NCBI RefSeq assembly: GCF_029909975.1
Contig: NZ_CP094516.1
Span: 8,348,501-8,412,500, forward strand
Source: Bradyrhizobium sp. ISRA430
GTDB lineage: Bacteria > Pseudomonadota > Alphaproteobacteria > Rhizobiales > Xanthobacteraceae
Direction of reading: 5' to 3'
Length of the DNA: 64,000 bases
A model generated the notes under the pieces. The model was not told the DNA's origin. It saw nothing but the letters and a program-made list of their open reading frames with translations, and ran no database searches. Shown here piece by piece: positions 1-64,000 of this stretch (positions are counted from its first letter, which is position 1; every line of letters starts with the position of its first letter). A program made the position numbers and the translations under genes.

Positions 1-90
1 CTTGTAGCCGCCGCAACATCTGCCGATCACTCCTCTGTCAATCCAACCGCACCGACATCAGCTGCCTCGGCAGCCGACGAGGAAACTGAC

Positions 91-648
91 ATGCCTATCA
101 TGAATGTTTGTTATGGCGCCGGCGATCTCGACGAGACCGCGAAGGCCAATCTCGCCAAGAAACTCACCGACGTGATGATCCGGATGGAGGGCGGAGCGAA
201 TACGCGAGGCGGCCGCGCGTTTGCCTGGGTTCTGTTCAATGAACTTGCCCAGGGCGACTGGTGGGCCGGCGGGGAGACCGGAAACGGTTATGTCTCGCCG
301 CCCGGACGGTTCCTCGTTCACGTCAATCTCCCTGAGGGCTACATGAACGCCGAGCACAAGAGCGAGGTGCATGCATGGGTGACCGAAGCGATCCTCGCCG
401 TTACGACGGCCTCGGGCGAAGACGTCGGCCACAGCATTCAGGTCATCATCGACGAGGTGCCTGAGGGCCATTGGGCGGCCGCCGGGCACACGATCAGCCT
501 CGCCAGCATCGCCGACAGCGTCGGCCTCTCCAAAGCAGGCAGCCGGTTTGCGTGGTCGAAAACCTACTTCGCGGCCAAGGCACGTGCGCGTGCCGCTGCC
601 GGCTTTCCTGCCGATACCGGAGGCCTGTGGACCGATCGAGCCAGCTGA
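91..648 (+). CDS. Tautomerase-superfamily protein
   Basis: Predicted 185-aa cytosolic enzyme. Translation begins Met-Pro, giving the mature N-terminal proline that acts as catalytic base in the 4-oxalocrotonate tautomerase superfamily. The first 60 residues (acidic turn, amphipathic helix, WVLFNE strand) resemble one tautomerase beta-alpha-beta unit and residues 75-130 a second. The protein is thus longer than the 62-aa 4-OT and closer to the two-unit MSAD/CHMI-type members. The start is supported by GAGGAAA seven bases upstream. A VOC-family gene follows 43 bp downstream, perhaps in one operon. The substrate cannot be read from sequence. Confidence 0.75.
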   Translation: MPIMNVCYGAGDLDETAKANLAKKLTDVMIRMEGGANTRGGRAFAWVLFNELAQGDWWAGGETGNGYVSPPGRFLVHVNLPEGYMNAEHKSEVHAWVTEAILAVTTASGEDVGHSIQVIIDEVPEGHWAAAGHTISLASIADSVGLSKAGSRFAWSKTYFAAKARARAAAGFPADTGGLWTDRAS

Positions 649-691
649 TTGGGATTCCCATCAATTAACGAGCCGCAAGAGAACGATTCCC

Positions 692-1159
692 ATGCCGTGC
701 CATGACGATCTAACATGGAATTGCGAAGATGCTGGCAACACTTCCCTTCAGCAGGAAGACGAGAGGATCAGTATTGACCCGCCGATTTGTACCGCCAAGA
801 CAGTCAATCACATCGCGATCTCCGTCTCCAACCTCCAGCGCTCTAAGGATTGGTACTGCCGTACATTCGGGGTGCGGATCATCCAGGAGAGCGCGAAAAG
901 CGTGCTGCTCGGCTTCGGGGAAAGCATGCTGGTGCTGCGCGAAGAAGGGCAGCCCGGCACGATCTCTCATTTTATGTTCGGGATCGACGGCTACAACGCC
1001 GCCTGGCTGCAAGCTCGCCTTGCCGCGATGGGGCTGGACCCGCAGCAGGATAGCAACAGTTTCCACGTGCGGGATCCCGACGGGCTAAACGTTCAGGTCG
1101 GCGACCGCGATCTCGGCCTGTCTTCCGGTATCATCGAGAACGGCTTCACAATGCGGTAG
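692..1159 (+). CDS. VOC/glyoxalase-fold protein
   Basis: Predicted 155-aa vicinal-oxygen-chelate protein. The N-terminal strand VNHIAISVSNL with a following WYCRTFG helix and the C-terminal DPDGLNVQV hairpin are typical of the glyoxalase/bleomycin-resistance/dioxygenase fold. The usual metal-ligand Glu in the last strand (DPxGxxxE) is replaced by Gln, so the metal site may be altered or the protein may be non-catalytic. An upstream in-frame extension to 548 exists but overlaps the tautomerase gene, so the ATG at 692 is preferred. Function is unknown; the pairing with a tautomerase suggests small-molecule catabolism. Confidence 0.65.
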   Translation: MPCHDDLTWNCEDAGNTSLQQEDERISIDPPICTAKTVNHIAISVSNLQRSKDWYCRTFGVRIIQESAKSVLLGFGESMLVLREEGQPGTISHFMFGIDGYNAAWLQARLAAMGLDPQQDSNSFHVRDPDGLNVQVGDRDLGLSSGIIENGFTMR

Positions 1160-1952
1160 ACTCTCTGGGTCGTAGGTTTGGTTGGTGTGTGTAAAAGGCG
1201 GTAGACGTTTCGGATGTGTCGATCCGACAACATGACGCGCTCTTGTGGTTGGATGTTTCGTTGTAACCCATTGATCTCAAATAGTCGGATCTTGGCTCAG
1301 TTCGAGAAAATCGGTTGAGAATCAATAGTCGCAGCGTGTCTCTTAATTAGCCGCTCGGTCGATTTCAGGGGGCTTGCTTCAAGCTGCCCCAGATCTCGAG
1401 CAGTTCTCGTTCACGTCCAGGACGCCGCAACGAAGCGGGATGAAACGACCGTGAACAGAACGCGGTCGATGCGTCCATTACCTAAAGAAAATCAATATTT
1501 TATAATAAACTCACTGCGTTTGGGACGCAAGGGACACTCAGATCGCAACTTGAACCGAATGTCGGCATCGGTGGTTGCGTCTCCCCGATTTGAACCTGCT
1601 CGTCGACCATTGTGGCGGCGACGGATCGCGCATGAACGGCGGTTTGTGGCGGGCTATCGAGATCCGACGTTCCGAGTTAGGCTGCTCTCCGGTAAGAAAA
1701 CAGAGCTTCCGAAATAGTGGGTTTCGCGATGTAGCGGACCAGAGACTCGAACCCCCGACGAATCACACGATCGCAGTAGAATAGTCGACCCCTGCCACGA
1801 AGGGCATGCCGGTCCGGTCAGTCAATCCGCGGAGAGCCCTCGGCGTTGGTGCAGTGCGCGTCCTCGCTGGAAATGCCGACGAAATTCCGATGAATAGTTA
1901 AGCGACCCTGGCATCGTCCTACTGTGATCTTTCGCTTTCGTTATGGCGAGTG
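1160..1952. other. Long intergenic region, no convincing gene
   Basis: This 793-bp gap separates the VOC gene from the convergent GlcG-like gene. Short open frames (for example 1451-1717) have no recognisable protein character. Around 1740-1760 the minus strand reads GGGGGTTCGAGTC, which resembles a tRNA T-arm, but no cloverleaf can be built around it. I see no clear terminator. Confidence 0.5.
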
Positions 1953-2381
1953 CTATCCCGCGTTGGCCTTCAGCCCCGCGGCCTGGATGCCGGCGATGGC
2001 GCAGGCTTCGTCGTTGTCGGAGGTGTCGCCGGACACACCGACGGCGCCGAGCAGCGTGGTGCCGTCCTGGATCAGCACGCCGCCGGGTACCGGCACCAGC
2101 GCGCCCTTGGCGATCGTGTTCACGGCGTCGATGAAATAGGCCTGCTCCTGCGCCCGCTGATACAGCGCGCGCGATCCCAGGCCCATGGCGAGCGCGCCAT
2201 AGGCCTTGCCGTGCGCGATCTCGGCGCGCATCAGGCTGGTGCCGTCCTGGGCCGCGGCGAGCTTGAGGACGCCACGTGCATCGAGGATGGTGACGACAAG
2301 CGGCTTCAGCTTCAGCTCGGTTGCTTTTGCGAAGGCGGCGTCGAGAATCTTGCGGGCGACGTCGAGGGTCAGTTCAGCCAT
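1953..2381 (-). CDS. glcG: GlcG/HbpS-family (DUF336) protein
   Basis: The 142-aa product is full length for the GlcG/HbpS (DUF336) family. Visible family features are the N-terminal helix with A-R-K-I-L-D-A-A, the VVTILDARG strand, the ALYQRAQEQAYF helix and the glycine-rich LVPVPGGVLIQDG segment. HbpS members bind haem; GlcG sits in glycolate oxidase operons but has no settled biochemical role. It overlaps the end of the FAD/Fe-S dehydrogenase gene by 8 bp, so the two are almost certainly cotranscribed and translationally coupled. This supports a glycolate-oxidase-like accessory role. Confidence 0.85.
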   Translation of the reverse strand: MAELTLDVARKILDAAFAKATELKLKPLVVTILDARGVLKLAAAQDGTSLMRAEIAHGKAYGALAMGLGSRALYQRAQEQAYFIDAVNTIAKGALVPVPGGVLIQDGTTLLGAVGVSGDTSDNDEACAIAGIQAAGLKANAG

Positions 2382-5352
2382 GGCTGGTTTCCTTTGTCAT
2401 GGGCGAGGTCATAGATGGGGTGTCTGCGCGATCGAGGCTCATCGCCAGCACGCGGGCGACGTGAAGGGCTTCGCGCTGCGCACCGTCGTGGATCTGGTGC
2501 CGGCAGGAGGTGCCGTCGGCGACGACCAGTGTCGCTGGGTCGGCGTGCCGCACGGCCGGTAGCAGCGACAGCTCGGCCATCTCGATCGACGCATCGTAGG
2601 TATCGGCACCGTAGCCGAAGGCGCCGGCCATGCCGCAGCAGCTTGATTCGATCGTTTCGACCTTGAGGCCGGGGATCAGACGAAGCACCTGCTCGACCGG
2701 CTTAAAGGCGCCGAAGGATTTCTGGTGGCAATGGCCATGCACCATCGCCTTGTCGGCGACGGTGCCGAGCGCGAGCTGCAGCCGTCCGGCCTCCGCCTCG
2801 CGCACCAGAAACTCCTCGAAGGTGAGGGCGTGGGCGCCGACGGCCTTGGCGTCGTCGTCCTTGCGCAGCGAGGCGAGCTCATCGCGCAGCGTCAGCAGGC
2901 AGCTCGGCTCGAGGCCGATAATCGGCACGCCGCGCGCAGCGAAGGGCGCGAAGGCGGCAACGAGACGGTCGAGCTCAGCCTTGGCTTCGTCGACAAGGCC
3001 CGCCGAGAGGAAGGTGCGGCCGCAGCAGAGCGGCCGGCCGCCGCCCGAAGGTCTCGGCAGATGCACGCGATAGCCGCCCGCCGCGAGCACGCGCAGTGCG
3101 GCGTCGAGATTTTCGCGCTCGTAGATCCGGTTGAAGGTGTCGGCGAACAGCACGACCTCGCGGCCGGCCTCCGGCCCGACGCTGGTAGCCGGCGGCACGA
3201 AGACGTCGCGGCGGAAGGCGGGCAGCGCCCGGCGCGCGCTGATCCCGGCAAAGCGCTCGAATAGCTTTCGCAGCAGCGGGCTGCGGTTGCGCAGGTTCGC
3301 GAGTGGCGCAAAGCGTGCGGCGAGGCCGGCGTAACGCGGCAGATAGCCGACCAGCCGGTCGCGCAGCGTCAGGCCCTGCGAGGCGACGCGCGCGGCGAGC
3401 ACCTCGATCTTCATCTTGGCCATGTCGACGCCGGTCGGGCATTCGTGGCGGCAGGCCTTGCAGGAGACGCAGAGCTTCAGCGTCTTCATCATCTCGTCCG
3501 AGGCAAGCGCGTCGGGGCCGAGCTGGCCGGAGATCGCCAGCCGCAGCGTGTTGGCGCGGCCACGGGTGACGTCCTTCTCGTTCCGCGTCGCACGGTAGGA
3601 CGGGCACATCACGCCGCCCTCGAGCTTGCGGCAGGCGCCGTTGTTGTTGCACATCTCGATTGCGCCCTGGAAGCCGCCGCCGGCACCGGGCCAGGCGGAC
3701 CAGTCGAGCTTCGTGTTCAGCTCAGCGACGCGATAGTCCGGCCGAAAGCGGAACAGCGAGCGGTCGTCCATCTTGGGCGCATCGACGATCTTGCCGGGAT
3801 TGAGGACGTTATCGGGATCGAAGCGCCTCTTCACCTCGCGGAAGTCGGCGACGAGGCGCTCGCCGAACATGGTCTCATGAAATTCGGAGCGCACCAGGCC
3901 GTCGCCATGCTCGCCGGAATGCGAGCCCTTGTATTCGCGCACCAGCGCAAAGGCCTCTTCGGCGATGGCGCGCATCGCCTTGACGTCTTTCTCCAGCTTC
4001 AGGTTCAGTACGGGGCGCACGTGCAGGCAGCCCTCGGACGCATGCGCGTACATCGTGCCGCTGGTGCCGTGTCTGGCAAAAACCTCGTTCAGCCGTGCGG
4101 TGTAGTCGGCCAGATGCGGCAGCGGCACCGCGCAGTCCTCGACGAAGGAGACCGGCTTGCCCTCCTGCTTCATCGACATCATGACGTTGAGGCCGGCAGC
4201 GCGGAAATCGGCGATGCCGCTCTGCAGGGCGGGCTCGGTGATCTCGACCACGCCGCCCCATTTGCGCTTGTCGTTGTTCCAGCCGAAGCCGAGATCGCCC
4301 ATCAGCTCGGTGAGCTGCTTCAGGCGCGCGACATTATCCGCCTGGTCCTCTTCGGCGAACTCCACCACCAGCACGGCATCGGGATCGCCCTTGATGGCGG
4401 CGCCGATGACGGGTGCGAACATCGCGATGTCGCGGCCGAGCGCGATCATGGTGCGGTCGACGAGCTCGACAGCGATCGGCTTGAGCTTGACCAGATGCTG
4501 GGCTGCGTCCATCGCCTCGTAGAAGCTGCCGAAATGGCAGACGCCCACCACCTTGTTGCGGATCACGGGCCAGAGCTTCAGCTCGACCTTGGTGGTGAAG
4601 GCGAGGGTGCCTTCGGAGCCGACCAGGAGATGCGCCAAGTTGTTCGGCGCGTTGCGGGGGACCAGCGCATCGAGATTGTAGCCGCCGACGCGGCGCTGCA
4701 CCTTGGGAAAGCGCGCGGCGATCTCCCCGGCCTCGCGGGCGCCGAGGTCGAGCATGTCGCGGAACAGCGCCAGCGTCGTCCCGCTTGCGTTCACGTCGGA
4801 GAGGTCGCGCGACACCTCGCCGAACCTTGCCAACGTGCCGTCCGCAAGCGTGGCCTCCATCGACAGCGTGTTGTCGCGCATGGTGCCGTAGCGCAAGCTA
4901 CGGCCGCCGCAGGAATTGTTGCCGGCCATGCCGCCGATGGTGGCGCGCGAGGCCGTGGAGACGTCGACCGGAAACCACAGGCCGTGCTTCCTAAGCTGGC
5001 GGTTGAGGTCGTCGAGCACGATGCCGGGCTCGACCACGCAGGTCCGGTTGTCGACGTCGAGCGACAGGATCCGATTCAGGTGCTTGGACAGATCGACGAC
5101 GAGGCCGTCATTGACGGTCTGGCCGCATTGCGAGGTGCCGCCGCCGCGCGGGGTGACCTTCCGTCTCTCGTCGCGGGCGATCGCCAGCGCCCGCAGCGCC
5201 TCGTCCATGGTCTTGGGCACGACCACGCCGGCCGGCATGATCTGGTAGAACGAAGCGTCGGTCGCGTAGCGGCCGCGGCTGAAGGCGTCGAACAGGACGT
5301 CCCCGGTCAATTCCGACCGCAGGCGCCGTTCGAGCGAGGAGGCGTTTGTCAT
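2374..5352 (-). CDS. Fused FAD-linked and Fe-S 2-hydroxyacid dehydrogenase (GlcD-GlcF/YdiJ type)
   Basis: The 992-aa product combines a GlcD-like flavoprotein and a GlcF-like iron-sulfur protein in one chain. The N-terminal PCMH FAD domain has RGGGTS at 69-74 and GMAGNNSCGGRS near 150, followed by the FAD-oxidase C-terminal domain (GEHGDGLVRSEF). From about residue 567 come CNNNGAC and, near 627, CVSCKACRHECP cluster motifs. Two cysteine-rich CCG domains follow (PLCCG; SSCCGMAG near 904). E. coli YdiJ has the same architecture and oxidises D-2-hydroxyglutarate. Here the substrate could be glycolate, D-lactate or another D-2-hydroxyacid, with electrons passed to the respiratory chain. The gene lies between the regulator and glcG. 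Confidence 0.9.
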   Translation of the reverse strand: MTNASSLERRLRSELTGDVLFDAFSRGRYATDASFYQIMPAGVVVPKTMDEALRALAIARDERRKVTPRGGGTSQCGQTVNDGLVVDLSKHLNRILSLDVDNRTCVVEPGIVLDDLNRQLRKHGLWFPVDVSTASRATIGGMAGNNSCGGRSLRYGTMRDNTLSMEATLADGTLARFGEVSRDLSDVNASGTTLALFRDMLDLGAREAGEIAARFPKVQRRVGGYNLDALVPRNAPNNLAHLLVGSEGTLAFTTKVELKLWPVIRNKVVGVCHFGSFYEAMDAAQHLVKLKPIAVELVDRTMIALGRDIAMFAPVIGAAIKGDPDAVLVVEFAEEDQADNVARLKQLTELMGDLGFGWNNDKRKWGGVVEITEPALQSGIADFRAAGLNVMMSMKQEGKPVSFVEDCAVPLPHLADYTARLNEVFARHGTSGTMYAHASEGCLHVRPVLNLKLEKDVKAMRAIAEEAFALVREYKGSHSGEHGDGLVRSEFHETMFGERLVADFREVKRRFDPDNVLNPGKIVDAPKMDDRSLFRFRPDYRVAELNTKLDWSAWPGAGGGFQGAIEMCNNNGACRKLEGGVMCPSYRATRNEKDVTRGRANTLRLAISGQLGPDALASDEMMKTLKLCVSCKACRHECPTGVDMAKMKIEVLAARVASQGLTLRDRLVGYLPRYAGLAARFAPLANLRNRSPLLRKLFERFAGISARRALPAFRRDVFVPPATSVGPEAGREVVLFADTFNRIYERENLDAALRVLAAGGYRVHLPRPSGGGRPLCCGRTFLSAGLVDEAKAELDRLVAAFAPFAARGVPIIGLEPSCLLTLRDELASLRKDDDAKAVGAHALTFEEFLVREAEAGRLQLALGTVADKAMVHGHCHQKSFGAFKPVEQVLRLIPGLKVETIESSCCGMAGAFGYGADTYDASIEMAELSLLPAVRHADPATLVVADGTSCRHQIHDGAQREALHVARVLAMSLDRADTPSMTSPMTKETSHG

Positions 5353-5428
5353 CCCTGATCCCGGACTGATCCAACGGGCCCGCTTGGCCTCATCGAATTA
5401 TTCATTCCTGTTTCTGACCGATTATATT

Positions 5429-5442
5429 ATGAATGCAAAATG
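5429..5442. promoter_or_regulatory. Candidate GntR operator, copy 1
   Basis: The 14-mer ATGAATGCAAAATG lies 77 bp upstream of the dehydrogenase start. It is repeated exactly at 6288-6301 in the divergent promoter region. Two identical copies in the two promoters flanking a GntR gene make it the best candidate operator in this block. Binding is inferred, not shown. Confidence 0.6.
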
Positions 5443-5459
5443 AGCAAGCTGGACAGCTC

Positions 5460-6209
5460 TTAAGGCTGCGCCGGTGCGTCCTCGGCGGCTTCGGTCAGGT
5501 GCTCGATCGCGGCCGTCCGCTTGTTGCGCAAGTGCTGGAACAGGATGTCGCTCAATTCGCTGCCGGCGCGGCGGCGCAGCGCATCGAGGATGGCTTCGTG
5601 CTCGCGCATGGCCTCGCCCCAGCGCTGCCGCTTGCGGGCGAAATTTGCGGAATAGCGGACGCGGCGAATCCGTCCTGCGAAGTTGGCGTAAGCGGTCTTC
5701 AAGGTCTCGTTGCGCGCGGCATCGACGATGCGCTCGTGGATGCGCTGGTTGGTCTGGAAATAGCCGTGCATGTCGCGATGCAGATAGTGGCCGTACATCT
5801 CGTAATGCAGCCGCTCGATATCAGCGATTTCATCGTCGGTGATGGCCTCGCAGGCGAGGCGCCCGGCCAGGCTTTCCAGGCCTGCCATCACGTCGAATAG
5901 TTCCTCGAGATCGCGTTGGCTGAGCTGGCGTACCCGCGCGCCGCGGTTGGGCAACAGCTCGATCAGCCCCTCGGCGGCGAGCACCTTGAGCGCTTCGCGC
6001 AACGGCGTGCGGGAGATGCCGAGCATCGCGCAGAGCTGGCGCTCAGGAACGCGTGCGCCCTCGGGGATGTTGCCTTCGACCACGTAGTCGCGCAGCCGCA
6101 GCAGGATCTCGCCGTGAAGCGAGGCTTCCTGGCGGTCGCTGCCATTGCTGGAGGTTTGGCCGGCGGTTTGGCCGATCGGAACCCCGTCGTCGGGAATCGT
6201 GGATTTCAT
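5460..6209 (-). CDS. GntR-family regulator with FCD domain
   Basis: Predicted 249-aa FadR-subfamily transcription factor. The N-terminal winged helix (about residues 25-90) contains the typical VPERQLCAMLGISRTPLREAL recognition helix region and a wing ending in NRGARV. The all-helical FCD ligand domain (about 100-240) carries conserved E, H and R positions (DVMAGLESLAGRLA; RIHERIVDAARN). Such regulators usually repress neighbouring genes and are released by an organic acid. A GTG codon at 6218 would add three residues; neither start has a strong Shine-Dalgarno. The gene sits between two copies of a shared 14-mer, consistent with control of both the dehydrogenase and the divergent operon. Confidence 0.9.
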   Translation of the reverse strand: MKSTIPDDGVPIGQTAGQTSSNGSDRQEASLHGEILLRLRDYVVEGNIPEGARVPERQLCAMLGISRTPLREALKVLAAEGLIELLPNRGARVRQLSQRDLEELFDVMAGLESLAGRLACEAITDDEIADIERLHYEMYGHYLHRDMHGYFQTNQRIHERIVDAARNETLKTAYANFAGRIRRVRYSANFARKRQRWGEAMREHEAILDALRRRAGSELSDILFQHLRNKRTAAIEHLTEAAEDAPAQP

Positions 6210-6287
6210 ATGCAGCACAATAATTTGCCCGGCTAGCCGCGTCGATGTTCACAATCGCATACCAAAATTAGATTGAAAGGACAAAAA

Positions 6288-6301
6288 ATGAATGCAAAAT
6301 G
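6288..6301. promoter_or_regulatory. Candidate GntR operator, copy 2
   Basis: Second exact copy of ATGAATGCAAAATG. It lies 41 bp upstream of the first aminotransferase gene and 78 bp upstream of the divergent GntR gene start, so it could serve the operon, the regulator itself, or both. Confidence 0.6.
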
Positions 6302-6342
6302 GGTGAGAAGCCGGGCCAGAGCCCGCCAATAGGGAGGTTTTC

Positions 6343-7545
6343 ATGCATCAGGGACGCCATTTCCTCCAGATTCCCGGTCCGAGCCCGGTGCCGGACCGCA
6401 TCCTGCGCGCCATGGACATGCCGGTGATCGATCACCGCAGCGCCGAGTTCGGCGAGCTTGGCCGGGCCGTGCTCGAAGGCAGCCAGAAGATTTTCCAGAC
6501 GTCAGGGCCGGTGGTGATCTTTCCCTCGTCGGGGACGGGTGCCTGGGAGGCCGCGATCGTCAACACGCTGTCGCCGGGCGACAGGGTATTGATGGTCGAG
6601 ACCGGCCATTTCGCCACCCTGTGGCGCCAGATGGCCGGTCGCTTCGGGATCGAGGTCGACTTCATCCCCGGCGACTGGCGCCGTGGCGCCGATCCCGCCC
6701 AGATCGAGGCGAAGCTCGCCGAGGACACCGCGCGCGCCATCAAGGCGGTGATGGTCGTGCACAACGAGACCTCGACCGGCGCGACCAGCCGCATCGCCGA
6801 GATCCGCGCCGCCATCGACCGCGCCTCGCATCCGGCGCTGCTGATGGTCGACACCATCTCCTCGCTCGGCTCGGTCGACTACCGGCACGACGAATGGAAG
6901 GTCGACGTCAGCGTGAGCTGCTCTCAGAAGGGCTTCATGCTGCCGCCGGGCCTCGGCTTCAACGCGATCTCGGACAAGGCGCGCGCCGCATCCAAGACCA
7001 ACAAGATGCCGCGCTCCTATTTCGACTGGGAGGAGATGCTGAAGCCGAACGCCAAGGGCTTCTTCCCCTACACGCCGGCGACGAACCTGCTCTACGGCCT
7101 GCGCGAGGCGATCGCGATGCTGCTCGAAGAGGGCCTCGACAACGTCTTCGCGCGCCATCAGCGGCTTGCGGCGGCGACGCGCGCCGCCGTCAATCATTGG
7201 GGCCTCGAGGTGCTGTGCCAGGAGCCCGCCGAATTCTCGCCGGTGCTGACGGCGGTGCTGATGCCGCCCGGGCATGATGCCGACCAGTTCCGGAAAGTCG
7301 TGCTCGACAATTACAACATGTCGCTCGGCTCGGGCCTGTCCAAGGTCGCCGGCAAGGTCTTCCGCATCGGTCATCTCGGCGAATGCAACGTGCTGACGCT
7401 GCTCGGCGCGCTCACCGGCGTCGAGATGGGCCTGTCGGTAGCCGGCGTGCCGCACCGCTCCGGCGGCGTCGAGACTGCGATGAAGCTTCTGGAGCAGCGC
7501 CCGCAAGGCAATTCGTCGCCGCATCTGAAGGTGGTCGGCACATAG
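6343..7545 (+). CDS. Class V PLP aminotransferase, serine/alanine/aspartate-glyoxylate type (paralog 1)
   Basis: The 400-aa product is full length for fold-type I class V aminotransferases such as serine-glyoxylate aminotransferase (SgaA) and BhcA. Visible family marks are the N-terminal PGPSPVP motif, FPSSGTGAWE, VVHNETSTG, MVDTISSLGS and the PLP lysine K196 in SQKGFMLPPG. The reaction is probably transfer of an amino group between an amino acid and glyoxylate or a similar 2-oxo acid. A strong AGGGAGG-like ribosome site (TAGGGAGG) precedes the ATG. It is the first gene of an operon that also contains a close paralog at 9011-10210. The precise donor and acceptor are unknown. Confidence 0.88.
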   Translation: MHQGRHFLQIPGPSPVPDRILRAMDMPVIDHRSAEFGELGRAVLEGSQKIFQTSGPVVIFPSSGTGAWEAAIVNTLSPGDRVLMVETGHFATLWRQMAGRFGIEVDFIPGDWRRGADPAQIEAKLAEDTARAIKAVMVVHNETSTGATSRIAEIRAAIDRASHPALLMVDTISSLGSVDYRHDEWKVDVSVSCSQKGFMLPPGLGFNAISDKARAASKTNKMPRSYFDWEEMLKPNAKGFFPYTPATNLLYGLREAIAMLLEEGLDNVFARHQRLAAATRAAVNHWGLEVLCQEPAEFSPVLTAVLMPPGHDADQFRKVVLDNYNMSLGSGLSKVAGKVFRIGHLGECNVLTLLGALTGVEMGLSVAGVPHRSGGVETAMKLLEQRPQGNSSPHLKVVGT

Positions 7546-7600
7546 CCGGCCTCTGCGCGCACCGACAATCAAAACAACAGCGACGCGGGAGGGGATTGCG

Positions 7601-8884
7601 ATGGGAGTCCGGCTCAAGGCCACGCATGTCGTACTGGCAATGCTCTGCGCGATGTATTTCATCACCTATGTCGACCGGGTCAACATCGGCACCGCGGCCA
7701 GCGAGATCCAGAAGGAGCTCGGACTCAGCAATACCCAGCTCGGCCTGGTGTTCTCCGCCTTCGCCTATCCGTACCTGCTGTTTCAGGTGATCGGCGGCTG
7801 GGTCGGCGATCATTTCGGGCCGCGCAAGACGCTGTTCTGGTGCGGCATGATCTGGGCCGCAGCGACCATCATGACCGGCTTCGTGAGCGGTCTCGCCGCG
7901 CTGTTCGTCGCGCGCTTTGCGCTCGGCTTCGGCGAGGGCGCGACCTTTCCGACCGCGACGCGCGCGATGCAATACTGGACGCCGTCGACCCGCCGCGGCT
8001 TTGCGCAAGGGCTGACGCATTCCTTCGCCCGGCTCGGCAATGCCGTGACGCCGCCGGTGGTCGCGCTCCTGATCCTCTGGCTGACCTGGCGCGGGGCATT
8101 CGTCGTGCTCGGCCTCGTCAGCCTGGTCTGGGGCGTCATCTGGGTCTGGTACTTCCGCAACGAGCCGAAGGACCAAGCCTCCATCACGCAGGCGGAGCTC
8201 GCGGCGTTGCCGCCGCGCCCCGTCGGCGAGCGGCCGCGCGTGCCCTGGGGCCCGCTGCTGGGGCGGATGTGGCCGGTGACGCTGACCTATTTCTGCTATG
8301 GCTGGTGCCTGTGGCTGTACCTCAACTGGTTGCCGCTGTTCTTCAAGAACACCTACGGCCTCGACATCAAGAATTCCGCCCTGTTCGCCTCGGGCGTCTT
8401 CTTCGCGGGCGTGGTCGGCGACAGCGTCGGCGGCGTGCTCTCGGACAAAATTCTTGATCGTACCGGCAATGTCCGCCTGGCACGGCTGAGCGTGACGGTT
8501 GCGGGATTTACGGGCGCGCTGTTATCGCTGCTGCCGATCCTGTTCGTCCACGACATCACGGTGGTCGCGCTGTGCCTGTCGGCGGGCTTCTTCTGCGCCG
8601 AGCTGGTGATCGGCCCGATGTGGTCGATCCCGATGGACATCGCCCCGAAATATTCCGGCACTGCGTCGGGAATCATGAACACCGGTTCGGCCTTCGCCGC
8701 CATCGTCTCGCCGCTGGTGGCGGGATTCGTGATCGACGTGACCGGCAATTGGTACCTGCCGTTCCTCATGTCGATAGGGCTCCTCCTGCTCGGCGGCGTC
8801 TCCGCCTTCCTGATGCATCCGGAACGCCCGTTCGCGGAGGCGGAGGGGCGCATCCCCACGGCAAAAGTGGTCGCTGCGGAGTAG
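7601..8884 (+). CDS. MFS transporter, anion:cation symporter type
   Basis: This 427-aa polytopic inner-membrane protein has about 12 predicted transmembrane helices. The cytoplasmic loop after helix 2 carries GGWVGDHFGPRKTL, matching the MFS loop 2-3 signature, and helix 1 contains YFITYVDRVNIGTA, common in the ACS family (hexuronate, glucarate, phthalate and related acid anions). It lies 55 bp after the first aminotransferase and before its paralog, so it probably imports a substrate or exports a product of the same pathway. GGGAGGGG upstream of the ATG is a good ribosome site. Confidence 0.9.
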   Translation: MGVRLKATHVVLAMLCAMYFITYVDRVNIGTAASEIQKELGLSNTQLGLVFSAFAYPYLLFQVIGGWVGDHFGPRKTLFWCGMIWAAATIMTGFVSGLAALFVARFALGFGEGATFPTATRAMQYWTPSTRRGFAQGLTHSFARLGNAVTPPVVALLILWLTWRGAFVVLGLVSLVWGVIWVWYFRNEPKDQASITQAELAALPPRPVGERPRVPWGPLLGRMWPVTLTYFCYGWCLWLYLNWLPLFFKNTYGLDIKNSALFASGVFFAGVVGDSVGGVLSDKILDRTGNVRLARLSVTVAGFTGALLSLLPILFVHDITVVALCLSAGFFCAELVIGPMWSIPMDIAPKYSGTASGIMNTGSAFAAIVSPLVAGFVIDVTGNWYLPFLMSIGLLLLGGVSAFLMHPERPFAEAEGRIPTAKVVAAE

Positions 8885-9010
8885 GAGGTGGGGCTTGGGG
8901 CAAGGTCCGCCGGATATGCATGGGAGGCGCCTTGAGGAGAGGGGACAAGCCGGTCAAATGGTGCTATTCGGCGCCCCACCAACACCAAGGGTAGACCGGG
9001 AAGGACGCCG

Positions 9011-10210
9011 ATGACCGTGCACACTGGAAGGCATTTTCTCCAGATTCCAGGACCGACCAACGTACCCGACCGGGTGCTGCGGGCGATGGACATGCCGACG
9101 CTGGACCATCGCGGTCCGGAGTTCGCCGAGCTCGGTTTCGCCGTTCTGGCCGCGATGCAGCGGGTGTTCCGGACCAAGCAGCCCGTGATCATCTTCCCCT
9201 CGTCCGGGACCGGCGCCTGGGAAGCGGCGATGGTCAATGTGTTCGCCCCCGGCGACAAGGTGCTGATGTGCGAGACCGGCCAGTTCGCCGTGCTCTGGCG
9301 CGGCATCGCCGACAAGTTCAAGCTCGACGTCGACTTCATCCCGAGCGACTGGCGCCATGGTGCCGACCTCGCCGAGATCGAGAAGCGCCTCATTGCCGAC
9401 AAGCAGCATGCGATCAAGGCGGTCTGCGTCGTGCACAACGAGACCTCGACCGGCTGCCTGACGCCGCCGCTCGAGGTGCGCAAGATCCTCGATAGGGTGA
9501 AGCATCCGGCGCTGCTGATGGTCGACACCATCTCCGGCCTCGGCTCGATGGAATACGAGCACGATGCCTGGGGCATCGACGTCTCGGTCGCTGGCTCGCA
9601 GAAGGGGTTGATGCTGCCGCCCGGCCTCGGCTTCAACGCCATTTCGGAGAAGGCGCTCGCTGCCGCAAAGGCCAACCCGGGCATGCGCTCCTACTGGGAC
9701 TGGCAGGAAGTCATCAGCTTCAACAAGCTCGGCACCTTCCCCTACACGCCCGCCACCAACCTGCTCTACGGCCTGCGCGAGGCGGTGAAGATGCTGGAAG
9801 AGGAGGGGCTCGAGAACGTATGGTCCCGCCACAAGCGCCACAGTGCGGCGACGCGTGCCGCGGTCAAGGTCTGGGGTCTGGAGACACAGTGCGCCGATCC
9901 TAACGCGCATTCGCCGGCGCTGACCGGCGTACGCATGCCCGAGGGCCATGACGCCGACAGCTTCCGGAAGGTGGTGCTGGAGAATTTCGACATGTCGCTC
10001 GGCACCGGCCTGAACAAGGTCAAGGGCAAGGTGTTCCGGATCGGCCATATCGGCCATTTCAACGACCTGATGCTGATGGGCACGCTGGCCGGCGTCGAGA
10101 TGGGCCTGGATCTCGCCAAGGTCCCGCATCGCAGCGGCGGCGTGCTGGCGGCCATGGATGTCCTCAAGGGACGCGACGCGGTGCCGATGGCCAAGGCGCA
10201 GGTCGCCTGA
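9011..10210 (+). CDS. Class V PLP aminotransferase, glyoxylate type (paralog 2)
   Basis: The 399-aa product is clearly paralogous to the one encoded at 6343-7545 along its whole length. Shared blocks include GRHFLQIPGP, FPSSGTGAWEAA, VVHNETSTG and the PLP lysine K198 in GSQKGLMLPPG. Differences cluster in the substrate-side segments (CETGQFAVLWRG versus VETGHFATLWRQ; SYWDWQEVISFN versus SYFDWEEMLKPN), suggesting distinct amino donors or acceptors. It lies 126 bp after the MFS gene, with GGGAAGG before the ATG. The crotonase gene follows 31 bp downstream in the same operon. Confidence 0.88.
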   Translation: MTVHTGRHFLQIPGPTNVPDRVLRAMDMPTLDHRGPEFAELGFAVLAAMQRVFRTKQPVIIFPSSGTGAWEAAMVNVFAPGDKVLMCETGQFAVLWRGIADKFKLDVDFIPSDWRHGADLAEIEKRLIADKQHAIKAVCVVHNETSTGCLTPPLEVRKILDRVKHPALLMVDTISGLGSMEYEHDAWGIDVSVAGSQKGLMLPPGLGFNAISEKALAAAKANPGMRSYWDWQEVISFNKLGTFPYTPATNLLYGLREAVKMLEEEGLENVWSRHKRHSAATRAAVKVWGLETQCADPNAHSPALTGVRMPEGHDADSFRKVVLENFDMSLGTGLNKVKGKVFRIGHIGHFNDLMLMGTLAGVEMGLDLAKVPHRSGGVLAAMDVLKGRDAVPMAKAQVA

Positions 10211-10241
10211 ACCAATTTTAGAAGAGAAGAGAGCGCGCGCG

Positions 10242-11039
10242 ATGAACCTACCTGCGACTGCCAATGAAGACCTGCTCTACTCCGTCCAGGACGGCATCGC
10301 GCGGATCACCTTCAACCGTCCGCAGGCGCGCAACGCGCTGACTTTCGCCATGTACGAGCGCATGGCGGAGATCTGCCAGGAGATCAACGCGGACCGCTCG
10401 ATCAAGGCGTTGATCCTGACCGGCGCCGGCGACAAGGCGTTCGCCTCCGGCACCGACATCTCGCAGTTTCGCGCCTTCAAGACCGCGCAGGACGCGCTGG
10501 ACTACGAGGCGCGGATCGACCGCGTGCTCGGCACGCTCGAACAGTGCCGCGTGCCCGTGATTGCAGCGATCGCGGGGGCCTGCACCGGCGGCGGTGCCGG
10601 CATTGCGGCCTGCTGCGACATTCGCATCGGCACCGAAACAACCCGCATCGGCTTTCCGATCGCGCGGACGCTCGGCAACTGCCTGTCGATGTCGAACATC
10701 AGCCGGGTCGTCTCGCTGGTGGGGCCGGCCCGCACCAAGGACCTGATCTTCAAGGCGCGCCTGGTCGAGGCGCCGGAGGCGCTGGCGCTCGGCTTGCTCA
10801 ACGAGGTCGTGCCCGACGTCGAGACGCTGCAGCGCCGCGCCGACGAGACCGCAAAACTCGTCGCCAGCCATGCACCGCTCACCCTCGAAGCGACCAAGGA
10901 AGCGGTGCGCCGCATCCGCCGCACGCTGTCGCGCGAGGAGGGCGAGGACCTGATCCTGAAGGCCTATATGAGCGAGGATTTCCGCGAGGGCATGGACGCC
11001 TTCCTCAACAAGCGCACGCCGAACTGGAAGGGCAAGTAG
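10242..11039 (+). CDS. Crotonase-fold (enoyl-CoA hydratase/isomerase family) protein
   Basis: The 265-aa product is normal length for the crotonase family. The oxyanion-hole segments are visible: AFASGTDISQF, and GACTGGGAGIAACCDIR for CoA thioester binding. The two catalytic glutamates of true enoyl-CoA hydratases are not evident in the FPIARTLGNCLS stretch that follows. It may therefore be an isomerase, a hydrolase or a different lyase. The ATG at 10242 is chosen because of GAAGAGAAGAG immediately upstream; an in-frame extension to 10158 would run back into the aminotransferase gene. The position implies a CoA-linked step in the same pathway. Confidence 0.85.
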   Translation: MNLPATANEDLLYSVQDGIARITFNRPQARNALTFAMYERMAEICQEINADRSIKALILTGAGDKAFASGTDISQFRAFKTAQDALDYEARIDRVLGTLEQCRVPVIAAIAGACTGGGAGIAACCDIRIGTETTRIGFPIARTLGNCLSMSNISRVVSLVGPARTKDLIFKARLVEAPEALALGLLNEVVPDVETLQRRADETAKLVASHAPLTLEATKEAVRRIRRTLSREEGEDLILKAYMSEDFREGMDAFLNKRTPNWKGK

Positions 11040-11182
11040 GGGCTCACCGGCTTTACTTGCGTCAGCCGAAAGTCATATGCGGCGGAATGTCCGCCTGCTT
11101 GAACTCGTCAGTATTAGTCCGCACAATGCACCGATAAATTTCCCGGCATCACAAAGCCAATAAGAACCAGGGGACGAAACTC

Positions 11183-12169
11183 GTGCGAATTCCAGTGAAA
11201 GCCGTCGGCGCTGCGACGGCGCTGTTGTTGAGCGCGCCGGCGTTTGCCGGCTGGGAGCCGACCAAGCCGGTCGAGATCGTGGTGGCCGCGGGCGCGGGCG
11301 GCGCCTCAGATCAGATGGCGCGGATGATGCAGGCCGCGATCCAGAAGAACAATCTGATGAAGCAGCCGATGGTCGTCTCGCTCAAGGGCGGCGCCTCTGG
11401 TGCGGAAGCGCTGATGTACATGAAGTCCAGCGAGGGCGATCCGAACAAGGTGCTGATTGCCTATTCGCTGATCTACATGCTGCCGCTGTCGGCGAAGATT
11501 CCGTTCAACTGGCGCGAGCTGACGCCGGTGTCCGTCATCGCGCTCGACCAGTTCGTGCTGTGGGACAACAGCTCAGGTCCCAAGACGGTGAAGGATTTCG
11601 TCGCGGCCGCGAAGGCGGCGAGCTCGCCGTTCAAGATGGGCGGCACCGGCTCCAAGCGCGAGGACCACGTCTTGACGGTCTTCCTCGAGCAGAAGACCGG
11701 CGCGAAGTTCTCCTATCTGCCCTACAAGTCCGGCGGCGAGGCCGCGACCCAGCTCGTCGGCAACCACACCGAGTCCAACGTCAACAATCCATCCGAGAAT
11801 CTCGAAGTCTGGCGTGCCGGCCAGGTGCGTCCGCTCTGCGTGTTCGACAAGGAGCGCATCTCCTACACCAGCAAGGTGACGGACACGCAGTCCTGGGCCG
11901 ACATCCCGACCTGCAAGGAGGAGGGCGTCGACGTCCAGTACCTGATGCTGCGCGCGATGTTCCTGCCCGGCAAGGTCACGCCGGAGCAGCAGGCGTTCTA
12001 TGTCGAGCTGTTCCAGAAGGTGACGCAAACGCCGGAGTACAAGGAATACATGGAGAAGCAGGCGCTGAAGCCGATCTTCCTTACCGGCAAGGACATGGTG
12101 AAATTCCTCGAGGAGGACGACGCGCTGAACAAGTCGCTGATGACGGAAGCCGGGTTCGTCGCGAAGTGA
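11183..12169 (+). CDS. tctC: Tripartite tricarboxylate transporter substrate-binding protein (TctC/Bug family)
   Basis: Predicted 328-aa periplasmic solute receptor with a GTG start preceded by AGGGGACG. Residues 1-22 form a signal peptide ending AFA-G. The mature protein starts with the Bug-family strand KPVEIVVAAGAGGASDQMAR and later shows FKMGGTGSKREDHV and PYKSGGEAATQLVGN, the usual ligand-cradle segments. It would deliver a carboxylate anion to the TctA/TctB membrane complex encoded downstream. The 143-bp gap before it may hold a separate promoter. The ligand cannot be deduced. Confidence 0.9.
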   Translation: MRIPVKAVGAATALLLSAPAFAGWEPTKPVEIVVAAGAGGASDQMARMMQAAIQKNNLMKQPMVVSLKGGASGAEALMYMKSSEGDPNKVLIAYSLIYMLPLSAKIPFNWRELTPVSVIALDQFVLWDNSSGPKTVKDFVAAAKAASSPFKMGGTGSKREDHVLTVFLEQKTGAKFSYLPYKSGGEAATQLVGNHTESNVNNPSENLEVWRAGQVRPLCVFDKERISYTSKVTDTQSWADIPTCKEEGVDVQYLMLRAMFLPGKVTPEQQAFYVELFQKVTQTPEYKEYMEKQALKPIFLTGKDMVKFLEEDDALNKSLMTEAGFVAK

Positions 12170-12180
12170 CCACAGCCTCG

Positions 12181-12285
12181 GCGTCATGCCCTGCGAAGGC
12201 GGGGCATCCAGTATTGCACAGAGTTCGACGAAAGACGGCTTCTGCACGGAGTACTGGATCATCCGCCTGCGCGGATGGTGGCCGC
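12181..12285. repeat. Intergenic imperfect palindrome (REP-like) between tctC and tctB
   Basis: The left arm at about 12184-12213 (CATGCCCTGCGAAGGCGGGG then CATCCAGTA) pairs imperfectly with the right arm at about 12251-12280 (TACTGGATCATCCGCC then TGCGCGGATGG), leaving a loop of about 40 bases. This form, CATGCC...GGCATCCAGTA...TACTGGAT, recurs between genes in Bradyrhizobium genomes to my knowledge. Within the operon it could stabilise the tctC message or attenuate tctBA. Confidence 0.65.
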
Positions 12286-12306
12286 GCAATTTGATCTTGC
12301 AGAGCC

Positions 12307-12849
12307 ATGTCCCAAACCGATCCAGAAATCGTCGTCGACGATCCGACCGCGCCCGAGGATGACTCGCCATCCGTCGTGAGCGCTGGCACGATCGAGATCA
12401 TCGTCTCGCTGCTGCTGCTCGCGCTCGCCGCGACGCTCGGCTACGACAACTGGCGCACCGGCATCTCCTGGGATGCGACCGGGCCCGAGCCCGGCTACTT
12501 CCCGTTCTATCTCGCCATCATCCTCGGCGGCGCCAGCCTCTACGGCCTGATCTCCGCGCTGCTTGCGCGCCGCGCGACTGCCGAGACCTTCGTCACGCGC
12601 GCGCAGGCCCGCCGTGTGATGGCGGTATTCGTCCCGACGCTCCTGTTCTGCCTGGTGACGCAGTTCCTCGGCCTTTATGTCGCGAGCTTCCTCCTGATTG
12701 GCGGCTTCATGCGCCTGATCGGCAAGATCGCGCTGTGGAAGTCGCTGCTCACCGCCTTCCTGTTCACGGCGATCATGTTCGTCACCTTCGACATCGCCTT
12801 CGACGTCATCATGCCGAAAGGGCCGCTGGAAGCGGCCTTCGGCTACTAG
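12307..12849 (+). CDS. tctB: Tripartite tricarboxylate transporter small membrane subunit TctB
   Basis: The 180-aa membrane protein has about four hydrophobic segments (IIVSLLLLALAATLGYD; FYLAIILGGASLYGLISALL; VMAVFVPTLLFCLVTQFL; a C-terminal pair around FLFTAIMFVTFDIAFDVIMP). The GPEPGYFPF motif after helix 1 and the terminal VxLPxGPL-like ending are typical TctB features. It forms the membrane complex with TctA, whose gene starts 10 bp downstream. The palindromic element separates it from tctC. Confidence 0.88.
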   Translation: MSQTDPEIVVDDPTAPEDDSPSVVSAGTIEIIVSLLLLALAATLGYDNWRTGISWDATGPEPGYFPFYLAIILGGASLYGLISALLARRATAETFVTRAQARRVMAVFVPTLLFCLVTQFLGLYVASFLLIGGFMRLIGKIALWKSLLTAFLFTAIMFVTFDIAFDVIMPKGPLEAAFGY

Positions 12850-12859
12850 GCGGACCCCG

Positions 12860-14386
12860 ATGGAAGCCTTCGGTCTCCTGGTTCACGGTTTTGCTGTCCT
12901 GCTCACGGGCAAGACGCTCGTGCTGATGATGGTCGGGCTCGTGCTCGGCATCTTCGTCGGCGTGCTGCCGGGGCTCGGCGGGCCCAACGGCGTGGCGATC
13001 CTGCTGCCGCTCACCTTCACGATGGATCCGACCTCGGCGATCGTGATGCTGTCCTGTATCTACTGGGGTGCGCTGTTCGGCGGCGCCATCACCTCGATCC
13101 TGTTCAACATCCCGGGCGAGGCCTGGTCGGTCGCGACCACCTTCGACGGCTATCCGATGGCGCAGCAGGGCAGGGCGGCCGAGGCGCTGACGGCGGCGTT
13201 CACCTCCTCCTTCATCGGCTCGCTGGTTGCGGTGCTCTTGATCACCTTCCTCGCGCCGATGATCTCGTCCTTTGCGCTGAAGTTCGGCCCGCCGGAGTTC
13301 TTCGCCGTTTACCTGCTGACCTTCTGCTCCTTCGTCGGGCTCGGGCGCGAGGCCAAGCACAAGACCGTTATCTCGATGTCGCTGGGGCTGCTGCTCGCCG
13401 GCGTCGGCATGGACACGGTGTCGGGGCAGTTGCGCATGACCTTCGGCTCGGCCGAGCTTCTGCGCGGCATCAACTTCCTGGTCGCCGTCATCGGCCTGTT
13501 CGGCATCAGCGAGATTCTGCTGACGATGGAGGAGCGCCTGGCGCTGCGCGGCCACGCGGCCAGCATCTCGCTGCGCGTCGTGGTGAGCGTGTGGAAGGAC
13601 CTGCCGAAATACTGGGTGACGCTTGTGCGCTCGTCCTTCATCGGCTGCTGGCTCGGCATCACGCCCGGCGGGGCGATCGCGGCGTCCTTCATGGGCTACA
13701 ATCTCGCCAAGCGTTTCGCCAAGGACCCCGCAAGCTTCGGCAAGGGCCGCATCGAGGGCGTGTTCGCGCCGGAAACGGCTGCGCACGCCTCCGGCACTTC
13801 GGCGCTGCTGCCGATGCTGGCGCTCGGCATCCCCGGCTCCGGCACCGCCGCGATCCTGCTCGGCGGGTTGATGGTGTGGGGGCTCAATCCGGGGCCTCTG
13901 CTGTTCGTCGAGCACAAGGATTTCGTCTGGGGCCTGATTGCCTCGATGTATCTCGGCAACGTCGTCGGCCTCGCCCTGGTGCTGACCACGGTGCCGATCT
14001 TCGCGTCCATCCTGCGCGTGCCGTTCGCGGCGGTCGCGCCGATGATCGTGGTGTCCTGCGCGATCGGTGCCTACGCGATCCAGAACGCGATGTTCGACAT
14101 CTGGCTGATGCTGGGCTTCGGCGTCGTCGGCTACGTCTTCAAGAAGATCGGCATTCCGCTGGCGCCGTTCACGCTGGCCCTAGTGCTCGGCAACCGCGCC
14201 GAGGATGCCTTCCGCCTGTCGATGATCGGCTCTGCGGGTGACCTCAGGGTGTTCTGGTCGAACGGGTTGGTCGGTTCGATCACGACGCTGGCGATCGTGC
14301 TGCTGTTCTGGCCGGTGATCGACGGCCTGATGGGCCGCTTCGGATTGACGCAACGGAGGGCATCCGCCCCGTCAACCCGTCAGTGA
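12860..14386 (+). CDS. tctA: Tripartite tricarboxylate transporter large permease TctA
   Basis: This 508-aa polytopic permease has about 12 transmembrane helices and is full length for the family. It shows the conserved N-terminal GVLPGLGGPNGVAILLPLTF segment, the internal homologous GITPGGAIAASF and HASGTSALLPMLALGIPGSG motifs, and GGLMVWGLNPGP. It moves the TctC-delivered anion across the inner membrane using an ion gradient. It is the last gene of the plus-strand operon. A 53-bp near-identical fragment of a tctA gene recurs at 23956-24008. Confidence 0.93.
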   Translation: MEAFGLLVHGFAVLLTGKTLVLMMVGLVLGIFVGVLPGLGGPNGVAILLPLTFTMDPTSAIVMLSCIYWGALFGGAITSILFNIPGEAWSVATTFDGYPMAQQGRAAEALTAAFTSSFIGSLVAVLLITFLAPMISSFALKFGPPEFFAVYLLTFCSFVGLGREAKHKTVISMSLGLLLAGVGMDTVSGQLRMTFGSAELLRGINFLVAVIGLFGISEILLTMEERLALRGHAASISLRVVVSVWKDLPKYWVTLVRSSFIGCWLGITPGGAIAASFMGYNLAKRFAKDPASFGKGRIEGVFAPETAAHASGTSALLPMLALGIPGSGTAAILLGGLMVWGLNPGPLLFVEHKDFVWGLIASMYLGNVVGLALVLTTVPIFASILRVPFAAVAPMIVVSCAIGAYAIQNAMFDIWLMLGFGVVGYVFKKIGIPLAPFTLALVLGNRAEDAFRLSMIGSAGDLRVFWSNGLVGSITTLAIVLLFWPVIDGLMGRFGLTQRRASAPSTRQ

Positions 14387-14931
14387 GACCGCCGCCCGAA
14401 AGGTGAGGCTTTGCCTTTGCCTGCCCGCTTCGGACAACCCCAATCTCGAAAACGTGAAGGGTGGTCAACCCAGCCCTTTGACCTCGCTATCAAGTCGGGC
14501 CAATTGGTGACCTGCCGCCGCTAGGTCGTGGCCTCACAGGATAGGCTAGGACTTGGCTTCTGCTGGCGGCCGCCTTTGTTCCGCGGCGATTCTGTTCGAA
14601 TTTTGGCCGATCCGCGAAATCGAGGATGGCGCGCTTCACTAACGACGCGCCACGTTTAGCTACTTCGGGATCTCCGCAGCCGTTCACTAACATAGGCTAG
14701 CAAGGAACTCCCTTCCGGTTTTTTTCCTGACCCGCGACAGATTTTCCGATTCGACTTGCTGGTCGTGCGTGCGCTGTACTCGTGGCGACACCCAGAACGT
14801 GCAACCCACGGATGATCCGTCGGAGAAGACGTTCGGAGGTGGTTTGTAGAACAGGCGTTGCGCGGACGTTTAGTTCGGCGCCTTACCGCATGGCGCTCCA
14901 ACTACATTTTTTATTTTAAGGGGTCACAAAG
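14387..14931. other. Intergenic region upstream of the large secreted protein
   Basis: This 545-bp non-coding stretch ends with an A+T-rich segment (ACATTTTTTATTTTAAGGGG) that includes the ribosome site for the following gene. It probably carries that gene's promoter. No recognisable gene, RNA or strong terminator was found; short antisense frames are arginine- and serine-rich shadows. Confidence 0.5.
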
Positions 14932-17900
14932 ATGGCCACCACCATTGGCAACCTGATTACCCTCGATGGCCAATTCACGGACTGGCCGGCCACCGACTCC
15001 CTGATGACACCGGATAATTTCGTTGCCGGCTATCAGGTGTACGGCGCGCTTCTCAATGACACCACGCTGGGCAACACCTACGTCTTCGGCATCGACACAA
15101 CCAGCGGGGCTGCGGTCATCGGCGTCGGCACCACCATTTACCTCAACACCGATCAAAACACGGCGACGGGCTATAGCCCAGCCGGCGCCGTAGGCGCGGA
15201 ATATGAAGTGCAATTCTCCACGTTGGGCGGGACGCTTGCGCCGTATCTGTATTCGCTCACGGCCACCGGAACGCCAACGCTGCTCAACGGCGGCGCACCG
15301 CTGAATTTCGCGATCTCGAGCGATGGCAAAAGTGTTGAGCTTGCCGTTCCTCAGTCACTGCTTACGCCGAGCGGCGGGGCGGCACCGCACTCGATCAGCT
15401 TCAATTTCTTGAGCAACAATGGCGCCGTCGCCCTGCCCAGCGACTTTAGTAAACCCGAATACAACATCACGGATCCCTCAACACTCATCCCTGTCGATCA
15501 TAGCGTGAAGAAGGTCGCGATCGTCTATTCCGCGACGACCGCCGCGCAGTACTTCGGAGGCGGAGCTGCAGGCCAGACTGCATATGCGGACCTCTTCATG
15601 GCTGCGCAACATCAAGCGCAGGCCGCGGGTGTGTCCTATGACATCCTTACAGAAGCCGACCTGACGAACGTGGCGAAGATGGCGCAATACAGTGCGCTGA
15701 TCTTCCCGGATATGCAGAACGTCCAGAGTAGCCAGGCCGCGGCCATCGAAAGCGCGCTCCACCAGGTCGTCTACGATTACCACGTGCCGATCATCACGGC
15801 CGGTCAGTTCATGACCAACGATCAGACCGGCGCCGCCTTTGCGGCCCCCTATGCCGCCATGCAGTCGCTACTGGACCTGACTCAGAGTTCGTTCGGCACG
15901 GCAACCTATTCCGTGACGGCGGATGCGACGGCGCTTGCCAACCACAATTCAGTGGTCTCCGGATACGGGCCGGGAGAGTTGATCGGAGGAGCGAGCGGAC
16001 AGTTTGCTGGCACGACCGCTGGCCTCTACACGAACACTGGTTATCTTACTTTTTCCGGCGTTACCAAACCCGCAACGGTTCTCGCGGACATCAATATTCA
16101 AGGTGGCGCTTCGGTCGCGGGCGTGGTTCAGACCACCACTGGAGCTACCAACACGCATTTCGCTACGACTGGTCTGCTGGGCGACAGCAATCTGCTGCAG
16201 CACGCGATCCAGAATGCCGTGTTCGGTACCACCCCGAGCCTGACGCTCGACATCACGCGGATGGCCGGTGTTGTCGACTCTCGTACCGACCTCGATCAAT
16301 CGCAGTTTCCCGCCGATGTCTCGCCGGCGGGAAAACCCGGGATCTACGACGTGTTGCTCCCGATCCTGCAACAGTGGAAGCAGCAGTACAATTTCGTTGG
16401 CAGCTACTACGCCAATATCGGCGACAACGCCAATCCTGCCAATAACAACTCAACCAATTGGGCCGTGTCCGCTCCCATCTACAAAGCGCTCATCGCGATG
16501 GGCAACGAGTTCGGAACACACTCCTATACTCACCTGATCAACCCGCCGACAATCGATGCGAACGGCAATCCGGTGCCGACCGCGACTTGGGATGAGAACA
16601 CCAATACTCTCTACGTCACACCCCCCGCAAATGGCTCGGCGCCGAACTGGACGTTCGCTTACGAATTCGGGCAGTCGAAGACGATTTTTCAGCAGCAGCT
16701 CGGGATTACACTTGCTGGTACAGCAGTCCCTGGGGCGAGCGACACCGCCGCAACCGCGCACCAGATTCTGCAGTATTTCCCAACAACGCCGGGTGGTCTG
16801 ACCGGGTATGTCTCCGGCGGGTGGACGGGCGTCGGCTCGGGCTATCCGAATGCCTTCGGCTACCTCAGCCCCAACGACACGAACTCCGTTTACATCGCTC
16901 CGAACATCACCTTCGATTTTACCGAGATTCAGTTCGACAAGAAGACTCCCGCGCAGGCCCTCGCAGATTGGGAGACGCTGTTCAACCAGCTTTCCGCAAA
17001 CTCGGACACGCCCGTGATCGTATGGCCCTGGCATGACTATGGGCCGACCGACTGGAACACCAGCGGCACGACTACAGATCCGGGCTACACCTCGGCCATG
17101 TTCACGAACTTCATCGCTTACGCTTACAACAAAGGCTATGAGTTCGTGACCTCGGAGGATCTCGCCGCGCGCATTGCTGCGGAGCAAAAGGCGACGCTTT
17201 CCGAAACGACCAGCGGCAACGTCATCACCGCCAAAATTACACCTGACCCGACCGCTCTCGATCTCGGTGCCATGGCATTGAATGTCACCAATGGCGGTAC
17301 CCAGGTCATTCAAAACGCTGGCAATTGGTACGCCTACGACAGCCACAGCGTCTTCCTGCCCTATGGTGGCGGCACCTTCACCGTCACGCTCGGCACCACG
17401 CAGGATGACGTTACCCATATCGACGCGCTGCCCATGCGTGCCGACCTCAAGTCGGTCACCGGCAACGGGTCAAATCTTGCGTTCTCGATGACGGGCGACG
17501 GTGTCGTCGACGTTCACGTCAAGACGCCGGGCACAAACATCGTCTCTATCCAGGGCGCGCCGACAGCCACCTTGAACGGCGATGATCTGTCACTGACGTT
17601 CAACGACGGCGCCCTGGCGCTATCGGCAACCTCGCCGCAAGGCACGCCGGTTTTGCATAACGTGACGATTACGGATGGCGCAACCGCGGTTGAGACCGCC
17701 GGCAATGACATCATTTTCGGTGGCTCTGGGACGACCGATACCGTCACGTGGACCGGTGCGGAAAACAACTACGCCATAACCTACAATGCGGCGACGCAGA
17801 CCTTCACGGTTAGCGACCACCGCGCCGGTTCGCCCGATGGCACGGATACGGTATCCGGCATCGAGAATTTCAAGTTCTCCGATGCAACATATGCGAGCTC

Positions 17901-19590
17901 CAACTTCACCACCGCGCCGGTCACGATCGAGTCGTTCGGTTCGACGAGCCTGCTCCAGCAGGGCAGCTACTACGAGCTCGGCGTTTCCGGTCCGATGCTG
18001 AAGGACGGCGGAGCGCCAGCGGTTAGCGGGTCATTGGTGGCGATCGGAGCCGAGCAAACGGCAAGCGGGTTTGACGTCGCCTGGAAGATGTCAGGCGCGG
18101 ACAGCTATACGGTGTGGACCACCGATGCGAACGGCAACCATCTCACGAATCTCCTGCAGTCGGTATCGGGTGCCGCCGTTACCCTGGAAAATCTTGAACT
18201 CACCTTCCATCAGGATCTGAACGGAGATGGCAGGATCGGGGTGCTGACCACGCTCAGTGATTTCGATGGGAACCACAAAGCCGACATTCTCTGGCAAAAT
18301 AGCGACGGAACGATAGCAGTCTGGAACGACGGGCAGCTTGCTGGAGCGCACAATCTAGCCAATGCGGGCGTGGTGCCGAGCGACTTTCACATTGTCGGAT
18401 CTGGAGATTTCGACGGCAATGGACGCGCCGACATTCTCTGGCAGAGGGAGGACGGCACGGTCTCGATCTGGGACGATGGGCAAATCTCGAGCGCACATTG
18501 GATTGCGAATCCGGGCGTGGTGCCGAGCAGTTGGCACATTGCCGGTATTGGCGACTTCGATGGTAACGGCCGCAGCGACATACTTTGGCAAAATAGTAAC
18601 GGAGCGGTCTCGCTATGGGACAATGGGCAGATTTCCAGCGCACATTGGATTGCGAATCCGGGAGTCGTGCCAAGCAGTTGGCATATCGCCGGGACCGGTG
18701 ATTTCGATGGTAACGGTCATACAGATATCCTTTGGCAAAACGATAATGGCGCAGTTTCGATCTGGGATAATGGTCAGATTGGCAGTGCCCACATCGTCGC
18801 CGCCGCCGGCTTAGTGGCAAGCACCTGGCACATCGTCGGCACGGGAGACTTCAACGGTGATGGACGTAGCGACATTCTTTGGCAGAATGACAATGGCGCA
18901 GTGTCGATTTGGGACAACGGTCAGATCGGCAGTGCTCATATTGTGGCAGCCGCCGGTGTGGTTGCGAGTAGCTGGCACATCGCTGGCATCGGCGATTTCG
19001 ATGGGAATGGGTTCGCCGATATACAGTGGCGGAACGATAACGGCGCAGTCTCAATCTGGGATAACGGCCAGATAGGTAGCGCCCACATTGTGGCGAATGC
19101 AGGTGTGATGCCAAGCACGTGGCATGTTGGCGCAGATGGTGTGACGAATGAAATTCTGACAGGTGGGTCGGGTAATACCATCCTCTCGGGGGGGCCGGGC
19201 ACTAACACACTGATTGCGGGCCCAGGAAATGACTTGATGTCTGGCGGTCCCGGAGCCGATACCTTCGTATTTGCGCCAGTGAACCCGACCGTTTCAAATG
19301 GCGTCTACCATGCCGGCTTTGGCAATGATGTCATCACCGACTTCACAGCTAGCTCTGACAACATCAATCATGACGTCTTGCAGTTTGCATCGTCGATGTT
19401 TGCGACGGGGACCACCGCTACTTCGCTTGCTGCTGGAACAGCTCATAACGCTGCGGGCGGGTTAGTTGCGCTAGCGCAGCATGGCAGCGATGTCGTGATC
19501 ACCGTGGATCCAACGGACACGATCACGTTGAGCAATGTGTCACTGACAGTACTCAAGGCGAGCGCCGCGGCAGATTTCCACTTGGTTTGA
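14932..19590 (+). CDS. Large RTX-type secreted protein with NodB-fold polysaccharide deacetylase-like domain and VCBS repeats
   Basis: The 1552-aa product has no N-terminal signal peptide. Residues 1-165 look like a CBM9/DOMON-type beta domain (ITLDGQFTDWP). Residues 190-300 are Rossmann-like (VKKVAIVYSA). Residues 440-770 resemble a NodB-fold polysaccharide deacetylase, with FVGSYYANIG, the metal-site motif H530-S-Y-T-H534, VIVWPWHDYG and EFVTSEDLAAR. Near 1000-1105 is a module shared with the metalloprotease gene at 21408. Six VCBS/FG-GAP repeats of about 49 aa follow, then glycine-rich RTX motifs (GGSGNTILSGG, GPGNDLMSGGPGADTF). The layout predicts C-terminal type I secretion and an extracellular, calcium-bound enzyme or adhesin acting on glycans. 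No type I transporter genes are in the window. Confidence 0.85.
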   Translation: MATTIGNLITLDGQFTDWPATDSLMTPDNFVAGYQVYGALLNDTTLGNTYVFGIDTTSGAAVIGVGTTIYLNTDQNTATGYSPAGAVGAEYEVQFSTLGGTLAPYLYSLTATGTPTLLNGGAPLNFAISSDGKSVELAVPQSLLTPSGGAAPHSISFNFLSNNGAVALPSDFSKPEYNITDPSTLIPVDHSVKKVAIVYSATTAAQYFGGGAAGQTAYADLFMAAQHQAQAAGVSYDILTEADLTNVAKMAQYSALIFPDMQNVQSSQAAAIESALHQVVYDYHVPIITAGQFMTNDQTGAAFAAPYAAMQSLLDLTQSSFGTATYSVTADATALANHNSVVSGYGPGELIGGASGQFAGTTAGLYTNTGYLTFSGVTKPATVLADINIQGGASVAGVVQTTTGATNTHFATTGLLGDSNLLQHAIQNAVFGTTPSLTLDITRMAGVVDSRTDLDQSQFPADVSPAGKPGIYDVLLPILQQWKQQYNFVGSYYANIGDNANPANNNSTNWAVSAPIYKALIAMGNEFGTHSYTHLINPPTIDANGNPVPTATWDENTNTLYVTPPANGSAPNWTFAYEFGQSKTIFQQQLGITLAGTAVPGASDTAATAHQILQYFPTTPGGLTGYVSGGWTGVGSGYPNAFGYLSPNDTNSVYIAPNITFDFTEIQFDKKTPAQALADWETLFNQLSANSDTPVIVWPWHDYGPTDWNTSGTTTDPGYTSAMFTNFIAYAYNKGYEFVTSEDLAARIAAEQKATLSETTSGNVITAKITPDPTALDLGAMALNVTNGGTQVIQNAGNWYAYDSHSVFLPYGGGTFTVTLGTTQDDVTHIDALPMRADLKSVTGNGSNLAFSMTGDGVVDVHVKTPGTNIVSIQGAPTATLNGDDLSLTFNDGALALSATSPQGTPVLHNVTITDGATAVETAGNDIIFGGSGTTDTVTWTGAENNYAITYNAATQTFTVSDHRAGSPDGTDTVSGIENFKFSDATYASSNFTTAPVTIESFGSTSLLQQGSYYELGVSGPMLKDGGAPAVSGSLVAIGAEQTASGFDVAWKMSGADSYTVWTTDANGNHLTNLLQSVSGAAVTLENLELTFHQDLNGDGRIGVLTTLSDFDGNHKADILWQNSDGTIAVWNDGQLAGAHNLANAGVVPSDFHIVGSGDFDGNGRADILWQREDGTVSIWDDGQISSAHWIANPGVVPSSWHIAGIGDFDGNGRSDILWQNSNGAVSLWDNGQISSAHWIANPGVVPSSWHIAGTGDFDGNGHTDILWQNDNGAVSIWDNGQIGSAHIVAAAGLVASTWHIVGTGDFNGDGRSDILWQNDNGAVSIWDNGQIGSAHIVAAAGVVASSWHIAGIGDFDGNGFADIQWRNDNGAVSIWDNGQIGSAHIVANAGVMPSTWHVGADGVTNEILTGGSGNTILSGGPGTNTLIAGPGNDLMSGGPGADTFVFAPVNPTVSNGVYHAGFGNDVITDFTASSDNINHDVLQFASSMFATGTTATSLAAGTAHNAAGGLVALAQHGSDVVITVDPTDTITLSNVSLTVLKASAAADFHLV
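18256..19125 (+). repeat. Six tandem VCBS/FG-GAP repeats inside the secreted protein gene
   Basis: The unit is about 147 bp (49 aa) with core DFDGNGRSDILWQN...GAVSIWDNGQ. The ADILWQ-like core recurs near 18282, 18430, 18580, 18724, 18871 and 19017. Each DxDGNGxxD segment is a probable calcium site of a beta-propeller blade. Confidence 0.85.
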
Positions 19591-19862
19591 AGGAGTCCTC
19601 GGCGTGAAGTGTTGCGCCGGTCTGCGCGGCCGTAGAACGGGTTCTTCGGATCCGGTCCGATCACCTTGCACTTGCAGAGCTCGGGGCGGCCGTTGAGATC
19701 GGCCGGCATTGGGGTGACGTAGGACCTTATGGAGTATCCAAGTTATTCTCACGGATATCTCCAGAACAACCGGTGAGGGGATAACGCACGACAGTGCCAG
19801 CATCGGGCGCGCTTAAGTTAGTCAACCAAAAGCTTGCTTTGATCGAGCATGAAAACAGCCGC

Positions 19863-21056
19863 CTACACCACCTTCGCCCGTCGGAGTTCTTCAATTTCCT
19901 CTTGATCTATTCCAAATTCCCGAAGCACTTCCTCGGTCTGTTCACCGAAGTCCGGCGGCCGCGCCACCATCGTGCTGGGTGTACGCGACAGGGTGAAGGG
20001 CTGCGCCACCAGGCGAATATCGCGGCCCTCCTTGTTTGGGACCTTTTGAGCCATGGCGAGGTTTTCGACCTGCGCATCTGCGAACACTTGGTCGATGGCG
20101 TAGATCGGTCCGCAGGGCACGCCGGCCTCGTTCAGCTCCCTGACCCAGGCCTCGGTCGACTTCCTCACCGTGTGCTTCTCGATCTCGGCGTTCAGGGCGT
20201 CGCGGTTCTTGGAGCGGGCCGGGGCGGTCGCATAGTCGGGATTGGTGAGGAGCTCCGGCGCGCCCACGGCTTGGGCGCAGCGCTCCCAGATCCGCCCGCC
20301 GGTGGTGGCGATGTTGATGTACCCGTCGGAGGTCTTGAACACGCCGGTCGGAATGCTGGTCGGGTGGTTGTTGCCGGCCTGCTTGGCGACTTCCTTTTCC
20401 ATCAGCCAGCGCGCGGCCTGGAAGTCGAGCATGAAGATCTGGGCCTGCAACAGCGAGGTCTGCACCCACTGGCCCTGGCCCGAGACCTCGCGCTCCAGCA
20501 GTGCGGTGAGGATGCCGATGGCGCAGAACAGGCCCGCCGAGAGGTCGGCCACGGGAATGCCGACCCGCATCGGACCCTCGCCCGGCGCGCCGGTGATCGA
20601 CATGAGCCCGCCCATGCCTTGCGCAATCTGATCGAAGCCCGGCCGCTTGTGATAGGGGCCGTCCTGGCCGAAGCCGGAGATGCTGCCATAGACGATGCGC
20701 GGGTTGATCGCGCGCAGGGCCTCATAGTCGATGCCCAGCTTCTTCTTCACGTCGGGGCGGAAATTCTCGACCACCACATCGGCCTTGGCGGCGAGCCGCT
20801 TGAAGACGGCAAGGCCGCGTTCGTCCTTCAGATTGAGCGTCATGGCCCGCTTGTTGCGGTGCAAATTCTGGAAGTCAGACCCTCGCCGCGGCCCGCCCGG
20901 CTGCTCGCCGCCGGCATCCTCGGTGAGCGCATCGATCTTAATGACGTTGGCGCCCCAATCGGCCAGCTGCCGCACGCAAGTGGGCCCGGACCGCACGCGG
21001 GTCAGATCGAGTACGGTGAAACGTGACAGGGCTTCCGAGGCATGTAGGAAGGGCAT
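19863..21056 (-). CDS. Class III CoA-transferase (CaiB/BaiF family)
   Basis: The 397-aa product is full length for formyl-CoA transferase/CaiB-like enzymes. Seen are the N-terminal VLDLTRVRSGPTCVRQLADWGANVIKI CoA-binding region, NLNLKDERG, VVVENFRPDV, YGSISGFGQDGPY and the putative catalytic aspartate in PGFDQIAQG. It would move CoA between carboxylic acids. It is monocistronic and minus-strand, between two secreted-protein genes, so its substrate is not given by context; it might serve the organic-acid operon upstream. No strong ribosome site before the ATG is apparent. Confidence 0.9.
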   Translation of the reverse strand: MPFLHASEALSRFTVLDLTRVRSGPTCVRQLADWGANVIKIDALTEDAGGEQPGGPRRGSDFQNLHRNKRAMTLNLKDERGLAVFKRLAAKADVVVENFRPDVKKKLGIDYEALRAINPRIVYGSISGFGQDGPYHKRPGFDQIAQGMGGLMSITGAPGEGPMRVGIPVADLSAGLFCAIGILTALLEREVSGQGQWVQTSLLQAQIFMLDFQAARWLMEKEVAKQAGNNHPTSIPTGVFKTSDGYINIATTGGRIWERCAQAVGAPELLTNPDYATAPARSKNRDALNAEIEKHTVRKSTEAWVRELNEAGVPCGPIYAIDQVFADAQVENLAMAQKVPNKEGRDIRLVAQPFTLSRTPSTMVARPPDFGEQTEEVLREFGIDQEEIEELRRAKVV

Positions 21057-21407
21057 TTTTCGAGAACTCCGGACATAGGGGCGGTATGCCGATCTTCTGA
21101 TCGGTTAAATTGAGCCAAAATTCAATGGTCTGACGAGAAGCCCGCTCCCTTGCCGCCGCAGTGGCGCGTTTTAGCCCGGATGCCTCCGCAATTAACGGTA
21201 ATTAACCGGGATTGCGCAGGGGTGGAACGTGGCCGAATGGTTTGCGCCGTCCATTGCGTTTGCCCGCTCCGTCGAAACTGCAAATTAACGCCAGGAAATC
21301 AATCCTTTGGACTTTGTGCGCGACAATGCGGGTCGCAATCGCGGCGAATCGCTTCGTGCGCTCTGCGTTTCCGCCTGCTCCCGATGGTCAAAGCTTGAGA
21401 CGACACG

Positions 21408-23624
21408 ATGACATCGACATCTACCTGGACGCCGACCTCGAACAAGCTGATCTCCGACGATCCCTTTTACACAGTCGTCGGCGATAGTATTCACGGGAGC
21501 TACATCCCGGCCAGTTCGGGAGGCTCGACGACCGGCGGTTCGACATCCGGCTCAGTCATGTCGGTCACTTCGGGTGGCATCTCGATCAACCTGATCCTCG
21601 ATGCGGCCGCGCAGGCGGCACCAACCAGCTTCAAGAACGGCCTGCAGCAGGCGGTTGCGATCCTGGCCGCCAACATCACTGATAAGATCACCGTCAACAT
21701 CAAAATCGACTATAGCGGCACCGGCGGTGGCGCCGCTGCCGGCCCGGACTCGGGCTATTACGAGAATTACTCGTGGGTCCACTCGGAGCTGGTCAACAAC
21801 GCGAGTGCCGGCGACACCACATTCAACAGCCTTCCGACCGGATCCACGATCCAGGGACAGTCGAACGTCGCGGTCTGGAACGCGCAGCTCAAGCTCTGGG
21901 GCGTGCTCGGCGCCAACGACACCACCACCGACGACGCCAGCGCGAATTTCTCGACCGACATCGACCCCAACCTGTTGGTCGGTGTTGCGCTGCACGAGCT
22001 GACCCATGCGATGGCGCGCGTGCCCTATGGTTCTGCGCCCGATGTATTCGACTTCTACCGCTTCACGAGTCCGGGCGTCCGCCTGTTCGAGGGCCGCGCG
22101 ACCGCGCCGGCGGCGTATTTCTCGTTGGACGGGGGGATCACCAAACTCGCCGACTACGGCCAGAACTCCGACCCGAGCGACTTTCTCAACAGCGGTGTGC
22201 AGGGATCGAACGATCCGTTCAACGAATACTACACCAGCAGCACCATTCAGGGCCTGACGACGACCGATCTGAAGCAGCTCGATGCGCTCGGCTTCCACCT
22301 CGCGCTCAACTCGCCGACGACGCTCGAGTCCTACGGTTCGACGAGCCTGGTGCAGGCCGGCAGCAATTACTTCATGAACCCGACGGCCGGCGGCGCCGGT
22401 CCGTCGATCAAATATAGCGGGACGTCGGTCGTTGCGGGACAGTTCGGCGACTATGTCCCGATTGGCGCGGAGGCGGTGACGAACGGCTACGAGGTGGCCT
22501 GGAAGAACACAACCACAGATCAGTATTCGGTATGGAGCACGGATGCCAACGGCAACTATACCGGCAATTTCTACATGCCGGGTCCGGGCAACAGCATTGC
22601 GCTGGAAACACTCGAAACCAGCTTCCATCAGGACCTGAACGGTGACGGCACAATCGGCGTCGTACAGTCCGTGATCGAGGCGATCGGAACGACCGCTCTG
22701 GTCGTGTCAGAAAACAATTATGTTCTCAATCCGGTTGCCGGCGGCACGGGGCCGATACTGAAATATCAGGGGGCCCCCGTCGCGCCCGGTCAGTTCGGCA
22801 ATTATGTTCCAATCGGCGCAGAGCCGGTGACGAACGGCTACGAGGTGGCCTGGAAGAATACGACCACGGGCCAGTATTCGGTATGGAGCACGGATCCCAA
22901 CGGGAACTATACCGGCAACCTCTACATGCCGGGCCCGGGCAACAGCACGACGCTGGAAACGCTTGAAACCAGCTTCCATCAGGACCTGAACGGTGACGGC
23001 ACGATCGGCGTCGTCCAGTCCGTGATTGAGGCGATCGGAACGACTGCCCTCGTCTTGTCAGGCAACAATTATCTTCTCAATCCCGTTGCGGGCGGCACGG
23101 GGCCGATGCTGAAATATCAGGGGCCCGCCGTCACGGCCGGTCAGTTCGGCAGTTATGTTCCGATCGGCGCGGAGCCGGTGACGAACGGCTACGAGGTGGC
23201 CTGGAAGAATACGACCACGAGTCAGTATTCGGTATGGAGCACGGACACCAACGGCAACTATACCGGCAATTTCTACATGCCGGGCCCGGGCGACAGCACG
23301 GCGCTGGAAACGCTTGAAACCAGCTTCCATCAGGACCTAAATGGCGATGGGACGATCGGCATTCCCACTAGCGCGAATACTGCCGGGCAGGTTGCGATCG
23401 TCGCCGGAGATAGCTTCGTGTTCGGAGCAGGCACCGGTGAACAGTCGAATTCCGGCGGCTTCGACTTCTCGCAGCTAACGACCGCCCCGGACGCAGTCAA
23501 ATTCGCGGTCAACCTAGCGGAATCGGTCGGGATAGGGAGCCTCGGCGAACACATTGCCGATTGCTTTGGACATCAACCCGCTCTTCACCACGAACTGCTC
23601 GCCGGCTTTATTCTTCATCATTGA
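21408..23624 (+). CDS. Repeat-bearing zinc metalloprotease-like secreted protein
   Basis: The 738-aa product has no signal peptide and a Gly/Ser/Thr-rich linker near residues 35-50. The zincin motif H196-E-L-T-H200-AM begins after about 195 residues; the third zinc ligand is not certain. From about residue 303 three near-identical 117-aa units follow, each ending in the calcium-type loop DLNGDGTIG. The same module occurs once in the 1552-aa protein at 14932-19590. The tail begins like an RTX-terminal segment (AGDSFVFGAGTG) but then degenerates to ADCFGHQPALHH, so the C-terminal export signal may be truncated or frameshifted. An extracellular protease or protein-processing role is inferred. 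Confidence 0.8.
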   Translation: MTSTSTWTPTSNKLISDDPFYTVVGDSIHGSYIPASSGGSTTGGSTSGSVMSVTSGGISINLILDAAAQAAPTSFKNGLQQAVAILAANITDKITVNIKIDYSGTGGGAAAGPDSGYYENYSWVHSELVNNASAGDTTFNSLPTGSTIQGQSNVAVWNAQLKLWGVLGANDTTTDDASANFSTDIDPNLLVGVALHELTHAMARVPYGSAPDVFDFYRFTSPGVRLFEGRATAPAAYFSLDGGITKLADYGQNSDPSDFLNSGVQGSNDPFNEYYTSSTIQGLTTTDLKQLDALGFHLALNSPTTLESYGSTSLVQAGSNYFMNPTAGGAGPSIKYSGTSVVAGQFGDYVPIGAEAVTNGYEVAWKNTTTDQYSVWSTDANGNYTGNFYMPGPGNSIALETLETSFHQDLNGDGTIGVVQSVIEAIGTTALVVSENNYVLNPVAGGTGPILKYQGAPVAPGQFGNYVPIGAEPVTNGYEVAWKNTTTGQYSVWSTDPNGNYTGNLYMPGPGNSTTLETLETSFHQDLNGDGTIGVVQSVIEAIGTTALVLSGNNYLLNPVAGGTGPMLKYQGPAVTAGQFGSYVPIGAEPVTNGYEVAWKNTTTSQYSVWSTDTNGNYTGNFYMPGPGDSTALETLETSFHQDLNGDGTIGIPTSANTAGQVAIVAGDSFVFGAGTGEQSNSGGFDFSQLTTAPDAVKFAVNLAESVGIGSLGEHIADCFGHQPALHHELLAGFILHH
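22315..23360 (+). repeat. Three 351-bp tandem repeats in the metalloprotease gene
   Basis: The landmark CTTCCATCAGGACCT occurs at 22622, 22973 and 23324, exactly 351 bp apart. The units differ at scattered bases and keep GTNGYEVAWKNTTT-like cores (TNGYEVAWKN in all three). Exact spacing keeps the frame, so copy number can vary by recombination without disrupting the gene. Confidence 0.9.
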
Positions 23625-23795
23625 ATCGCGTGCTGCTCAACCACGCAAACCGGGCGTGGCACCACGGCATATCGGCCCAAAAACACAAGACGTAAGAGCG
23701 TCGAGGCATGCAATCGACCGGAGCGGTGCCGAACGTCCATCGTTGACCGTCGGCTCGACCTAAGTCGGGCTTCGATGCAGGGGACCCCTGATCCA

Positions 23796-23957
23796 GACAA
23801 ACCTGTTGGAGCGGCAGTTCCTTCAGAGTAGGATACGGGGTGATCACACGGGGCTGGACGTGATCCTCTGCTCGATCTATCGGTTAGTCGGGGCGTCAGC
23901 GTGGCGCGGAGACAACTGTTCTGATCGGCCCGCCAAGCTAGCCGACCGGGCACGATG
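23796..23957. repeat. 162-bp direct repeat, copy A
   Basis: It matches 28738-28899 over 162 bp with seven mismatches and no gaps. Both start GACAAACCTGTTGGAGCGGC and end GGGCACGATG. The two copies bracket the segment holding the Wzz-like gene, pseudogenes, acyltransferase and IS630 remnant. Its origin is unknown. Confidence 0.9.
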
Positions 23958-24008
23958 GCGATCCTGCTGCCGCTCAACTTCACGATGGATCCGACCTCGG
24001 CGATCGTG
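23956..24008 (+). pseudogene. 53-bp fragment of a tctA gene
   Basis: The fragment matches tctA at 12993-13045 over 53 bp with one mismatch (CTCAACTTC versus CTCACCTTC). It is joined directly to the end of repeat copy A. The following bases (GCGGCGAGATCGCCG onward to about 24070) are unrelated to tctA, so this is a short inserted or recombined scrap. The source may be this tctA or another paralog. Confidence 0.75.
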
Positions 24009-24225
24009 CGGCGAGATCGCCGTCAAGATCGACTTGCGCCCCTGGATTTCCCAGAAGTCGCGCACGCCATTGCGGATTGATGCAGCGCTTCTTTGAAGCA
24101 GCCCGGTTTATTTCTACTCTGCGGGCTCGAAACATCATGCAGCCATTCATTGACATTTACAATTTTTCCCGCAATTAACATTGCGGCATTTATGTGCCGA
24201 TTTTGAGACGGGGATCATTTAAGCT

Positions 24226-25113
24226 ATGGAGAAATTTGCGAGCCGCACCGATGAAGTCGATGCGCTACATTACGTCGGAACTGCTTTTAGGGAGCATTGG
24301 AAGCACGCCCTGATCTGCTTCACCACGTTGTTCGTACTCGGCGGAGCAGGAGTATTGTGCAGTGCCAAGGCGACCTATTCTTCAAGGGCCGTGTTAACCT
24401 TGGCGCCCTCAATCGAGGCACTGGTCAAGACCGAGGCCGTTCTCGATCCAGTCCTGCAGAACCCGCCATTCAATCAACAGCAGATTCCAATCGAACTGAT
24501 ACGCAAGCAACTGGCCGATAGTGTGACTGTCTCTCCGGAGTTGGCCACAGGCTCGGCCCTTCGAGCGCTGTCAGTTTCCGACGAAACACCGGAGCAGGCA
24601 CACGCTGTTCTCCAACAGCTACTCAAGAGCCTATTTGCCGCTTCTGTACCGCGCGGCACATCCCGCGAATTTCTTCTGGAGCGGATCAAGAACCAGACCA
24701 CTGCCCTCACAAACCTGAAAGCTCTGGCGCGGTCTCTGCAGGAGAATGCAAGGACTGTGAATGGAGGAAGCGAAGGTGAGCAATATTCTCGCGCTATGGT
24801 AGCGCTTGTATCGGATATCGCGAGCAAGGAAAATGAACTTTGGCAACTGCACAACTCCCTTCTCGGCATGCAGCCGAGCGACGTTATCGTACCACCGACG
24901 ATCGCCACTATGCCGAACCCGAAGCGTTTGCCCGCGAAGCTGATCTCTGTCGCCACGGTGGCAGTCGCACTCACGCTCGCATTTGTAATTTTGCTGAAGC
25001 AATGGCGTCAGCGGTATTCCCTTTCAACACGCGTAAAGCTGCGCCAGGCCGCGAGCGATAGTATGGCGACAGCTAGCGCCTCTGTCCGAATTGGCTGCAA
25101 ATCCAGCGCATAA
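24226..25113 (+). CDS. Wzz-like polysaccharide chain-length regulator (intact copy)
   Basis: The 295-aa inner-membrane protein has a transmembrane helix at about 29-50 (ALICFTTLFVLGGAGVL), a long helical periplasmic region and a second helix at about 240-260 (ISVATVAVALTLAFVILL), the topology of Wzz/PCP co-polymerases. The segment TPEQAHAVLQQLLKSLFAASVPRGTS lies in the coiled helical part. No tyrosine-kinase domain is attached. A lipoprotein gene follows 28 bp downstream. A second copy of this two-gene cassette lies inverted at 34848-35864 and is broken. It would tune polysaccharide length or export for the nearby locus. Confidence 0.75.
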   Translation: MEKFASRTDEVDALHYVGTAFREHWKHALICFTTLFVLGGAGVLCSAKATYSSRAVLTLAPSIEALVKTEAVLDPVLQNPPFNQQQIPIELIRKQLADSVTVSPELATGSALRALSVSDETPEQAHAVLQQLLKSLFAASVPRGTSREFLLERIKNQTTALTNLKALARSLQENARTVNGGSEGEQYSRAMVALVSDIASKENELWQLHNSLLGMQPSDVIVPPTIATMPNPKRLPAKLISVATVAVALTLAFVILLKQWRQRYSLSTRVKLRQAASDSMATASASVRIGCKSSA

Positions 25114-25141
25114 TCGAATTGAAGAATTTGAACCAGAGGCA

Positions 25142-25537
25142 ATGCGGTTTCTGTTTGCTCTGGCGTTATGCGTCCTCACCGCCGGATGTAAGGGGGCGGA
25201 TAGTCATTCCTTTCTGCCGGCGTTTATGCGCGCCGACGAAGCCAAACCACGGCCGTCTGAGACTACCCCCGACGTCAAACATTTGGTCGGCACAAAGCTT
25301 GCTTCCGTGTTTGTAACAGGCTCGCAGCCGACGAACGTTCGGGTGTCGGCCCCGCTGCATGACCCTCGCGGCACTGGTTGGACTGCTTGCGTTCGCGCCG
25401 AACTGACGTCGGCTGTCGGCAGGCCGCTTGGAACCCAGACCTACCGCATATTTATAAGCGATGGAGTCGTTTTTGATCGCCGGCGCGTTGACGCTGATGA
25501 CAACTGCGTCATCGAGAACTACGAGCCGATCTCCTGA
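25142..25537 (+). CDS. Small predicted lipoprotein
   Basis: The 131-aa product begins with a short lipoprotein signal (MRFLFALALCVLTAGC) with lipobox LTAGC and Cys16 as the acylation site. The remaining 115 residues have no family I recognise; a conserved-looking C-terminal half (GTGWTACVRAEL...TYRIFISDGVVFDRR) suggests a small beta domain. The ATG at 25142 is preferred over an upstream codon at 25091 because it gives a proper signal peptide. It is paired with the Wzz-like gene in both copies of the cassette, so a role at the outer membrane in the same process is likely. Confidence 0.75.
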   Translation: MRFLFALALCVLTAGCKGADSHSFLPAFMRADEAKPRPSETTPDVKHLVGTKLASVFVTGSQPTNVRVSAPLHDPRGTGWTACVRAELTSAVGRPLGTQTYRIFISDGVVFDRRRVDADDNCVIENYEPIS

Positions 25538-25629
25538 AGACTATCCTCATATCCGGCGCGGGTGTCGCCGCGCAATTGTATCCGAATGTTGCTGGCACGG
25601 CGCAGCCCTCAGACCGCGTTCCGCGTACA

Positions 25630-25985
25630 TTCTGATCATGAAATTCTCGGGTCGCTCGCGCGCTGTATCTGCGGCCGACCTGTGCATTGTTCGAGATGAA
25701 GGGTGGGATCGCGAGCAGCCGGGCCAGGCCCATCGCCAATTGGGTGTTTGGCATCGAAGGCGATTTGCAATGGTCGGATGAGAAGAGTCGCGCCTCCTTG
25801 CATCGGCGTCGTCTCCCGTCTTCCCGGCCTGACGTTCCTTCCCGCCGGCGCGCCGCCGACAGCACGCTGACGATCGACCAGAAGCACCAACAGTTCGGCA
25901 CGGTTCGCGCCCGGTCGGCATCCTGGCAGCCCCGACGGTGCCGTTCTACGGCACCGGCGGTCCGGCCCTGCGCCAGGCGGCGATG
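25630..25985 (+). pseudogene. Decayed outer-membrane beta-barrel (Omp25/31-like) gene fragment
   Basis: In one frame the sequence reads NWVFGIEGDLQWSDEKS and later STLTIDQKHQQFGTVRAR. A second frame continues VGILAAPTVPFYGTGGPA, and a third supplies PGLTFLPAGAP between them. These are hallmarks of the rhizobial Omp25/Omp31-like porin family (NWVFGxEGD...GTVRxRxG...TGG). The frame changes and missing ends show it is a fragmentary pseudogene. Confidence 0.75.
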
Positions 25986-25999
25986 TAGCGAATGTGAGA

Positions 26000-26335
26000 C
26001 GCAATCCAGGACACTCCGGCAGGCTTCCGGGGACTGGTTCTGACGGCTCCGGCGGCAACGGCGGTTTTTCTCCGCTCGGTGGCGCCGATATGACGGCTTC
26101 CCGTGAACCACCGCGACCTCCGGGGACACCAATTCCGGCAGCGGGGGAGGTGGTGGCGGTGTTACCACTGCAACTTGTCCAGCTTCGGCGGACCTGGCGC
26201 AAGCGGCGGCTATGTCGAACACGTCAGTTGCCGGCTGCAAGCTATACTTACACGATCGGCACTGGAGGTGTGCTGGCACTGCGGGGACGAAAGGCTCGCC
26301 CGGTGCCGCCGGCTTGATTATCGGCGGAAGAATTC
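26000..26335 (+). pseudogene. Decayed glycine-rich, phage-tail-like protein fragment
   Basis: Pieces in three frames read GGPGASGGYVEHV, then SYTYTIGTGG, then AGTAGTKGSPGAAGLIIGG. Together they match the C-terminal pattern of glycine-rich tail/adhesin proteins (GGxGGY...YSYTIGTGGTAGT...GLIIVEE). No single frame spans it, so it is a pseudogene, perhaps a prophage remnant. Confidence 0.55.
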
Positions 26336-26341
26336 TAACGA

Positions 26342-27334
26342 CTAGGCAGGCTGCCTTCTGGCAGCCCACCATCCGGCGACGAATCCGATGATGCTATCGC
26401 CAAGACGCATCATCGGCTTTTCGTACAGCCTCCAGCTTAACAGCCCGATCAGGCAGGTCGCCGCCATTGCTCCAAAGCGAAGTGGTTCCTGCATCCACTC
26501 TGGCGGAAGGGGCGGCTGCAGGCGGATGTAGATGAAGGCAAAAACCAAAGGATGGATCAGGTAGATCGAATAGGAAGCGTCGCCAAGAGCGACGCCGATC
26601 TGGCTCTTCGCTGGAATGTTCAGGAAAGCAATCAGCGCGAAGTAAAGCGGGATGGGATACGTCGCTCGACCGAACGGCAGCACAAAGAATAGCGCCGCGC
26701 AGATCAGGACGGGGATGACGACACCGAAACGCGAGGCTCGCTGGTAGGTTAGATACGCCATGATCCCTGCGAGGAAATTTCCGTAGTAGCTGAAGAACTG
26801 TTCGAAGTACCAAGGCAGCATCATCGAGTGGTGGGCGACAAGCCCGGCAATCAGCGCGGCGATCAGCCCGCGCAGACCGAACAGCGGGACTGTCACTGCC
26901 GCTAGTACGTAGAACGCCATTTCATGCTGAAGTGACCAGCCAAGGTCGTAGAAGGGGAACCCCTCGGTCGGAAGCAGCGTGAGCGACCAGTTGAAGAAGG
27001 CGTCGGTCTGTCGTTCGTTGCGACCAAGAAACCGGGTTAATTCTAGGAAGACGAAGGACGTTGCGATCCACAAGGGATAAAGCCTAAAGATGCGCCGGAT
27101 CAGAAACGGCAGAGGGGCGAAATGTGGTGACGTCGTGACAAGGCAGATCACGAAGCCCGATATTGCGAAGAAAAAATCGACCGCGATCCAGCCGTAGTCG
27201 CGCAAGATTGGGATCGGGTAGGACGTCCCTGTCGGGAATAGCATGGTGACATGCCAAGAGTGAAAATAAGCGATCGACAGCGCCGCAACGGCGCGCGCGA
27301 TTTGCAGCCCATCTAGCTTTTGGCTTTGTTGCAT
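26342..27334 (-). CDS. Acyltransferase 3 family membrane protein (OafA-like)
   Basis: The 330-aa polytopic inner-membrane protein has about 10 hydrophobic helices. Family marks are the N-terminal LDGLQIARAVAALSIAYFHSW (the expected R-A-x-A and catalytic-type histidine), GWIAVDFFFAISGFVI, RRIFRLYPLWI and a C-terminal DASYSIYLIHPL. Relatives O-acetylate or otherwise acylate O-antigen, Nod factor or exopolysaccharide sugars. AGGGGGC precedes the ATG. It is monocistronic within a pseudogene-rich stretch, suggesting it arrived as an isolated modification gene. Confidence 0.88.
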   Translation of the reverse strand: MQQSQKLDGLQIARAVAALSIAYFHSWHVTMLFPTGTSYPIPILRDYGWIAVDFFFAISGFVICLVTTSPHFAPLPFLIRRIFRLYPLWIATSFVFLELTRFLGRNERQTDAFFNWSLTLLPTEGFPFYDLGWSLQHEMAFYVLAAVTVPLFGLRGLIAALIAGLVAHHSMMLPWYFEQFFSYYGNFLAGIMAYLTYQRASRFGVVIPVLICAALFFVLPFGRATYPIPLYFALIAFLNIPAKSQIGVALGDASYSIYLIHPLVFAFIYIRLQPPLPPEWMQEPLRFGAMAATCLIGLLSWRLYEKPMMRLGDSIIGFVAGWWAARRQPA

Positions 27335-27443
27335 CGGTGCCCCCTGCGCAGTTCGGCCGGCATCTTAGTCGGAAGTTTGTGGCGTTCAACTACATATCAT
27401 AGGTCAAGAGACCGGCGCTCGCTCGGGCAACGCGGGCCCTCGG

Positions 27444-27465
27444 CCGCCCTTGTCGGGCGTTTTTG
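27444..27465 (+). terminator. Candidate rho-independent terminator
   Basis: The stem CGCCC (27445-27449) and GGGCG (27455-27459) with loop TTGTC is followed by TTTTTG. It points along the plus strand, with no intact plus-strand gene directly upstream, so it probably belonged to a gene now lost or decayed. Confidence 0.5.
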
Positions 27466-27478
27466 TTGGGGGAATGAA

Positions 27479-27655
27479 ATGAGGCTTATCGACGAACGGC
27501 ACCGCCGACTGGACGCGTCGGCTGCCTGTACGCCTGTAGGCGTTGCGATCGCCTCGATAGGTTCAACTTCGACGACGCATGCCGGCTGTACCGGGGGCGC
27601 GGGTATCGAATGCAGGATCGGGCAGAACTCGAGCGGCAAGCTCGAATATCTCTAA
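27479..27655 (+). other. Short ORF of doubtful status before the IS630 remnant
   Basis: A 58-codon frame begins MRLIDERHRRLDASAAC 14 bases after the terminator T-run, with GGGGGAATGAA as a possible ribosome site. It has no recognisable family and its 3' end abuts the truncated transposase. It may be the 5' part of an interrupted small gene. Confidence 0.25.
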
Positions 27656-28355
27656 TACGCGGGCTCGTGGCCGAGCTTGCCGGACGCGGCCTGAAGGTCG
27701 ACTACCACTCGGTATGGGACTTCGTGCATGCCGAGAAGCTCAGCTTCAAAAAAAGCGTGGCTGGCCGAACGCGATCGACCCGAGGTCGCGCGGCGGCGAG
27801 CCCAGTGGGCGAAGTATCAAGGTCGCATCGAAGCTGAACGGTTGGTCTTCATCGACGAGACCTAGACCAGAACCGACATGGCCCCTTTGCGGGGATGCCG
27901 CGCGGGCACAGGCTTCCCGCCAAGGTCCCTCACGGCCGCTGGAAGACGATGACCTTCCTGGCGGCCCTGCACCATGACCGGATCGATGCGCCATGGTTCA
28001 TCAAGGGGCTGATCGATGGCGTGAGTTTTCGCACCTATATCGAGAGGGTTCTTCTGCCCGTCCTCCGACCCGGCGATATCGTCTTGGACAACCTCGGCAG
28101 CCACAAGAGCAAAAGCAGTTCGCCAGCTCATCCGCTCGGTCGGCGCCAAGCTCTTCTTCCTGCCAAAATACTCGCCCGACCTGAACCCGATCGAACAGGT
28201 CTTTGCCAAGCTCAAGCATCTGCTCCGAAAAGCTGCCGCACGAACCGTCAATGCGGTCTGCGCCGCAATTGGCCAGGCACTCGATGCCCTCACCCTCGAT
28301 GAATGCGCCAACTACCTCAAAATCTCAGGCTCAAACCTAATGCCATCACGCTTTA
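27655..28355 (+). pseudogene. Degenerate IS630-family transposase
   Basis: The frames read in order: LKVDYHSVWDFVHAEKLSFKK, then LAERDRPEVARRRAQW and LVFIDET followed by an in-frame TAG where the family has Trp, then HGRWKTMTFLAAL, VLDNLGSHK, and after another frame change LFFLPKYSPDLNPIEQVFAK and DECANYL. These are the DDE-type D, D and E blocks of IS630 transposases. At least two frameshifts, the nonsense codon and a missing helix-turn-helix N-terminus make it inactive. I could not define terminal inverted repeats. Confidence 0.88.
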
Positions 28356-28359
28356 GATG

Positions 28360-28737
28360 GACCGCGGGCGCTTTTCGTCCGGTCCGTTCATGCTTGCGCC
28401 GGCTCGGCAGTCTTCGCCAATGTGTCGTCGCGCTTCACCGACTATCCTGCGCGGCGACATCAACAATCAGTTCGCAGGTCCACGGTCGCGAAATACTGGA
28501 CTTAACAAGGGCGTCAAACAGCAAAAGCCCGTCCTCAGGTCTTGTCATCCTTGGCGCGCTTTTTGAGATTTTTCGGGAGCGTAGACTTCGCAGAGCGTTG
28601 CGCGCCGCATTCACGACGCTGTCGTGCGTCGAGGGTTCCCGCCGGCTTGCGGAATTCGTCCGCCGATCAAGCAGCGCTGAAGAGAGGCGGGTTGAGAGCG
28701 CCGCGAAGCGCACGCGGGTGCATGCTCGGATAATGCC
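28360..28737. other. Intergenic stretch after the IS630 remnant
   Basis: About 380 bp with a long plus-strand frame (to 28900) whose translation is compositionally odd (rich in R, S and L) and resembles nothing I know. It runs through the repeat copy B, so the frame is unlikely to be a gene. Confidence 0.4.
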
Positions 28738-28899
28738 GACAAACCTGTTGGAGCGGCAGTTCCCTCAGAGTAGGATACGGGGTGATCACACGGGGCTGGA
28801 CGTGATCCTCTGCTCCGTCTATCGGATAGTCGGGGCGTCAGCGTGGCGCGGAGACAACTGTCGTGACCGGCCCGCCAAGCTAGCCGACCGGGCACGATG
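28738..28899. repeat. 162-bp direct repeat, copy B
   Basis: Second copy of the repeat at 23796-23957, in the same orientation with seven mismatches. Copy B ends 57 bp before the NeuD-like gene, so it forms part of that gene's upstream region. Confidence 0.9.
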
Positions 28900-28956
28900 A
28901 CATCAGAGACCTCGCGCACGGCAAAATCGGCATAGGAAGTTGCAGCAGGAGAAACT

Positions 28957-29625
28957 GTGCAGAAGCAGCCTATTGTTGTTTTCGGAATCGGTGACATCGC
29001 CGAGTTGGCGGATTTCTATTTCACTCATGATTCCGACTACGAGGTCGCCGCGTTCACGGTCGACTCCGCTTTTCTGAAGCAGCACGAATTTCGCGGCCGT
29101 CCGGTGGTCGCCTTCGACGACGTCGTGGACAGGTTTCCGCCCGACAGCTTCGGCTGCTTCGTAGCCGTCAGCTACGCGAATCTCAACGCTGTGCGGACTG
29201 AGAAAGTCGCTGCCGCGAAGGCAAAGGGCTATCGACTCGCAAGCTATCTCAGCAGCCGCGCGACAGTATTTCCTGGCTTCGAGCTCAGGGAAAACTGCTT
29301 CATCCTTGAAGACAATACCATCCAGCCCTTTGCGACGGTCGGCGCAAACGTGACGTTGTGGAGCGGCAACCATATCGGCCATCACTCGATAATCGAGGAT
29401 GATGTGTTCCTCGCGTCCCATATCGTTGTATCTGGCGGCGTGCGGATTGGGCAGGCCAGTTTTGTAGGGGTGAATGTCACGATCCGCGATCATGTGACGG
29501 TCGGCCGGAAATGCGTCCTTGGCGCGGGCGCTCTGGTGCTCGAAAATCAGCCGGACTTCTCGGTGGTTGCGCCGCGGGGATCCGAGCGTTCACCGGTGCC
29601 CAGCAATCGTCTTCGAAAACTCTGA
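28957..29625 (+). CDS. NeuD/PglD-like hexapeptide acetyltransferase
   Basis: The 222-aa product has an N-terminal Rossmann-like nucleotide-sugar-binding half (IVVFGIGDIAELADFYF) and a C-terminal left-handed beta-helix built of hexapeptide repeats (FILEDNTIQPFATVGANVTL and onward; VGRKCVLGAGALV). This is the NeuD/PglD layout; such enzymes acetylate amino or hydroxyl groups of sugars with acetyl-CoA. A histidine in the helix region (NHIGHHSIIEDD) fits the catalytic His. GTG is used as start. The next gene starts 7 bp downstream, so the two are cotranscribed. Confidence 0.85.
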   Translation: MQKQPIVVFGIGDIAELADFYFTHDSDYEVAAFTVDSAFLKQHEFRGRPVVAFDDVVDRFPPDSFGCFVAVSYANLNAVRTEKVAAAKAKGYRLASYLSSRATVFPGFELRENCFILEDNTIQPFATVGANVTLWSGNHIGHHSIIEDDVFLASHIVVSGGVRIGQASFVGVNVTIRDHVTVGRKCVLGAGALVLENQPDFSVVAPRGSERSPVPSNRLRKL

Positions 29626-29632
29626 GTCCGCG

Positions 29633-30553
29633 ATGCCGTGGCAACGCCTGGGTCTTGTGTATGCTCCGAGCGGAACGCTGCCGTGGGCGCGGAGCCATGC
29701 GGCGTTGCCCGTTCCCTCGTATCTGGGAGGAGACATCTTTCGCTTCTTCTATAGCTCGCGCGATGTGGACAGGCGCTCGCATGTCGGATGGGTAGACGTG
29801 GAGGTGTGCGAGAAGCCTCGGGTCCACGGCATCGCGCACGTGCCCGTGCTCGCACCGGGAGTGGACGGCACTTTCGACGACAGCGGCGTTGGCATCGGAA
29901 GTGTCGTCGTGACCGATGGTGAGATTGCGATCTATTATATGGGCTGGAATCTCGGAACTCGCTCACCTTGGCGAAATGCAATCGGGCTTGCACGATCTTC
30001 ATCTCTGGACGGTGCGTTTGCGCGATATTCGGCCGGTCCGATTTTGGACCGTTCGCCGGAAGACCCCTACACGCTTTCCTACCCATGTGTGTTGCGGTTC
30101 GGTCCCGATGAATGGAGGATGTGGTATGGCTCAAATCTCGCGCCCGCGGTCGGCAACGCGGATATGCAGCATGTAATCAAGCAAGCGCGATCGGCCGACG
30201 GGATTCGCTGGAAGCGGGATGGCAGGACCGTAATCGGGTTCGCCGACGAAGCCGAATATGCGCTGGCGCGTCCAAGCGTGGTGCCGGTCGGCAACAGTCT
30301 ATTGATGTGCTTTGCGTGTCGCGGCTCGCGCTATCGTATTGGTGCGGCGGCATCGAGCGACGGCGGGACCAGTTGGACGCGGCTGGACGTCGCGATGGGG
30401 CTTGTTCCGTCCGATCGAGGTTGGGATAGCGAGATGACTTGCTACCCTGCGCTGTTCTTGCACCGCCAGCGCCTGTGGCTAGCGTACAACGGCAACGGAT
30501 ACGGGGCGACGGGCTTTGGTCTGGCTGTGTGGGAAGGTTCGTTGCCCGTCTAG
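29633..30553 (+). CDS. Predicted five-bladed beta-propeller glycosidase-like protein
   Basis: Predicted 306-aa cytosolic protein. The repeated pattern of short strands ending in aspartate or tryptophan motifs (YMGWNLGTRSPWRNAIGLARSSSLDG; WRMWYGSNLAP; KQARSADGIRWKRDG; AASSDGGTSWTRLD; LWLAYNGNGYGATGFGLA) is typical of GH43/GH32/GH130-like five-bladed propellers. Catalytic residues cannot be assigned with certainty. The ATG at 29633 is chosen because it follows the NeuD-like stop by 7 bp. It probably works with that acetyltransferase on a sugar or glycan. It converges with the dioxygenase-like gene, with only 4 bp between the stops. Confidence 0.65.
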   Translation: MPWQRLGLVYAPSGTLPWARSHAALPVPSYLGGDIFRFFYSSRDVDRRSHVGWVDVEVCEKPRVHGIAHVPVLAPGVDGTFDDSGVGIGSVVVTDGEIAIYYMGWNLGTRSPWRNAIGLARSSSLDGAFARYSAGPILDRSPEDPYTLSYPCVLRFGPDEWRMWYGSNLAPAVGNADMQHVIKQARSADGIRWKRDGRTVIGFADEAEYALARPSVVPVGNSLLMCFACRGSRYRIGAAASSDGGTSWTRLDVAMGLVPSDRGWDSEMTCYPALFLHRQRLWLAYNGNGYGATGFGLAVWEGSLPV

Positions 30554-30557
30554 ACCC

Positions 30558-31388
30558 TCAGGATTGTTTCGGACGTCCGGCGAGGTATTCGGCGATCGAT
30601 CCAGGCTGACGCACGTTGTAGCCCAGCAGTCGGCGCAGTTCGCTGTCGCTAGTAAACTCATTTCCTAGCGCACTGGGCAGATCGATCTGCTGGCGGATCA
30701 ATGGAATGGTGTAGACGTGATTGACAGCACGCCGCGCTTTGGCTGTCGCGTTGACACCGCCGCTGTGGAAGACCATGCAGTCGAGCACGATAAACGAGCC
30801 CGCAGGCGCGGAAATTGGCAAGGCTTGCGTCTTCACGAAATGATCCGATGGAAAGGCTTCCTGGCGGTGTGACGCCGGCAACACCATCGTGGCGCCGTTT
30901 TCAATTGTGAACGCATCGAGGCAGAACAGTGCATTAATGGCAAGCGGACGTGACGATACGAAATGTTGATATGGCAAATCCCTATGCCAAGCCCCTTGGT
31001 TGTATTGATTTCCATTCGGCGGATTGACGATGCCGTTCTGCTGGTTGAGCACGACGTAGCCGGAGATCAGTCGGCTGCAAATATCCAGGATCCTGCTGTT
31101 GGTAGCCAGCTCAAGAAAAAGTGGATCGTGAGCCAGAGGCAATCGGATGGTATTGTGTTCGTCAATCGATCTGAGCGCATCGGCGCCGCCGTGTCGGGAT
31201 GTATAACTTTCCTGCGTCCGATCGAAAGCATCGGTTAGCGTCGCCAACTGTTCGCGGCTATAGCCGCCGTCGACCACGCCGTATCCCAACTGGCGGATGG
31301 ACTCGCAGGTTCTCTCGACGTCGTTCGCCGATTGTGTCTGTTCGAGGATACCATAGCGTCGGGGACTATCGTTCTGCAGGGTATTCAT
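30558..31388 (-). CDS. Phytanoyl-CoA dioxygenase (PhyH) family protein
   Basis: The 276-aa product is a likely Fe(II)/2-oxoglutarate oxygenase. The iron facial triad is visible as H135-R-D137 in WHRDLPYQH and distal H208 in DCMVFHSGGVNAT, with a downstream arginine for 2-oxoglutarate. Relatives hydroxylate lipids, amino acids or, in surface-polysaccharide loci, sugars and methylated side groups. The ATG overlaps the preceding methyltransferase stop as ATGA, so it is the last of four translationally coupled genes. Confidence 0.85.
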   Translation of the reverse strand: MNTLQNDSPRRYGILEQTQSANDVERTCESIRQLGYGVVDGGYSREQLATLTDAFDRTQESYTSRHGGADALRSIDEHNTIRLPLAHDPLFLELATNSRILDICSRLISGYVVLNQQNGIVNPPNGNQYNQGAWHRDLPYQHFVSSRPLAINALFCLDAFTIENGATMVLPASHRQEAFPSDHFVKTQALPISAPAGSFIVLDCMVFHSGGVNATAKARRAVNHVYTIPLIRQQIDLPSALGNEFTSDSELRRLLGYNVRQPGSIAEYLAGRPKQS

Positions 31389-32536
31389 CTCGGGATCAGT
31401 TCGTTCCAGGTGATTGGATGAAGACCGTCGCGTTCCAGTCGCCTAGCGACAGCCTCCTGAACATGAGGCGCCGTCGCGATCAGGGTCGGCCAACGAAGAT
31501 TCTGAACCGCATCTCGATAGGATGCAACGGGTTGCCCGAGGTCCCAGGCCTCGGTTGGATCGTCGAGCACGAGCGAGTCGATACGCGCCCAGGTTTTAGG
31601 TGCATAAGTCCTCAGCAGGGCTGCGGTCTGGCCGGCACCAAAGGTCAACAGGTTCGTAGCGGATCGCGACCGATCTAGGAGAAACTGATCCAGCGTTCGC
31701 CAGTGCTCCAAATAGGATTGCCGTTCGGAATGGAGCCGGACCGAGTCCGCGTCCTGCGCGAGAGGCTTATCGCGATCATCGGTCTGCGCAGCGAAAATTG
31801 ACATTTGGAAATCGCCGATGGCGCTCGGTGCCGAGGCCTGCTTTTCAGTCGCCAGCGCCGCCCGCCTGCCGCAGATCCGAAGGGCGCCGCGTGTCAGACT
31901 ATAAAGATGATCGTAGAACAGCAGCTCCACGTTTGGCGAGTGTCCGTCCGGACATATGATCACTATGCGTCCGTCTGGTGCAAGATGGTCACGCAACGAT
32001 CGGAGAAATGCGGTTGGGTCGATTGTATGCTCAATGACATTTACTGCGATAATTAGGTCGAAAGGACCTGTGCCGGCGGGAACATCCTCAATAAATCCGC
32101 GCACGAGCCTGATGCCCTGCTGCGATCGGGCCGTCTCTGGCAACGCAGGATCTACGCCGCAGGCATCCGCATCAGGCCAGGTTTGCCGCAGTTCGGATAA
32201 CAGTGCGCCCGAGCCGCAGCCAATTTCCAGAATGGCACTGGGTGGGACGCATTCACCGCGGATCCAGCGGCCGTAGGCCTGCGCCCGCGCAGCATCCGAT
32301 TTCGGGGCAGCAGCAGCGAGATTGTAATTGTCATCGTAAATGGCGCGTATATCATTTTCCGCTGAACTCGATGCGTGGAAGGCCGTGCCGCACGCCAAGC
32401 AAGACATTTTGGCCAATGCGCGAGGCGTCGCCCGTCCGTCGCTGAGCATCGATTGGCAAGGATGCGGGAGCGCTAGTGCGGCGGCGCCGCTACCGCAAAT
32501 CGGGCAAGGTACGGATGATACGGCCGCGCCTATCAA
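31385..32536 (-). CDS. SAM methyltransferase with N-terminal zinc ribbon (sugar C-methyltransferase-like)
   Basis: Predicted 383-aa enzyme. Residues 8-60 hold CPICGS and CLACGTAF, the zinc-ribbon of TylCIII/NovU-type and related methyltransferases. The SAM domain starts at ILEIGCGSGALLSEL and includes FDLIIAVNVIEHTIDP. A C-terminal helper domain (LLTFGAGQTAALLRTY) is also present, as in sugar C-methyltransferases. The TTG start at 32536 is preferred: GGAGG lies 7 bases upstream and TTG overlaps the previous stop as TTGA. A longer frame to 32629 would be antisense-like in composition. Confidence 0.8.
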   Translation of the reverse strand: MIGAAVSSVPCPICGSGAAALALPHPCQSMLSDGRATPRALAKMSCLACGTAFHASSSAENDIRAIYDDNYNLAAAAPKSDAARAQAYGRWIRGECVPPSAILEIGCGSGALLSELRQTWPDADACGVDPALPETARSQQGIRLVRGFIEDVPAGTGPFDLIIAVNVIEHTIDPTAFLRSLRDHLAPDGRIVIICPDGHSPNVELLFYDHLYSLTRGALRICGRRAALATEKQASAPSAIGDFQMSIFAAQTDDRDKPLAQDADSVRLHSERQSYLEHWRTLDQFLLDRSRSATNLLTFGAGQTAALLRTYAPKTWARIDSLVLDDPTEAWDLGQPVASYRDAVQNLRWPTLIATAPHVQEAVARRLERDGLHPITWNELIPR

Positions 32537-33180
32537 GTCTTTGCCTCCGGATGTCGCACCAGGACCGTGAACTCGTACAGTCCATAGTCCTGCAGGAGCG
32601 CGACCGATCGGCCGTACCGTGAAAGGCAATACCCGAGCATCTCTGACGGGTCGGCATAGTATAGGTTTGATCTTCGCCGGTCAGGATCGCTCGACAGGCT
32701 TAGGACGTTGAAGCCAAATCCTTTACGTCCGGCGTGGGCGAGGACGTCCAACGTTTCGCGAATATAAGTAAGCCACGTCTCATCCGAGACGTCGCCTCTG
32801 ACGTTGAATATCCCGCTGGCGATCGCAAAGTCGGCCTTTGCATCCAACGAAGCTCCGATGTGCCAGCTCCGATCATCACCTTCTCCGTGAAGCCTCCGAG
32901 CCGCCTCGACCATGCTGGGTGCTATATCGTATCCCCTGAAATGTCCACGATGGCCAACGCTTCTGAGAAAGCCCAGAAAATCTCCAAATCCGCAGCCAAG
33001 ATCGATAATCGACCCGTCTTGGTCGTGCTCGAGCAATCGAAGAAACTGCCGATGTCGAAGCTGATGCGATTCAACCCCATTCCAATCGACACCGCGCGAT
33101 GTCGCGCCGTGGGCGTCGAGTTTGGCGGCATAATACGCCGCCACTTCGGAGAGAATTCTCTCTTGCTTTGAGTCTGTCAC
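32533..33180 (-). CDS. Class I SAM-dependent methyltransferase
   Basis: The 215-aa product has motif I IIDLGCGFGDFLGFL, a post-I acidic residue (GYDIAPSMVEAA) and the FAIASGIFNVR strand typical of small SAM methyltransferases acting on sugars or lipid-linked intermediates. It uses GTG as start, overlapping the glycosyltransferase stop as GTGA. Specificity is unknown; together with the second methyltransferase and the dioxygenase it suggests heavily modified sugar residues. Confidence 0.85.
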   Translation of the reverse strand: MTDSKQERILSEVAAYYAAKLDAHGATSRGVDWNGVESHQLRHRQFLRLLEHDQDGSIIDLGCGFGDFLGFLRSVGHRGHFRGYDIAPSMVEAARRLHGEGDDRSWHIGASLDAKADFAIASGIFNVRGDVSDETWLTYIRETLDVLAHAGRKGFGFNVLSLSSDPDRRRSNLYYADPSEMLGYCLSRYGRSVALLQDYGLYEFTVLVRHPEAKT

Positions 33181-34157
33181 TCTTGGTTCTCGATATCAAT
33201 GAGGGAAGCAGACTGCATCAGCCTCTCGACAGGCTGAGTAGAGGAGCGGTGGACGGAGCGCACGATCGTGTAAGGTCTGCGCTTAGTTTCCGCCAGGATG
33301 CTCGCCATGTAGATTCCCAGGATGCCGAGAATCAGTGTGATAAGTCCTCCGAGAAACCACAACGAAATGATCTGCGAGGCAAATCCGCTCACTCCGATAC
33401 CATTCGTGAGGTAACGCAGCAGGAAGTAGATGATGACGCCAATCGACGTCATGAAGATTAACAGTCCAGTATAAAAGACGAGATACAGCAGCCGTGTCGA
33501 CGAGGTCGTCAGGTGCTTTACTGCAAGATCGATCCGCTTCCAAATCGAGTATGTCGACGGCGAACTCGAGAGCTTCGCGACGACCATCGGGATTTGGCAG
33601 AACCCAGTGACTTCCCAGAGATCGGACATGACGAATTCCCGATCGCGGTGTCGGATCAGCGCATTGACGTAGGCGGCTTTCATCAATCTCGAGGTGACGA
33701 GATTCCGCGGCAGAGGTCGGTCGCCAAGCGCGTCGACTAGGGCAAAAAAGACGGTGCCCCCAGCACGCTCCAGAAAGCCGCCGCGCCGAGCCTGCTGCAC
33801 GCCATAGACGACATCGCAATCGCCCTGACGAAAGCGTTCATAGAACAAGGCCAGGTCTTCGGGCTGCTCCTCAAGGTCGCTGTCGATCAGGAATACGAGA
33901 TCGCCGGAGGCATAGGCCAATCCGGTCATGATTGCCTTGTAGTGTCCAAAATTGCGGGAAAGATCGACGACGACAACGCAAGGGTCCGAGCTTTGCAGTT
34001 GCAGAGCTACCTCCAGGCTGTCGTCTGGAGATCCGTCATTCACCATGATCAGTTCGAGGTCGTCGGTTATCTTGCGAGCCGTTTCGATCGCTCGCCGATG
34101 GAATTCTCGGATGTAGGGTGCGGACCGATAGAGCGTGGTGACGATCGAAATTTTCAT
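33177..34157 (-). CDS. Membrane-anchored family 2 glycosyltransferase (GtrB/DPM-like)
   Basis: Predicted 326-aa enzyme starting at MKISIVTTLYRSAPYI, with GGAGGAG upstream of ATG 34157. The GT-A core shows MVNDGSPDDSLEVAL and the metal-binding LIDSDLEEQPEDL. Two C-terminal transmembrane helices (FYTGLLIFMTSIGVIIYFLL; LWFLGGLITLILGILGIY) match polyprenyl-phosphate-sugar synthases of the GtrB/DPM1 type, which charge undecaprenyl phosphate with a sugar for use on the periplasmic side. It is the first gene of the four-gene coupled operon. Confidence 0.88.
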   Translation of the reverse strand: MKISIVTTLYRSAPYIREFHRRAIETARKITDDLELIMVNDGSPDDSLEVALQLQSSDPCVVVVDLSRNFGHYKAIMTGLAYASGDLVFLIDSDLEEQPEDLALFYERFRQGDCDVVYGVQQARRGGFLERAGGTVFFALVDALGDRPLPRNLVTSRLMKAAYVNALIRHRDREFVMSDLWEVTGFCQIPMVVAKLSSSPSTYSIWKRIDLAVKHLTTSSTRLLYLVFYTGLLIFMTSIGVIIYFLLRYLTNGIGVSGFASQIISLWFLGGLITLILGILGIYMASILAETKRRPYTIVRSVHRSSTQPVERLMQSASLIDIENQE

Positions 34158-34847
34158 CGGCCGCTCCTCCGATTGCTGAGGCCCGCTGGCCACGAATAGT
34201 GTACGAGTCGCCGATGTTTGATTGGAGTGAACACGATCTATTCAACAGGGCAATTGCTGCTGTGCAAAACGGAGGGCACGCCTTCGAGTGGACCATTCAG
34301 CTTTACGGTTTGCATCATTTTGCAGTTTGCGAAAACAGCGTATTTTGCAACGCTTGGGCATTATGGAATGGCCTACCGCCTATTGTCATACGATACGCGA
34401 GCCGCACGCGCAAACGTGCGGAACTCCTAAATCGCGAACTTTGAACCGGTGTCGTAACCTTCGGCCCAAAGCTTTCCGATTGGCCCGGAGCCGGGGGTAA
34501 TAGCCCGGAACTCTTCCGGAGCATTTCAATTCGAAAGTGATAGAGAACTTAACTGCGATCAAGGGTTGTCAGGCAGGCTTGGACGGGCACCGTAGCGACG
34601 GCAAGGCGACACTCTCTTGCCTGCGGATCGATATCGATATCTATGGCGCATCGCCGACGGCGCGGTACACCGTCAAAGGCGAGAACCACCAGTCGCAGCA
34701 GGATCGATGGGTCTGTGATCTGCTTCAATGCCGGCGACGGGGCGGCCGGCTTCTATTGCACCGCTTGAAGCAGTCCAACCCCGGCTGCGGGCTCATGTTT
34801 CGGGGATGACACCTGCCGTTCGTCGGCTGAGATCCCTCCGTAAACAG
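34158..34847. other. Low-GC intergenic region, no gene recognised
   Basis: 690 bp between the GT2 start and the lipoprotein remnant. By eye it is A+T-richer than the flanks (for example 34240-34560). Open frames at 34199-34444 and 34537-34809 have no family character. It should hold the promoter of the GT2 operon near 34160-34300. Confidence 0.4.
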
Positions 34848-35009
34848 CTAATCCAGCTTCGTGCCGACCAACCGTTTGCGATCGGGAGCCGCAGCCGACA
34901 GTGGCTCGGCTTCTTTGTCACGCACAAGTGCAGGGAGATACGCATGACTATCCGCGCCCGTATACCCGGCGGTCAGGGTACACAGCCCCACAAATAACAG
35001 AGCACGCAT
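34848..35009 (-). pseudogene. Truncated copy of the small lipoprotein gene
   Basis: The 53-codon frame MRALLFVGLCTLTAGY...LVGTKLD parallels the first 53 residues of the intact lipoprotein (25142-25537), including ADSHxxLPA and LVGTKL. It then stops, missing about 78 residues, and the lipobox cysteine is replaced by Tyr (TAGY). The copy is therefore non-functional as a lipoprotein. Confidence 0.8.
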
Positions 35010-35037
35010 TTCACCAGGTTGCGAGTCCATCGGGTCT

Positions 35038-35864
35038 TCACGCGATGGACAGCTTGGCGTGCCCAGAGGAGGAATGCCGGCGCCACTGGCGCCGTAAAGT
35101 CACCAATGCCAATGTGAGGGCGAGTGCCAGGGTCGCAACAACGATCAGCTTCTCCAGCAAACGCCTCGGATTAGGTATCGTGGCGGTTGTTGGCTGTACG
35201 ATAACATCGCCCGGCTGCATGCCACGAAGGCTATTGTGCAATTGCCATAGATCAATTTCCTTGGTTGCGATGTCTGACACCAGCGCCGCCAGCGCGCGAG
35301 AATATTGCTCTCCTTCGCTCGCCCCCTCGACAGTCTTTGCATTCTCCTGCAGGGAGCGCGCGACAGTTCTCAGGTTCGTGAGAGCGGCGGCTTGATTCTT
35401 GATCCGCTCCAACAGAAATTCGCGGCTCGTCCCTCGCGGTACCGAAGCGGCAAATTGACTCTCGAGCAATACTTGCAGAACCGCGCGTGCTTGCTCCGGT
35501 GTGTCCCCGGAAACCGAAATTGTGCGCACGCCTGAACCTGCGATCAACTCTGGGAACACGTTTACGGCCTCAGCCAACTGATTTCGAGCTATCTCGATTG
35601 GGGTCTGCTCCCGATCAAGGACGGGTTCTGCAAAACAGGATCGAGAACGGTCTCCGTCTTGATAAGCGCCTCGAAATACGGCGTGAGCGACAGCATGGCC
35701 TTTGAGGAATAGGTTGTTTTGGCCGTGAGCAACACTGCTGCGCCACCAAGAAGAAACAAGGTAATGAAGCAGATCAAAGCGATCTCCCGATCCTCCATAA
35801 ATACGCTGACCAAGTAAGGCAGCGCGTCGACCTCGTCGATCCGCCTCGGCTCCAAGCCCGCCAT
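35038..35864 (-). pseudogene. Frameshifted Wzz-like copy
   Basis: The N-terminal part (frame from 35864, DEVDALPYLVSVF...TETVLDPVLQNP) and the C-terminal part (second frame to 35038, PIEIARNQLAEAV...VATLALALTLALV) together match the whole intact gene at 24226-25113. One frameshift near 35605-35625 separates them: the first frame hits a stop soon after the LQNPSLIG point. The second half is otherwise well conserved (PRGTSREFLLERIKNQ shared), so the break looks recent. Confidence 0.88.
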
Positions 35865-36243
35865 AATTTAAGTAATCCCCGCAACAAGTTGAAAAAATTC
35901 GACGCGAAGAAAATGTCGCGATTAATGGCGATTGCGCGAGCAAATGCCAACCACAACCTTACATGGAACTATGACAGAGAGGCGGTCCCCCATGGCACCG
36001 CATTCGTCGTGGTGATAATGTAGGCAACAGATCGCCGTGTTCCTTCAAGCCGTCGCGCGTGATGCAATCGCGGCACTCGACCCAATCCAGGCACGCCCGC
36101 GTTCGTCTTTGCCTGTGGATAAGCGGTGCATAACTGGCACCGTGAGAACGTGTCTGGCTGAGTTGGTTACAACTTCAACCAGCTGAGAAGGCTAGATAAA
36201 ATGACTGGCGGGAATAGGTTGATCACCGGAAAGCGCCCCCGGT
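35865..36243. other. Intergenic region upstream of the broken Wzz-like copy
   Basis: 379 bp with no gene recognised. It contains one DnaA-box-like TGTGGATAA near 36112, but no cluster of such boxes, so no origin is claimed. Confidence 0.4.
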
Positions 36244-36483
36244 TCAAGCTGGCGGGTCTTCGCCCTTGCTCCTCTCTCCGGATCTGAGGAGCTTTGGCAG
36301 CGGCGGCATCTGTTGGCGCGGAGTATCGGTCGGCTGGTCGGGGAAGGGATCAAGTTCCTGTGCCTTCCTCCTGGCGATCAGGGCGCCAATAGAACCGATG
36401 ACTACCAGCAAGACCCCTGCGATTATCAGCCAGTGGGGTAAGCTCAACGTTGCGACAATCGATAGCCACATAGTCTCCGTCAA
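36244..36483 (-). CDS. Small single-pass membrane protein
   Basis: The 79-aa product has one strong transmembrane helix at about 15-35 (LPHWLIIAGVLLVVIGSIGALIARRK) followed by a positive stop-transfer and a proline-rich cytosolic tail (DTPRQQMPPLPKLL). No family is recognised. The clean helix-plus-tail design argues for a real gene. It lies 35 bp downstream of another small membrane protein gene on the same strand, with a run of ten C (coding strand) between them. Confidence 0.55.
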   Translation of the reverse strand: MTETMWLSIVATLSLPHWLIIAGVLLVVIGSIGALIARRKAQELDPFPDQPTDTPRQQMPPLPKLLRSGERSKGEDPPA

Positions 36484-36502
36484 GCCCTGTACTCTCTAAA
36501 GC

Positions 36503-36512
36503 GGGGGGGGGG
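36503..36512. repeat. Homopolymer of ten G
   Basis: A G10 tract (plus strand) lies between two small minus-strand genes, outside both frames. Such tracts are slippage-prone; here it could alter spacing to the downstream start, or be a sequencing problem. Confidence 0.8.
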
Positions 36513-36518
36513 CGCTTG

Positions 36519-36971
36519 CTAGGCGCTCTGGGTAAAGCGCGGGTCGGACCGCTCCGGCATCCGAACTTGATCGATCTGCTGACGCATTCGCACGAGCCTT
36601 TGCGCCTCAGCCACCAGACGCTGCTTGTCCCTGGGAGTCAAATTGAGCATCGCTTCGCGAGCAGTAGAAAACTGATTGAACGTGTCATTCAGAAAGAGTC
36701 TGATTTTGGTGCAAACTGCGCCCGCTCCAAGGGCTCCGATCCCAGCGCCGGCGAGAAGAAGCGCTATTCCATTTCTAAAATCCGGTTTCACCCCTTTCGA
36801 TGCAGCATCCGCGCCTTGAATATTGACGGCTGCATAGCCTCCGACCGCTGCGCCTCCGAGCATCGCCCAACCGCATATGCCCTTTACTGCATCTGCAAGC
36901 CATTCGGCCATATCAGGCATGCCGAGTCCAGCAGGATCCGAGATGAACTTAATAATTTCGCCTCTATTCAT
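36519..36971 (-). CDS. Hypothetical glycine-rich membrane protein
   Basis: The 150-aa product has two hydrophobic glycine-rich segments (ICGWAMLGGAAVGGYAAV; GIALLLAGAGIGALGAGAV) and a charged, probably helical C-terminal half (TPRDKQRLVAEAQRLVRMRQQ). TTGAGGACTCGAA precedes the ATG. I recognise no family. It is followed by a small membrane protein gene; together they may be a two-gene unit. Confidence 0.5.
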   Translation of the reverse strand: MNRGEIIKFISDPAGLGMPDMAEWLADAVKGICGWAMLGGAAVGGYAAVNIQGADAASKGVKPDFRNGIALLLAGAGIGALGAGAVCTKIRLFLNDTFNQFSTAREAMLNLTPRDKQRLVAEAQRLVRMRQQIDQVRMPERSDPRFTQSA

Positions 36972-37270
36972 TTCGAGTCCTCAAATCAGCACCACCTGCA
37001 TTGGCGAAATTAAAATTGTCCGAAAATGACAGACGTATGCAACCATCGCGAGCGGGCCGAGTCCAGCAGGATTTCGGCTCGTCATTTGCGAACCAGAGTG
37101 ACGGGGCCGGCGTCGAATTATCTGATTCCTAGCGGTCCCAGACGCGCGTGTGTCAATCGGCTCCCAAATTTGCAGGCCGAATGACAAGCAACGAGGACCG
37201 TCTAAGCATCCTAGGACAAATTTCGCGATCTGGTCGCGGGACTTCTTTTCCCGTACACGCGGCCTGTGCG

Positions 37271-37966
37271 TCAGGCTGTGCCTCGACGCTGGGTGAATCG
37301 GAATGCTTCAGGACCCGTATCAAACAGTAGGTCAAGCACGCTCACGCCATGTTCAAAGCCGCCATGGAGCTGCGGGTATTCCGGATACCCGTCGTAGCTC
37401 ATCCACTCAGTAGTGATTCCGTCAGCGGCGAGAAGAGCCTCGTCAAGGTAGGCTCGTGCCGAAGGGCCGCTTAGATAGCGATCCGCGCCCGCGGCACGCG
37501 CGATCGCAAGAAGCCTCACAGTTTTCGTACCGTCTGCGGGATAGGTTGTATCCCGGACAATGCGTGTCTTCAATCCAAGCAGCCCTGCTATCTCGCGCGT
37601 GAACAGTTCGTTCACATCAGTGAGGCGCGTCTCCTTGTCGGCCCGCTCGTACCAGACCCGCACGACTGGCGCGAGCAGGTCGAAGAACGGTGCGCGACGA
37701 TAGGCCAGTTCGAGTGCCCGCCAGTGTTTCTCGGCCCATGGCTTTTCGATAGCGACTTCGTCGATCGCCTGGTCGAACCGCCCTTTGGTCACGACAGGTA
37801 TCGTGAGCCACTCGAGGCCGTTGGCAGTTTTAATACGGTTTCGATTGTGCCAGTGCCGCTTCACAAACTGCATGCGATCGAAGATCACGTACTCATCGCA
37901 TTGCCCGATCAGGTCGAAAAATCCCTTCCAAGGGATGTAGCAGGACTGAATGATAGAGATTCTCAC
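37271..37966 (-). CDS. WbqC-family protein
   Basis: The 231-aa product matches the WbqC-like family across its length: N-terminal IIQSCYIPWKGFFDLIGQCDEYVIFDRMQF, then RHWHNRNRIKTANG, LTIPV, and C-terminal GPSARAYLDEALL and LDLLFDTG. The family is frequent in O-antigen and modified-sugar loci, sometimes next to sugar aminotransferases, but its biochemical role is unresolved. Here it stands alone on the minus strand, about 1.3 kb from the next gene. Confidence 0.88.
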   Translation of the reverse strand: MRISIIQSCYIPWKGFFDLIGQCDEYVIFDRMQFVKRHWHNRNRIKTANGLEWLTIPVVTKGRFDQAIDEVAIEKPWAEKHWRALELAYRRAPFFDLLAPVVRVWYERADKETRLTDVNELFTREIAGLLGLKTRIVRDTTYPADGTKTVRLLAIARAAGADRYLSGPSARAYLDEALLAADGITTEWMSYDGYPEYPQLHGGFEHGVSVLDLLFDTGPEAFRFTQRRGTA

Positions 37967-39269
37967 TTAATGGCCCTGATAAGATTTCTGCTTCTTGGGC
38001 TGACGCGGCTTGCTATTCAGTCGGGCTTTTACAGCTTGCACTCACAACGGTCCACAGTTCTGCTTGACTTGCAATCGACTTCGAAGCGGCTGCAATAGGC
38101 GTTCAGGTGAGGCTGCTTGGTGGGCTTTGCTATCAAGGAAGTACCGGCTCGGTTGCAGTGAGGAACCCTCGATTTGCCGCCTCTTCTGCGGAAGAAAGGC
38201 GCAAGTGTCAGGACCTGCAATCGCGACGACTATGTGATGGTGTCCCTCATTCTTATTCCGCTCGCCGAGCGGAAACAGCCACGAGCAGCCTTAGGTCAGT
38301 CCTCTGCGAGCCCGGCCGCGGCGTGGTGTATGATTATCTGCGCTGCTGTCCCCGACCCAAATTCCGTCAGCAGCGTGCGCGGAGATGGAGCCGACCGCGG
38401 TCGCTGAATATGCTGGCCAAGGAGTGGTGGATAAATGATCGACAGGAGAGAAATCGTTGTAGGCACTGCCACCTGCGCTTCTCAGACGCGAAGAAATCAT
38501 TGCGTCAAGCAAATTGCGCCTTCGGCTAACTCCCTCGCATCGTGCGGCAACAAAAGAAAGGTTAGGGTGTCATCATTCCGCGTTAAGCATTTTTTGTGCA
38601 TTGCGTCATCGGGAAGAAACTGAACTTCTGGCCACCGGAACCGGTTCGGAAGTTGGAATGTTGATGCCGAGATCGGGACTAGTCGCCACGTCCGAACAGG
38701 TGTTGCTACACCTCGTCTCGCATGGATGTTTTGCCACCGATCAGCCGCAGTGCCAGCCAGCAAGCCGGTCCGCTCGCGTAGTCTGCTCTGGTCCGTGTCG
38801 CTCTCTTTGCTGGCCACCCCCCCGGGAACGTTCCAATTTCCATCGCCAAGGTGGACTGGCCAATCCACCGCCGGCTCGCAAGCCGGTCATTACGGCGCCA
38901 TACTGGTCGGGGCCAAGGTCGGCGACGGCGACGCGCTTGGTATTCTCGTGAACGGTGTCGATTGGAAGGTCATCGCATGCGGCAGAGGCAGTGGGGCAAT
39001 CACATCCCTGTTCGTCTCTGATGTCGATCAAGAAGCGGGCTGCAGGATAGGCCTCTTAGCTCCGCGGGCTGCCGGCGAGTGCGAGTCTATTCTGCGTCGA
39101 CGCGAAAGAAACGGCGGCCCCTTGAAAAGCTGAAAAAAGCCTGCCGCAGTTTCAGATAAGGGCTGGATTGTTATCAAGGCATGTGTGAATTGGAGTAGTG
39201 AACCGCAATGTCCCCTGCTAAACGTGCATTGATCTAGCACGTTAGCAATTCAATAAGCACCCGAGATCA
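37967..39269. other. 1.3-kb intergenic region, no gene recognised
   Basis: Two plus-strand frames (38107-38529 and 38726-39133) lack family character and have a composition unlike neighbouring genes. A stop-free 135-codon frame to 39133 is the longest; it contains a hydrophobic block (LLWSVSLSLLATPPG) but nothing I can identify. The region may be decayed DNA of the accessory segment. It should include the promoters of the WbqC gene and of the GT-C gene. Confidence 0.4.
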
Positions 39270-41165
39270 ATGAATTGCCCCTTCGGACTGTCCTTGCTCG
39301 ACGCTCACAAATCATCGGCCGCAACAGAAAATATGCGAAATGTGCAGTTGGCGAAGATATTCGAAGCAACGGCCTCTTGCGCATCCTTGATTGCTAGCTT
39401 CTCTGTTCTGATTTGGATGCTACGTCTTTGCCAGCACGGCGTCGATTTTACTGACGAAGGTTTTTATTTGAACTGGATTGCAATTCCGCAAGAGTATCGC
39501 GCATCCATTTCGCAGTTTGGATTTGTGTATAATCCTCTATTCCGACTCGTCGGACAGGATATTGTGCTGCTCAGGCAAGCAAACGTACTGATCATTTTTT
39601 GCTGCGCCTTCCTGCTGTCTTTGACTACGCTACACACGCTGCTTGCAAGCCCATCTGGGAAATCAGATGGAACGGAGAGGCGGCTACTTGCGCCCGCGCT
39701 AGTAATCGCTAGCGGGGCGTTAACGTTTTTTGACCTTTGGTTGCCGACTCCGAACTACAACTCCCTTACGTTCGTATCCTTGATGGTTACCTCCATCGGA
39801 GTGCTACTGACCAGCCGCGCTCTAGCACGATCGAGCGTCGGCGGATGGGTTGTTGTCGGGGCGGGTGGTGCATTGGCGTTTCTCGCCAAGCCGCCAGCGG
39901 CGGCTCTGCTCGGCGCCCTCGTGCTCGCTTTCACGCTTGCCGTCGATAAATTCTCGATTCGTGGATTGCTCGCGTCCATTCTGACCGCATTGTTGATCCT
40001 GATCCTCGTAGCGCTGGCCGTCGATGGCTCGCTCCGGGGATTTGTAGCCCGGATGCAGCTTGGCTTCGAGCTCAGCACTGTGCTGGCAGCCGGCCAGTCG
40101 CTCGGAAACCTATTTCACCTGGATGGGTTGACCCTGAGCCGGGAGCAGCGGGTCAATTTTGGGCAGCTGCTCGTCCTCGCTTACGTCATGATCGTGCTCA
40201 CCGCCAGCGCGAGGTCGGCGTTGAGGATCGCGTCCGCGACTATCGCCGCGATTGCTTCAGCAGGTGTGGTCGGTGTGAGTCTCGGGTGGATGAGTCCGAC
40301 GATCTCGTACGAACCGTTTCAGCCATTGCTGTTCTGCGCGATCCTGTTTGCGACAGTCGTCGCGGCACTGCTCTTTTCGCCTTGGAGGCGTGCACTTCTT
40401 TCGCGGGAGATCCTCGCGACCACCGCATTCTTTGTCGTACTGCCGTACGTATACGCCCTTGGGACCAACAACAATTATTGGCAACATGGCGCGCGCGCAG
40501 GCTTCTTCTGGCTGATGGCCGCTGTCGTGCTCAAAACCGCGCCGGCTGCGAAAGAGGGGCCTCTCGCCCGCTGGCGCCTTACGCCCGTCCTTGCGGCGGC
40601 CTTAGTTGCAACGACTGGAATTCTGTTTGCTTCAGCAGAGCATCCCTATCGTCAGATCGCGCCTTTGCGGATGCAGAATACAGCGAGCGAATTCGGCAGC
40701 GGCAATCAACAACTCCTGCTGAATTCCGAAGCGGCAGCCTATGTCCGCAATCTCAGGACCATTGCGGCCGAAAACGGATTTGCGCTGGGTCGCCCGGTGA
40801 TCGATTTGAGCGGCGTCAGTCCCGGCGCTATCTATGCTCTTGGAGGGAAGCCCCCCGGCGTCGCATGGCTGAGTGCGGGATATCCCGGCAGCAGCAACTT
40901 CCTGAAAGCTGCGTTGGCAAATGTCGGATGCGCACAGCTCGCCTCGTCTTGGCTGCTGACGGAACCCGGCTCGCCCGATTCGTTTTCGTTTGACGTGCTC
41001 AGTCCGTTCGGTATCGACGTCTTACGCGACTACAAGGAAGTTGGAGTAATCCAATCGGTCCGGGCGTTCGCGCCGGTCAAATTCGAGCAGCGCCTTTACA
41101 AGCCCGTGCGGGACCTGAAGGACGCTGTCGATGCGTGCGAGCGGGCCAGGGCGGCGAAGCCGTAG
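39270..41165 (+). CDS. Polytopic GT-C-like glycosyltransferase family membrane protein
   Basis: The 631-aa product has about 11 predicted transmembrane helices from residue 40 to 490 and a C-terminal soluble tail. The first loop contains DFTDEGFYLNWI, an acidic D-x-x-D-E-G-x-Y motif as in ArnT/PMT-type GT-C enzymes that use polyprenyl-phosphate sugars, and CQHGV precedes it. The role is probably transfer of a sugar to a glycan or lipid in the periplasm; the donor could come from the GtrB-like enzyme at 33177-34157. A shorter start at ATG 39333 (residue 22, MRNVQLAK) is possible. Confidence 0.7.
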   Translation: MNCPFGLSLLDAHKSSAATENMRNVQLAKIFEATASCASLIASFSVLIWMLRLCQHGVDFTDEGFYLNWIAIPQEYRASISQFGFVYNPLFRLVGQDIVLLRQANVLIIFCCAFLLSLTTLHTLLASPSGKSDGTERRLLAPALVIASGALTFFDLWLPTPNYNSLTFVSLMVTSIGVLLTSRALARSSVGGWVVVGAGGALAFLAKPPAAALLGALVLAFTLAVDKFSIRGLLASILTALLILILVALAVDGSLRGFVARMQLGFELSTVLAAGQSLGNLFHLDGLTLSREQRVNFGQLLVLAYVMIVLTASARSALRIASATIAAIASAGVVGVSLGWMSPTISYEPFQPLLFCAILFATVVAALLFSPWRRALLSREILATTAFFVVLPYVYALGTNNNYWQHGARAGFFWLMAAVVLKTAPAAKEGPLARWRLTPVLAAALVATTGILFASAEHPYRQIAPLRMQNTASEFGSGNQQLLLNSEAAAYVRNLRTIAAENGFALGRPVIDLSGVSPGAIYALGGKPPGVAWLSAGYPGSSNFLKAALANVGCAQLASSWLLTEPGSPDSFSFDVLSPFGIDVLRDYKEVGVIQSVRAFAPVKFEQRLYKPVRDLKDAVDACERARAAKP

Positions 41166-41184
41166 CGATGACGGCTACGCTTTT
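41161..41184. terminator. Hairpin between convergent genes
   Basis: CGTAGC (41161-41166) pairs with GCTACG (41174-41179) around loop GATGACG, followed by CTTTTC. The stem starts on the stop codon of the GT-C gene and sits before the end of the convergent WecE-like gene, so it may terminate plus-strand transcription. Confidence 0.45.
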
Positions 41185-41188
41185 CGGA

Positions 41189-42331
41189 TCAGTGCAGGAG
41201 AATTTGCCGCAGCGTGTCGCAGACCCGCTCCTGCTGCGATTCGCTCAAGCCGATCCAGAACGGCAGCCTGATCAGCCGTTCCGAGACCGATGTCGTGGTC
41301 TTGAGTTCGCCGGCCGCGCGACCAAACCGCCGTCCCGCTGGCGAGGAGTGAAGCGGCACATAGTGGAACACCGCGTGAACTCCGTGCTCCTTGAGCGCGG
41401 CGAGAACCGTACCGCGGTCGATATCTTGGGACAGCAGGACGTAGTACATGTGTCCGTTCTGGCGGCAACCGTCAGGCACGATAGGACGGCGCAGCAGGCC
41501 CCGCTGCTCCAGTCCGGCGAGCATGCCGTGGTAGCGATTCCAGATCGCCAACCGCTCGGCCGTCATGCGGTCGGCCTGCTCGAGCTGGGCCCACAGAAAC
41601 GCCGCGGTCATCTCGTTCGGCAGAAAGGACGAGCCGACATCCTGCCAGTTGTACTTGTCCACTTCGCCGCGGAAGAACCGGCTGCGATTGGTCCCTTTCT
41701 CGCGCATGATCTCGGCCCTGGTGACGAGTTCGGGATCGTTCAGAAGGATGCACCCGCCTTCGCCGGACATGATGTTCTTGGTCTCGTGAAAGCTGAAGCT
41801 TCCGATACGACCGATCGCCCCGAGCGCGCGTCCCTTGTAGTCGGCCATGATGCCCTGGGCGGCATCCTCGACAATGCTGAGGTTGTGACGCTCGGCGATC
41901 GCCAGGATCGGGTCCATGTTGCAGCCGACGCCAGCATAGTGCACGGGCGCGATCGCGCGCGTCCGCGATGTGATCGCGGCCTCGATCTGCCGCTCGTCCA
42001 AGTTAAGCGTGTCCTCGCGCACATCGACGAACACTGGCACCGCGCCGCGAAGAACGAACGCGTTCGCGGTTGATACGAAGGTGAAGGAGGGCACGATGAC
42101 TTCGTCGCCGCTCTCGAGGTCGAGCAGCATTGCGGCAAGGTCGAGAGCAGAGGTGCAGGAGTGCGTCAGCAGCGCCTTGGCACATCCGGTGTTCCGCTCG
42201 AGCCATTCGTGGCAGCGCTTCGTGAACGGACCATCGCCGGACAGGTGGAAATTCCGCTGCGCCTGCTCGATATAGCCCAGCTCGTTTCCGGTCAGATGTG
42301 GCCGATTAAAGGGTATGAACTCGGATATCAT
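41189..42331 (-). CDS. wecE: dTDP-4-amino-4,6-dideoxygalactose transaminase (WecE/RffA-like)
   Basis: The 380-aa DegT/DnrJ-fold PLP enzyme is full length. It reads like E. coli WecE throughout: IPFNRPHLTGNELGYIEQA, LSGDGPFTKRC, LLTHSCTSALDLAAMLLD, EDAAQGIMADYKGRALG, FSFHETKNIMSGEGG with PLP lysine K185, and EKGTNRSRFFRGEVDKY. Expected reaction: dTDP-4-keto-6-deoxyglucose plus glutamate to dTDP-4-amino-4,6-dideoxygalactose. RmlA and RmlB encoded nearby would supply the substrate. The substrate assignment is by similarity only. Confidence 0.9.
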   Translation of the reverse strand: MISEFIPFNRPHLTGNELGYIEQAQRNFHLSGDGPFTKRCHEWLERNTGCAKALLTHSCTSALDLAAMLLDLESGDEVIVPSFTFVSTANAFVLRGAVPVFVDVREDTLNLDERQIEAAITSRTRAIAPVHYAGVGCNMDPILAIAERHNLSIVEDAAQGIMADYKGRALGAIGRIGSFSFHETKNIMSGEGGCILLNDPELVTRAEIMREKGTNRSRFFRGEVDKYNWQDVGSSFLPNEMTAAFLWAQLEQADRMTAERLAIWNRYHGMLAGLEQRGLLRRPIVPDGCRQNGHMYYVLLSQDIDRGTVLAALKEHGVHAVFHYVPLHSSPAGRRFGRAAGELKTTTSVSERLIRLPFWIGLSESQQERVCDTLRQILLH

Positions 42332-42421
42332 TCCTTACTCATCGATGTCGACCGCGGGGTCTCGCCGGAAATCATATCGACATCCATCCGCGAGGCTGCT
42401 AGCTCGCTCCCGTGGAGAGAG

Positions 42422-44002
42422 ATGGCCTTGAATCACAAAGCCGATGCGAGCGGAAACTTGGGGCCAGCCGACTCCGGGCGTCATAGCCGGGTTCGCCGCC
42501 TTGTTCAAGGCTGGTCGGCAAATCTGGTCCAGCTGGCTCTTGGCATCACGCAGCAAGTCCTGCTCGTCCCGGTCTTCCTGCATTTCTGGAGCAGCGATGT
42601 GCTCGCGGCCTGGCTGGCCATCCTCGCCGCTGGAAATCTTATGCTCATCGCAGATGCCGGCCTGCAGCTCCACGCGATCAATCGCTTCCTGACCTTCAAG
42701 TCGAGCGTCGATCCCGACGGGCGCACGGCAAGCTTCTACGCGCGCATGCGGCTGATCTATTTCGCCGTGGCGGGCGCGCTCAGCGTGGTCGTGCTGGCGC
42801 TGACGCAATTTGCGCCGCCGGCCGCCGTGCTGGGATTCCAGGGAGTGGCGGGGTTCGACACCGCCCTTCTTGTCATGACAATTGGCGTGCTGGTGATCCT
42901 GCCGTCCAACCTGGTGTCGGCGCTGTACCGGGCGCGCGGCGAGTACGGCCGCGCGGTGTGGCTGCAGAACGGCGCTATCCTCGTCGCACAACTGGCTCAG
43001 CTCGTCGCCATCCTGATGCTCGGTACGCTGGTCGCCGTCGCTGTCGCCTTCCTCTCGACGCAGGTTGCGATGGCGTTCTTCCTTGTCGCAATCGATGCGC
43101 CGCACCTGTTTCCGTTCCTTCGTCGGAAGCAGGCGCCGGTGTTCCGGCGCCAGTTTTGGCGCTGGTCGGTCGGGCAATTCCGGCTGGCGTTTCCGTTCGC
43201 GGTTGCCAACGTGACGGAGCTTGCGTTGCTCAACGCGCCCGTGCTCCTGGTCAGCGCGTTCCTAGTCGATCGTATTGCAGTCGCGCAGTGGGGACTGACG
43301 AGAGTGGTCGTTGGGCTTCTGAGGGGATTGTGCGTCCAGGTCAGCCTGCCGCTCGCCGCCGAGCTCGGGCATGACTACGCCATCGGAGACAGGGATCGTC
43401 TGCGCCAGCTCTTTGCACGGGGCTCGCTGCTCGTCACCATCCTGTCCAGCCTGATCGTGTCGGGCCTCCTGCCGTTCTGGCCGGATTTCTTCGCCCTATG
43501 GACGCATGGCAGCGTCCCCTATGACGCTGCGCTCACCGCGACCTTGCTGCTCGGCTCCGTCGCCACCGCGCCATCGCTGCTCGCGCTCTCCTTCGCCAAT
43601 TACAGCAATCGACGGGACCTTCTGGTTCGTACGAAAGGCCTGCAGCTCGTCGCCTTCCTGGTTCTGTCCATAACGCTGATCCCCGTGCTGGGCGTGCTCG
43701 GAGCGGCGATCGCGATCGTGCTGAGCGATCTCCTGATTCAAATGGGCGTGCTCGGCTCCATCCTCATGCGCCAGACGTTGCAGAATGCATTTCGCCACCT
43801 GCTGTTCAGCGGCATTGTCGCCACGGTCATCATTGTCCTCGGATACGGCCTCGGCGCCGTTATCAGGTCCTCGCTACCGCTTGCGGGCTTCCCACGCCTC
43901 GTCGGCGAAAGCGTGCTGTGGCTGGTCGCAGTGTGTCTCGTGGCCGGCGTGGTCTGGACTCGCCGCATTCGTGCGACACTGATGGCGTCGGTTCCGGACT
44001 AG
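42422..44002 (+). CDS. Wzx-type O-antigen flippase
   Basis: Predicted 526-aa polytopic membrane protein of the MATE/PST (MVF) fold with about 12-14 helices and few charged residues. The ATG at 42422 is preferred because GGAGAGAG precedes it; a longer frame to 42161 overlaps the WecE-like gene antisense. It should flip undecaprenyl-diphosphate-linked repeat units to the periplasmic side. It is divergent from wecE and convergent with rmlA, ending in a hairpin. Confidence 0.85.
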   Translation: MALNHKADASGNLGPADSGRHSRVRRLVQGWSANLVQLALGITQQVLLVPVFLHFWSSDVLAAWLAILAAGNLMLIADAGLQLHAINRFLTFKSSVDPDGRTASFYARMRLIYFAVAGALSVVVLALTQFAPPAAVLGFQGVAGFDTALLVMTIGVLVILPSNLVSALYRARGEYGRAVWLQNGAILVAQLAQLVAILMLGTLVAVAVAFLSTQVAMAFFLVAIDAPHLFPFLRRKQAPVFRRQFWRWSVGQFRLAFPFAVANVTELALLNAPVLLVSAFLVDRIAVAQWGLTRVVVGLLRGLCVQVSLPLAAELGHDYAIGDRDRLRQLFARGSLLVTILSSLIVSGLLPFWPDFFALWTHGSVPYDAALTATLLLGSVATAPSLLALSFANYSNRRDLLVRTKGLQLVAFLVLSITLIPVLGVLGAAIAIVLSDLLIQMGVLGSILMRQTLQNAFRHLLFSGIVATVIIVLGYGLGAVIRSSLPLAGFPRLVGESVLWLVAVCLVAGVVWTRRIRATLMASVPD

Positions 44003-44026
44003 CGGACTATCACCCGCTGGTCCGGA
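43993..44026. terminator. 13-bp hairpin between the convergent wzx and rmlA genes
   Basis: TCCGGACTAGCGG (43993-44005) pairs with CCGCTGGTCCGGA (44014-44026), 12 Watson-Crick pairs plus one wobble, loop of 8. No T-tract follows, but its place between two convergent genes suggests a bidirectional transcription barrier. Confidence 0.55.
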
Positions 44027-44035
44027 CGACGTCTG

Positions 44036-44911
44036 TTAGAGGAGGCTGGCTTGGCGGATGAGGTATTTGCCGTAGGCGGTATTCTTCATCGGCTCGGCGA
44101 GCTTCACGAGCTGTTCTGCATCGATGAAGCCCTGGAGGAAGGCGACTTCCTCCGGACAGGCGATCTTCAGTCCCTGCCGCTTTTCGACGATGTAGATGAA
44201 CTCCGAAGCTTCGAGCAGCGACTCGTGAGTTCCTGCATCGAGCCAGGCATAGCCACGGCCGAAACGCTCGGCGCGAAGCTCGCCGCGTTCCAGATACCAC
44301 TGATTGACGTCGGTGATCTCGAGCTCCCCGCGCGCCGAAGGCTTGATTTCGCGCGCGACATCGACGACGCGCTCGTCGTAGAAATAGAGGCCCGTTACGG
44401 CATAGTTCGACTTCGGCGCCTTTGGTTTCTCGACGATTCCCGCCGGACGGTGCGATAGGTCGAACTCGATTACGCCATAGCGCTCGGGATCGTCGACCCA
44501 GCAGGCGAATACCGTTGCGCCGCGCGTCCGCTCGGCCGAATTACGCATCAGGGCGCGCAGGTTGTCGCCATAGAAGATGTTGTCGCCGAGGATCAGCGCG
44601 CAGGCACTGCCGGCCAGGAACTCGCGGCCGATCAGGAATGCCTCGGCGATGCCGCCCGGATGATCCTGGATGGCAAAGGACAACTCGATGCCCCATTGCC
44701 GTCCATCGCCGAGCAGCCGCTTGAACTGGTCGATCTCCTCCGGAGTCGTAATGATCAGCAGCTCGCGGATTCCGGCAAGCATCAAGGTGGTCAGAGGGTA
44801 GTAGATCAGCGGCTTGTCGTAGATCGGCAGCAATTGCTTCGAGGTGGCAAGCGTCAACGGATAGAGCCGGGTTCCGCGACCGCCGGCCAGAATGATTCCT
44901 TTGCGTTTCAT
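44036..44911 (-). CDS. rmlA: Glucose-1-phosphate thymidylyltransferase (RmlA)
   Basis: The 291-aa product is full length. It has [11 protein letters not shown] at 10-20, [24 protein letters not shown], the metal-site DNIFYG and [13 protein letters not shown]. It makes dTDP-glucose from glucose-1-phosphate and dTTP. The ATG at 44911 ([11 protein letters not shown]) is preferred; an in-frame upstream start at 44938 would add nine atypical residues. RmlB lies 5.3 kb away on the same strand, with other sugar genes between. Confidence 0.95.
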
Positions 44912-45179
44912 GTGCTCGCACTCTATGTCAGTGTTCACGGCTACTTAGGGTAGGGTGGTCCGTTAGCACGCGCCGTAGCCAACTCAAAGGTCGGAGACGG
45001 TCGAGTCGATGCCAAGACCCATCCCCAGAGAGAAAAATCGTTAATTTTTCCAGTGCGTTAGACCGGGGAGAGGTGGCTGCGTTGCTAGGTCTCCACCTCT
45101 GGGCTAGGAATGGAGCGGGGACGTCTTCGGCACGACTCTTCCGCGCGCCGCGCCCCTTCCGGCTGACCGACAAGGCATC

Positions 45180-46208
45180 ATGGCGAAGCGCGTCTACTGC
45201 ACTTACTTTGACCACAACTACCTGCCGCGGGGCGTCGCCCTGTATCAGTCGCTGCAACGATATGCGCCGGGTGCGCGGTTGTGGGTGCTCTGTCTCAATG
45301 ACATCTGCTACCGCGCGCTCTTAGCGCTCGACCTTCCGCATCTCGTGCCGTGCCGGCTCGCCGATTTCGAGGCCGCTGATCCCGAGGTGGCGGCGACGCG
45401 GTCGACGCGCAGCACGATCGAATATTTCTTCACCTGTTCGCCGGCCTGGATGCTCTTCGTGCTGAAACGAGAGCAAGACGCGGAATGGGTGACGTATCTG
45501 GACGGCGATCTCTATTTTTACGCGTCGCCCGAGACGATCTATCATGAGCTCGAAGGCTCGTCGGTTGCGATCATTCCCCACCGTTACACCCGGGAGATCG
45601 CGCGGCTGAAGAAGTTCGGCACTTACAATGTCGGTTGGGTCGGCGTTCGCAACGAGCCGGACGGTCGGGCAGTCATCGAGTGGTGGCGAAAGAAGTGCAT
45701 CGAATGGTGCTATGATTACGTGGACAACGGGCGCTTTGCTGATCAGGGTTATCTCGATGCCTTTCCCGGTCTATCCGCGCGGGTTAAGATTATCGATAAC
45801 ATCGGAGCGAACCTGGCTCCCTGGAACATCGGCAACTATCGAATCGATTTCAGCAACGACACCGTCATCATCGACAAGGCGCACCCGCTGATATTTTTCC
45901 ATTTCCAGGGGCTGAAGAAGGGCCTGGTCTGGTTCGTTTTCAACAGTCACCGGCGCTATCGGGCGCCTTTCTCCATGAACGCGCGCGAGCACATCTATAA
46001 GCCGTACATCAATGAATTGCTCGAGATCGAGCGAAGCACCAGCGCGCTTCTGGCTGTTCCCAAAATGAAGCCGCATGGGCGGTCATCGAATGTCGGTCTC
46101 AGGAAATACCTCGAGGGCAAGGTGCGAAATTTGGCAACGCGAGTTTTGCAGGTACTCGACGTCGTGACCGGGCGGGCCTTTTTCGTCTACAAGGGAGTTG
46201 CGCGCTAG
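45180..46208 (+). CDS. Putative family 8-like glycosyltransferase
   Basis: The 342-aa product begins with a GT-A-type strand-helix (RVYCTYFDHNYLPRGVALYQSLQRYAPGA) and has YLDGDLYFY with the DxD motif D108-x-D110, followed by YNVGWVGVRN and FADQGYLDAF, all reminiscent of GT8 and related retaining enzymes. The C-terminal 60 residues are basic and may bind membrane. The acceptor and donor are unknown. No hydrophobic segment is present. Confidence 0.75.
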   Translation: MAKRVYCTYFDHNYLPRGVALYQSLQRYAPGARLWVLCLNDICYRALLALDLPHLVPCRLADFEAADPEVAATRSTRSTIEYFFTCSPAWMLFVLKREQDAEWVTYLDGDLYFYASPETIYHELEGSSVAIIPHRYTREIARLKKFGTYNVGWVGVRNEPDGRAVIEWWRKKCIEWCYDYVDNGRFADQGYLDAFPGLSARVKIIDNIGANLAPWNIGNYRIDFSNDTVIIDKAHPLIFFHFQGLKKGLVWFVFNSHRRYRAPFSMNAREHIYKPYINELLEIERSTSALLAVPKMKPHGRSSNVGLRKYLEGKVRNLATRVLQVLDVVTGRAFFVYKGVAR

Positions 46209-46375
46209 AATCCGCGCATGCTGCTTGCGTTCATACTTTGGGGGCACTGCAGGACCTCCCGATCATACCCTTGGCTGTGTTCTGTCAAAACTACCGATGT
46301 CGACATTCCAGAAGAGGTTTGCTAGTTCGTTCTGAACACACTTCAGAGTCAAGAGCAGTGAATCAGTGGTGACCA

Positions 46376-47476
46376 ATGCTGCCGCCGTTTTGGGAATACG
46401 GACGCGAATATGACGAGTTGCGGGACGAGATTCTCGCTGCGGTCGATCGTGTCTTCAGCTCAGGTCAGTTGATTCTCGGGCCGGAGGGGCTGGCTTTTGA
46501 GCGCCAGATGGCCGAATGCGTCGGCGTGACCGGAGGCGTCGGCGTCAATAGCGGCACCGATGCGATCTACATTGCGCTCGCCGCGCTCGGCGTGAAGGCT
46601 GGCGACGAGGTCATCACGGTGCCGAACACCGCGGTCCCGACCGTATCGGCGATCCAGACGCTCGGCGCACGCCCGGTCTTCGTCGACGTGCGGGACAATG
46701 ATTTCCTCATGGATGTCGAGCAGGTCGAGGGGGCAATCACGCCGCGCACGAGGGCGATCATCCCGGTCCATCTGTATGGCCAGTGCGTCGATCTGGACCC
46801 GCTGATGGCGCTAGCCGAGCGGCACGGGCTCAAGGTGATGGAGGACTGCGCCCAGTCGCAGGGCGCGCTCTACAAGGGGCGGCAGTCGGGAAGCATTGGT
46901 CATGCGTCGTCGTTCTCGTTCTATCCGACCAAGCTGCTCGGAGGGTATGGCGACGGCGGAATGGTCCTCAGCCGTGACCAGGCAGTCATCGATCTCGCCC
47001 GTTCGCTGCGCTTCTACGGTATGGAGCAGACCTACTACGCGGAGAGACATGGGTTCAATTCAAGGCTGGACGAGGTTCAGGCAGCAATTCTCTCGCTGAA
47101 GTTGCCGAGAGTGGAAGGTTGGATCGAGCGCCGCCGTAGCATCGCCGGCCGTTACCGGCGCGGCTTTGCGGGTTGCGGCCTTGAGATGCCGGCCGAGAAC
47201 AACTATGGCCGTCACGTCTACCACCTCTTTGTGGTGGAGGCGCCGCGTGACCGTGACGAAACCTTGGCACGAATCCAGGCGCGAGGCCTGAAATGTGGTG
47301 TGCAGTACAAGTGGCCCATCCACCTGATGCGAGGTTATCACGATCTCGGCTATCGCCCTGGACAGTTTCCCGTTGCGGAGAAGAAGGCACAAAGAATCTT
47401 CTCCTTGCCCATCTATCCGCACCTCACGGACGACGAGGTCGACGAGATCATTGATGTCGTGAGAGCGGAAATCTAG
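46376..47476 (+). CDS. DegT/DnrJ sugar aminotransferase (3-aminotransferase candidate)
   Basis: The 366-aa PLP enzyme has VNSGTDAIYIALAALGVKAGDEVITVPNTAVPT, PVHLYGQCVDLD, EDCAQSQGALYKGR, SFSFYPTKLLGGYGDGG with PLP lysine K186 and HGFNSRLDEVQAAIL. The sequence style is that of the FdtB/QdtB/DesV-like sugar 3-aminotransferases rather than the WecE-type. It is followed after 1 bp by a 2,3-dehydratase-like gene. This fits a pathway in which the dehydratase makes a 3,4-diketo-2,6-dideoxy sugar and this enzyme aminates C3, as EvaB does. Substrate assignment is inference. Confidence 0.85.
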   Translation: MLPPFWEYGREYDELRDEILAAVDRVFSSGQLILGPEGLAFERQMAECVGVTGGVGVNSGTDAIYIALAALGVKAGDEVITVPNTAVPTVSAIQTLGARPVFVDVRDNDFLMDVEQVEGAITPRTRAIIPVHLYGQCVDLDPLMALAERHGLKVMEDCAQSQGALYKGRQSGSIGHASSFSFYPTKLLGGYGDGGMVLSRDQAVIDLARSLRFYGMEQTYYAERHGFNSRLDEVQAAILSLKLPRVEGWIERRRSIAGRYRRGFAGCGLEMPAENNYGRHVYHLFVVEAPRDRDETLARIQARGLKCGVQYKWPIHLMRGYHDLGYRPGQFPVAEKKAQRIFSLPIYPHLTDDEVDEIIDVVRAEI

Positions 47477-47477
47477 C

Positions 47478-48179
47478 ATGGCCGAGCATCAGAACCTCGA
47501 TTGGCTGAGGGACAGGCTGCGGGCTTCACTGTACGCGGAAGCCAATGACCCTTCCGAGCTGATTGAGTGGCTGCAAGACCGCCGCAAAGAGGTGCCGTTT
47601 TCTGCTCATTTGATCGCATTGCGCGATGTCGCGAACTGGCGACAGGACGACGACGGCAATATCCACAACGTGAGCGGACAATTCTTCCGGATCGAGGGCG
47701 TGAGGGTGCAGAGCGCGCCCGGCCTTCGCGAGATAGCTGGATGGGACCAGCCGATTTTCACGCAGACCGATGGCGGCGTTCTCGCGTTGCTGTCCCGGGA
47801 AACGCGAGATCGTGGCGTGGAGTTTCTGCTGCAGGCGAAGGCCGATCCGGGCAACATAGGCTATCTGCAGTTCTGCCCGACCATTCAGAGCACGTGGGAA
47901 AACATCCGCGGCCTGAAAGGCGCCCGCCGCGCGCCATTTGCGGAATGCCTCGATCCGTCCGACAATATTCGTCTAATCTACAGATCGAAGCACAATGAGG
48001 AAGGCAGCCGCTTCTGGCAGAAGTCGAACGAAAACATGATCCTGTTCGTGGAGGACGCGTCCGCGCTGACGATCGATGATCGTACCTACCGCTGGGCCAG
48101 TCTGTCGCAGATCAAGCAGATGATGCTTCTCGACAACGTCGTGGGACCCTACGTCAGGACTGTCGTCGCGCCGCTGTGA
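47478..48179 (+). CDS. Half-size NDP-hexose 2,3-dehydratase family protein
   Basis: The 233-aa product matches one unit of the dTDP-4-keto-6-deoxyglucose 2,3-dehydratase family (EvaA, TylX3, SpnO type): FFRIEGV at 69-75, GWDQP near 88-92, FLLQAKADPGN near 117-126 and PTIQSTWENI near 134-143. Characterised family members are about 450-480 aa with two homologous halves; here only one is encoded. The single unit may work as a homodimer or with another protein, or be inactive. It starts 1 bp after the aminotransferase stop. Codon usage looks native and intact. Confidence 0.85.
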   Translation: MAEHQNLDWLRDRLRASLYAEANDPSELIEWLQDRRKEVPFSAHLIALRDVANWRQDDDGNIHNVSGQFFRIEGVRVQSAPGLREIAGWDQPIFTQTDGGVLALLSRETRDRGVEFLLQAKADPGNIGYLQFCPTIQSTWENIRGLKGARRAPFAECLDPSDNIRLIYRSKHNEEGSRFWQKSNENMILFVEDASALTIDDRTYRWASLSQIKQMMLLDNVVGPYVRTVVAPL

Positions 48180-48212
48180 CGTCCAGTTGATTGCGGCGGC
48201 CTCTCACCCCGA

Positions 48213-49001
48213 CTATTTCCTTTTCGAGAGGAGATAGGTTTCTGCTTTCGAACGATGGCCTGTCACCTTGGACACGTCATACGGAATGGACGGCCAGCTT
48301 CGTTCCAGGCGCAGCCCGGCTGCTTCGCACAGGCCGATCAGTTCCTGCCTGCCGAAAACGATCTCGACCACCGGCGCGCCATAGGCATATTTTCGCAGAT
48401 ATGTCGTCGGGTGATCGTCGAACACCGGCACGCTGTGCAGGATGCAGTAGTCGGCGACGCGCGCCGCCTCGCGGATCGCTGCGGGATAATCGATGATGTG
48501 CATCAGCGATACGCCGTTGAACACGATATCGAAGGCGGCGTCGGCATAGGGCAGGGCGGTCGCGTCGGCGACCTCGAAGGCTGCGGACGGGTAGTTGGCA
48601 TGCGCCCGCTCGATCATTGCGGCGGAATAGTCGATGCCGGTGTAAAGCAGTCCGCCTTTGACCAGGGCATCGAATACCTCCGAATAGTAGCCGCTGCCGC
48701 ATCCCACCTCGAGCAATCGAGGCTGCCCGATGCCGGTCGCAGCAACAGCCTCGGCGGCCACCTGGAGGTCGAGCCGCGGCTCGCCCCGCTTCATGGCGGC
48801 GATCAGGCCAAGATAGGCCCGCTCCTGACGGCGCACGGTCCGCGCAGCGAGCCAACCACCCGATGAAGCCTGCGCCTTCCGGGCTTCCTCGACCCCGCCA
48901 AGCACGCTGTAGTCGGTCGACGTCAGGATCTGCCGGCGGAGCAGCGGCGACGCGTTGACAACGCGTTTGCCGATTTGCCTGATTGCGCGGGGCAGCTTCA
49001 T
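48213..49001 (-). CDS. SAM-dependent methyltransferase
   Basis: The 262-aa product has the SAM motif LLEVGCGSGYYSEVFDALVKGG, IDYSAAMIERAHANYP, and FDIVFNGVSLMHI, typical of class I small-molecule methyltransferases. The ATG at 49001 (MKLPRAIRQIGK) is used: GAGG lies 8 bases upstream and it begins 2 bp after the preceding gene's stop, while a longer frame to 49421 runs antisense-like through that gene. It probably O- or C-methylates a sugar of the repeat unit. Confidence 0.8.
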   Translation of the reverse strand: MKLPRAIRQIGKRVVNASPLLRRQILTSTDYSVLGGVEEARKAQASSGGWLAARTVRRQERAYLGLIAAMKRGEPRLDLQVAAEAVAATGIGQPRLLEVGCGSGYYSEVFDALVKGGLLYTGIDYSAAMIERAHANYPSAAFEVADATALPYADAAFDIVFNGVSLMHIIDYPAAIREAARVADYCILHSVPVFDDHPTTYLRKYAYGAPVVEIVFGRQELIGLCEAAGLRLERSWPSIPYDVSKVTGHRSKAETYLLSKRK

Positions 49002-49003
49002 GG

Positions 49004-50191
49004 TCAGGGCCTCAAGGTTTCGACGTAACCGAGAATCTCTCTCGTGCGATGACGATAGGTGTGTTCGCCGAGGGTCTTTGCGTGACCAGCCTGCGCGATG
49101 GTGGTGCGGCCGCCGGCATCGTCGAGATATCGCTCGACGGTCTTCAGGCAATCGTCGACCGTGCGCCACACGGCGATTTCGCGATCGGGCTCGAACAGGG
49201 TGTGAAGATTGTCCTTGAAGTCGGTGAGCAGGAATGTCCCCACGCCGGTCGCCTCGAACAAGCGCATGTTCCCGGCCTCCCGGCCGGCGAGGTCGATGTG
49301 CGAATTCAACGTGATCTTCGACCGCCGCAACACCTGATACATGTCCGCGCCCCAGACCTCGCCCTGGAAGCAGGCGTGCAAGGGCGAGGATGCAGCAAGC
49401 GTTCGCGGCAGCGTGCCCCACAATTTGAGATCATAGTGTCGCGCCACGGCCTCGAGCAGCGTGATCCGCTGGCGGTGATCATCGGAGATTGTTCCGACGA
49501 ATGACACGTCGACGGGAGCCTCGACCGCCGCCGGAAGGCGTTCCAGCACGACCGGGTCGAAGGCCAGATGGTTGACCTCGGCGCGACTGCCGCGTTTGCG
49601 GAACCACTCGACCGTCGTCGGCAACTGCGAAATCATAAGATCGTAGGCGGCCCAGTCTTCGCCGGGGGACGGCTCGATGCCGACCTGTCCGATGATGACC
49701 GGGTTGCACAATGCCTTGATGCGGCGGATCAGGCGTGTGTCGACGTGGAAGGCGTCCTGATTGAGAATGAGATCGGGGCGGAAGTCCTCGATCTGCGCGA
49801 GCAGGATGCGTTCGCTCTGTGAGTCGAGGCGCGGGCTGAGGCCCACACGCCGCGCCAGTGGACGCAGCAACGGCTTGAAGGGCACCGCCGCCCGCTGCAG
49901 CCAGCCGGGGAGCCGCTGTACCTTGCTGGACGTGATTTCGGCAGGTGCCTCGATGGTCATGCCGTGTTCGCGCGCCCAGGCCGATTGCAGATAGGAATTG
50001 TTGACGTGGATCTCCGCCGCGGTATGGCCGAGTTCGGCGAAGTTGCGCGAGTAGAAATCGGCCACGCCGAACAGGGTCGCGTTCCTCGCCGACATCTGGT
50101 CGACGTAGGAGGCCTCGGACAAGGCAGGGTCGCGCCGGTACAGCCACGCCAGGAAGCGCGGGTAGTCGGCGTTGAGTATCAGAATGCGCAT
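49004..50191 (-). CDS. CgeB-like glycosyltransferase
   Basis: The 395-aa product resembles GT-B enzymes of the CgeB/DUF3880 type: N-terminal MRILILNADYPRFLAWLY, RPDLILNQDAFHVDTRL, GQVGIEPSPGEDWAAYDLMIS, and C-terminal YQVLRRSKITLNSHIDLAGREAGNMRLFEATGVGTFLLTD, the usual donor-site segment (NMRxFEAxGxGxFLLxD). It lies between rmlB (3 bp upstream) and the methyltransferase, one transcription unit. Donor is unknown but dTDP sugars are likely. Confidence 0.85.
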   Translation of the reverse strand: MRILILNADYPRFLAWLYRRDPALSEASYVDQMSARNATLFGVADFYSRNFAELGHTAAEIHVNNSYLQSAWAREHGMTIEAPAEITSSKVQRLPGWLQRAAVPFKPLLRPLARRVGLSPRLDSQSERILLAQIEDFRPDLILNQDAFHVDTRLIRRIKALCNPVIIGQVGIEPSPGEDWAAYDLMISQLPTTVEWFRKRGSRAEVNHLAFDPVVLERLPAAVEAPVDVSFVGTISDDHRQRITLLEAVARHYDLKLWGTLPRTLAASSPLHACFQGEVWGADMYQVLRRSKITLNSHIDLAGREAGNMRLFEATGVGTFLLTDFKDNLHTLFEPDREIAVWRTVDDCLKTVERYLDDAGGRTTIAQAGHAKTLGEHTYRHRTREILGYVETLRP

Positions 50192-50194
50192 CCC

Positions 50195-51307
50195 CTAGAC
50201 CGCGATCCGGAAGCTGTAATTCTTGTCGAGCCAGGCCTTGTAGCCGCCGCTTACGATCTCGTCCCACCAGCTCTGGTGGTCGAGGTACCAGTGGACGGTC
50301 TGATCGAGGCCGGCCTCGAAGGTGATGCTGCAGCTTTCGCCGAGTTCGTTTGCGAGCTTGCGCGCATCGATGGCGTAGCGGTGGTCGTGGCCGGGCCGGT
50401 CCGTGACATATCGGATCAGCGAGCGGCAGGATTGGTTGGTCGCCGCCGGGCATGACGGAAAGCGCGCGGCCAGCGCCGGACTTCCGGCAAACGCGCGGTC
50501 GATCAGATCGCAGATCGTGCCGACGACATCGCGATTGTTCCGCTCGCTGCCGCCGCCGACATTGTAGGTCTCGCCCGGAGATCCCCGCTCGACGACCGTC
50601 ATCAGCGCCCGACAGTGCTCGGACACGTGCAGCCAATCGCGAATGTTCGACCCATCCCCGTAGATCGGCAGCGGCTTGCCCTCCAGCGTATGGATGATCA
50701 TCAGGGGAATCAGCTTTTCCGGGTGCTGATAGGGGCCGTAATTGTTCGAGCAATTGGTGATCAGCGCGGGCAGCCCATAAGTCACCACGAAGGAGCGGAC
50801 GAGATGGTCGCTGGCCGCCTTGCTGGCGGCATAGGGCGAATTCGGACGATAGGGCGTGGACTCAGAGAAGGGCGGGTCCGTCGGTTCGAGCGATCCATAG
50901 ACCTCGTCGGTCGAGATGTGGAGGAAGCGCGCATGCCGCATCGTGTCGGAGGCGCGCCAGGCATCGAGGGCCGCCTTGAGCAGGGTGAACGTGCCGAGCA
51001 CGTTGGTCTGGAGGAACGCCTCGGGATCGACGATGGAACGGTCGACGTGGGATTCCGCGGCCAGATGCAGCACGCGATCGAACTTGTGCTCGTCAAACAG
51101 TGCGCGCACCAGACCCGCATTCCTGATGTCGCCCTTGACGAAGACGATGCCGCCGTTCGCGATCAGCGGTTCGAGGCTGCGGATGTTGGCCGCATATGTC
51201 ATCGCATCCACGACGACCAGCCGGTCATCCGGACGAGCCGCCCGCCACGCATGCACCAGATTTTGGCCGATGAATCCGGCCCCTCCAGTAATCAGAACGT
51301 TATGCAT
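50195..51307 (-). CDS. rmlB: dTDP-glucose 4,6-dehydratase (RmlB)
   Basis: The 370-aa extended SDR enzyme is full length. Visible are the NAD site GGAGFIG (8-14), catalytic T133-D134-E135 in STDEVYG, Y159-x-x-x-K163 in SPYAASKAASDH and the RmlB-type NNYGPYQHPEKLIPL and GDGSNIRDWLHV. It converts dTDP-glucose to dTDP-4-keto-6-deoxyglucose, the branch point for deoxy and amino sugars. RmlC and RmlD are not in the window. It is upstream of a glycosyltransferase and methyltransferase in one minus-strand unit. Confidence 0.95.
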   Translation of the reverse strand: MHNVLITGGAGFIGQNLVHAWRAARPDDRLVVVDAMTYAANIRSLEPLIANGGIVFVKGDIRNAGLVRALFDEHKFDRVLHLAAESHVDRSIVDPEAFLQTNVLGTFTLLKAALDAWRASDTMRHARFLHISTDEVYGSLEPTDPPFSESTPYRPNSPYAASKAASDHLVRSFVVTYGLPALITNCSNNYGPYQHPEKLIPLMIIHTLEGKPLPIYGDGSNIRDWLHVSEHCRALMTVVERGSPGETYNVGGGSERNNRDVVGTICDLIDRAFAGSPALAARFPSCPAATNQSCRSLIRYVTDRPGHDHRYAIDARKLANELGESCSITFEAGLDQTVHWYLDHQSWWDEIVSGGYKAWLDKNYSFRIAV

Positions 51308-51337
51308 TCAACACCTCGACGATTAGCATTGGTTTTC

Positions 51338-52699
51338 TCAACGTGCAGGCGCCGGAGCCTTCGCTCGGTCCGACTGGGCGGTGAAAGCCGGCCTCGGCGT
51401 AACGTACCAGAGAATGAAGATGATCAGGGCCCCGTTCGACAGCAGGTTCGTGGCCAATGGTACGTTCAGGAGCACCTGGCTCAACAATCCCCCCGACAGG
51501 ATGACGAATCTCGGAGGCAGGCCGGCCGAGGCCCGGTTTCCAAGAGAGATGACGAGCCCGCAGGCGGCCGCCGCGACCGGCGCCGCAAGGGGCCCGACGG
51601 ATGCGATGCCCTCGGTGGCAAACAGTGATGCGTTCAGGTTCCCGAGCTCATAATTCTTGGACATCAGGACCGATAGCGGGTCGTTATAGGTACAGCCAAG
51701 ATACGTCTTGATCAGAAGGATCTGACAAAAGTGCGTTAGCTGATGGGTCGAGAAAAAGTCGTTGTAGACGTCGAGTGCGATCGAGGGGAACGCGATCATC
51801 CGGAAGTTGATTGCCGAGAAGTATTTGATGAACAGCTCGTACGGGATGGCTCCGAGCTTGTAGGGAATGATCAGCAACAGTCCGCCGGAGATCGGCAGGA
51901 GCAGAGACAGGAGAATGGCGGCTCTTGGTTCGAACCCTCGGGCGACCACCGCGAGAAAGAGCAGCCAGAACGGGGCAAAGAAGGTCAGCTTGGTCAAGGT
52001 GATTGGATAGAACGCCAGCAGCAGCAGAAGGGCAATTGCTGCTTTCACTCTTTCACCGCTCGTGACGAAGCTGGCAAAGGCGAACGGCAGCAGCGCGTTC
52101 GACGTTATGCCGATGGCGTACCGGAGCGGAGCAGGAAATTCCAAGGCGTTCCGGAAGTCATAGATCGTGTCGATGCCCGCCAGTCTGAAATTGTAGAATG
52201 TGCCCGCCGCGACTGTCGCGGCCGCGATCATCAGGATGACCAGCCGCAACTTCTTCGCCGCGTCATCACTCAGAACGACATGCTGCTTGATGGGTCCGGT
52301 GATGAAAAGCACCGGGACCAGGAACGCGACGATCGAAGCGATGGCGGAAGCGAGCGACAGCGCCCGGTCGTAGGGAAATTTCGAGAATACACGCAGCCAC
52401 GCATAGCCGACGATCAGGGTATAGAGATAGAAGCCCACGAAATAGCCGAAACTGAACCGGGCACGCGCAAAGAGGACGGCGACTGCCGCGAGCAGCAGGA
52501 CGACCAGGGCCGCTGTCGGCAACTGCGCCTGCGCGAAGGCGACCGCTCCGGTGTAACCGTAGAACTGGGCGACATAGACCAGCGACACGCAGCAGACGAC
52601 CAGGTGAATCCAAAGCAGCAGCAGGCGTCCTTGCCACGACGAAGGGGTCGTGAGGCCGAAGGCCCCGGTCGGTCCGAGGACTCGTTCCGCGGCTTTCAT
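51338..52699 (-). CDS. Polytopic Wzy-like membrane protein, paralog 1
   Basis: Predicted 453-aa inner-membrane protein with about 11-12 hydrophobic helices. It is homologous end-to-end to the 445-aa protein at 52696-54033 (shared FSFGYxVGFY, ITSNxLLPFAFAxFV, YPITLxKLxxFAPxWL, NxNASLFATEGIASVG and ILWYVTPRP). Wzy polymerases are highly divergent, so polymerase function is inferred from topology and context (with Wzx and a Wzz-like gene). The ATG at 52699 overlaps the neighbour's stop as ATGA; a longer frame to 52891 is not credible. Confidence 0.7.
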   Translation of the reverse strand: MKAAERVLGPTGAFGLTTPSSWQGRLLLLWIHLVVCCVSLVYVAQFYGYTGAVAFAQAQLPTAALVVLLLAAVAVLFARARFSFGYFVGFYLYTLIVGYAWLRVFSKFPYDRALSLASAIASIVAFLVPVLFITGPIKQHVVLSDDAAKKLRLVILMIAAATVAAGTFYNFRLAGIDTIYDFRNALEFPAPLRYAIGITSNALLPFAFASFVTSGERVKAAIALLLLLAFYPITLTKLTFFAPFWLLFLAVVARGFEPRAAILLSLLLPISGGLLLIIPYKLGAIPYELFIKYFSAINFRMIAFPSIALDVYNDFFSTHQLTHFCQILLIKTYLGCTYNDPLSVLMSKNYELGNLNASLFATEGIASVGPLAAPVAAAACGLVISLGNRASAGLPPRFVILSGGLLSQVLLNVPLATNLLSNGALIIFILWYVTPRPAFTAQSDRAKAPAPAR

Positions 52700-54033
52700 G
52701 CCGGCTTGCCGAAGAGTGGCCGGGGGGTCACGTACCAGAGTATGAAGAGCAGTGCAGCGCCGTTGGTCACGAAAGTGATCGTGAGGGAGACGTTGAGGAA
52801 GATCTGCGGGAGCACGCCGGCCGACAACAGGACAAATCGCGATGGCAGGCCGGAGGAGGCGGAGTTGCCGACCGCCACGACCAGGCCGCAAATGAAGGCG
52901 GCGAGCGGCGCAAGTCCGACGCCAACCGAGGCGATGCCTTCGGTTGCGAACAGTGATGCGTTGAAATTCCCCACATTGTAGGCGTTCTGCATCACGATCG
53001 CCAATGGCTCGCGGTAGGGGCAGTCGATGAAGGATTTAAGGGCGTTCACCTGACAGAACCAGGTCAGGTCATGATGGGCAAAGAAGTCGTTGTAAAAGTC
53101 GAGGGCGCTGGAGGTCAGCGCGATCATTCTGAAATTGACCAGGCTGAAATAGGCGATGAACTGCTGAAACGAGATGACGTTCAGGTCGAGCAGCCTGGCC
53201 AGCAATATGCCGAACAGGATCGGTACCAGCAGAGACAGGATCACCGCGGTTCTCGTCGAGAAGGCCCGGGATGCGACCGCCAGAATGATCAGCCACACCG
53301 GCGCGAAAAGCGAAAGCTTGGCCAGGGTGATAGGATAGAACATGAGCAGCAGGAGCAGGCACAGGGCGGCCCGCCACTTGGCGCCCTCGACGACGAAGCA
53401 GGCGAAGGCGAACGGCAGCAGGACGTTCGAGGTGATCCCAAGCCCGTACGAGAGCCAGGCCGGAAATTCGAGCTGGTTGCGGAAATTGTAGATCTCGGAG
53501 ATCCCGACCAGCCGAACATTGTAGAGCGCGCCGGCTCCGAGTGCTGCGGCGGCAAGCACCAGGATGCAGGTCAGCAGCCTTCGAAAGCCGGCCTCCGACA
53601 AAACGAACCTCTGTCTGGCCGGTATCGACATCAGCATGGCGGGCAAGAGGAACGTCAGTCCCGAGGCGAATGCCGAGGCATAGGCCACGACGTGGTCGTA
53701 AGAGAACGTCGATAGCGGGAGCAGCCAGAGGTATCCCATCAGCATGGTGAAGAAGTAGAAGCCGACGAGGTAGCCGAAGCTGAAGCGGCACACGGCGAAC
53801 AGGATCGAGAGCAGAGCGAAGGGTGCGATGTTCAGCGCGGCGAGCAAGAGCCTGTCGCTGTTCGTGGGGGTCAGGCGCATGAGCGGCGCGTAGTACTGCA
53901 CGACATAGGCCATGGAGACGAAGCAGGCGGCCACGTGCAGGTAGATGAGGAAGACCGGCCCGAGTCCCTCGTTGCGGCTCGTGTCGACCTCGATGGGGCT
54001 ACGGTTCAAGATCTCGTCCACTTCGCTGCTCAT
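52696..54033 (-). CDS. Polytopic Wzy-like membrane protein, paralog 2
   Basis: Predicted 445-aa membrane protein with about 11-12 helices and a short soluble N-terminus. It is the upstream member of a tandem paralogous pair, 4-bp ATGA overlap with the downstream gene. Long helices are separated by a periplasmic-looking loop (LVNFRMIALTSSALDFYNDFFAHHDLTWFCQVNA). The common block NFNASLFATEGIASVG is probably a conserved functional loop. Polymerase activity is inferred. A Wzz-like gene is 45 bp upstream. Confidence 0.7.
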   Translation of the reverse strand: MSSEVDEILNRSPIEVDTSRNEGLGPVFLIYLHVAACFVSMAYVVQYYAPLMRLTPTNSDRLLLAALNIAPFALLSILFAVCRFSFGYLVGFYFFTMLMGYLWLLPLSTFSYDHVVAYASAFASGLTFLLPAMLMSIPARQRFVLSEAGFRRLLTCILVLAAAALGAGALYNVRLVGISEIYNFRNQLEFPAWLSYGLGITSNVLLPFAFACFVVEGAKWRAALCLLLLLMFYPITLAKLSLFAPVWLIILAVASRAFSTRTAVILSLLVPILFGILLARLLDLNVISFQQFIAYFSLVNFRMIALTSSALDFYNDFFAHHDLTWFCQVNALKSFIDCPYREPLAIVMQNAYNVGNFNASLFATEGIASVGVGLAPLAAFICGLVVAVGNSASSGLPSRFVLLSAGVLPQIFLNVSLTITFVTNGAALLFILWYVTPRPLFGKPA

Positions 54034-54078
54034 CTGCGCAGGGATTGGTTGGCCGCGAGACCGTGGCCGGCCGATCCG

Positions 54079-55038
54079 TCAGGTCTTCGTGACGACGAAG
54101 GTGTGAAGAAAGGCAATCGCTCCGAATGCAACCAGGATCGAGGCGACCGCGGCGATGACCAAGAGGGAGAGCCGCTTTGTGCCCACCGGTTGCAGCATGA
54201 CCTCGGGCGCGAGCGCGATGCGCGTGCTCTTGAACGCCCTCGCGGCGATCTGCGCCTCGAGGAGAGTCGATGCAAGGGCATCGCGCTGGGAGCGTAACGT
54301 GGTGAGATCGCGCGTCGATTGGGCGCGATCCTCGTTCAGGACGGCTAGCAATTCCACGCGGCTCGCGATTTCCTTGCGGAACCCGTCAATGTCGGGCATC
54401 GCCTTGTTGTCCGCTTCGAGCTGCGTTGCGGCGCGCTGGAGCGCCGTGCTGCGCTCGAGTTGCATGTCGCGAATCGAGCCCTCCGTTTCGGCCAGCAGTC
54501 CGCCCACGCGGTCGAGCACCTTCCCATATTCCGCGATCTGCTGGTCCACCCCGTCGCTGGTCTGCTTCATCAGCACAGTCCGCAGGGAGGCGGCCTCGCG
54601 CACGAAGTCGCTGCGCTTGGCGTCCTCTTCCACGATCTGGTCGATGATCTTCTGATGGAGCGCCTTGGCGTCTTCGGCGGCGGCGGGGTCGATGGTGCTC
54701 TGGATGCTCACCGTCTGGCCGATGCTGTCGGCCGACAAATTTTGGAGTGCGCCGAGCGTCGATTGTTGCGCGCCGTTCTTGGCCAATGCCGCCAGGGCGG
54801 CCGGCCCATAGACAACGGGTATGCGCTTTGCGAGCAGTTCCGGCGATTGGATCGGCTCCTCCCGCCCGTTGAAGGCGAAGGCTCCGATCTCGACCGCGGA
54901 TCGGACAAGCGAACGGGGCTGGACAAATATGAAGATGGCCGCGGCCAGGACGACGAAGATGATCCCCGCGACAGACAGAAAAGTAACGCGAAACGACTGA
55001 AGTGTCCCCAGAATCGCGGCAGTGGCTTGGTCAGTCAT
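54079..55038 (-). CDS. Wzz-like chain-length determinant (co-polymerase)
   Basis: The 319-aa protein has a transmembrane helix at about 22-42 (FLSVAGIIFVVLAAAIFIFV), a long periplasmic coiled-coil region with many heptad-like A, L and E positions (about 100-270), and a second helix near the C-terminus (LSLLVIAAVASILVAFGAIAF). This is the PCP/Wzz layout. It does not closely resemble the Wzz-like cassette at 24226 beyond topology. The ATG at 55038 is used; a GTG at 55065 is an alternative. It is the first gene of a minus-strand operon with the two Wzy-like genes, supporting a length-control role. Confidence 0.8.
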   Translation of the reverse strand: MTDQATAAILGTLQSFRVTFLSVAGIIFVVLAAAIFIFVQPRSLVRSAVEIGAFAFNGREEPIQSPELLAKRIPVVYGPAALAALAKNGAQQSTLGALQNLSADSIGQTVSIQSTIDPAAAEDAKALHQKIIDQIVEEDAKRSDFVREAASLRTVLMKQTSDGVDQQIAEYGKVLDRVGGLLAETEGSIRDMQLERSTALQRAATQLEADNKAMPDIDGFRKEIASRVELLAVLNEDRAQSTRDLTTLRSQRDALASTLLEAQIAARAFKSTRIALAPEVMLQPVGTKRLSLLVIAAVASILVAFGAIAFLHTFVVTKT

Positions 55039-55185
55039 GCTCTTGAACTTGGCTTGAAATCTCACAGTCTTTTAGACTGGTTCGCCGACTGTTAGGCGAA
55101 ATGACGGGCCGAGTCCATTTTTTGGAGTTTTTCGCGCCCCGCGAAGCTCGCAGTTCGCGTTTCGGGCTGGAAGGCTCCGCAGGAC

Positions 55186-55209
55186 AGGGATAGGGATAGG
55201 GATAGGGAC
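55186..55209. repeat. Hexanucleotide tandem repeat AGGGAT
   Basis: Three exact AGGGAT units plus a degenerate AGGGAC lie in a 336-bp divergent promoter region between the Wzz-like and the Gfo/Idh/MocA gene. Such microsatellites can vary in copy number and shift promoter spacing. Confidence 0.8.
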
Positions 55210-55374
55210 AGGTCGGTGCAATTGATTTCTCGTGGAAATTGCGCCCGGTTGTCATCTCCGGCGGGTGCCAATTGGCTTGATCTAAAAGAGCTTTTGCGTA
55301 TAGACCTCTAGGCCGCGAGGGGGCGGATATTGAGGCGTCCTGGCCTCGGCCTGCGTGATCAGGGGGAAGGTTTC

Positions 55375-56436
55375 ATGCTCAGATTCGGCTTGCTCGGTTG
55401 CGGACGTATCTCCAAACGGCACGCGGATCTGCTTGGCTCCAATCAGATCGAAAATGCCAAGCTGATCGCGGTTTGCGATCCGGTCCGCGAGCGCGCCGAC
55501 GCTGTGGCGACGAAATTCGGAATACCTGCAGACTACGACATCGAGACGTTCCTTGCCAGGAAGGACATCGACGTCGTTACCGTGCTGACACCGAGCGGCA
55601 TGCATCCCCAGCATGCGATCGCCTCTGCGAAGGCGGGCAAGCACGTGGTCGTCGAAAAGCCGATGGCGCTTCGGCTCCAGGATGCCGACGACATGATCCG
55701 GGCCTGCGACCAAGCCGGCGTGAAGCTGTTCGTGGTCAAGCAAAACCGCTTCAACGTGCCGGTGGTCAAGGCCCGCGAGGCTCTCGACGCCGGTCGCTTC
55801 GGCAAGCTGGTGCTCGGAACGGTCCGGGTGCGGTGGTGCCGTGACCAGGCCTATTACGACCAGGACGCCTGGCGCGGCACTTGGGCCTATGACGGCGGCG
55901 TGCTCACGAACCAGGCGAGCCACCACATCGACATGCTGGAGTGGTTCTTCGGCGACGTCGTCAGCGTGCACGCCCGCGCCACGACGGCGCTTGTGAAGAT
56001 CGAAACCGAGGATACCGCAGTCGCAACGCTGAAATTCCGCAACGGCGCGCTGGGCATCATCGAGGCGACGACGGCGGTTCGTCCGAAGGATCTCGAAGGC
56101 TCGCTCTCGATCCTCGGCGAAAAGGGCGCGGTCGAGATCGCCGGCTTCGCCGTCAACCAGATCAGGCACTGGCGCTTCGTCGACGAGCTTCCAAGCGACA
56201 AGGAGGTTGTCGAGAAGTTTTCGGTCAATCCGCCGAACGTCTACGGATTTGGCCATCAGGCCTATTACCAGCACGTGGTAGATTGCCTGCTGCACGAGCG
56301 CGCCGCACTGGTGGACGGTCTTCAGGGCCGAAAGAGCCTGGAACTGATTTCGGCGCTTTACGAGTCGATTGAAACCGGCAAGGAGGTAGCGCTTCGTTTC
56401 GAACCGCGCAGGAGCCGCCTCGGGCTGACCGCATGA
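55375..56436 (+). CDS. Gfo/Idh/MocA-family sugar dehydrogenase (WlbA-like)
   Basis: Predicted 353-aa NAD-dependent oxidoreductase. The Rossmann start MLRFGLLGCGRISKRHADLL, the VVEKPMAL catalytic-lysine motif and NQASHHIDMLEWFFG with the putative catalytic histidine match WlbA/WbpB-type enzymes that oxidise C3 of UDP-N-acetylglucosaminuronate. The block RWCRDQAYYDQDAWRGTWAYDGG is a shared feature of that group. AGGGGGAAGG precedes ATG 55375. Its stop overlaps the acetyltransferase start as ATGA. The cassette WlbA-WlbB-WlbC makes a 2,3-diacetamido sugar acid; no UDP-GlcNAc dehydrogenase gene is visible here. Confidence 0.85.
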   Translation: MLRFGLLGCGRISKRHADLLGSNQIENAKLIAVCDPVRERADAVATKFGIPADYDIETFLARKDIDVVTVLTPSGMHPQHAIASAKAGKHVVVEKPMALRLQDADDMIRACDQAGVKLFVVKQNRFNVPVVKAREALDAGRFGKLVLGTVRVRWCRDQAYYDQDAWRGTWAYDGGVLTNQASHHIDMLEWFFGDVVSVHARATTALVKIETEDTAVATLKFRNGALGIIEATTAVRPKDLEGSLSILGEKGAVEIAGFAVNQIRHWRFVDELPSDKEVVEKFSVNPPNVYGFGHQAYYQHVVDCLLHERAALVDGLQGRKSLELISALYESIETGKEVALRFEPRRSRLGLTA

Positions 56437-56909
56437 ACATGCCGGAAGTACATCGGGTCGGCGTACGCGACGACGTCAAATTCGGCGCCGGCGTAAAGCT
56501 GGTCGAGCCCTGCAACCTCTATGGTTGCGTCATCGGCGACGGCTGCTTCATCGGGCCCTTCACTGAGATCCAGAAGGACGTGATGATCGGGGCGCGCACC
56601 CGCGTGCAGTCGCACGCCTTCATCTGCGAGCTCGTGACTATCGGCGACGACTGCTTCGTGGGTCACGGCGTGATGTTCGTCAACGATACCTTCGCAACGG
56701 GCGGCCCGGCCCGTGGACGCAAGGAGCTGTGGCGCACGACGGTCATCGGAGACCGCGTTTCGATCGGCTCCAACGCAACCATCCTGCCGGTCCGGATCGC
56801 GAGCGATGTCGTGATTGGGGCAGGGGCGGTCGTTACGAAAGATATCACCGAGCCCGGTACCTATGCCGGCAATCCCGCGCGCCGCATGGCGCCGCGCAAG
56901 GAGGCTTGA
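56433..56909 (+). CDS. Hexapeptide acyltransferase (WlbB/WbpD-like)
   Basis: The 158-aa left-handed beta-helix protein is built of hexapeptide repeats (VKFGAGVKLVEP, NLYGCVIGDGCFIGPFTEI, MIGARTRVQSHAFI, VIGDRVSIGSNATIL, VVIGAGAVVTKDI), typical of WlbB/WbpD-type amino-sugar N-acetyltransferases. It probably acetylates the 3-amino group installed by the following aminotransferase. It overlaps both neighbours by ATGA and TGATG, so the three genes form one translationally coupled unit. Confidence 0.85.
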   Translation: MNMPEVHRVGVRDDVKFGAGVKLVEPCNLYGCVIGDGCFIGPFTEIQKDVMIGARTRVQSHAFICELVTIGDDCFVGHGVMFVNDTFATGGPARGRKELWRTTVIGDRVSIGSNATILPVRIASDVVIGAGAVVTKDITEPGTYAGNPARRMAPRKEA

Positions 56910-58012
56910 TGCGAGTACCATTCGCCGATCTACACCTTCAGTACCAGAACCTGAAGTCCGAGATTGACGGCGCGATCGCGGCCGTCATCCGCGACAGCGC
57001 CTTCATTCGCGGGCCGTTCGTCGACGCGTTCGAGGCGGAGTTCGCCAAGACCGCCGAGGCGAAGCATTGCATTTCCTGCGCGAACGGCACGGACGCGCTC
57101 TACCTTGCAATGGTCGCGCTCGGGGTGAAGCCGGGCGACGAAGTGATCACGACGGCGCATTCCTGGATCTCGACATCCGCGATGATCACTTATTCCGGCG
57201 CCAAGGTCGTGTTCTGCGATACCGACGATGCCACCTTCACGATCGATCCGGCCGCGATCGAGCGGGCGATCACGCCCCGCACGGTCGGCATCATCCCGGT
57301 GCATCTGTACGGTCAGCCGGCCGACATGGACGCCATCATGGCCATCGCGCGGAAGAACAAATTGTGGGTGATCGAGGACTGCGCGCAGGCTCACCTGGCG
57401 CGCTATAAGAGCCAGCTCGTCGGCACGTTCGGGGCGGCTGCGACCTACTCGTTCTATCCGGGCAAGAATCTGGGCGCGATGGGAGATGCGGGCGCGGTCG
57501 TCACGAATGACTCGGCCCTCGCCGAACACATGACCAAGCTCGCCCGGCATGGTGGCGTGGTGAAGCATAAGCACGACATCGAAGGCATTAATAGCCGTCT
57601 GGACGGTATGCAGGCGGCGATCCTGTCGGCCAAGCTGCCGCACCTCGAGGCCTGGACCGTGGCCCGGCAAGAAGCAGCGTCGGTCTATGACGCCGGCCTC
57701 AAGCAGATCGAGGATCTCGAGGTGCCGCAGGTCGCGGCCGGCCGCACACACGTCTACCATCTCTACACCGTCAAGCATCCTAAGCGCGATGCGTTGGCGA
57801 GCTACCTGAACTCAAACGGCGTGCAGACGGCGATCAACTACCCGACGGCGTTGCCGTTGCTGCCGGCCTATGGCCGGTATGAGCACAAGCCGGAGCAGTT
57901 TCCGAACGCCTCTCGCGACCAGCACAAGATACTTTCCCTGCCGATGTACGCCGAGATTAGCCGGCAACAGCAGAGCTACGTCATCGGCCTGATCCGGAAG
58001 TTCGAAGGCTAG
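56909..58012 (+). CDS. DegT/DnrJ sugar 3-aminotransferase (WlbC/WbpE-like)
   Basis: The 367-aa PLP enzyme has CANGTDALYLAMVALGVKPGDEVI, PVHLYGQPADMD, IEDCAQAHLARYKS, YSFYPGKNLGAMGDAG with PLP lysine K186 and INSRLDGMQAAIL. It is full length and reads as a sugar 3-aminotransferase. With the neighbouring dehydrogenase and acetyltransferase it forms a WlbA/B/C-type unit. It starts at ATG 56909 inside the acetyltransferase stop codon (TGATG) and its own stop overlaps the convergent glycosyltransferase stop. Confidence 0.85.
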   Translation: MRVPFADLHLQYQNLKSEIDGAIAAVIRDSAFIRGPFVDAFEAEFAKTAEAKHCISCANGTDALYLAMVALGVKPGDEVITTAHSWISTSAMITYSGAKVVFCDTDDATFTIDPAAIERAITPRTVGIIPVHLYGQPADMDAIMAIARKNKLWVIEDCAQAHLARYKSQLVGTFGAAATYSFYPGKNLGAMGDAGAVVTNDSALAEHMTKLARHGGVVKHKHDIEGINSRLDGMQAAILSAKLPHLEAWTVARQEAASVYDAGLKQIEDLEVPQVAAGRTHVYHLYTVKHPKRDALASYLNSNGVQTAINYPTALPLLPAYGRYEHKPEQFPNASRDQHKILSLPMYAEISRQQQSYVIGLIRKFEG

Positions 58013-59208
58013 GGCCTGCTTCCGGCCGTACCGATCACCTCGCGATACCGTCTGGTCGCGGCTTCCTCGCTGTACTTGGCAGCGACAACCGCCGCCCTAC
58101 GCCCTTTGGCGGTGGTGCCCGCACGATCCGTTGCGGCGTCGGAAATCGCCTTGGCAAGCAGCGCCGGTTCCTCCGGCGGCACGACCCAGCCGATCGCTTC
58201 CTCGCCCAGCACGATCGCCGCCTCCGAATGAGATTCGGAGCACACGATGATCGGCCTGCCAACGGCCAGCAGGTTGTAGAGTCGACTTGGAATCGACACG
58301 CCGGCTATATGGCGTCGGTAGGGGATCACCCAGACATCCGCTGCAGAGAGGAAATCGACCAACTCGCTGTCGGGCACCGGGGCCATCATCGTCATGTTGT
58401 GGAGTTGCTCGGCGGCCGCCAGTTCATTGAGCTTATTCCAGCCGACGCCCCATCCGGAAAACAGGAAGTGGATATCCCGGTTGCCGGCCAGCAGCCTCGC
58501 TGCTTCGAACACTGCCCTGGGGTCATGAGTGAAGCCTAGATTGCCGGAGAGGCCGACGACGAATTTATCGCGGAGAACATTGCGAAATGGATTGGCCGGA
58601 CCGAGCTCTCGGTATCCGATCGGTATCAATGCCCAGTTGGGGATGAAGTGAATTTTCGCAGGCGCAACGCCCTTGTATCTTGTGAGCAGGGGAGGCGTGT
58701 CGCGCCCGATCACGATGATGGCGTCGAGTGCCCGGAAGAGCTGAGAATTGGCAAAGCGCAGCAGGCGCGCGGAGATCGAGGTGGGCTTGATGAACTTCGC
58801 CGCTTCGAGCGCCTCAGGATAGAGATCGTAGATCAGCAATACGGTTGCGGCCCCCCGCAGCCGTGCCGCAAGGACCACCGTGTAGGGCAGAGTGAACGGG
58901 GTGGTCACGCAGAAAACAGTGTCGCTGCGCCTAACTCGTCGCAGGATTTCAAGGAACATGTCAGCGGCGAGCGCGCACATCCCAATCGCTCTACGTACCA
59001 GGGCGTGCTTTTCCGATCTCCTGCTCCTGATCTCGACGACCTCTGGCTCATTCTCCGCGCCTGATGAGCGTGATCCCGCTGTGCCGGAAAGGACAATCAC
59101 TTCGCGGTCCGCTGTCAGTGCGCGGGCAATCTGCCCCAAATACACTGCTGTCGTAGTTTGGTCGGGCGGATAGTGTTGCGTTGCGACGAACAGCCTGTCC
59201 GATCCCAT
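58009..59208 (-). CDS. Family 4 (GT-B) glycosyltransferase, WbuB-like
   Basis: The 399-aa product has an N-terminal donor-binding half (DRLFVATQHYPPDQTTTAVYLGQIARAL) and a C-terminal GT4 segment (FVVGLSGNLGFTHDPRAVFEAA; AADVWVIPYRRHIAGVSIPSRLYNLLAVGRPIIV) close to WbuB-type enzymes that transfer N-acetyl-fucosamine or similar sugars. The ATG at 59208 (MGSDRLFVAT) is chosen over in-frame upstream codons that overlap fcl. It is downstream of gmd and fcl on the minus strand, so L-fucose or a related residue is a possible donor. Confidence 0.85.
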   Translation of the reverse strand: MGSDRLFVATQHYPPDQTTTAVYLGQIARALTADREVIVLSGTAGSRSSGAENEPEVVEIRSRRSEKHALVRRAIGMCALAADMFLEILRRVRRSDTVFCVTTPFTLPYTVVLAARLRGAATVLLIYDLYPEALEAAKFIKPTSISARLLRFANSQLFRALDAIIVIGRDTPPLLTRYKGVAPAKIHFIPNWALIPIGYRELGPANPFRNVLRDKFVVGLSGNLGFTHDPRAVFEAARLLAGNRDIHFLFSGWGVGWNKLNELAAAEQLHNMTMMAPVPDSELVDFLSAADVWVIPYRRHIAGVSIPSRLYNLLAVGRPIIVCSESHSEAAIVLGEEAIGWVVPPEEPALLAKAISDAATDRAGTTAKGRRAAVVAAKYSEEAATRRYREVIGTAGSRP

Positions 59209-59219
59209 GATTGAGTTAC

Positions 59220-60218
59220 TCACGCAGAAAAGCTCTCCGGATTTGATGCCGGTCCGCATTCCTTGACGTTGATCCATCCTTTCTCGCTCTGGAAGGAGAT
59301 GTACGCTCTTTTGATCCCATCTTCCATCGACGTCGTCGCGCGCCAGCCGAGCGCCGCGAGACGGCTGATGTCGAGCAGCTTCTGCGGCGTGCCGTCGGGG
59401 CGCGAGGGGTCGAACGTGATCGCGCCGCGATAGCCGATGACATCGGCGACCAGGCGGGCGAAGTCGGCGATGGTGATGTCCTTGCCGGTGCCGATGTTGA
59501 TCAGCTCCGCCCCGGAATAAGTCTTCATCAGGTGCACGCAGGCATCCGCCATATCGTCCGCATGGAGGAACTCGCGGCGCGGCGTGCCCGTGCCCCAGAC
59601 CGTGACGGTCCTGGCGCCGGCGACCTTGGCCTCGTGAAAGCGCCGGATCAGGGCGGCGACCACGTGGCTGTACTCGGGATGATAATTGTCGCCGGGGCCG
59701 TAGAGGTTGGTCGGCATCACGCTGATGAAGTCGCTTCCATACTGGCTGCGATAGGCCTCCGCCATCTTGATGCCGGCGATCTTGGCAATCGCATAGGGCT
59801 CGTTGGTGGGCTCGAGCGGGCCGGTCAGCATCGAGTCCTCGCGCAGCGGCTGGCTCGCGAGCTTCGGATAGATGCAGGAGGAGCCGAGGAACATCAGCTT
59901 CTCGGCACCATTCAGATGCGCGGCGTGGATCACGTTGGCCGCGATCGCGATGTTGTCGTAGATGAACTCGGCGCGCAGCGTGTCGTTGGCGGCGATGCCG
60001 CCGACCTTGGCGGCGGCGAGGAACACCACCTGTGGCCGCATTTTCGCGAACCAGTCGAACACGGCGGCCTGGTTGCAGAGATCGACCTCGCGCCGGTCCA
60101 CCGTGACGAGCTTGACGTCCTCCCGCGCCAGCCGGCGCACCAGCGCGCTGCCGACCATACCGCGATGGCCGGCGACGTAGACGCTCTTGCCCTTCAGCTC
60201 AAACGGTGCGTTTGCCAT
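59220..60218 (-). CDS. fcl: GDP-L-fucose synthase
   Basis: The 332-aa SDR epimerase/reductase is full length. Seen are the N-terminal [20 protein letters not shown] site, SSCIYPK (S113/S114) and Y142-x-x-x-K146 in PYAIAKIAG, and typical [18 protein letters not shown] and [13 protein letters not shown] blocks. It converts GDP-4-keto-6-deoxy-D-mannose into GDP-L-fucose. It starts 20 bp inside the 3' end of gmd. Confidence 0.95.
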
Positions 60219-61272
60219 TGGCGACGTCCCGTTTGGCCTCGGCCAGATCGCTCGCCATCATCTCCTCGACGAGCTGGGCAAACGTCCGCTTCGGCTTCCA
60301 GCCGAGCTTGTCGCGGGCCTTGCGGGCATCGCCGATCAGGAGCTCGACCTCGGTGGGGCGGAAGTAGGTCGGATCGATCCGCACCACAATCTTGCCGCTC
60401 TTGGCATCGACGCCGGTCTCCTCCACCCCCTTGCCGCGCCATTCGATGCGGCGGCCGACCTGCGCGAAGCAACGCTCGACCATCTCGCGCACCGAGCGCA
60501 TCTCGCCGGTGGCGAGCACGAAGTCGTCGGGCGCATCGGCCTGCAGGATCATATGCATGCCCTCGACGTAATCCTTGGCATGGCCCCAGTCGCGCTTGGC
60601 CTCGAGATTGCCGAGATAGAGCGTGTCCTCGAGCCCGAGCTCGATGCGGGCAACGCCACGGGTGATCTTGCGGGTGACGAAGGTCTCGCCGCGGATCGGG
60701 CTCTCGTGGTTGAACAGGATGCCGTTGGACGCGAACATGCCGTAGGCCTCGCGGTAGTTCACCGTGATCCAGTAGCCGTACAGCTTGGCGACGCCGTAAG
60801 GCGAGCGCGGATAGAACGGCGTGGTCTCCTTCTGCGGGATCTCCTGCACGAGGCCGTAGAGCTCGGAGGTCGAGGCCTGGTAGAACCGCGTCTCCTTCTC
60901 CATGCCGAGGATGCGGATTGCCTCCAAGAGGCGCAGCACACCGACGGCGTCGGCATTGGCGGTGTATTCGGGGCTCTCGAAGCTGACCGCGACATGGCTC
61001 TGGGCGGCGAGATTGTAGATCTCGGTCGGCCGGATCTGCTGCACCAGGCGGATCAGATTGGTCGAATCGGTCATGTCGCCGTAATGCATCATGAACGGCA
61101 CGTTGCCGACATGCGGGTCCTGATACAGATGATCGACCCGCGCGGTGTTGAACGACGACGAGCGCCGCTTGATGCCGTGCACGACATAGCCGAGCGACAG
61201 CAGATACTCGGCCAAATAGGCGCCATCCTGGCCGGTCACGCCGGTAATCAGCGCCACGCATCGTTCAGTCAT
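60199..61272 (-). CDS. gmd: GDP-mannose 4,6-dehydratase
   Basis: The 357-aa extended SDR is full length. Seen are [17 protein letters not shown], catalytic T135-S-E137 in STSELYG and Y159-x-x-x-K163 in [29 protein letters not shown] and [16 protein letters not shown], all standard Gmd features. It makes GDP-4-keto-6-deoxymannose from GDP-mannose. It overlaps fcl by 20 bp. With Fcl it supplies GDP-L-fucose, a common sugar of rhizobial Nod factors and O-antigens. Confidence 0.96.
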
Positions 61273-61610
61273 TTGGTCTCTTAGGCAATTTCGTGCCTAC
61301 CTCCCAACTTCCTCTCTTGGGCCTTCTTTTCTAGTGGGCGACGATTGTCAAGCTGACTTCGATTGAGGTCCTCTGATGGCCAGTTGGCTGGAGTTCGAGA
61401 AAAAGCGTCTCCTCAGAGGCCACTAAGTCAGATTATCTCTATTCCAGAGTAGTCCGCTTTACGCATCGGAGCACGGCGCCACGGCCGCCGCTTTGTGCTG
61501 CACAAAAACAATTCTGTTCACGAATGCAAATAGGTGGATCAGTGTCATTAGCCTCCCTCCAATACAGCTATTGCGGGCAGACTGCTGAAAATTCTGTCGA
61601 CTTTAATGCC
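61273..61610. other. Promoter region of gmd, no gene
   Basis: 338 bp upstream of gmd and downstream of the SDR gene. By eye it is A+T-richer than the flanks. It should hold the gmd-fcl promoter; no terminator hairpin with a T-run was noticed. Confidence 0.4.
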
Positions 61611-62522
61611 TTACGTCCTCTGCGAAGTCGCACCTGGTGAAAAATCGCAGTGGACAGGCTTCCATCCCATGCGAAGCAATTTGTTCGGAGTCGCCACGAG
61701 TGGGACGCCCATGCGTCTCCACGCAGCCCCATATCCGAGCGACGTGAGCCCTGTCTCGATCCATTTCTCAGGTATCTGAATTAGCCTTGGTGGCCTATTG
61801 AGCGCAACGCGATATGTGGCAATCATGCCCGCAACGCTGATCACATTAGGATCTGAGACGATAATTGTCTCGCCGATTGTGAGCGGGCTCGATAAAACAA
61901 AATCAACCGCTGAATTGAAGTTGTCAATCGACAGTACCGATCGCGGAGCGTTCAGGGAGCCGAAAGGAAGTGGAATTGGAAGCCGCGCCACCTTGCTTAT
62001 AAGGGCGAAGTTACCCTTCTCTCCGGGCCCGTAGATGACCACGGGCCGAAGGATTGTATAAGGCACGCCAATCGATCGGATAGCATCTTCTGCTGCGAGT
62101 TTGGATCGTCCGTATGCGTTAGACGGCCGAGGAGCAGAGTCCTCTGATTGCGGTTGGTCCGAAAACGAAGCGCATTGTGCTGCAATTGATGAAACGAATA
62201 CGAACTGCTTCACTCCAGTATCTCGGGCGGCCTGAGCTAGCGACGCTGTGCCCTTAACGTTGACCAAGTTATAGGACTGTTCGCTTGCACGCCTGTGTGC
62301 GACTCCTGCCAGATGAACAACAGCATCGCATTGTGACAGCAGCGGACGCCAGTCGAATCTGCTGGCCAGATCTGGCACCCGAATATGCCTGATCCTCTCA
62401 TGCCTCGCGTCAAGGGTCCCTCGTGCGGCGGCCAGTACGGTAAATCCCTGCCCAGCGAGATACTTGACTAGGTGCCGGCCAACGAAGCCGTCGGCTCCTG
62501 TAATAAGCACCATTTTCGTCAT
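61611..62522 (-). CDS. NAD-dependent epimerase/dehydratase (SDR), sugar-nucleotide reductase/epimerase-like
   Basis: The 303-aa SDR protein has MVLITGADGFVGRHLVKYL, DAVVHLAGVAHR, S111-S112 in FVFVSSIAAQ and Y137-x-x-x-K141 in NAYGRSKLAAED. It is like WbpV and similar reductases/epimerases found next to undecaprenyl-phosphate sugar transferases in O-antigen loci. It may reduce a 4-keto intermediate made by the CapD-like enzyme that follows. The usual partner sugar-phosphate transferase is not seen beside it. Confidence 0.85.
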   Translation of the reverse strand: MTKMVLITGADGFVGRHLVKYLAGQGFTVLAAARGTLDARHERIRHIRVPDLASRFDWRPLLSQCDAVVHLAGVAHRRASEQSYNLVNVKGTASLAQAARDTGVKQFVFVSSIAAQCASFSDQPQSEDSAPRPSNAYGRSKLAAEDAIRSIGVPYTILRPVVIYGPGEKGNFALISKVARLPIPLPFGSLNAPRSVLSIDNFNSAVDFVLSSPLTIGETIIVSDPNVISVAGMIATYRVALNRPPRLIQIPEKWIETGLTSLGYGAAWRRMGVPLVATPNKLLRMGWKPVHCDFSPGATSQRT

Positions 62523-62964
62523 GCGAAGCTAAGCCGTTTGGCGCAAGGTTTCAGAAAGCAGTGAACGTAAGACTCGTAGGCGGGGTTGTATCGTGTGTCA
62601 ACGTCCGGGTTCTGGCGGTTTCCTCCTCTTCGGGCATCGTTTCGTGGTGTTGCAGGCGCAGCAGGTTCCAGTCGCGAAATACTACCTTGCGGCGGCTGCC
62701 GCTCGGAATGTCGTCGAATCGTGTCTCATCCAGAATCCTTTGCTAACATCCATTGGGAATAACTCGATAAGGTCTGCGATTATGCCGCTGAGGTTGTTCA
62801 GAACGTCGTGTGACGATAATGCTCCACGACAGCCTGTGTATGGGTATGGCAGGTCCAGTTGCTGACCAGCCAAAATCAAGGATAGGCGGGCTAGCAAGAA
62901 TTTGCATGCTCGACGAGTGACACGTATCAGTGGTAGGGAAGCTCAGTAAAATCGTCGGCCACGG
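62523..62964. other. Divergent region between SDR gene and CapD-like gene
   Basis: 442 bp. Short frames on both strands have no family character; the minus-strand peptide at 62682-62897 is not convincing. Promoters for both neighbours are expected. No hairpin or repeat stood out. Confidence 0.4.
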
Positions 62965-64000
62965 ATGACCCGCCTTTCGCATCTCACCTTGCGCAATTTC
63001 CTGATTGCGCTCCACGACCTGTTGGCGACAACGGCGGCGCTGTTCGTCGCGTTCTATGTGCGCTTCGAGGGCGGCGAGGGCTTTGTCGAGCGCCTGCCGC
63101 TGCTGTTCGAGATCCTGCCCTACTTCCTCGCCTTCAGCGCGGTCGTGTTCTTCATCTTCAACCTGACGGATAGCAAGTGGCGCTTCATCTCGCTGCCCGA
63201 CGCGCTGAACATCATTCGCGCAGCAACCGTGCTGACGGTGGCGCTCCTGGTTCTCGACTACATCTTCGTCGCCCCCAACATCCGCGGTGGTTTCTTTCTC
63301 GGCAAGGTGACGATCGTCCTCTACTGGTTCCTTGAAATTTCCTTCCTCAGCGCGTTGCGACTTATCTATCGCTACTTCCGCTATACGCGCGTGCGCCGCC
63401 ATGCACGGATCGACGATGCCGCGCCGACGCTTCTGATCGGCCGCGCCGCGGATGCCGAGGTGCTTCTGCGCGGCATCGAGAGCGGCGCCATCAAGCGCCT
63501 CTGGCCGGTCGGTGTGTTGTCGCCATCGCGCGCGGACCGCGGCCAGACCATCCGCAACGTGCCGGTGCTGGGCGGCCTTGACGATCTCGAGGACATCAAC
63601 AACGACTTCGCCAAGCGCAACAAGGCCATCGCCCGCGTCGTCATGACGCCGTCCGCCTTCGAACCGGAGGCCCGTCCGGAGTCGATCCTGGTGCGGGCGC
63701 GTAAGCTCGGCATGATCGTCAATCGCATGCCCTCGCTCGAGAGCGGTGACACGCCGCGGCTCACCGCGGTTGCGGTCGAGGACCTGCTGTTGCGGCCGAG
63801 CGAGAAGATCGATTACGCGCGCCTGGAAGCCCTCATCGCGGGCAAGGCGGTGATCGTCACCGGCGGCGGCGGCTCGATCGGGGCCGAAATCTGCGAGCGC
63901 CTCGTCGCCTTCGGCGCGGCGCGTCTTCTCATCATCGAGCATTCCGAGCCGGCGCTCTACGCAGTCACGGAAGCGCTCGCGGCACAGGGTGCCGCTGCCG
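62965..64000 (+). CDS. CapD/WbpM-family membrane nucleotide-sugar dehydratase, partial (cut by window end)
   Basis: The first 345 codons are present. Four N-terminal transmembrane helices (LIALHDLLATTAALFVAFYVRF; YFLAFSAVVFFIFNL; ATVLTVALLVLDYIFV; VLYWFLEISFLSALRLIY) are followed by a CoA-binding-like Rossmann domain (APTLLIGRAADAEVLLRGI) and the start of the SDR domain (IVTGGGGSIGAEICERL). This is the WbpM/CapD/PglF architecture of membrane UDP-GlcNAc 4,6-dehydratases. It should produce a UDP-4-keto-6-deoxy sugar for QuiNAc- or FucNAc-type residues. The 3' end lies outside the window. Confidence 0.92.
   Translation, partial: MTRLSHLTLRNFLIALHDLLATTAALFVAFYVRFEGGEGFVERLPLLFEILPYFLAFSAVVFFIFNLTDSKWRFISLPDALNIIRAATVLTVALLVLDYIFVAPNIRGGFFLGKVTIVLYWFLEISFLSALRLIYRYFRYTRVRRHARIDDAAPTLLIGRAADAEVLLRGIESGAIKRLWPVGVLSPSRADRGQTIRNVPVLGGLDDLEDINNDFAKRNKAIARVVMTPSAFEPEARPESILVRARKLGMIVNRMPSLESGDTPRLTAVAVEDLLLRPSEKIDYARLEALIAGKAVIVTGGGGSIGAEICERLVAFGAARLLIIEHSEPALYAVTEALAAQGAAA

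Follow-up and report, generated by a model that had tools for sequence, protein, structure and literature searches.

Single-domain proteins of the NDP-hexose 2,3-dehydratase family, and a subtype with a remodelled site in Bradyrhizobium

The NDP-hexose 2,3-dehydratase family (PF03559) comprises a lineage of single-domain proteins that is common in public sequence collections, where it gives hundreds of matches. One of its members is encoded in the stretch of DNA analysed here (the window), 64,000 nucleotides of contig NZ_CP094516.1 of Bradyrhizobium sp. ISRA430. It is best read, from its sequence and that of its neighbours, as a functional single-domain enzyme that would act with an adjacent sugar aminotransferase (AT_A) on dTDP-4-keto-6-deoxyglucose. 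The explanation that we favour, with somewhat better than even confidence, is that the gene specifies a working single-domain enzyme of the EvaA family, with Nudix fold, a probable homodimer that would make a dTDP-amino-deoxyhexose together with AT_A. By its place in the tree the window gene is a derived subtype, named subtype A below. The existence of these proteins is not new, as single-domain entries in databases are already labelled, for example, 'NDP-hexose 2,3-dehydratase family protein [Bradyrhizobium sp.]'; among the papers listed by literature searches, none deals with single-domain 2,3-dehydratases in its title or abstract opening. According to a table in PMC12210691 (excerpts), PF03559 'in majority of the cases exists as a single domain'; we read this as the absence of additional domain families.

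The open reading frame lies exactly at 47478-48179 (plus strand), starts with ATG and codes for 233 amino acids. Its product carries one PF03559 domain (residues 27-232, profile positions 3-202 of 203; E 1.7e-49, 168.5 bits for a curated cut-off of 25), and not the two per chain that are typical of EvaA; this bears out the claim of a single-domain protein made in an earlier note on this DNA. PF03559 is the sole Pfam family matched at E<=0.1, the PF05523 domain of FdtA/QdtA ketoisomerases being absent from that scan. A predicted structure model of the protein matches the fold of EvaA (PDB 4J7G/4J7H). The best 120 of 482 homologs are each 232-234 amino acids long, and the best 120 of 704 matches to a Chloroflexi relative span 202-241. 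Among the five subtype A genes of Bradyrhizobium (10 pairs) dN/dS is 0.07-0.16, a rough range since several dS values exceed 1, and the genes look selected, in a purifying manner. The uniform length of the listed homologs and the low dN/dS made us drop the reading of the gene as a truncation or a pseudogene. The genome that carries it (one contig, 8.56 Mb) has a single PF03559 match.

The reference for the family is EvaA from Amycolatopsis orientalis, the only well-characterised 2,3-dehydratase, a dTDP-sugar enzyme with two domains per chain in which, after gene duplication, one pocket is live and the other dead (PMC8987622, excerpts, here and in the following). Mutation of Glu139 or Glu190 abolishes its activity, it does not need the pocket of its C half, and dTDP-4-keto-6-deoxyglucose is dehydrated to a 3,4-diketone (PMC8987622). 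We note in passing that pocket B is described there with E352 and D353, while the chain as we read it has V352 and D353.

The surroundings of the gene are those of a surface-polysaccharide locus, as had been claimed, and the sugar aminotransferase said to precede it is indeed there: AT_A (46376-47476, plus strand; DegT/DnrJ/EryC1 in Pfam with 368.8 bits, and PDB matches) is separated by 1 bp from the dehydratase-family start codon. On the minus strand are found an NTP_transferase gene by Pfam, probably an RmlA-like glucose-1-phosphate thymidylyltransferase (44036-44938), a SAM methyltransferase gene (48213-48998), a PF13524 glycosyltransferase gene (49004-50191) and an extended-SDR gene by Pfam, probably an RmlB-like dTDP-glucose 4,6-dehydratase (50195-51307). 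Two polytopic membrane proteins without Pfam match can be read as flippase-like (42161-44002, plus) and polymerase-like (51338-52891, minus). A conserved locus gene (45180-46208, plus), also without Pfam match, is probably a glycosyltransferase by sequence reading. A terminator-like stem-loop (48213-48237, plus), where the dehydratase and methyltransferase genes converge, is a consensus match only and stands at chance level (1 found, 3.0 expected in shuffles); indeed the promoter and terminator scan yielded nothing beyond chance. Further out come a GDP-mannose dehydratase-like gene and an epimerase-family gene (59220-61272). Upstream, a WbqC-like protein (37271-37966, 240.7 bits) is encoded within a region, 24-42 kb of the window, where G+C is lower (0.56-0.60) than at 3-12 kb (about 0.65). 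Among the papers listed, and in the excerpts of PMC4743980, we found none on Bradyrhizobium O-antigen sugars that would need this pathway.

For comparison we gathered 259 single-domain relatives (singles), a set that retains near-copies, not being de-replicated, and 124 two-domain relatives (doubles), 120 from a sequence search and 4 from plasmids, which were cut into N and C halves. The 120 are the best of 183 found by a search that scored the 7997 candidates sharing most words; their named sources include Pseudomonas, Myxococcota, Cyclobacteriaceae and Alphaproteobacteria. In 6 of the 120 the second domain was missed by the singles' profile, and the remainder of the chain was used as the C half.

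The singles fall into two groups at the site that corresponds to EvaA residues 139, 157, 163 and 165: the canonical E-S-H-G is present in 134, D at position 123 marks 124 (subtype A) and one is aberrant, shares that reflect sampling because the 124 are mostly the closest matches to the window protein. Eleven columns separate subtype A from other singles, and four of them are near-invariant in N halves too. At position 123, the equivalent of Glu139 (codon 47844-47846, plus), subtype A has D in 124/124, where the other singles (134/134) and the N halves (124/124) have E. The loop that follows (47898-47924, plus), with the equivalents of S157, H163 and G165, is remodelled likewise: position 141 is E in all 124 subtype A proteins, S in the 134 others and in 121/124 N halves; position 147 is K (103), R (8) or Q (8) of 124, against H in 134/134 and 123/124; position 149 is A in 122 of 124, against G in 134/134 and 124/124. 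Other pocket residues are kept in the window protein, E174 (Glu190; codon 47997-47999, plus), K121, K182, N184 and N186. The earlier assertion that the protein keeps the family motifs therefore holds for Glu190 and fails for Glu139. Catalytic residues are thus missing in part on alignment with EvaA: the change of Glu139 to Asp is conservative, and three more near-invariant positions differ. In a tree of 42 rows from which six of the changed columns were left out, subtype A groups with the aberrant copy in one clade (100/100), the stem of which measures 0.99; it sits inside the alphaproteobacterial canonical singles, beside P0186 (95/81).

PF03559 is sparsely distributed. It was found in 1/398 genomes of a phylum sample (the window's own), 2/248 of a family sample, 4/385 of a class sample (one of the four below cut-off) and 18/265 genomes of Bradyrhizobium; both forms occur in alphaproteobacterial assemblies, a double in G721 and a single in G731. 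The 18 Bradyrhizobium loci divide into 12 of type B, five of subtype A (the window included) and one decayed B (G1134). In type B a Gfo/Idh/MocA reductase and an aminotransferase (AT_B) are encoded just upstream of a canonical single, the reductase being cut by the contig end in L034; in subtype A (5/5 loci) AT_A is adjacent and there is no reductase. The reductase of the type B locus L005 is closest to the sugar 3-ketoreductase 3RBV, presumably KijD10 (116 bits; best unrelated entry 66.5). In the five A cassettes no reductase was recognised by reference genes and Pfam, a comparison that comprised reading frames without a family and, among those shorter than 200 amino acids, the ones with a reference match. 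A search of whole genomes found the reductase in five of five type B genomes, taken from the 12 (455-698 bits), and no ortholog in the five A genomes (best 30.7 bits, E 4.5e-7), of which G1193 and G1194 are fragmented assemblies. In these ten genomes, five A and five B, neither RmlD (E<=1e-30; the family control was positive in 11/14 named genomes) nor an FdtA-type ketoisomerase (PF05523) was found. RmlC is present elsewhere in the genome G000. The methyltransferase and PF13524 glycosyltransferase genes are kept beside both cassette types, and their identities to the window, like that of the flanking RmlB, do not track the A/B split. Subtype A being one clade, the loss of the reductase and the change of partner count as one evolutionary event, not five.

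The arrangement extends beyond the genus. L048, from another alphaproteobacterium, combines a canonical single with a reductase and an aminotransferase; L006, from a Chloroflexi, has the aminotransferase beside its canonical single and no reductase, on a contig of 5.3 kb, too short to judge. The domain search for single-unit homologs and their neighbours that had been advised thus gave, besides hundreds of matches, an aminotransferase upstream in canonical-single loci too. A hybrid, L005/L050, carries an aberrant subtype A copy (EE-E, with a deletion of four residues) without an aminotransferase of its own, then a complete B cassette; the pair of single-domain PF03559 genes found there (L005:8001-11552, on the same contig as L050) suggests cassette exchange at this place. 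The decayed type B cassette of one Bradyrhizobium genome (L047:6900-9139) has its dehydratase in out-of-frame pieces, a stretch missing, and fragments of aminotransferase and reductase too. The conserved gene at 45180-46208 shares 65-70% identity with its counterparts in A loci, 53-57% with those in most B loci and 67-68% with those in L037 and L050, a pattern that follows cassette type in part.

A separate pair of the window (55330-58012), a Gfo/Idh/MocA dehydrogenase and a second DegT aminotransferase, has relatives beside both cassette types in Bradyrhizobium and probably belongs to a separate sugar pathway. Its dehydrogenase (55330-56436) was considered as a stand-in ketoreductase and dropped: the best PDB matches are 3q2k (330 bits) and 3q2i (308 bits), which we take to be WlbA-type UDP-GlcNAcA 3-dehydrogenases, 3RBV is absent from the 60 of 63 PDB matches listed for it, and its relatives stand in L034 and L036 (type B) as well as in L045 (type A).

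The best PDB matches of AT_A are 7b0d, a 'glutamine--scyllo-inositol transaminase' (332 bits), QdtB (289) and 2OGA, presumably DesV (288), followed by WbpE (240), ArnB (183), 2PO3, presumably DesI (126), and 4PIW (124). QdtB and DesV both act at C3, and the substrate of QdtB is a 3-keto-6-deoxy sugar. Among the 25 of 45 NCBIfam families listed, AT_A stays below the cut-off of every model; the best is PseC, a 4-aminotransferase, with 248.5 of the 423.5 bits needed. In the aminotransferase tree an A clade (5 copies) and a B clade (7 copies), at 100/100, are in step with the split of the dehydratase. Of 159 positions invariant in the nine non-A aminotransferases compared, seven differ in every one of the five A copies; one is residue 190 (46943-46945), where Ala gives way to Gly four residues past the presumed PLP lysine.

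These features suggest the following pathway. RmlA and RmlB would supply dTDP-4-keto-6-deoxyglucose, and the window protein, a subtype A protein with its site remodelled (E139D, S157E, H163K, G165A in EvaA numbering), would with AT_A most likely yield a dTDP-amino-deoxyhexose for a surface polysaccharide, perhaps an unusual cell-surface sugar. Two features of this pathway count against the explanation that we favour: AT_A stays under all the NCBIfam cut-offs listed, with PseC, a 4-aminotransferase, as best model and 7b0d as top PDB match, and, without a ketoreductase, the product of a true 2,3-dehydratase would keep one ketone unresolved. Each of the two ketones has an enzyme of its own in the B cassettes, while the A cassettes offer a single one, so that either a reductase is unlinked or the diketone is no longer made.

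The first branch is that subtype A is an ordinary 2,3-dehydratase, Asp123 doing the work of Glu139, AT_A aminating the 3-keto group and an unlinked reductase reducing the 4-keto group, as on an EvaA/EvaB-like route. We hold this to be evenly balanced between true and false. The retention of E174, K121, K182, N184 and N186 and the purifying selection speak for it, and so does the scope of our genome searches, which covered relatives of a few known enzymes and leave room for another unlinked reductase. Yet Asp in place of Glu139 could cripple dehydration, all four near-invariant positions are changed on a long stem, and neither the type B reductase ortholog (0/5 A genomes) nor RmlD (0/10 at E<=1e-30) nor any reductase recognised in the five A cassettes comes to its help.

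The second branch is that subtype A is a 3,4-ketoisomerase, a reading that we find rather unlikely. The mechanism proposed for EvaA begins with removal of the C3 proton; were C4 then reprotonated instead of the 2-OH being expelled, the outcome would be 3,4-ketoisomerisation. The 2-OH would be kept, AT_A would make a dTDP-3-amino-3,6-dideoxyhexose, and no ketoreductase would be needed. Subtype A would then do hypothetically what the FdtA/QdtA enzymes, of another family (PF05523 rather than PF03559), do ahead of a QdtB-like aminotransferase. This reading accounts for the ketone bookkeeping (reductase and aminotransferase in B, aminotransferase only in A), for the absence of an FdtA-type enzyme from the ten genomes and for the changes at 139, 157, 163 and 165; QdtB as second-best PDB match of AT_A and the parallel split of AT_A and AT_B would fit as well. 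The aminotransferase argument is, however, weakened because AT_B, which works beside a reductase, scores almost as high against QdtB (278 bits) as AT_A; the correlation with reductase loss, one event, is a single observation; a canonical single, that of L006, also lacks a reductase on its 5.3-kb contig; and we know of no member of PF03559 that is an isomerase. As a single genus holds both cassettes, A and B, in the same position of similar surface-polysaccharide loci, without and with the reductase, a change of reaction type becomes testable with few proteins.

Whichever reaction is carried out, comparison with the halves bears on our favoured explanation. Two motifs, chosen after inspection of a table of conserved columns and counted without alignment, divide the halves almost perfectly: RE...W.QP is present in 258/259 singles, 0/125 N halves (the 124 and EvaA) and 124/124 C halves, and K.N.N in 258/259 singles, 123/125 N halves and 1/124 C halves. 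Looser patterns recover few N halves (RE + 0-8 + W.QP, 1/125, EvaA; RE + 0-10 + QP, 3/125). In the window protein the C-half-type RE...W.QP spans residues 84-92 (47727-47753, plus). Thus the view of the protein as just one half of EvaA is right for its single domain, and falls short in that conserved residues of both halves are present. The column comparison (33 singles, 72 doubles; conserved meaning >=90% in one half and <=20% in the other) is more nuanced. The singles match 17 of 22 N-only columns and, which tells against our explanation, only half of the C-only ones, 5 of 10, for 0.60 expected (P 0.00015). With looser thresholds they match 20/35 and 22/42 N-only, 6/13 and 7/19 C-only columns, hence they are closer to N halves and share just part of the C-type set. 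The canonical singles (type B, L048, L006) resemble the window protein in length, in both motifs and in the aminotransferase directly upstream, and differ from it in keeping E-S-H-G and, in 12 Bradyrhizobium loci and L048, in having the Gfo/Idh/MocA reductase. EvaA differs by its two domains and Glu139, where the window protein has one domain and Asp123, with S157/H163/G165 turned into E141/K147/A149.

Invariant residues of both halves in one chain predict a homodimer with composite sites, the contents of which duplication would later have divided. Two copies would probably mimic one two-domain EvaA subunit, each giving the N-type residues of the catalytic pocket and the C-type RE...W.QP, which would complete the partner's pocket; in the two-domain enzymes these duties would be split between the halves. 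As all 124 C halves keep RE...W.QP although the C pocket is dispensable in EvaA, this element should serve something else: on the simplest reading it would complete pocket A across the pseudo-dimer, or hold the halves together. The domain, the match of fold, the trees, the division of residues, the subtype changes and the order of genes are observations; a homodimer of the window protein is plausible in this light, and we infer its dimer, shared site, substrate, product and reaction alike. The lineage thereby offers a testable case of a dimer-shared active site partitioned between fused halves, the partition being readable in the sequence as RE...W.QP versus K.N.N.

How old is this state? Trees were made from singles clustered at 72% identity (33/259 kept) and doubles at 55% (72/124 kept), 38 of these 72 being used in a larger tree and 19 in a careful one, where the long rows from Hoeflea and Rhodococcus were dropped. 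In the larger tree (33 singles, 38 N and 38 C halves) each kind forms one clade (SH-aLRT 100, 97 and 91), and so it does in the careful one (18, 19 and 19 rows; 100/99, 99/95 and 100/93), which means that the singles did not arise by recent fission of the doubles sampled. The trees are unrooted and leave the order of singles and duplication undecided; a profile of 88 singles has no sequence match for rooting among other Nudix proteins, including GDP-mannose hydrolase and ADP-ribose pyrophosphatase, which are dimers. The motifs polarise the history, since a single derived from either half must regain the other motif set, and we are fairly confident that the branching of the singles preceded the specialisation of the halves. 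The opposite course, fission of a two-domain enzyme, appears unlikely: it is compatible with unrooted trees and with the presence of a double (G721) and a single (G731) in alphaproteobacterial assemblies, but the singles nest in neither half-clade, and RE...W.QP (0/125) would need to be acquired anew by a product of the N half, K.N.N (1/124) by one of the C half. 'Primitive', the word used in the earlier note for a functional homodimer, may accordingly fit the single-domain lineage, outside both half-clades; it does not suit the window gene, nested on a long stem among canonical singles. That both things would be true together, subtype A a Nudix-fold 3,4-ketoisomerase after reductase loss and the singles heirs of a pre-duplication homodimer with a later-divided site, we consider doubtful. 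Least of all do we believe in a non-catalytic helper of AT_A, a very improbable role for subtype A, suggested by the change at the essential Glu139 position and by the place beside AT_A in 5/5 loci, because the remaining pocket residues are kept, dN/dS is low, and no other recognised cassette gene would act between RmlB and a 3-aminotransferase.

Two doubles deserve a mention for their divergence. One (L009:1453-2796 / L049) has a strongly diverged C half and comes from an assembly with 10% contamination reported; the other, very diverged, is encoded on a Hoeflea plasmid (L030:7929-9209) among glycosyltransferase and transposase genes.
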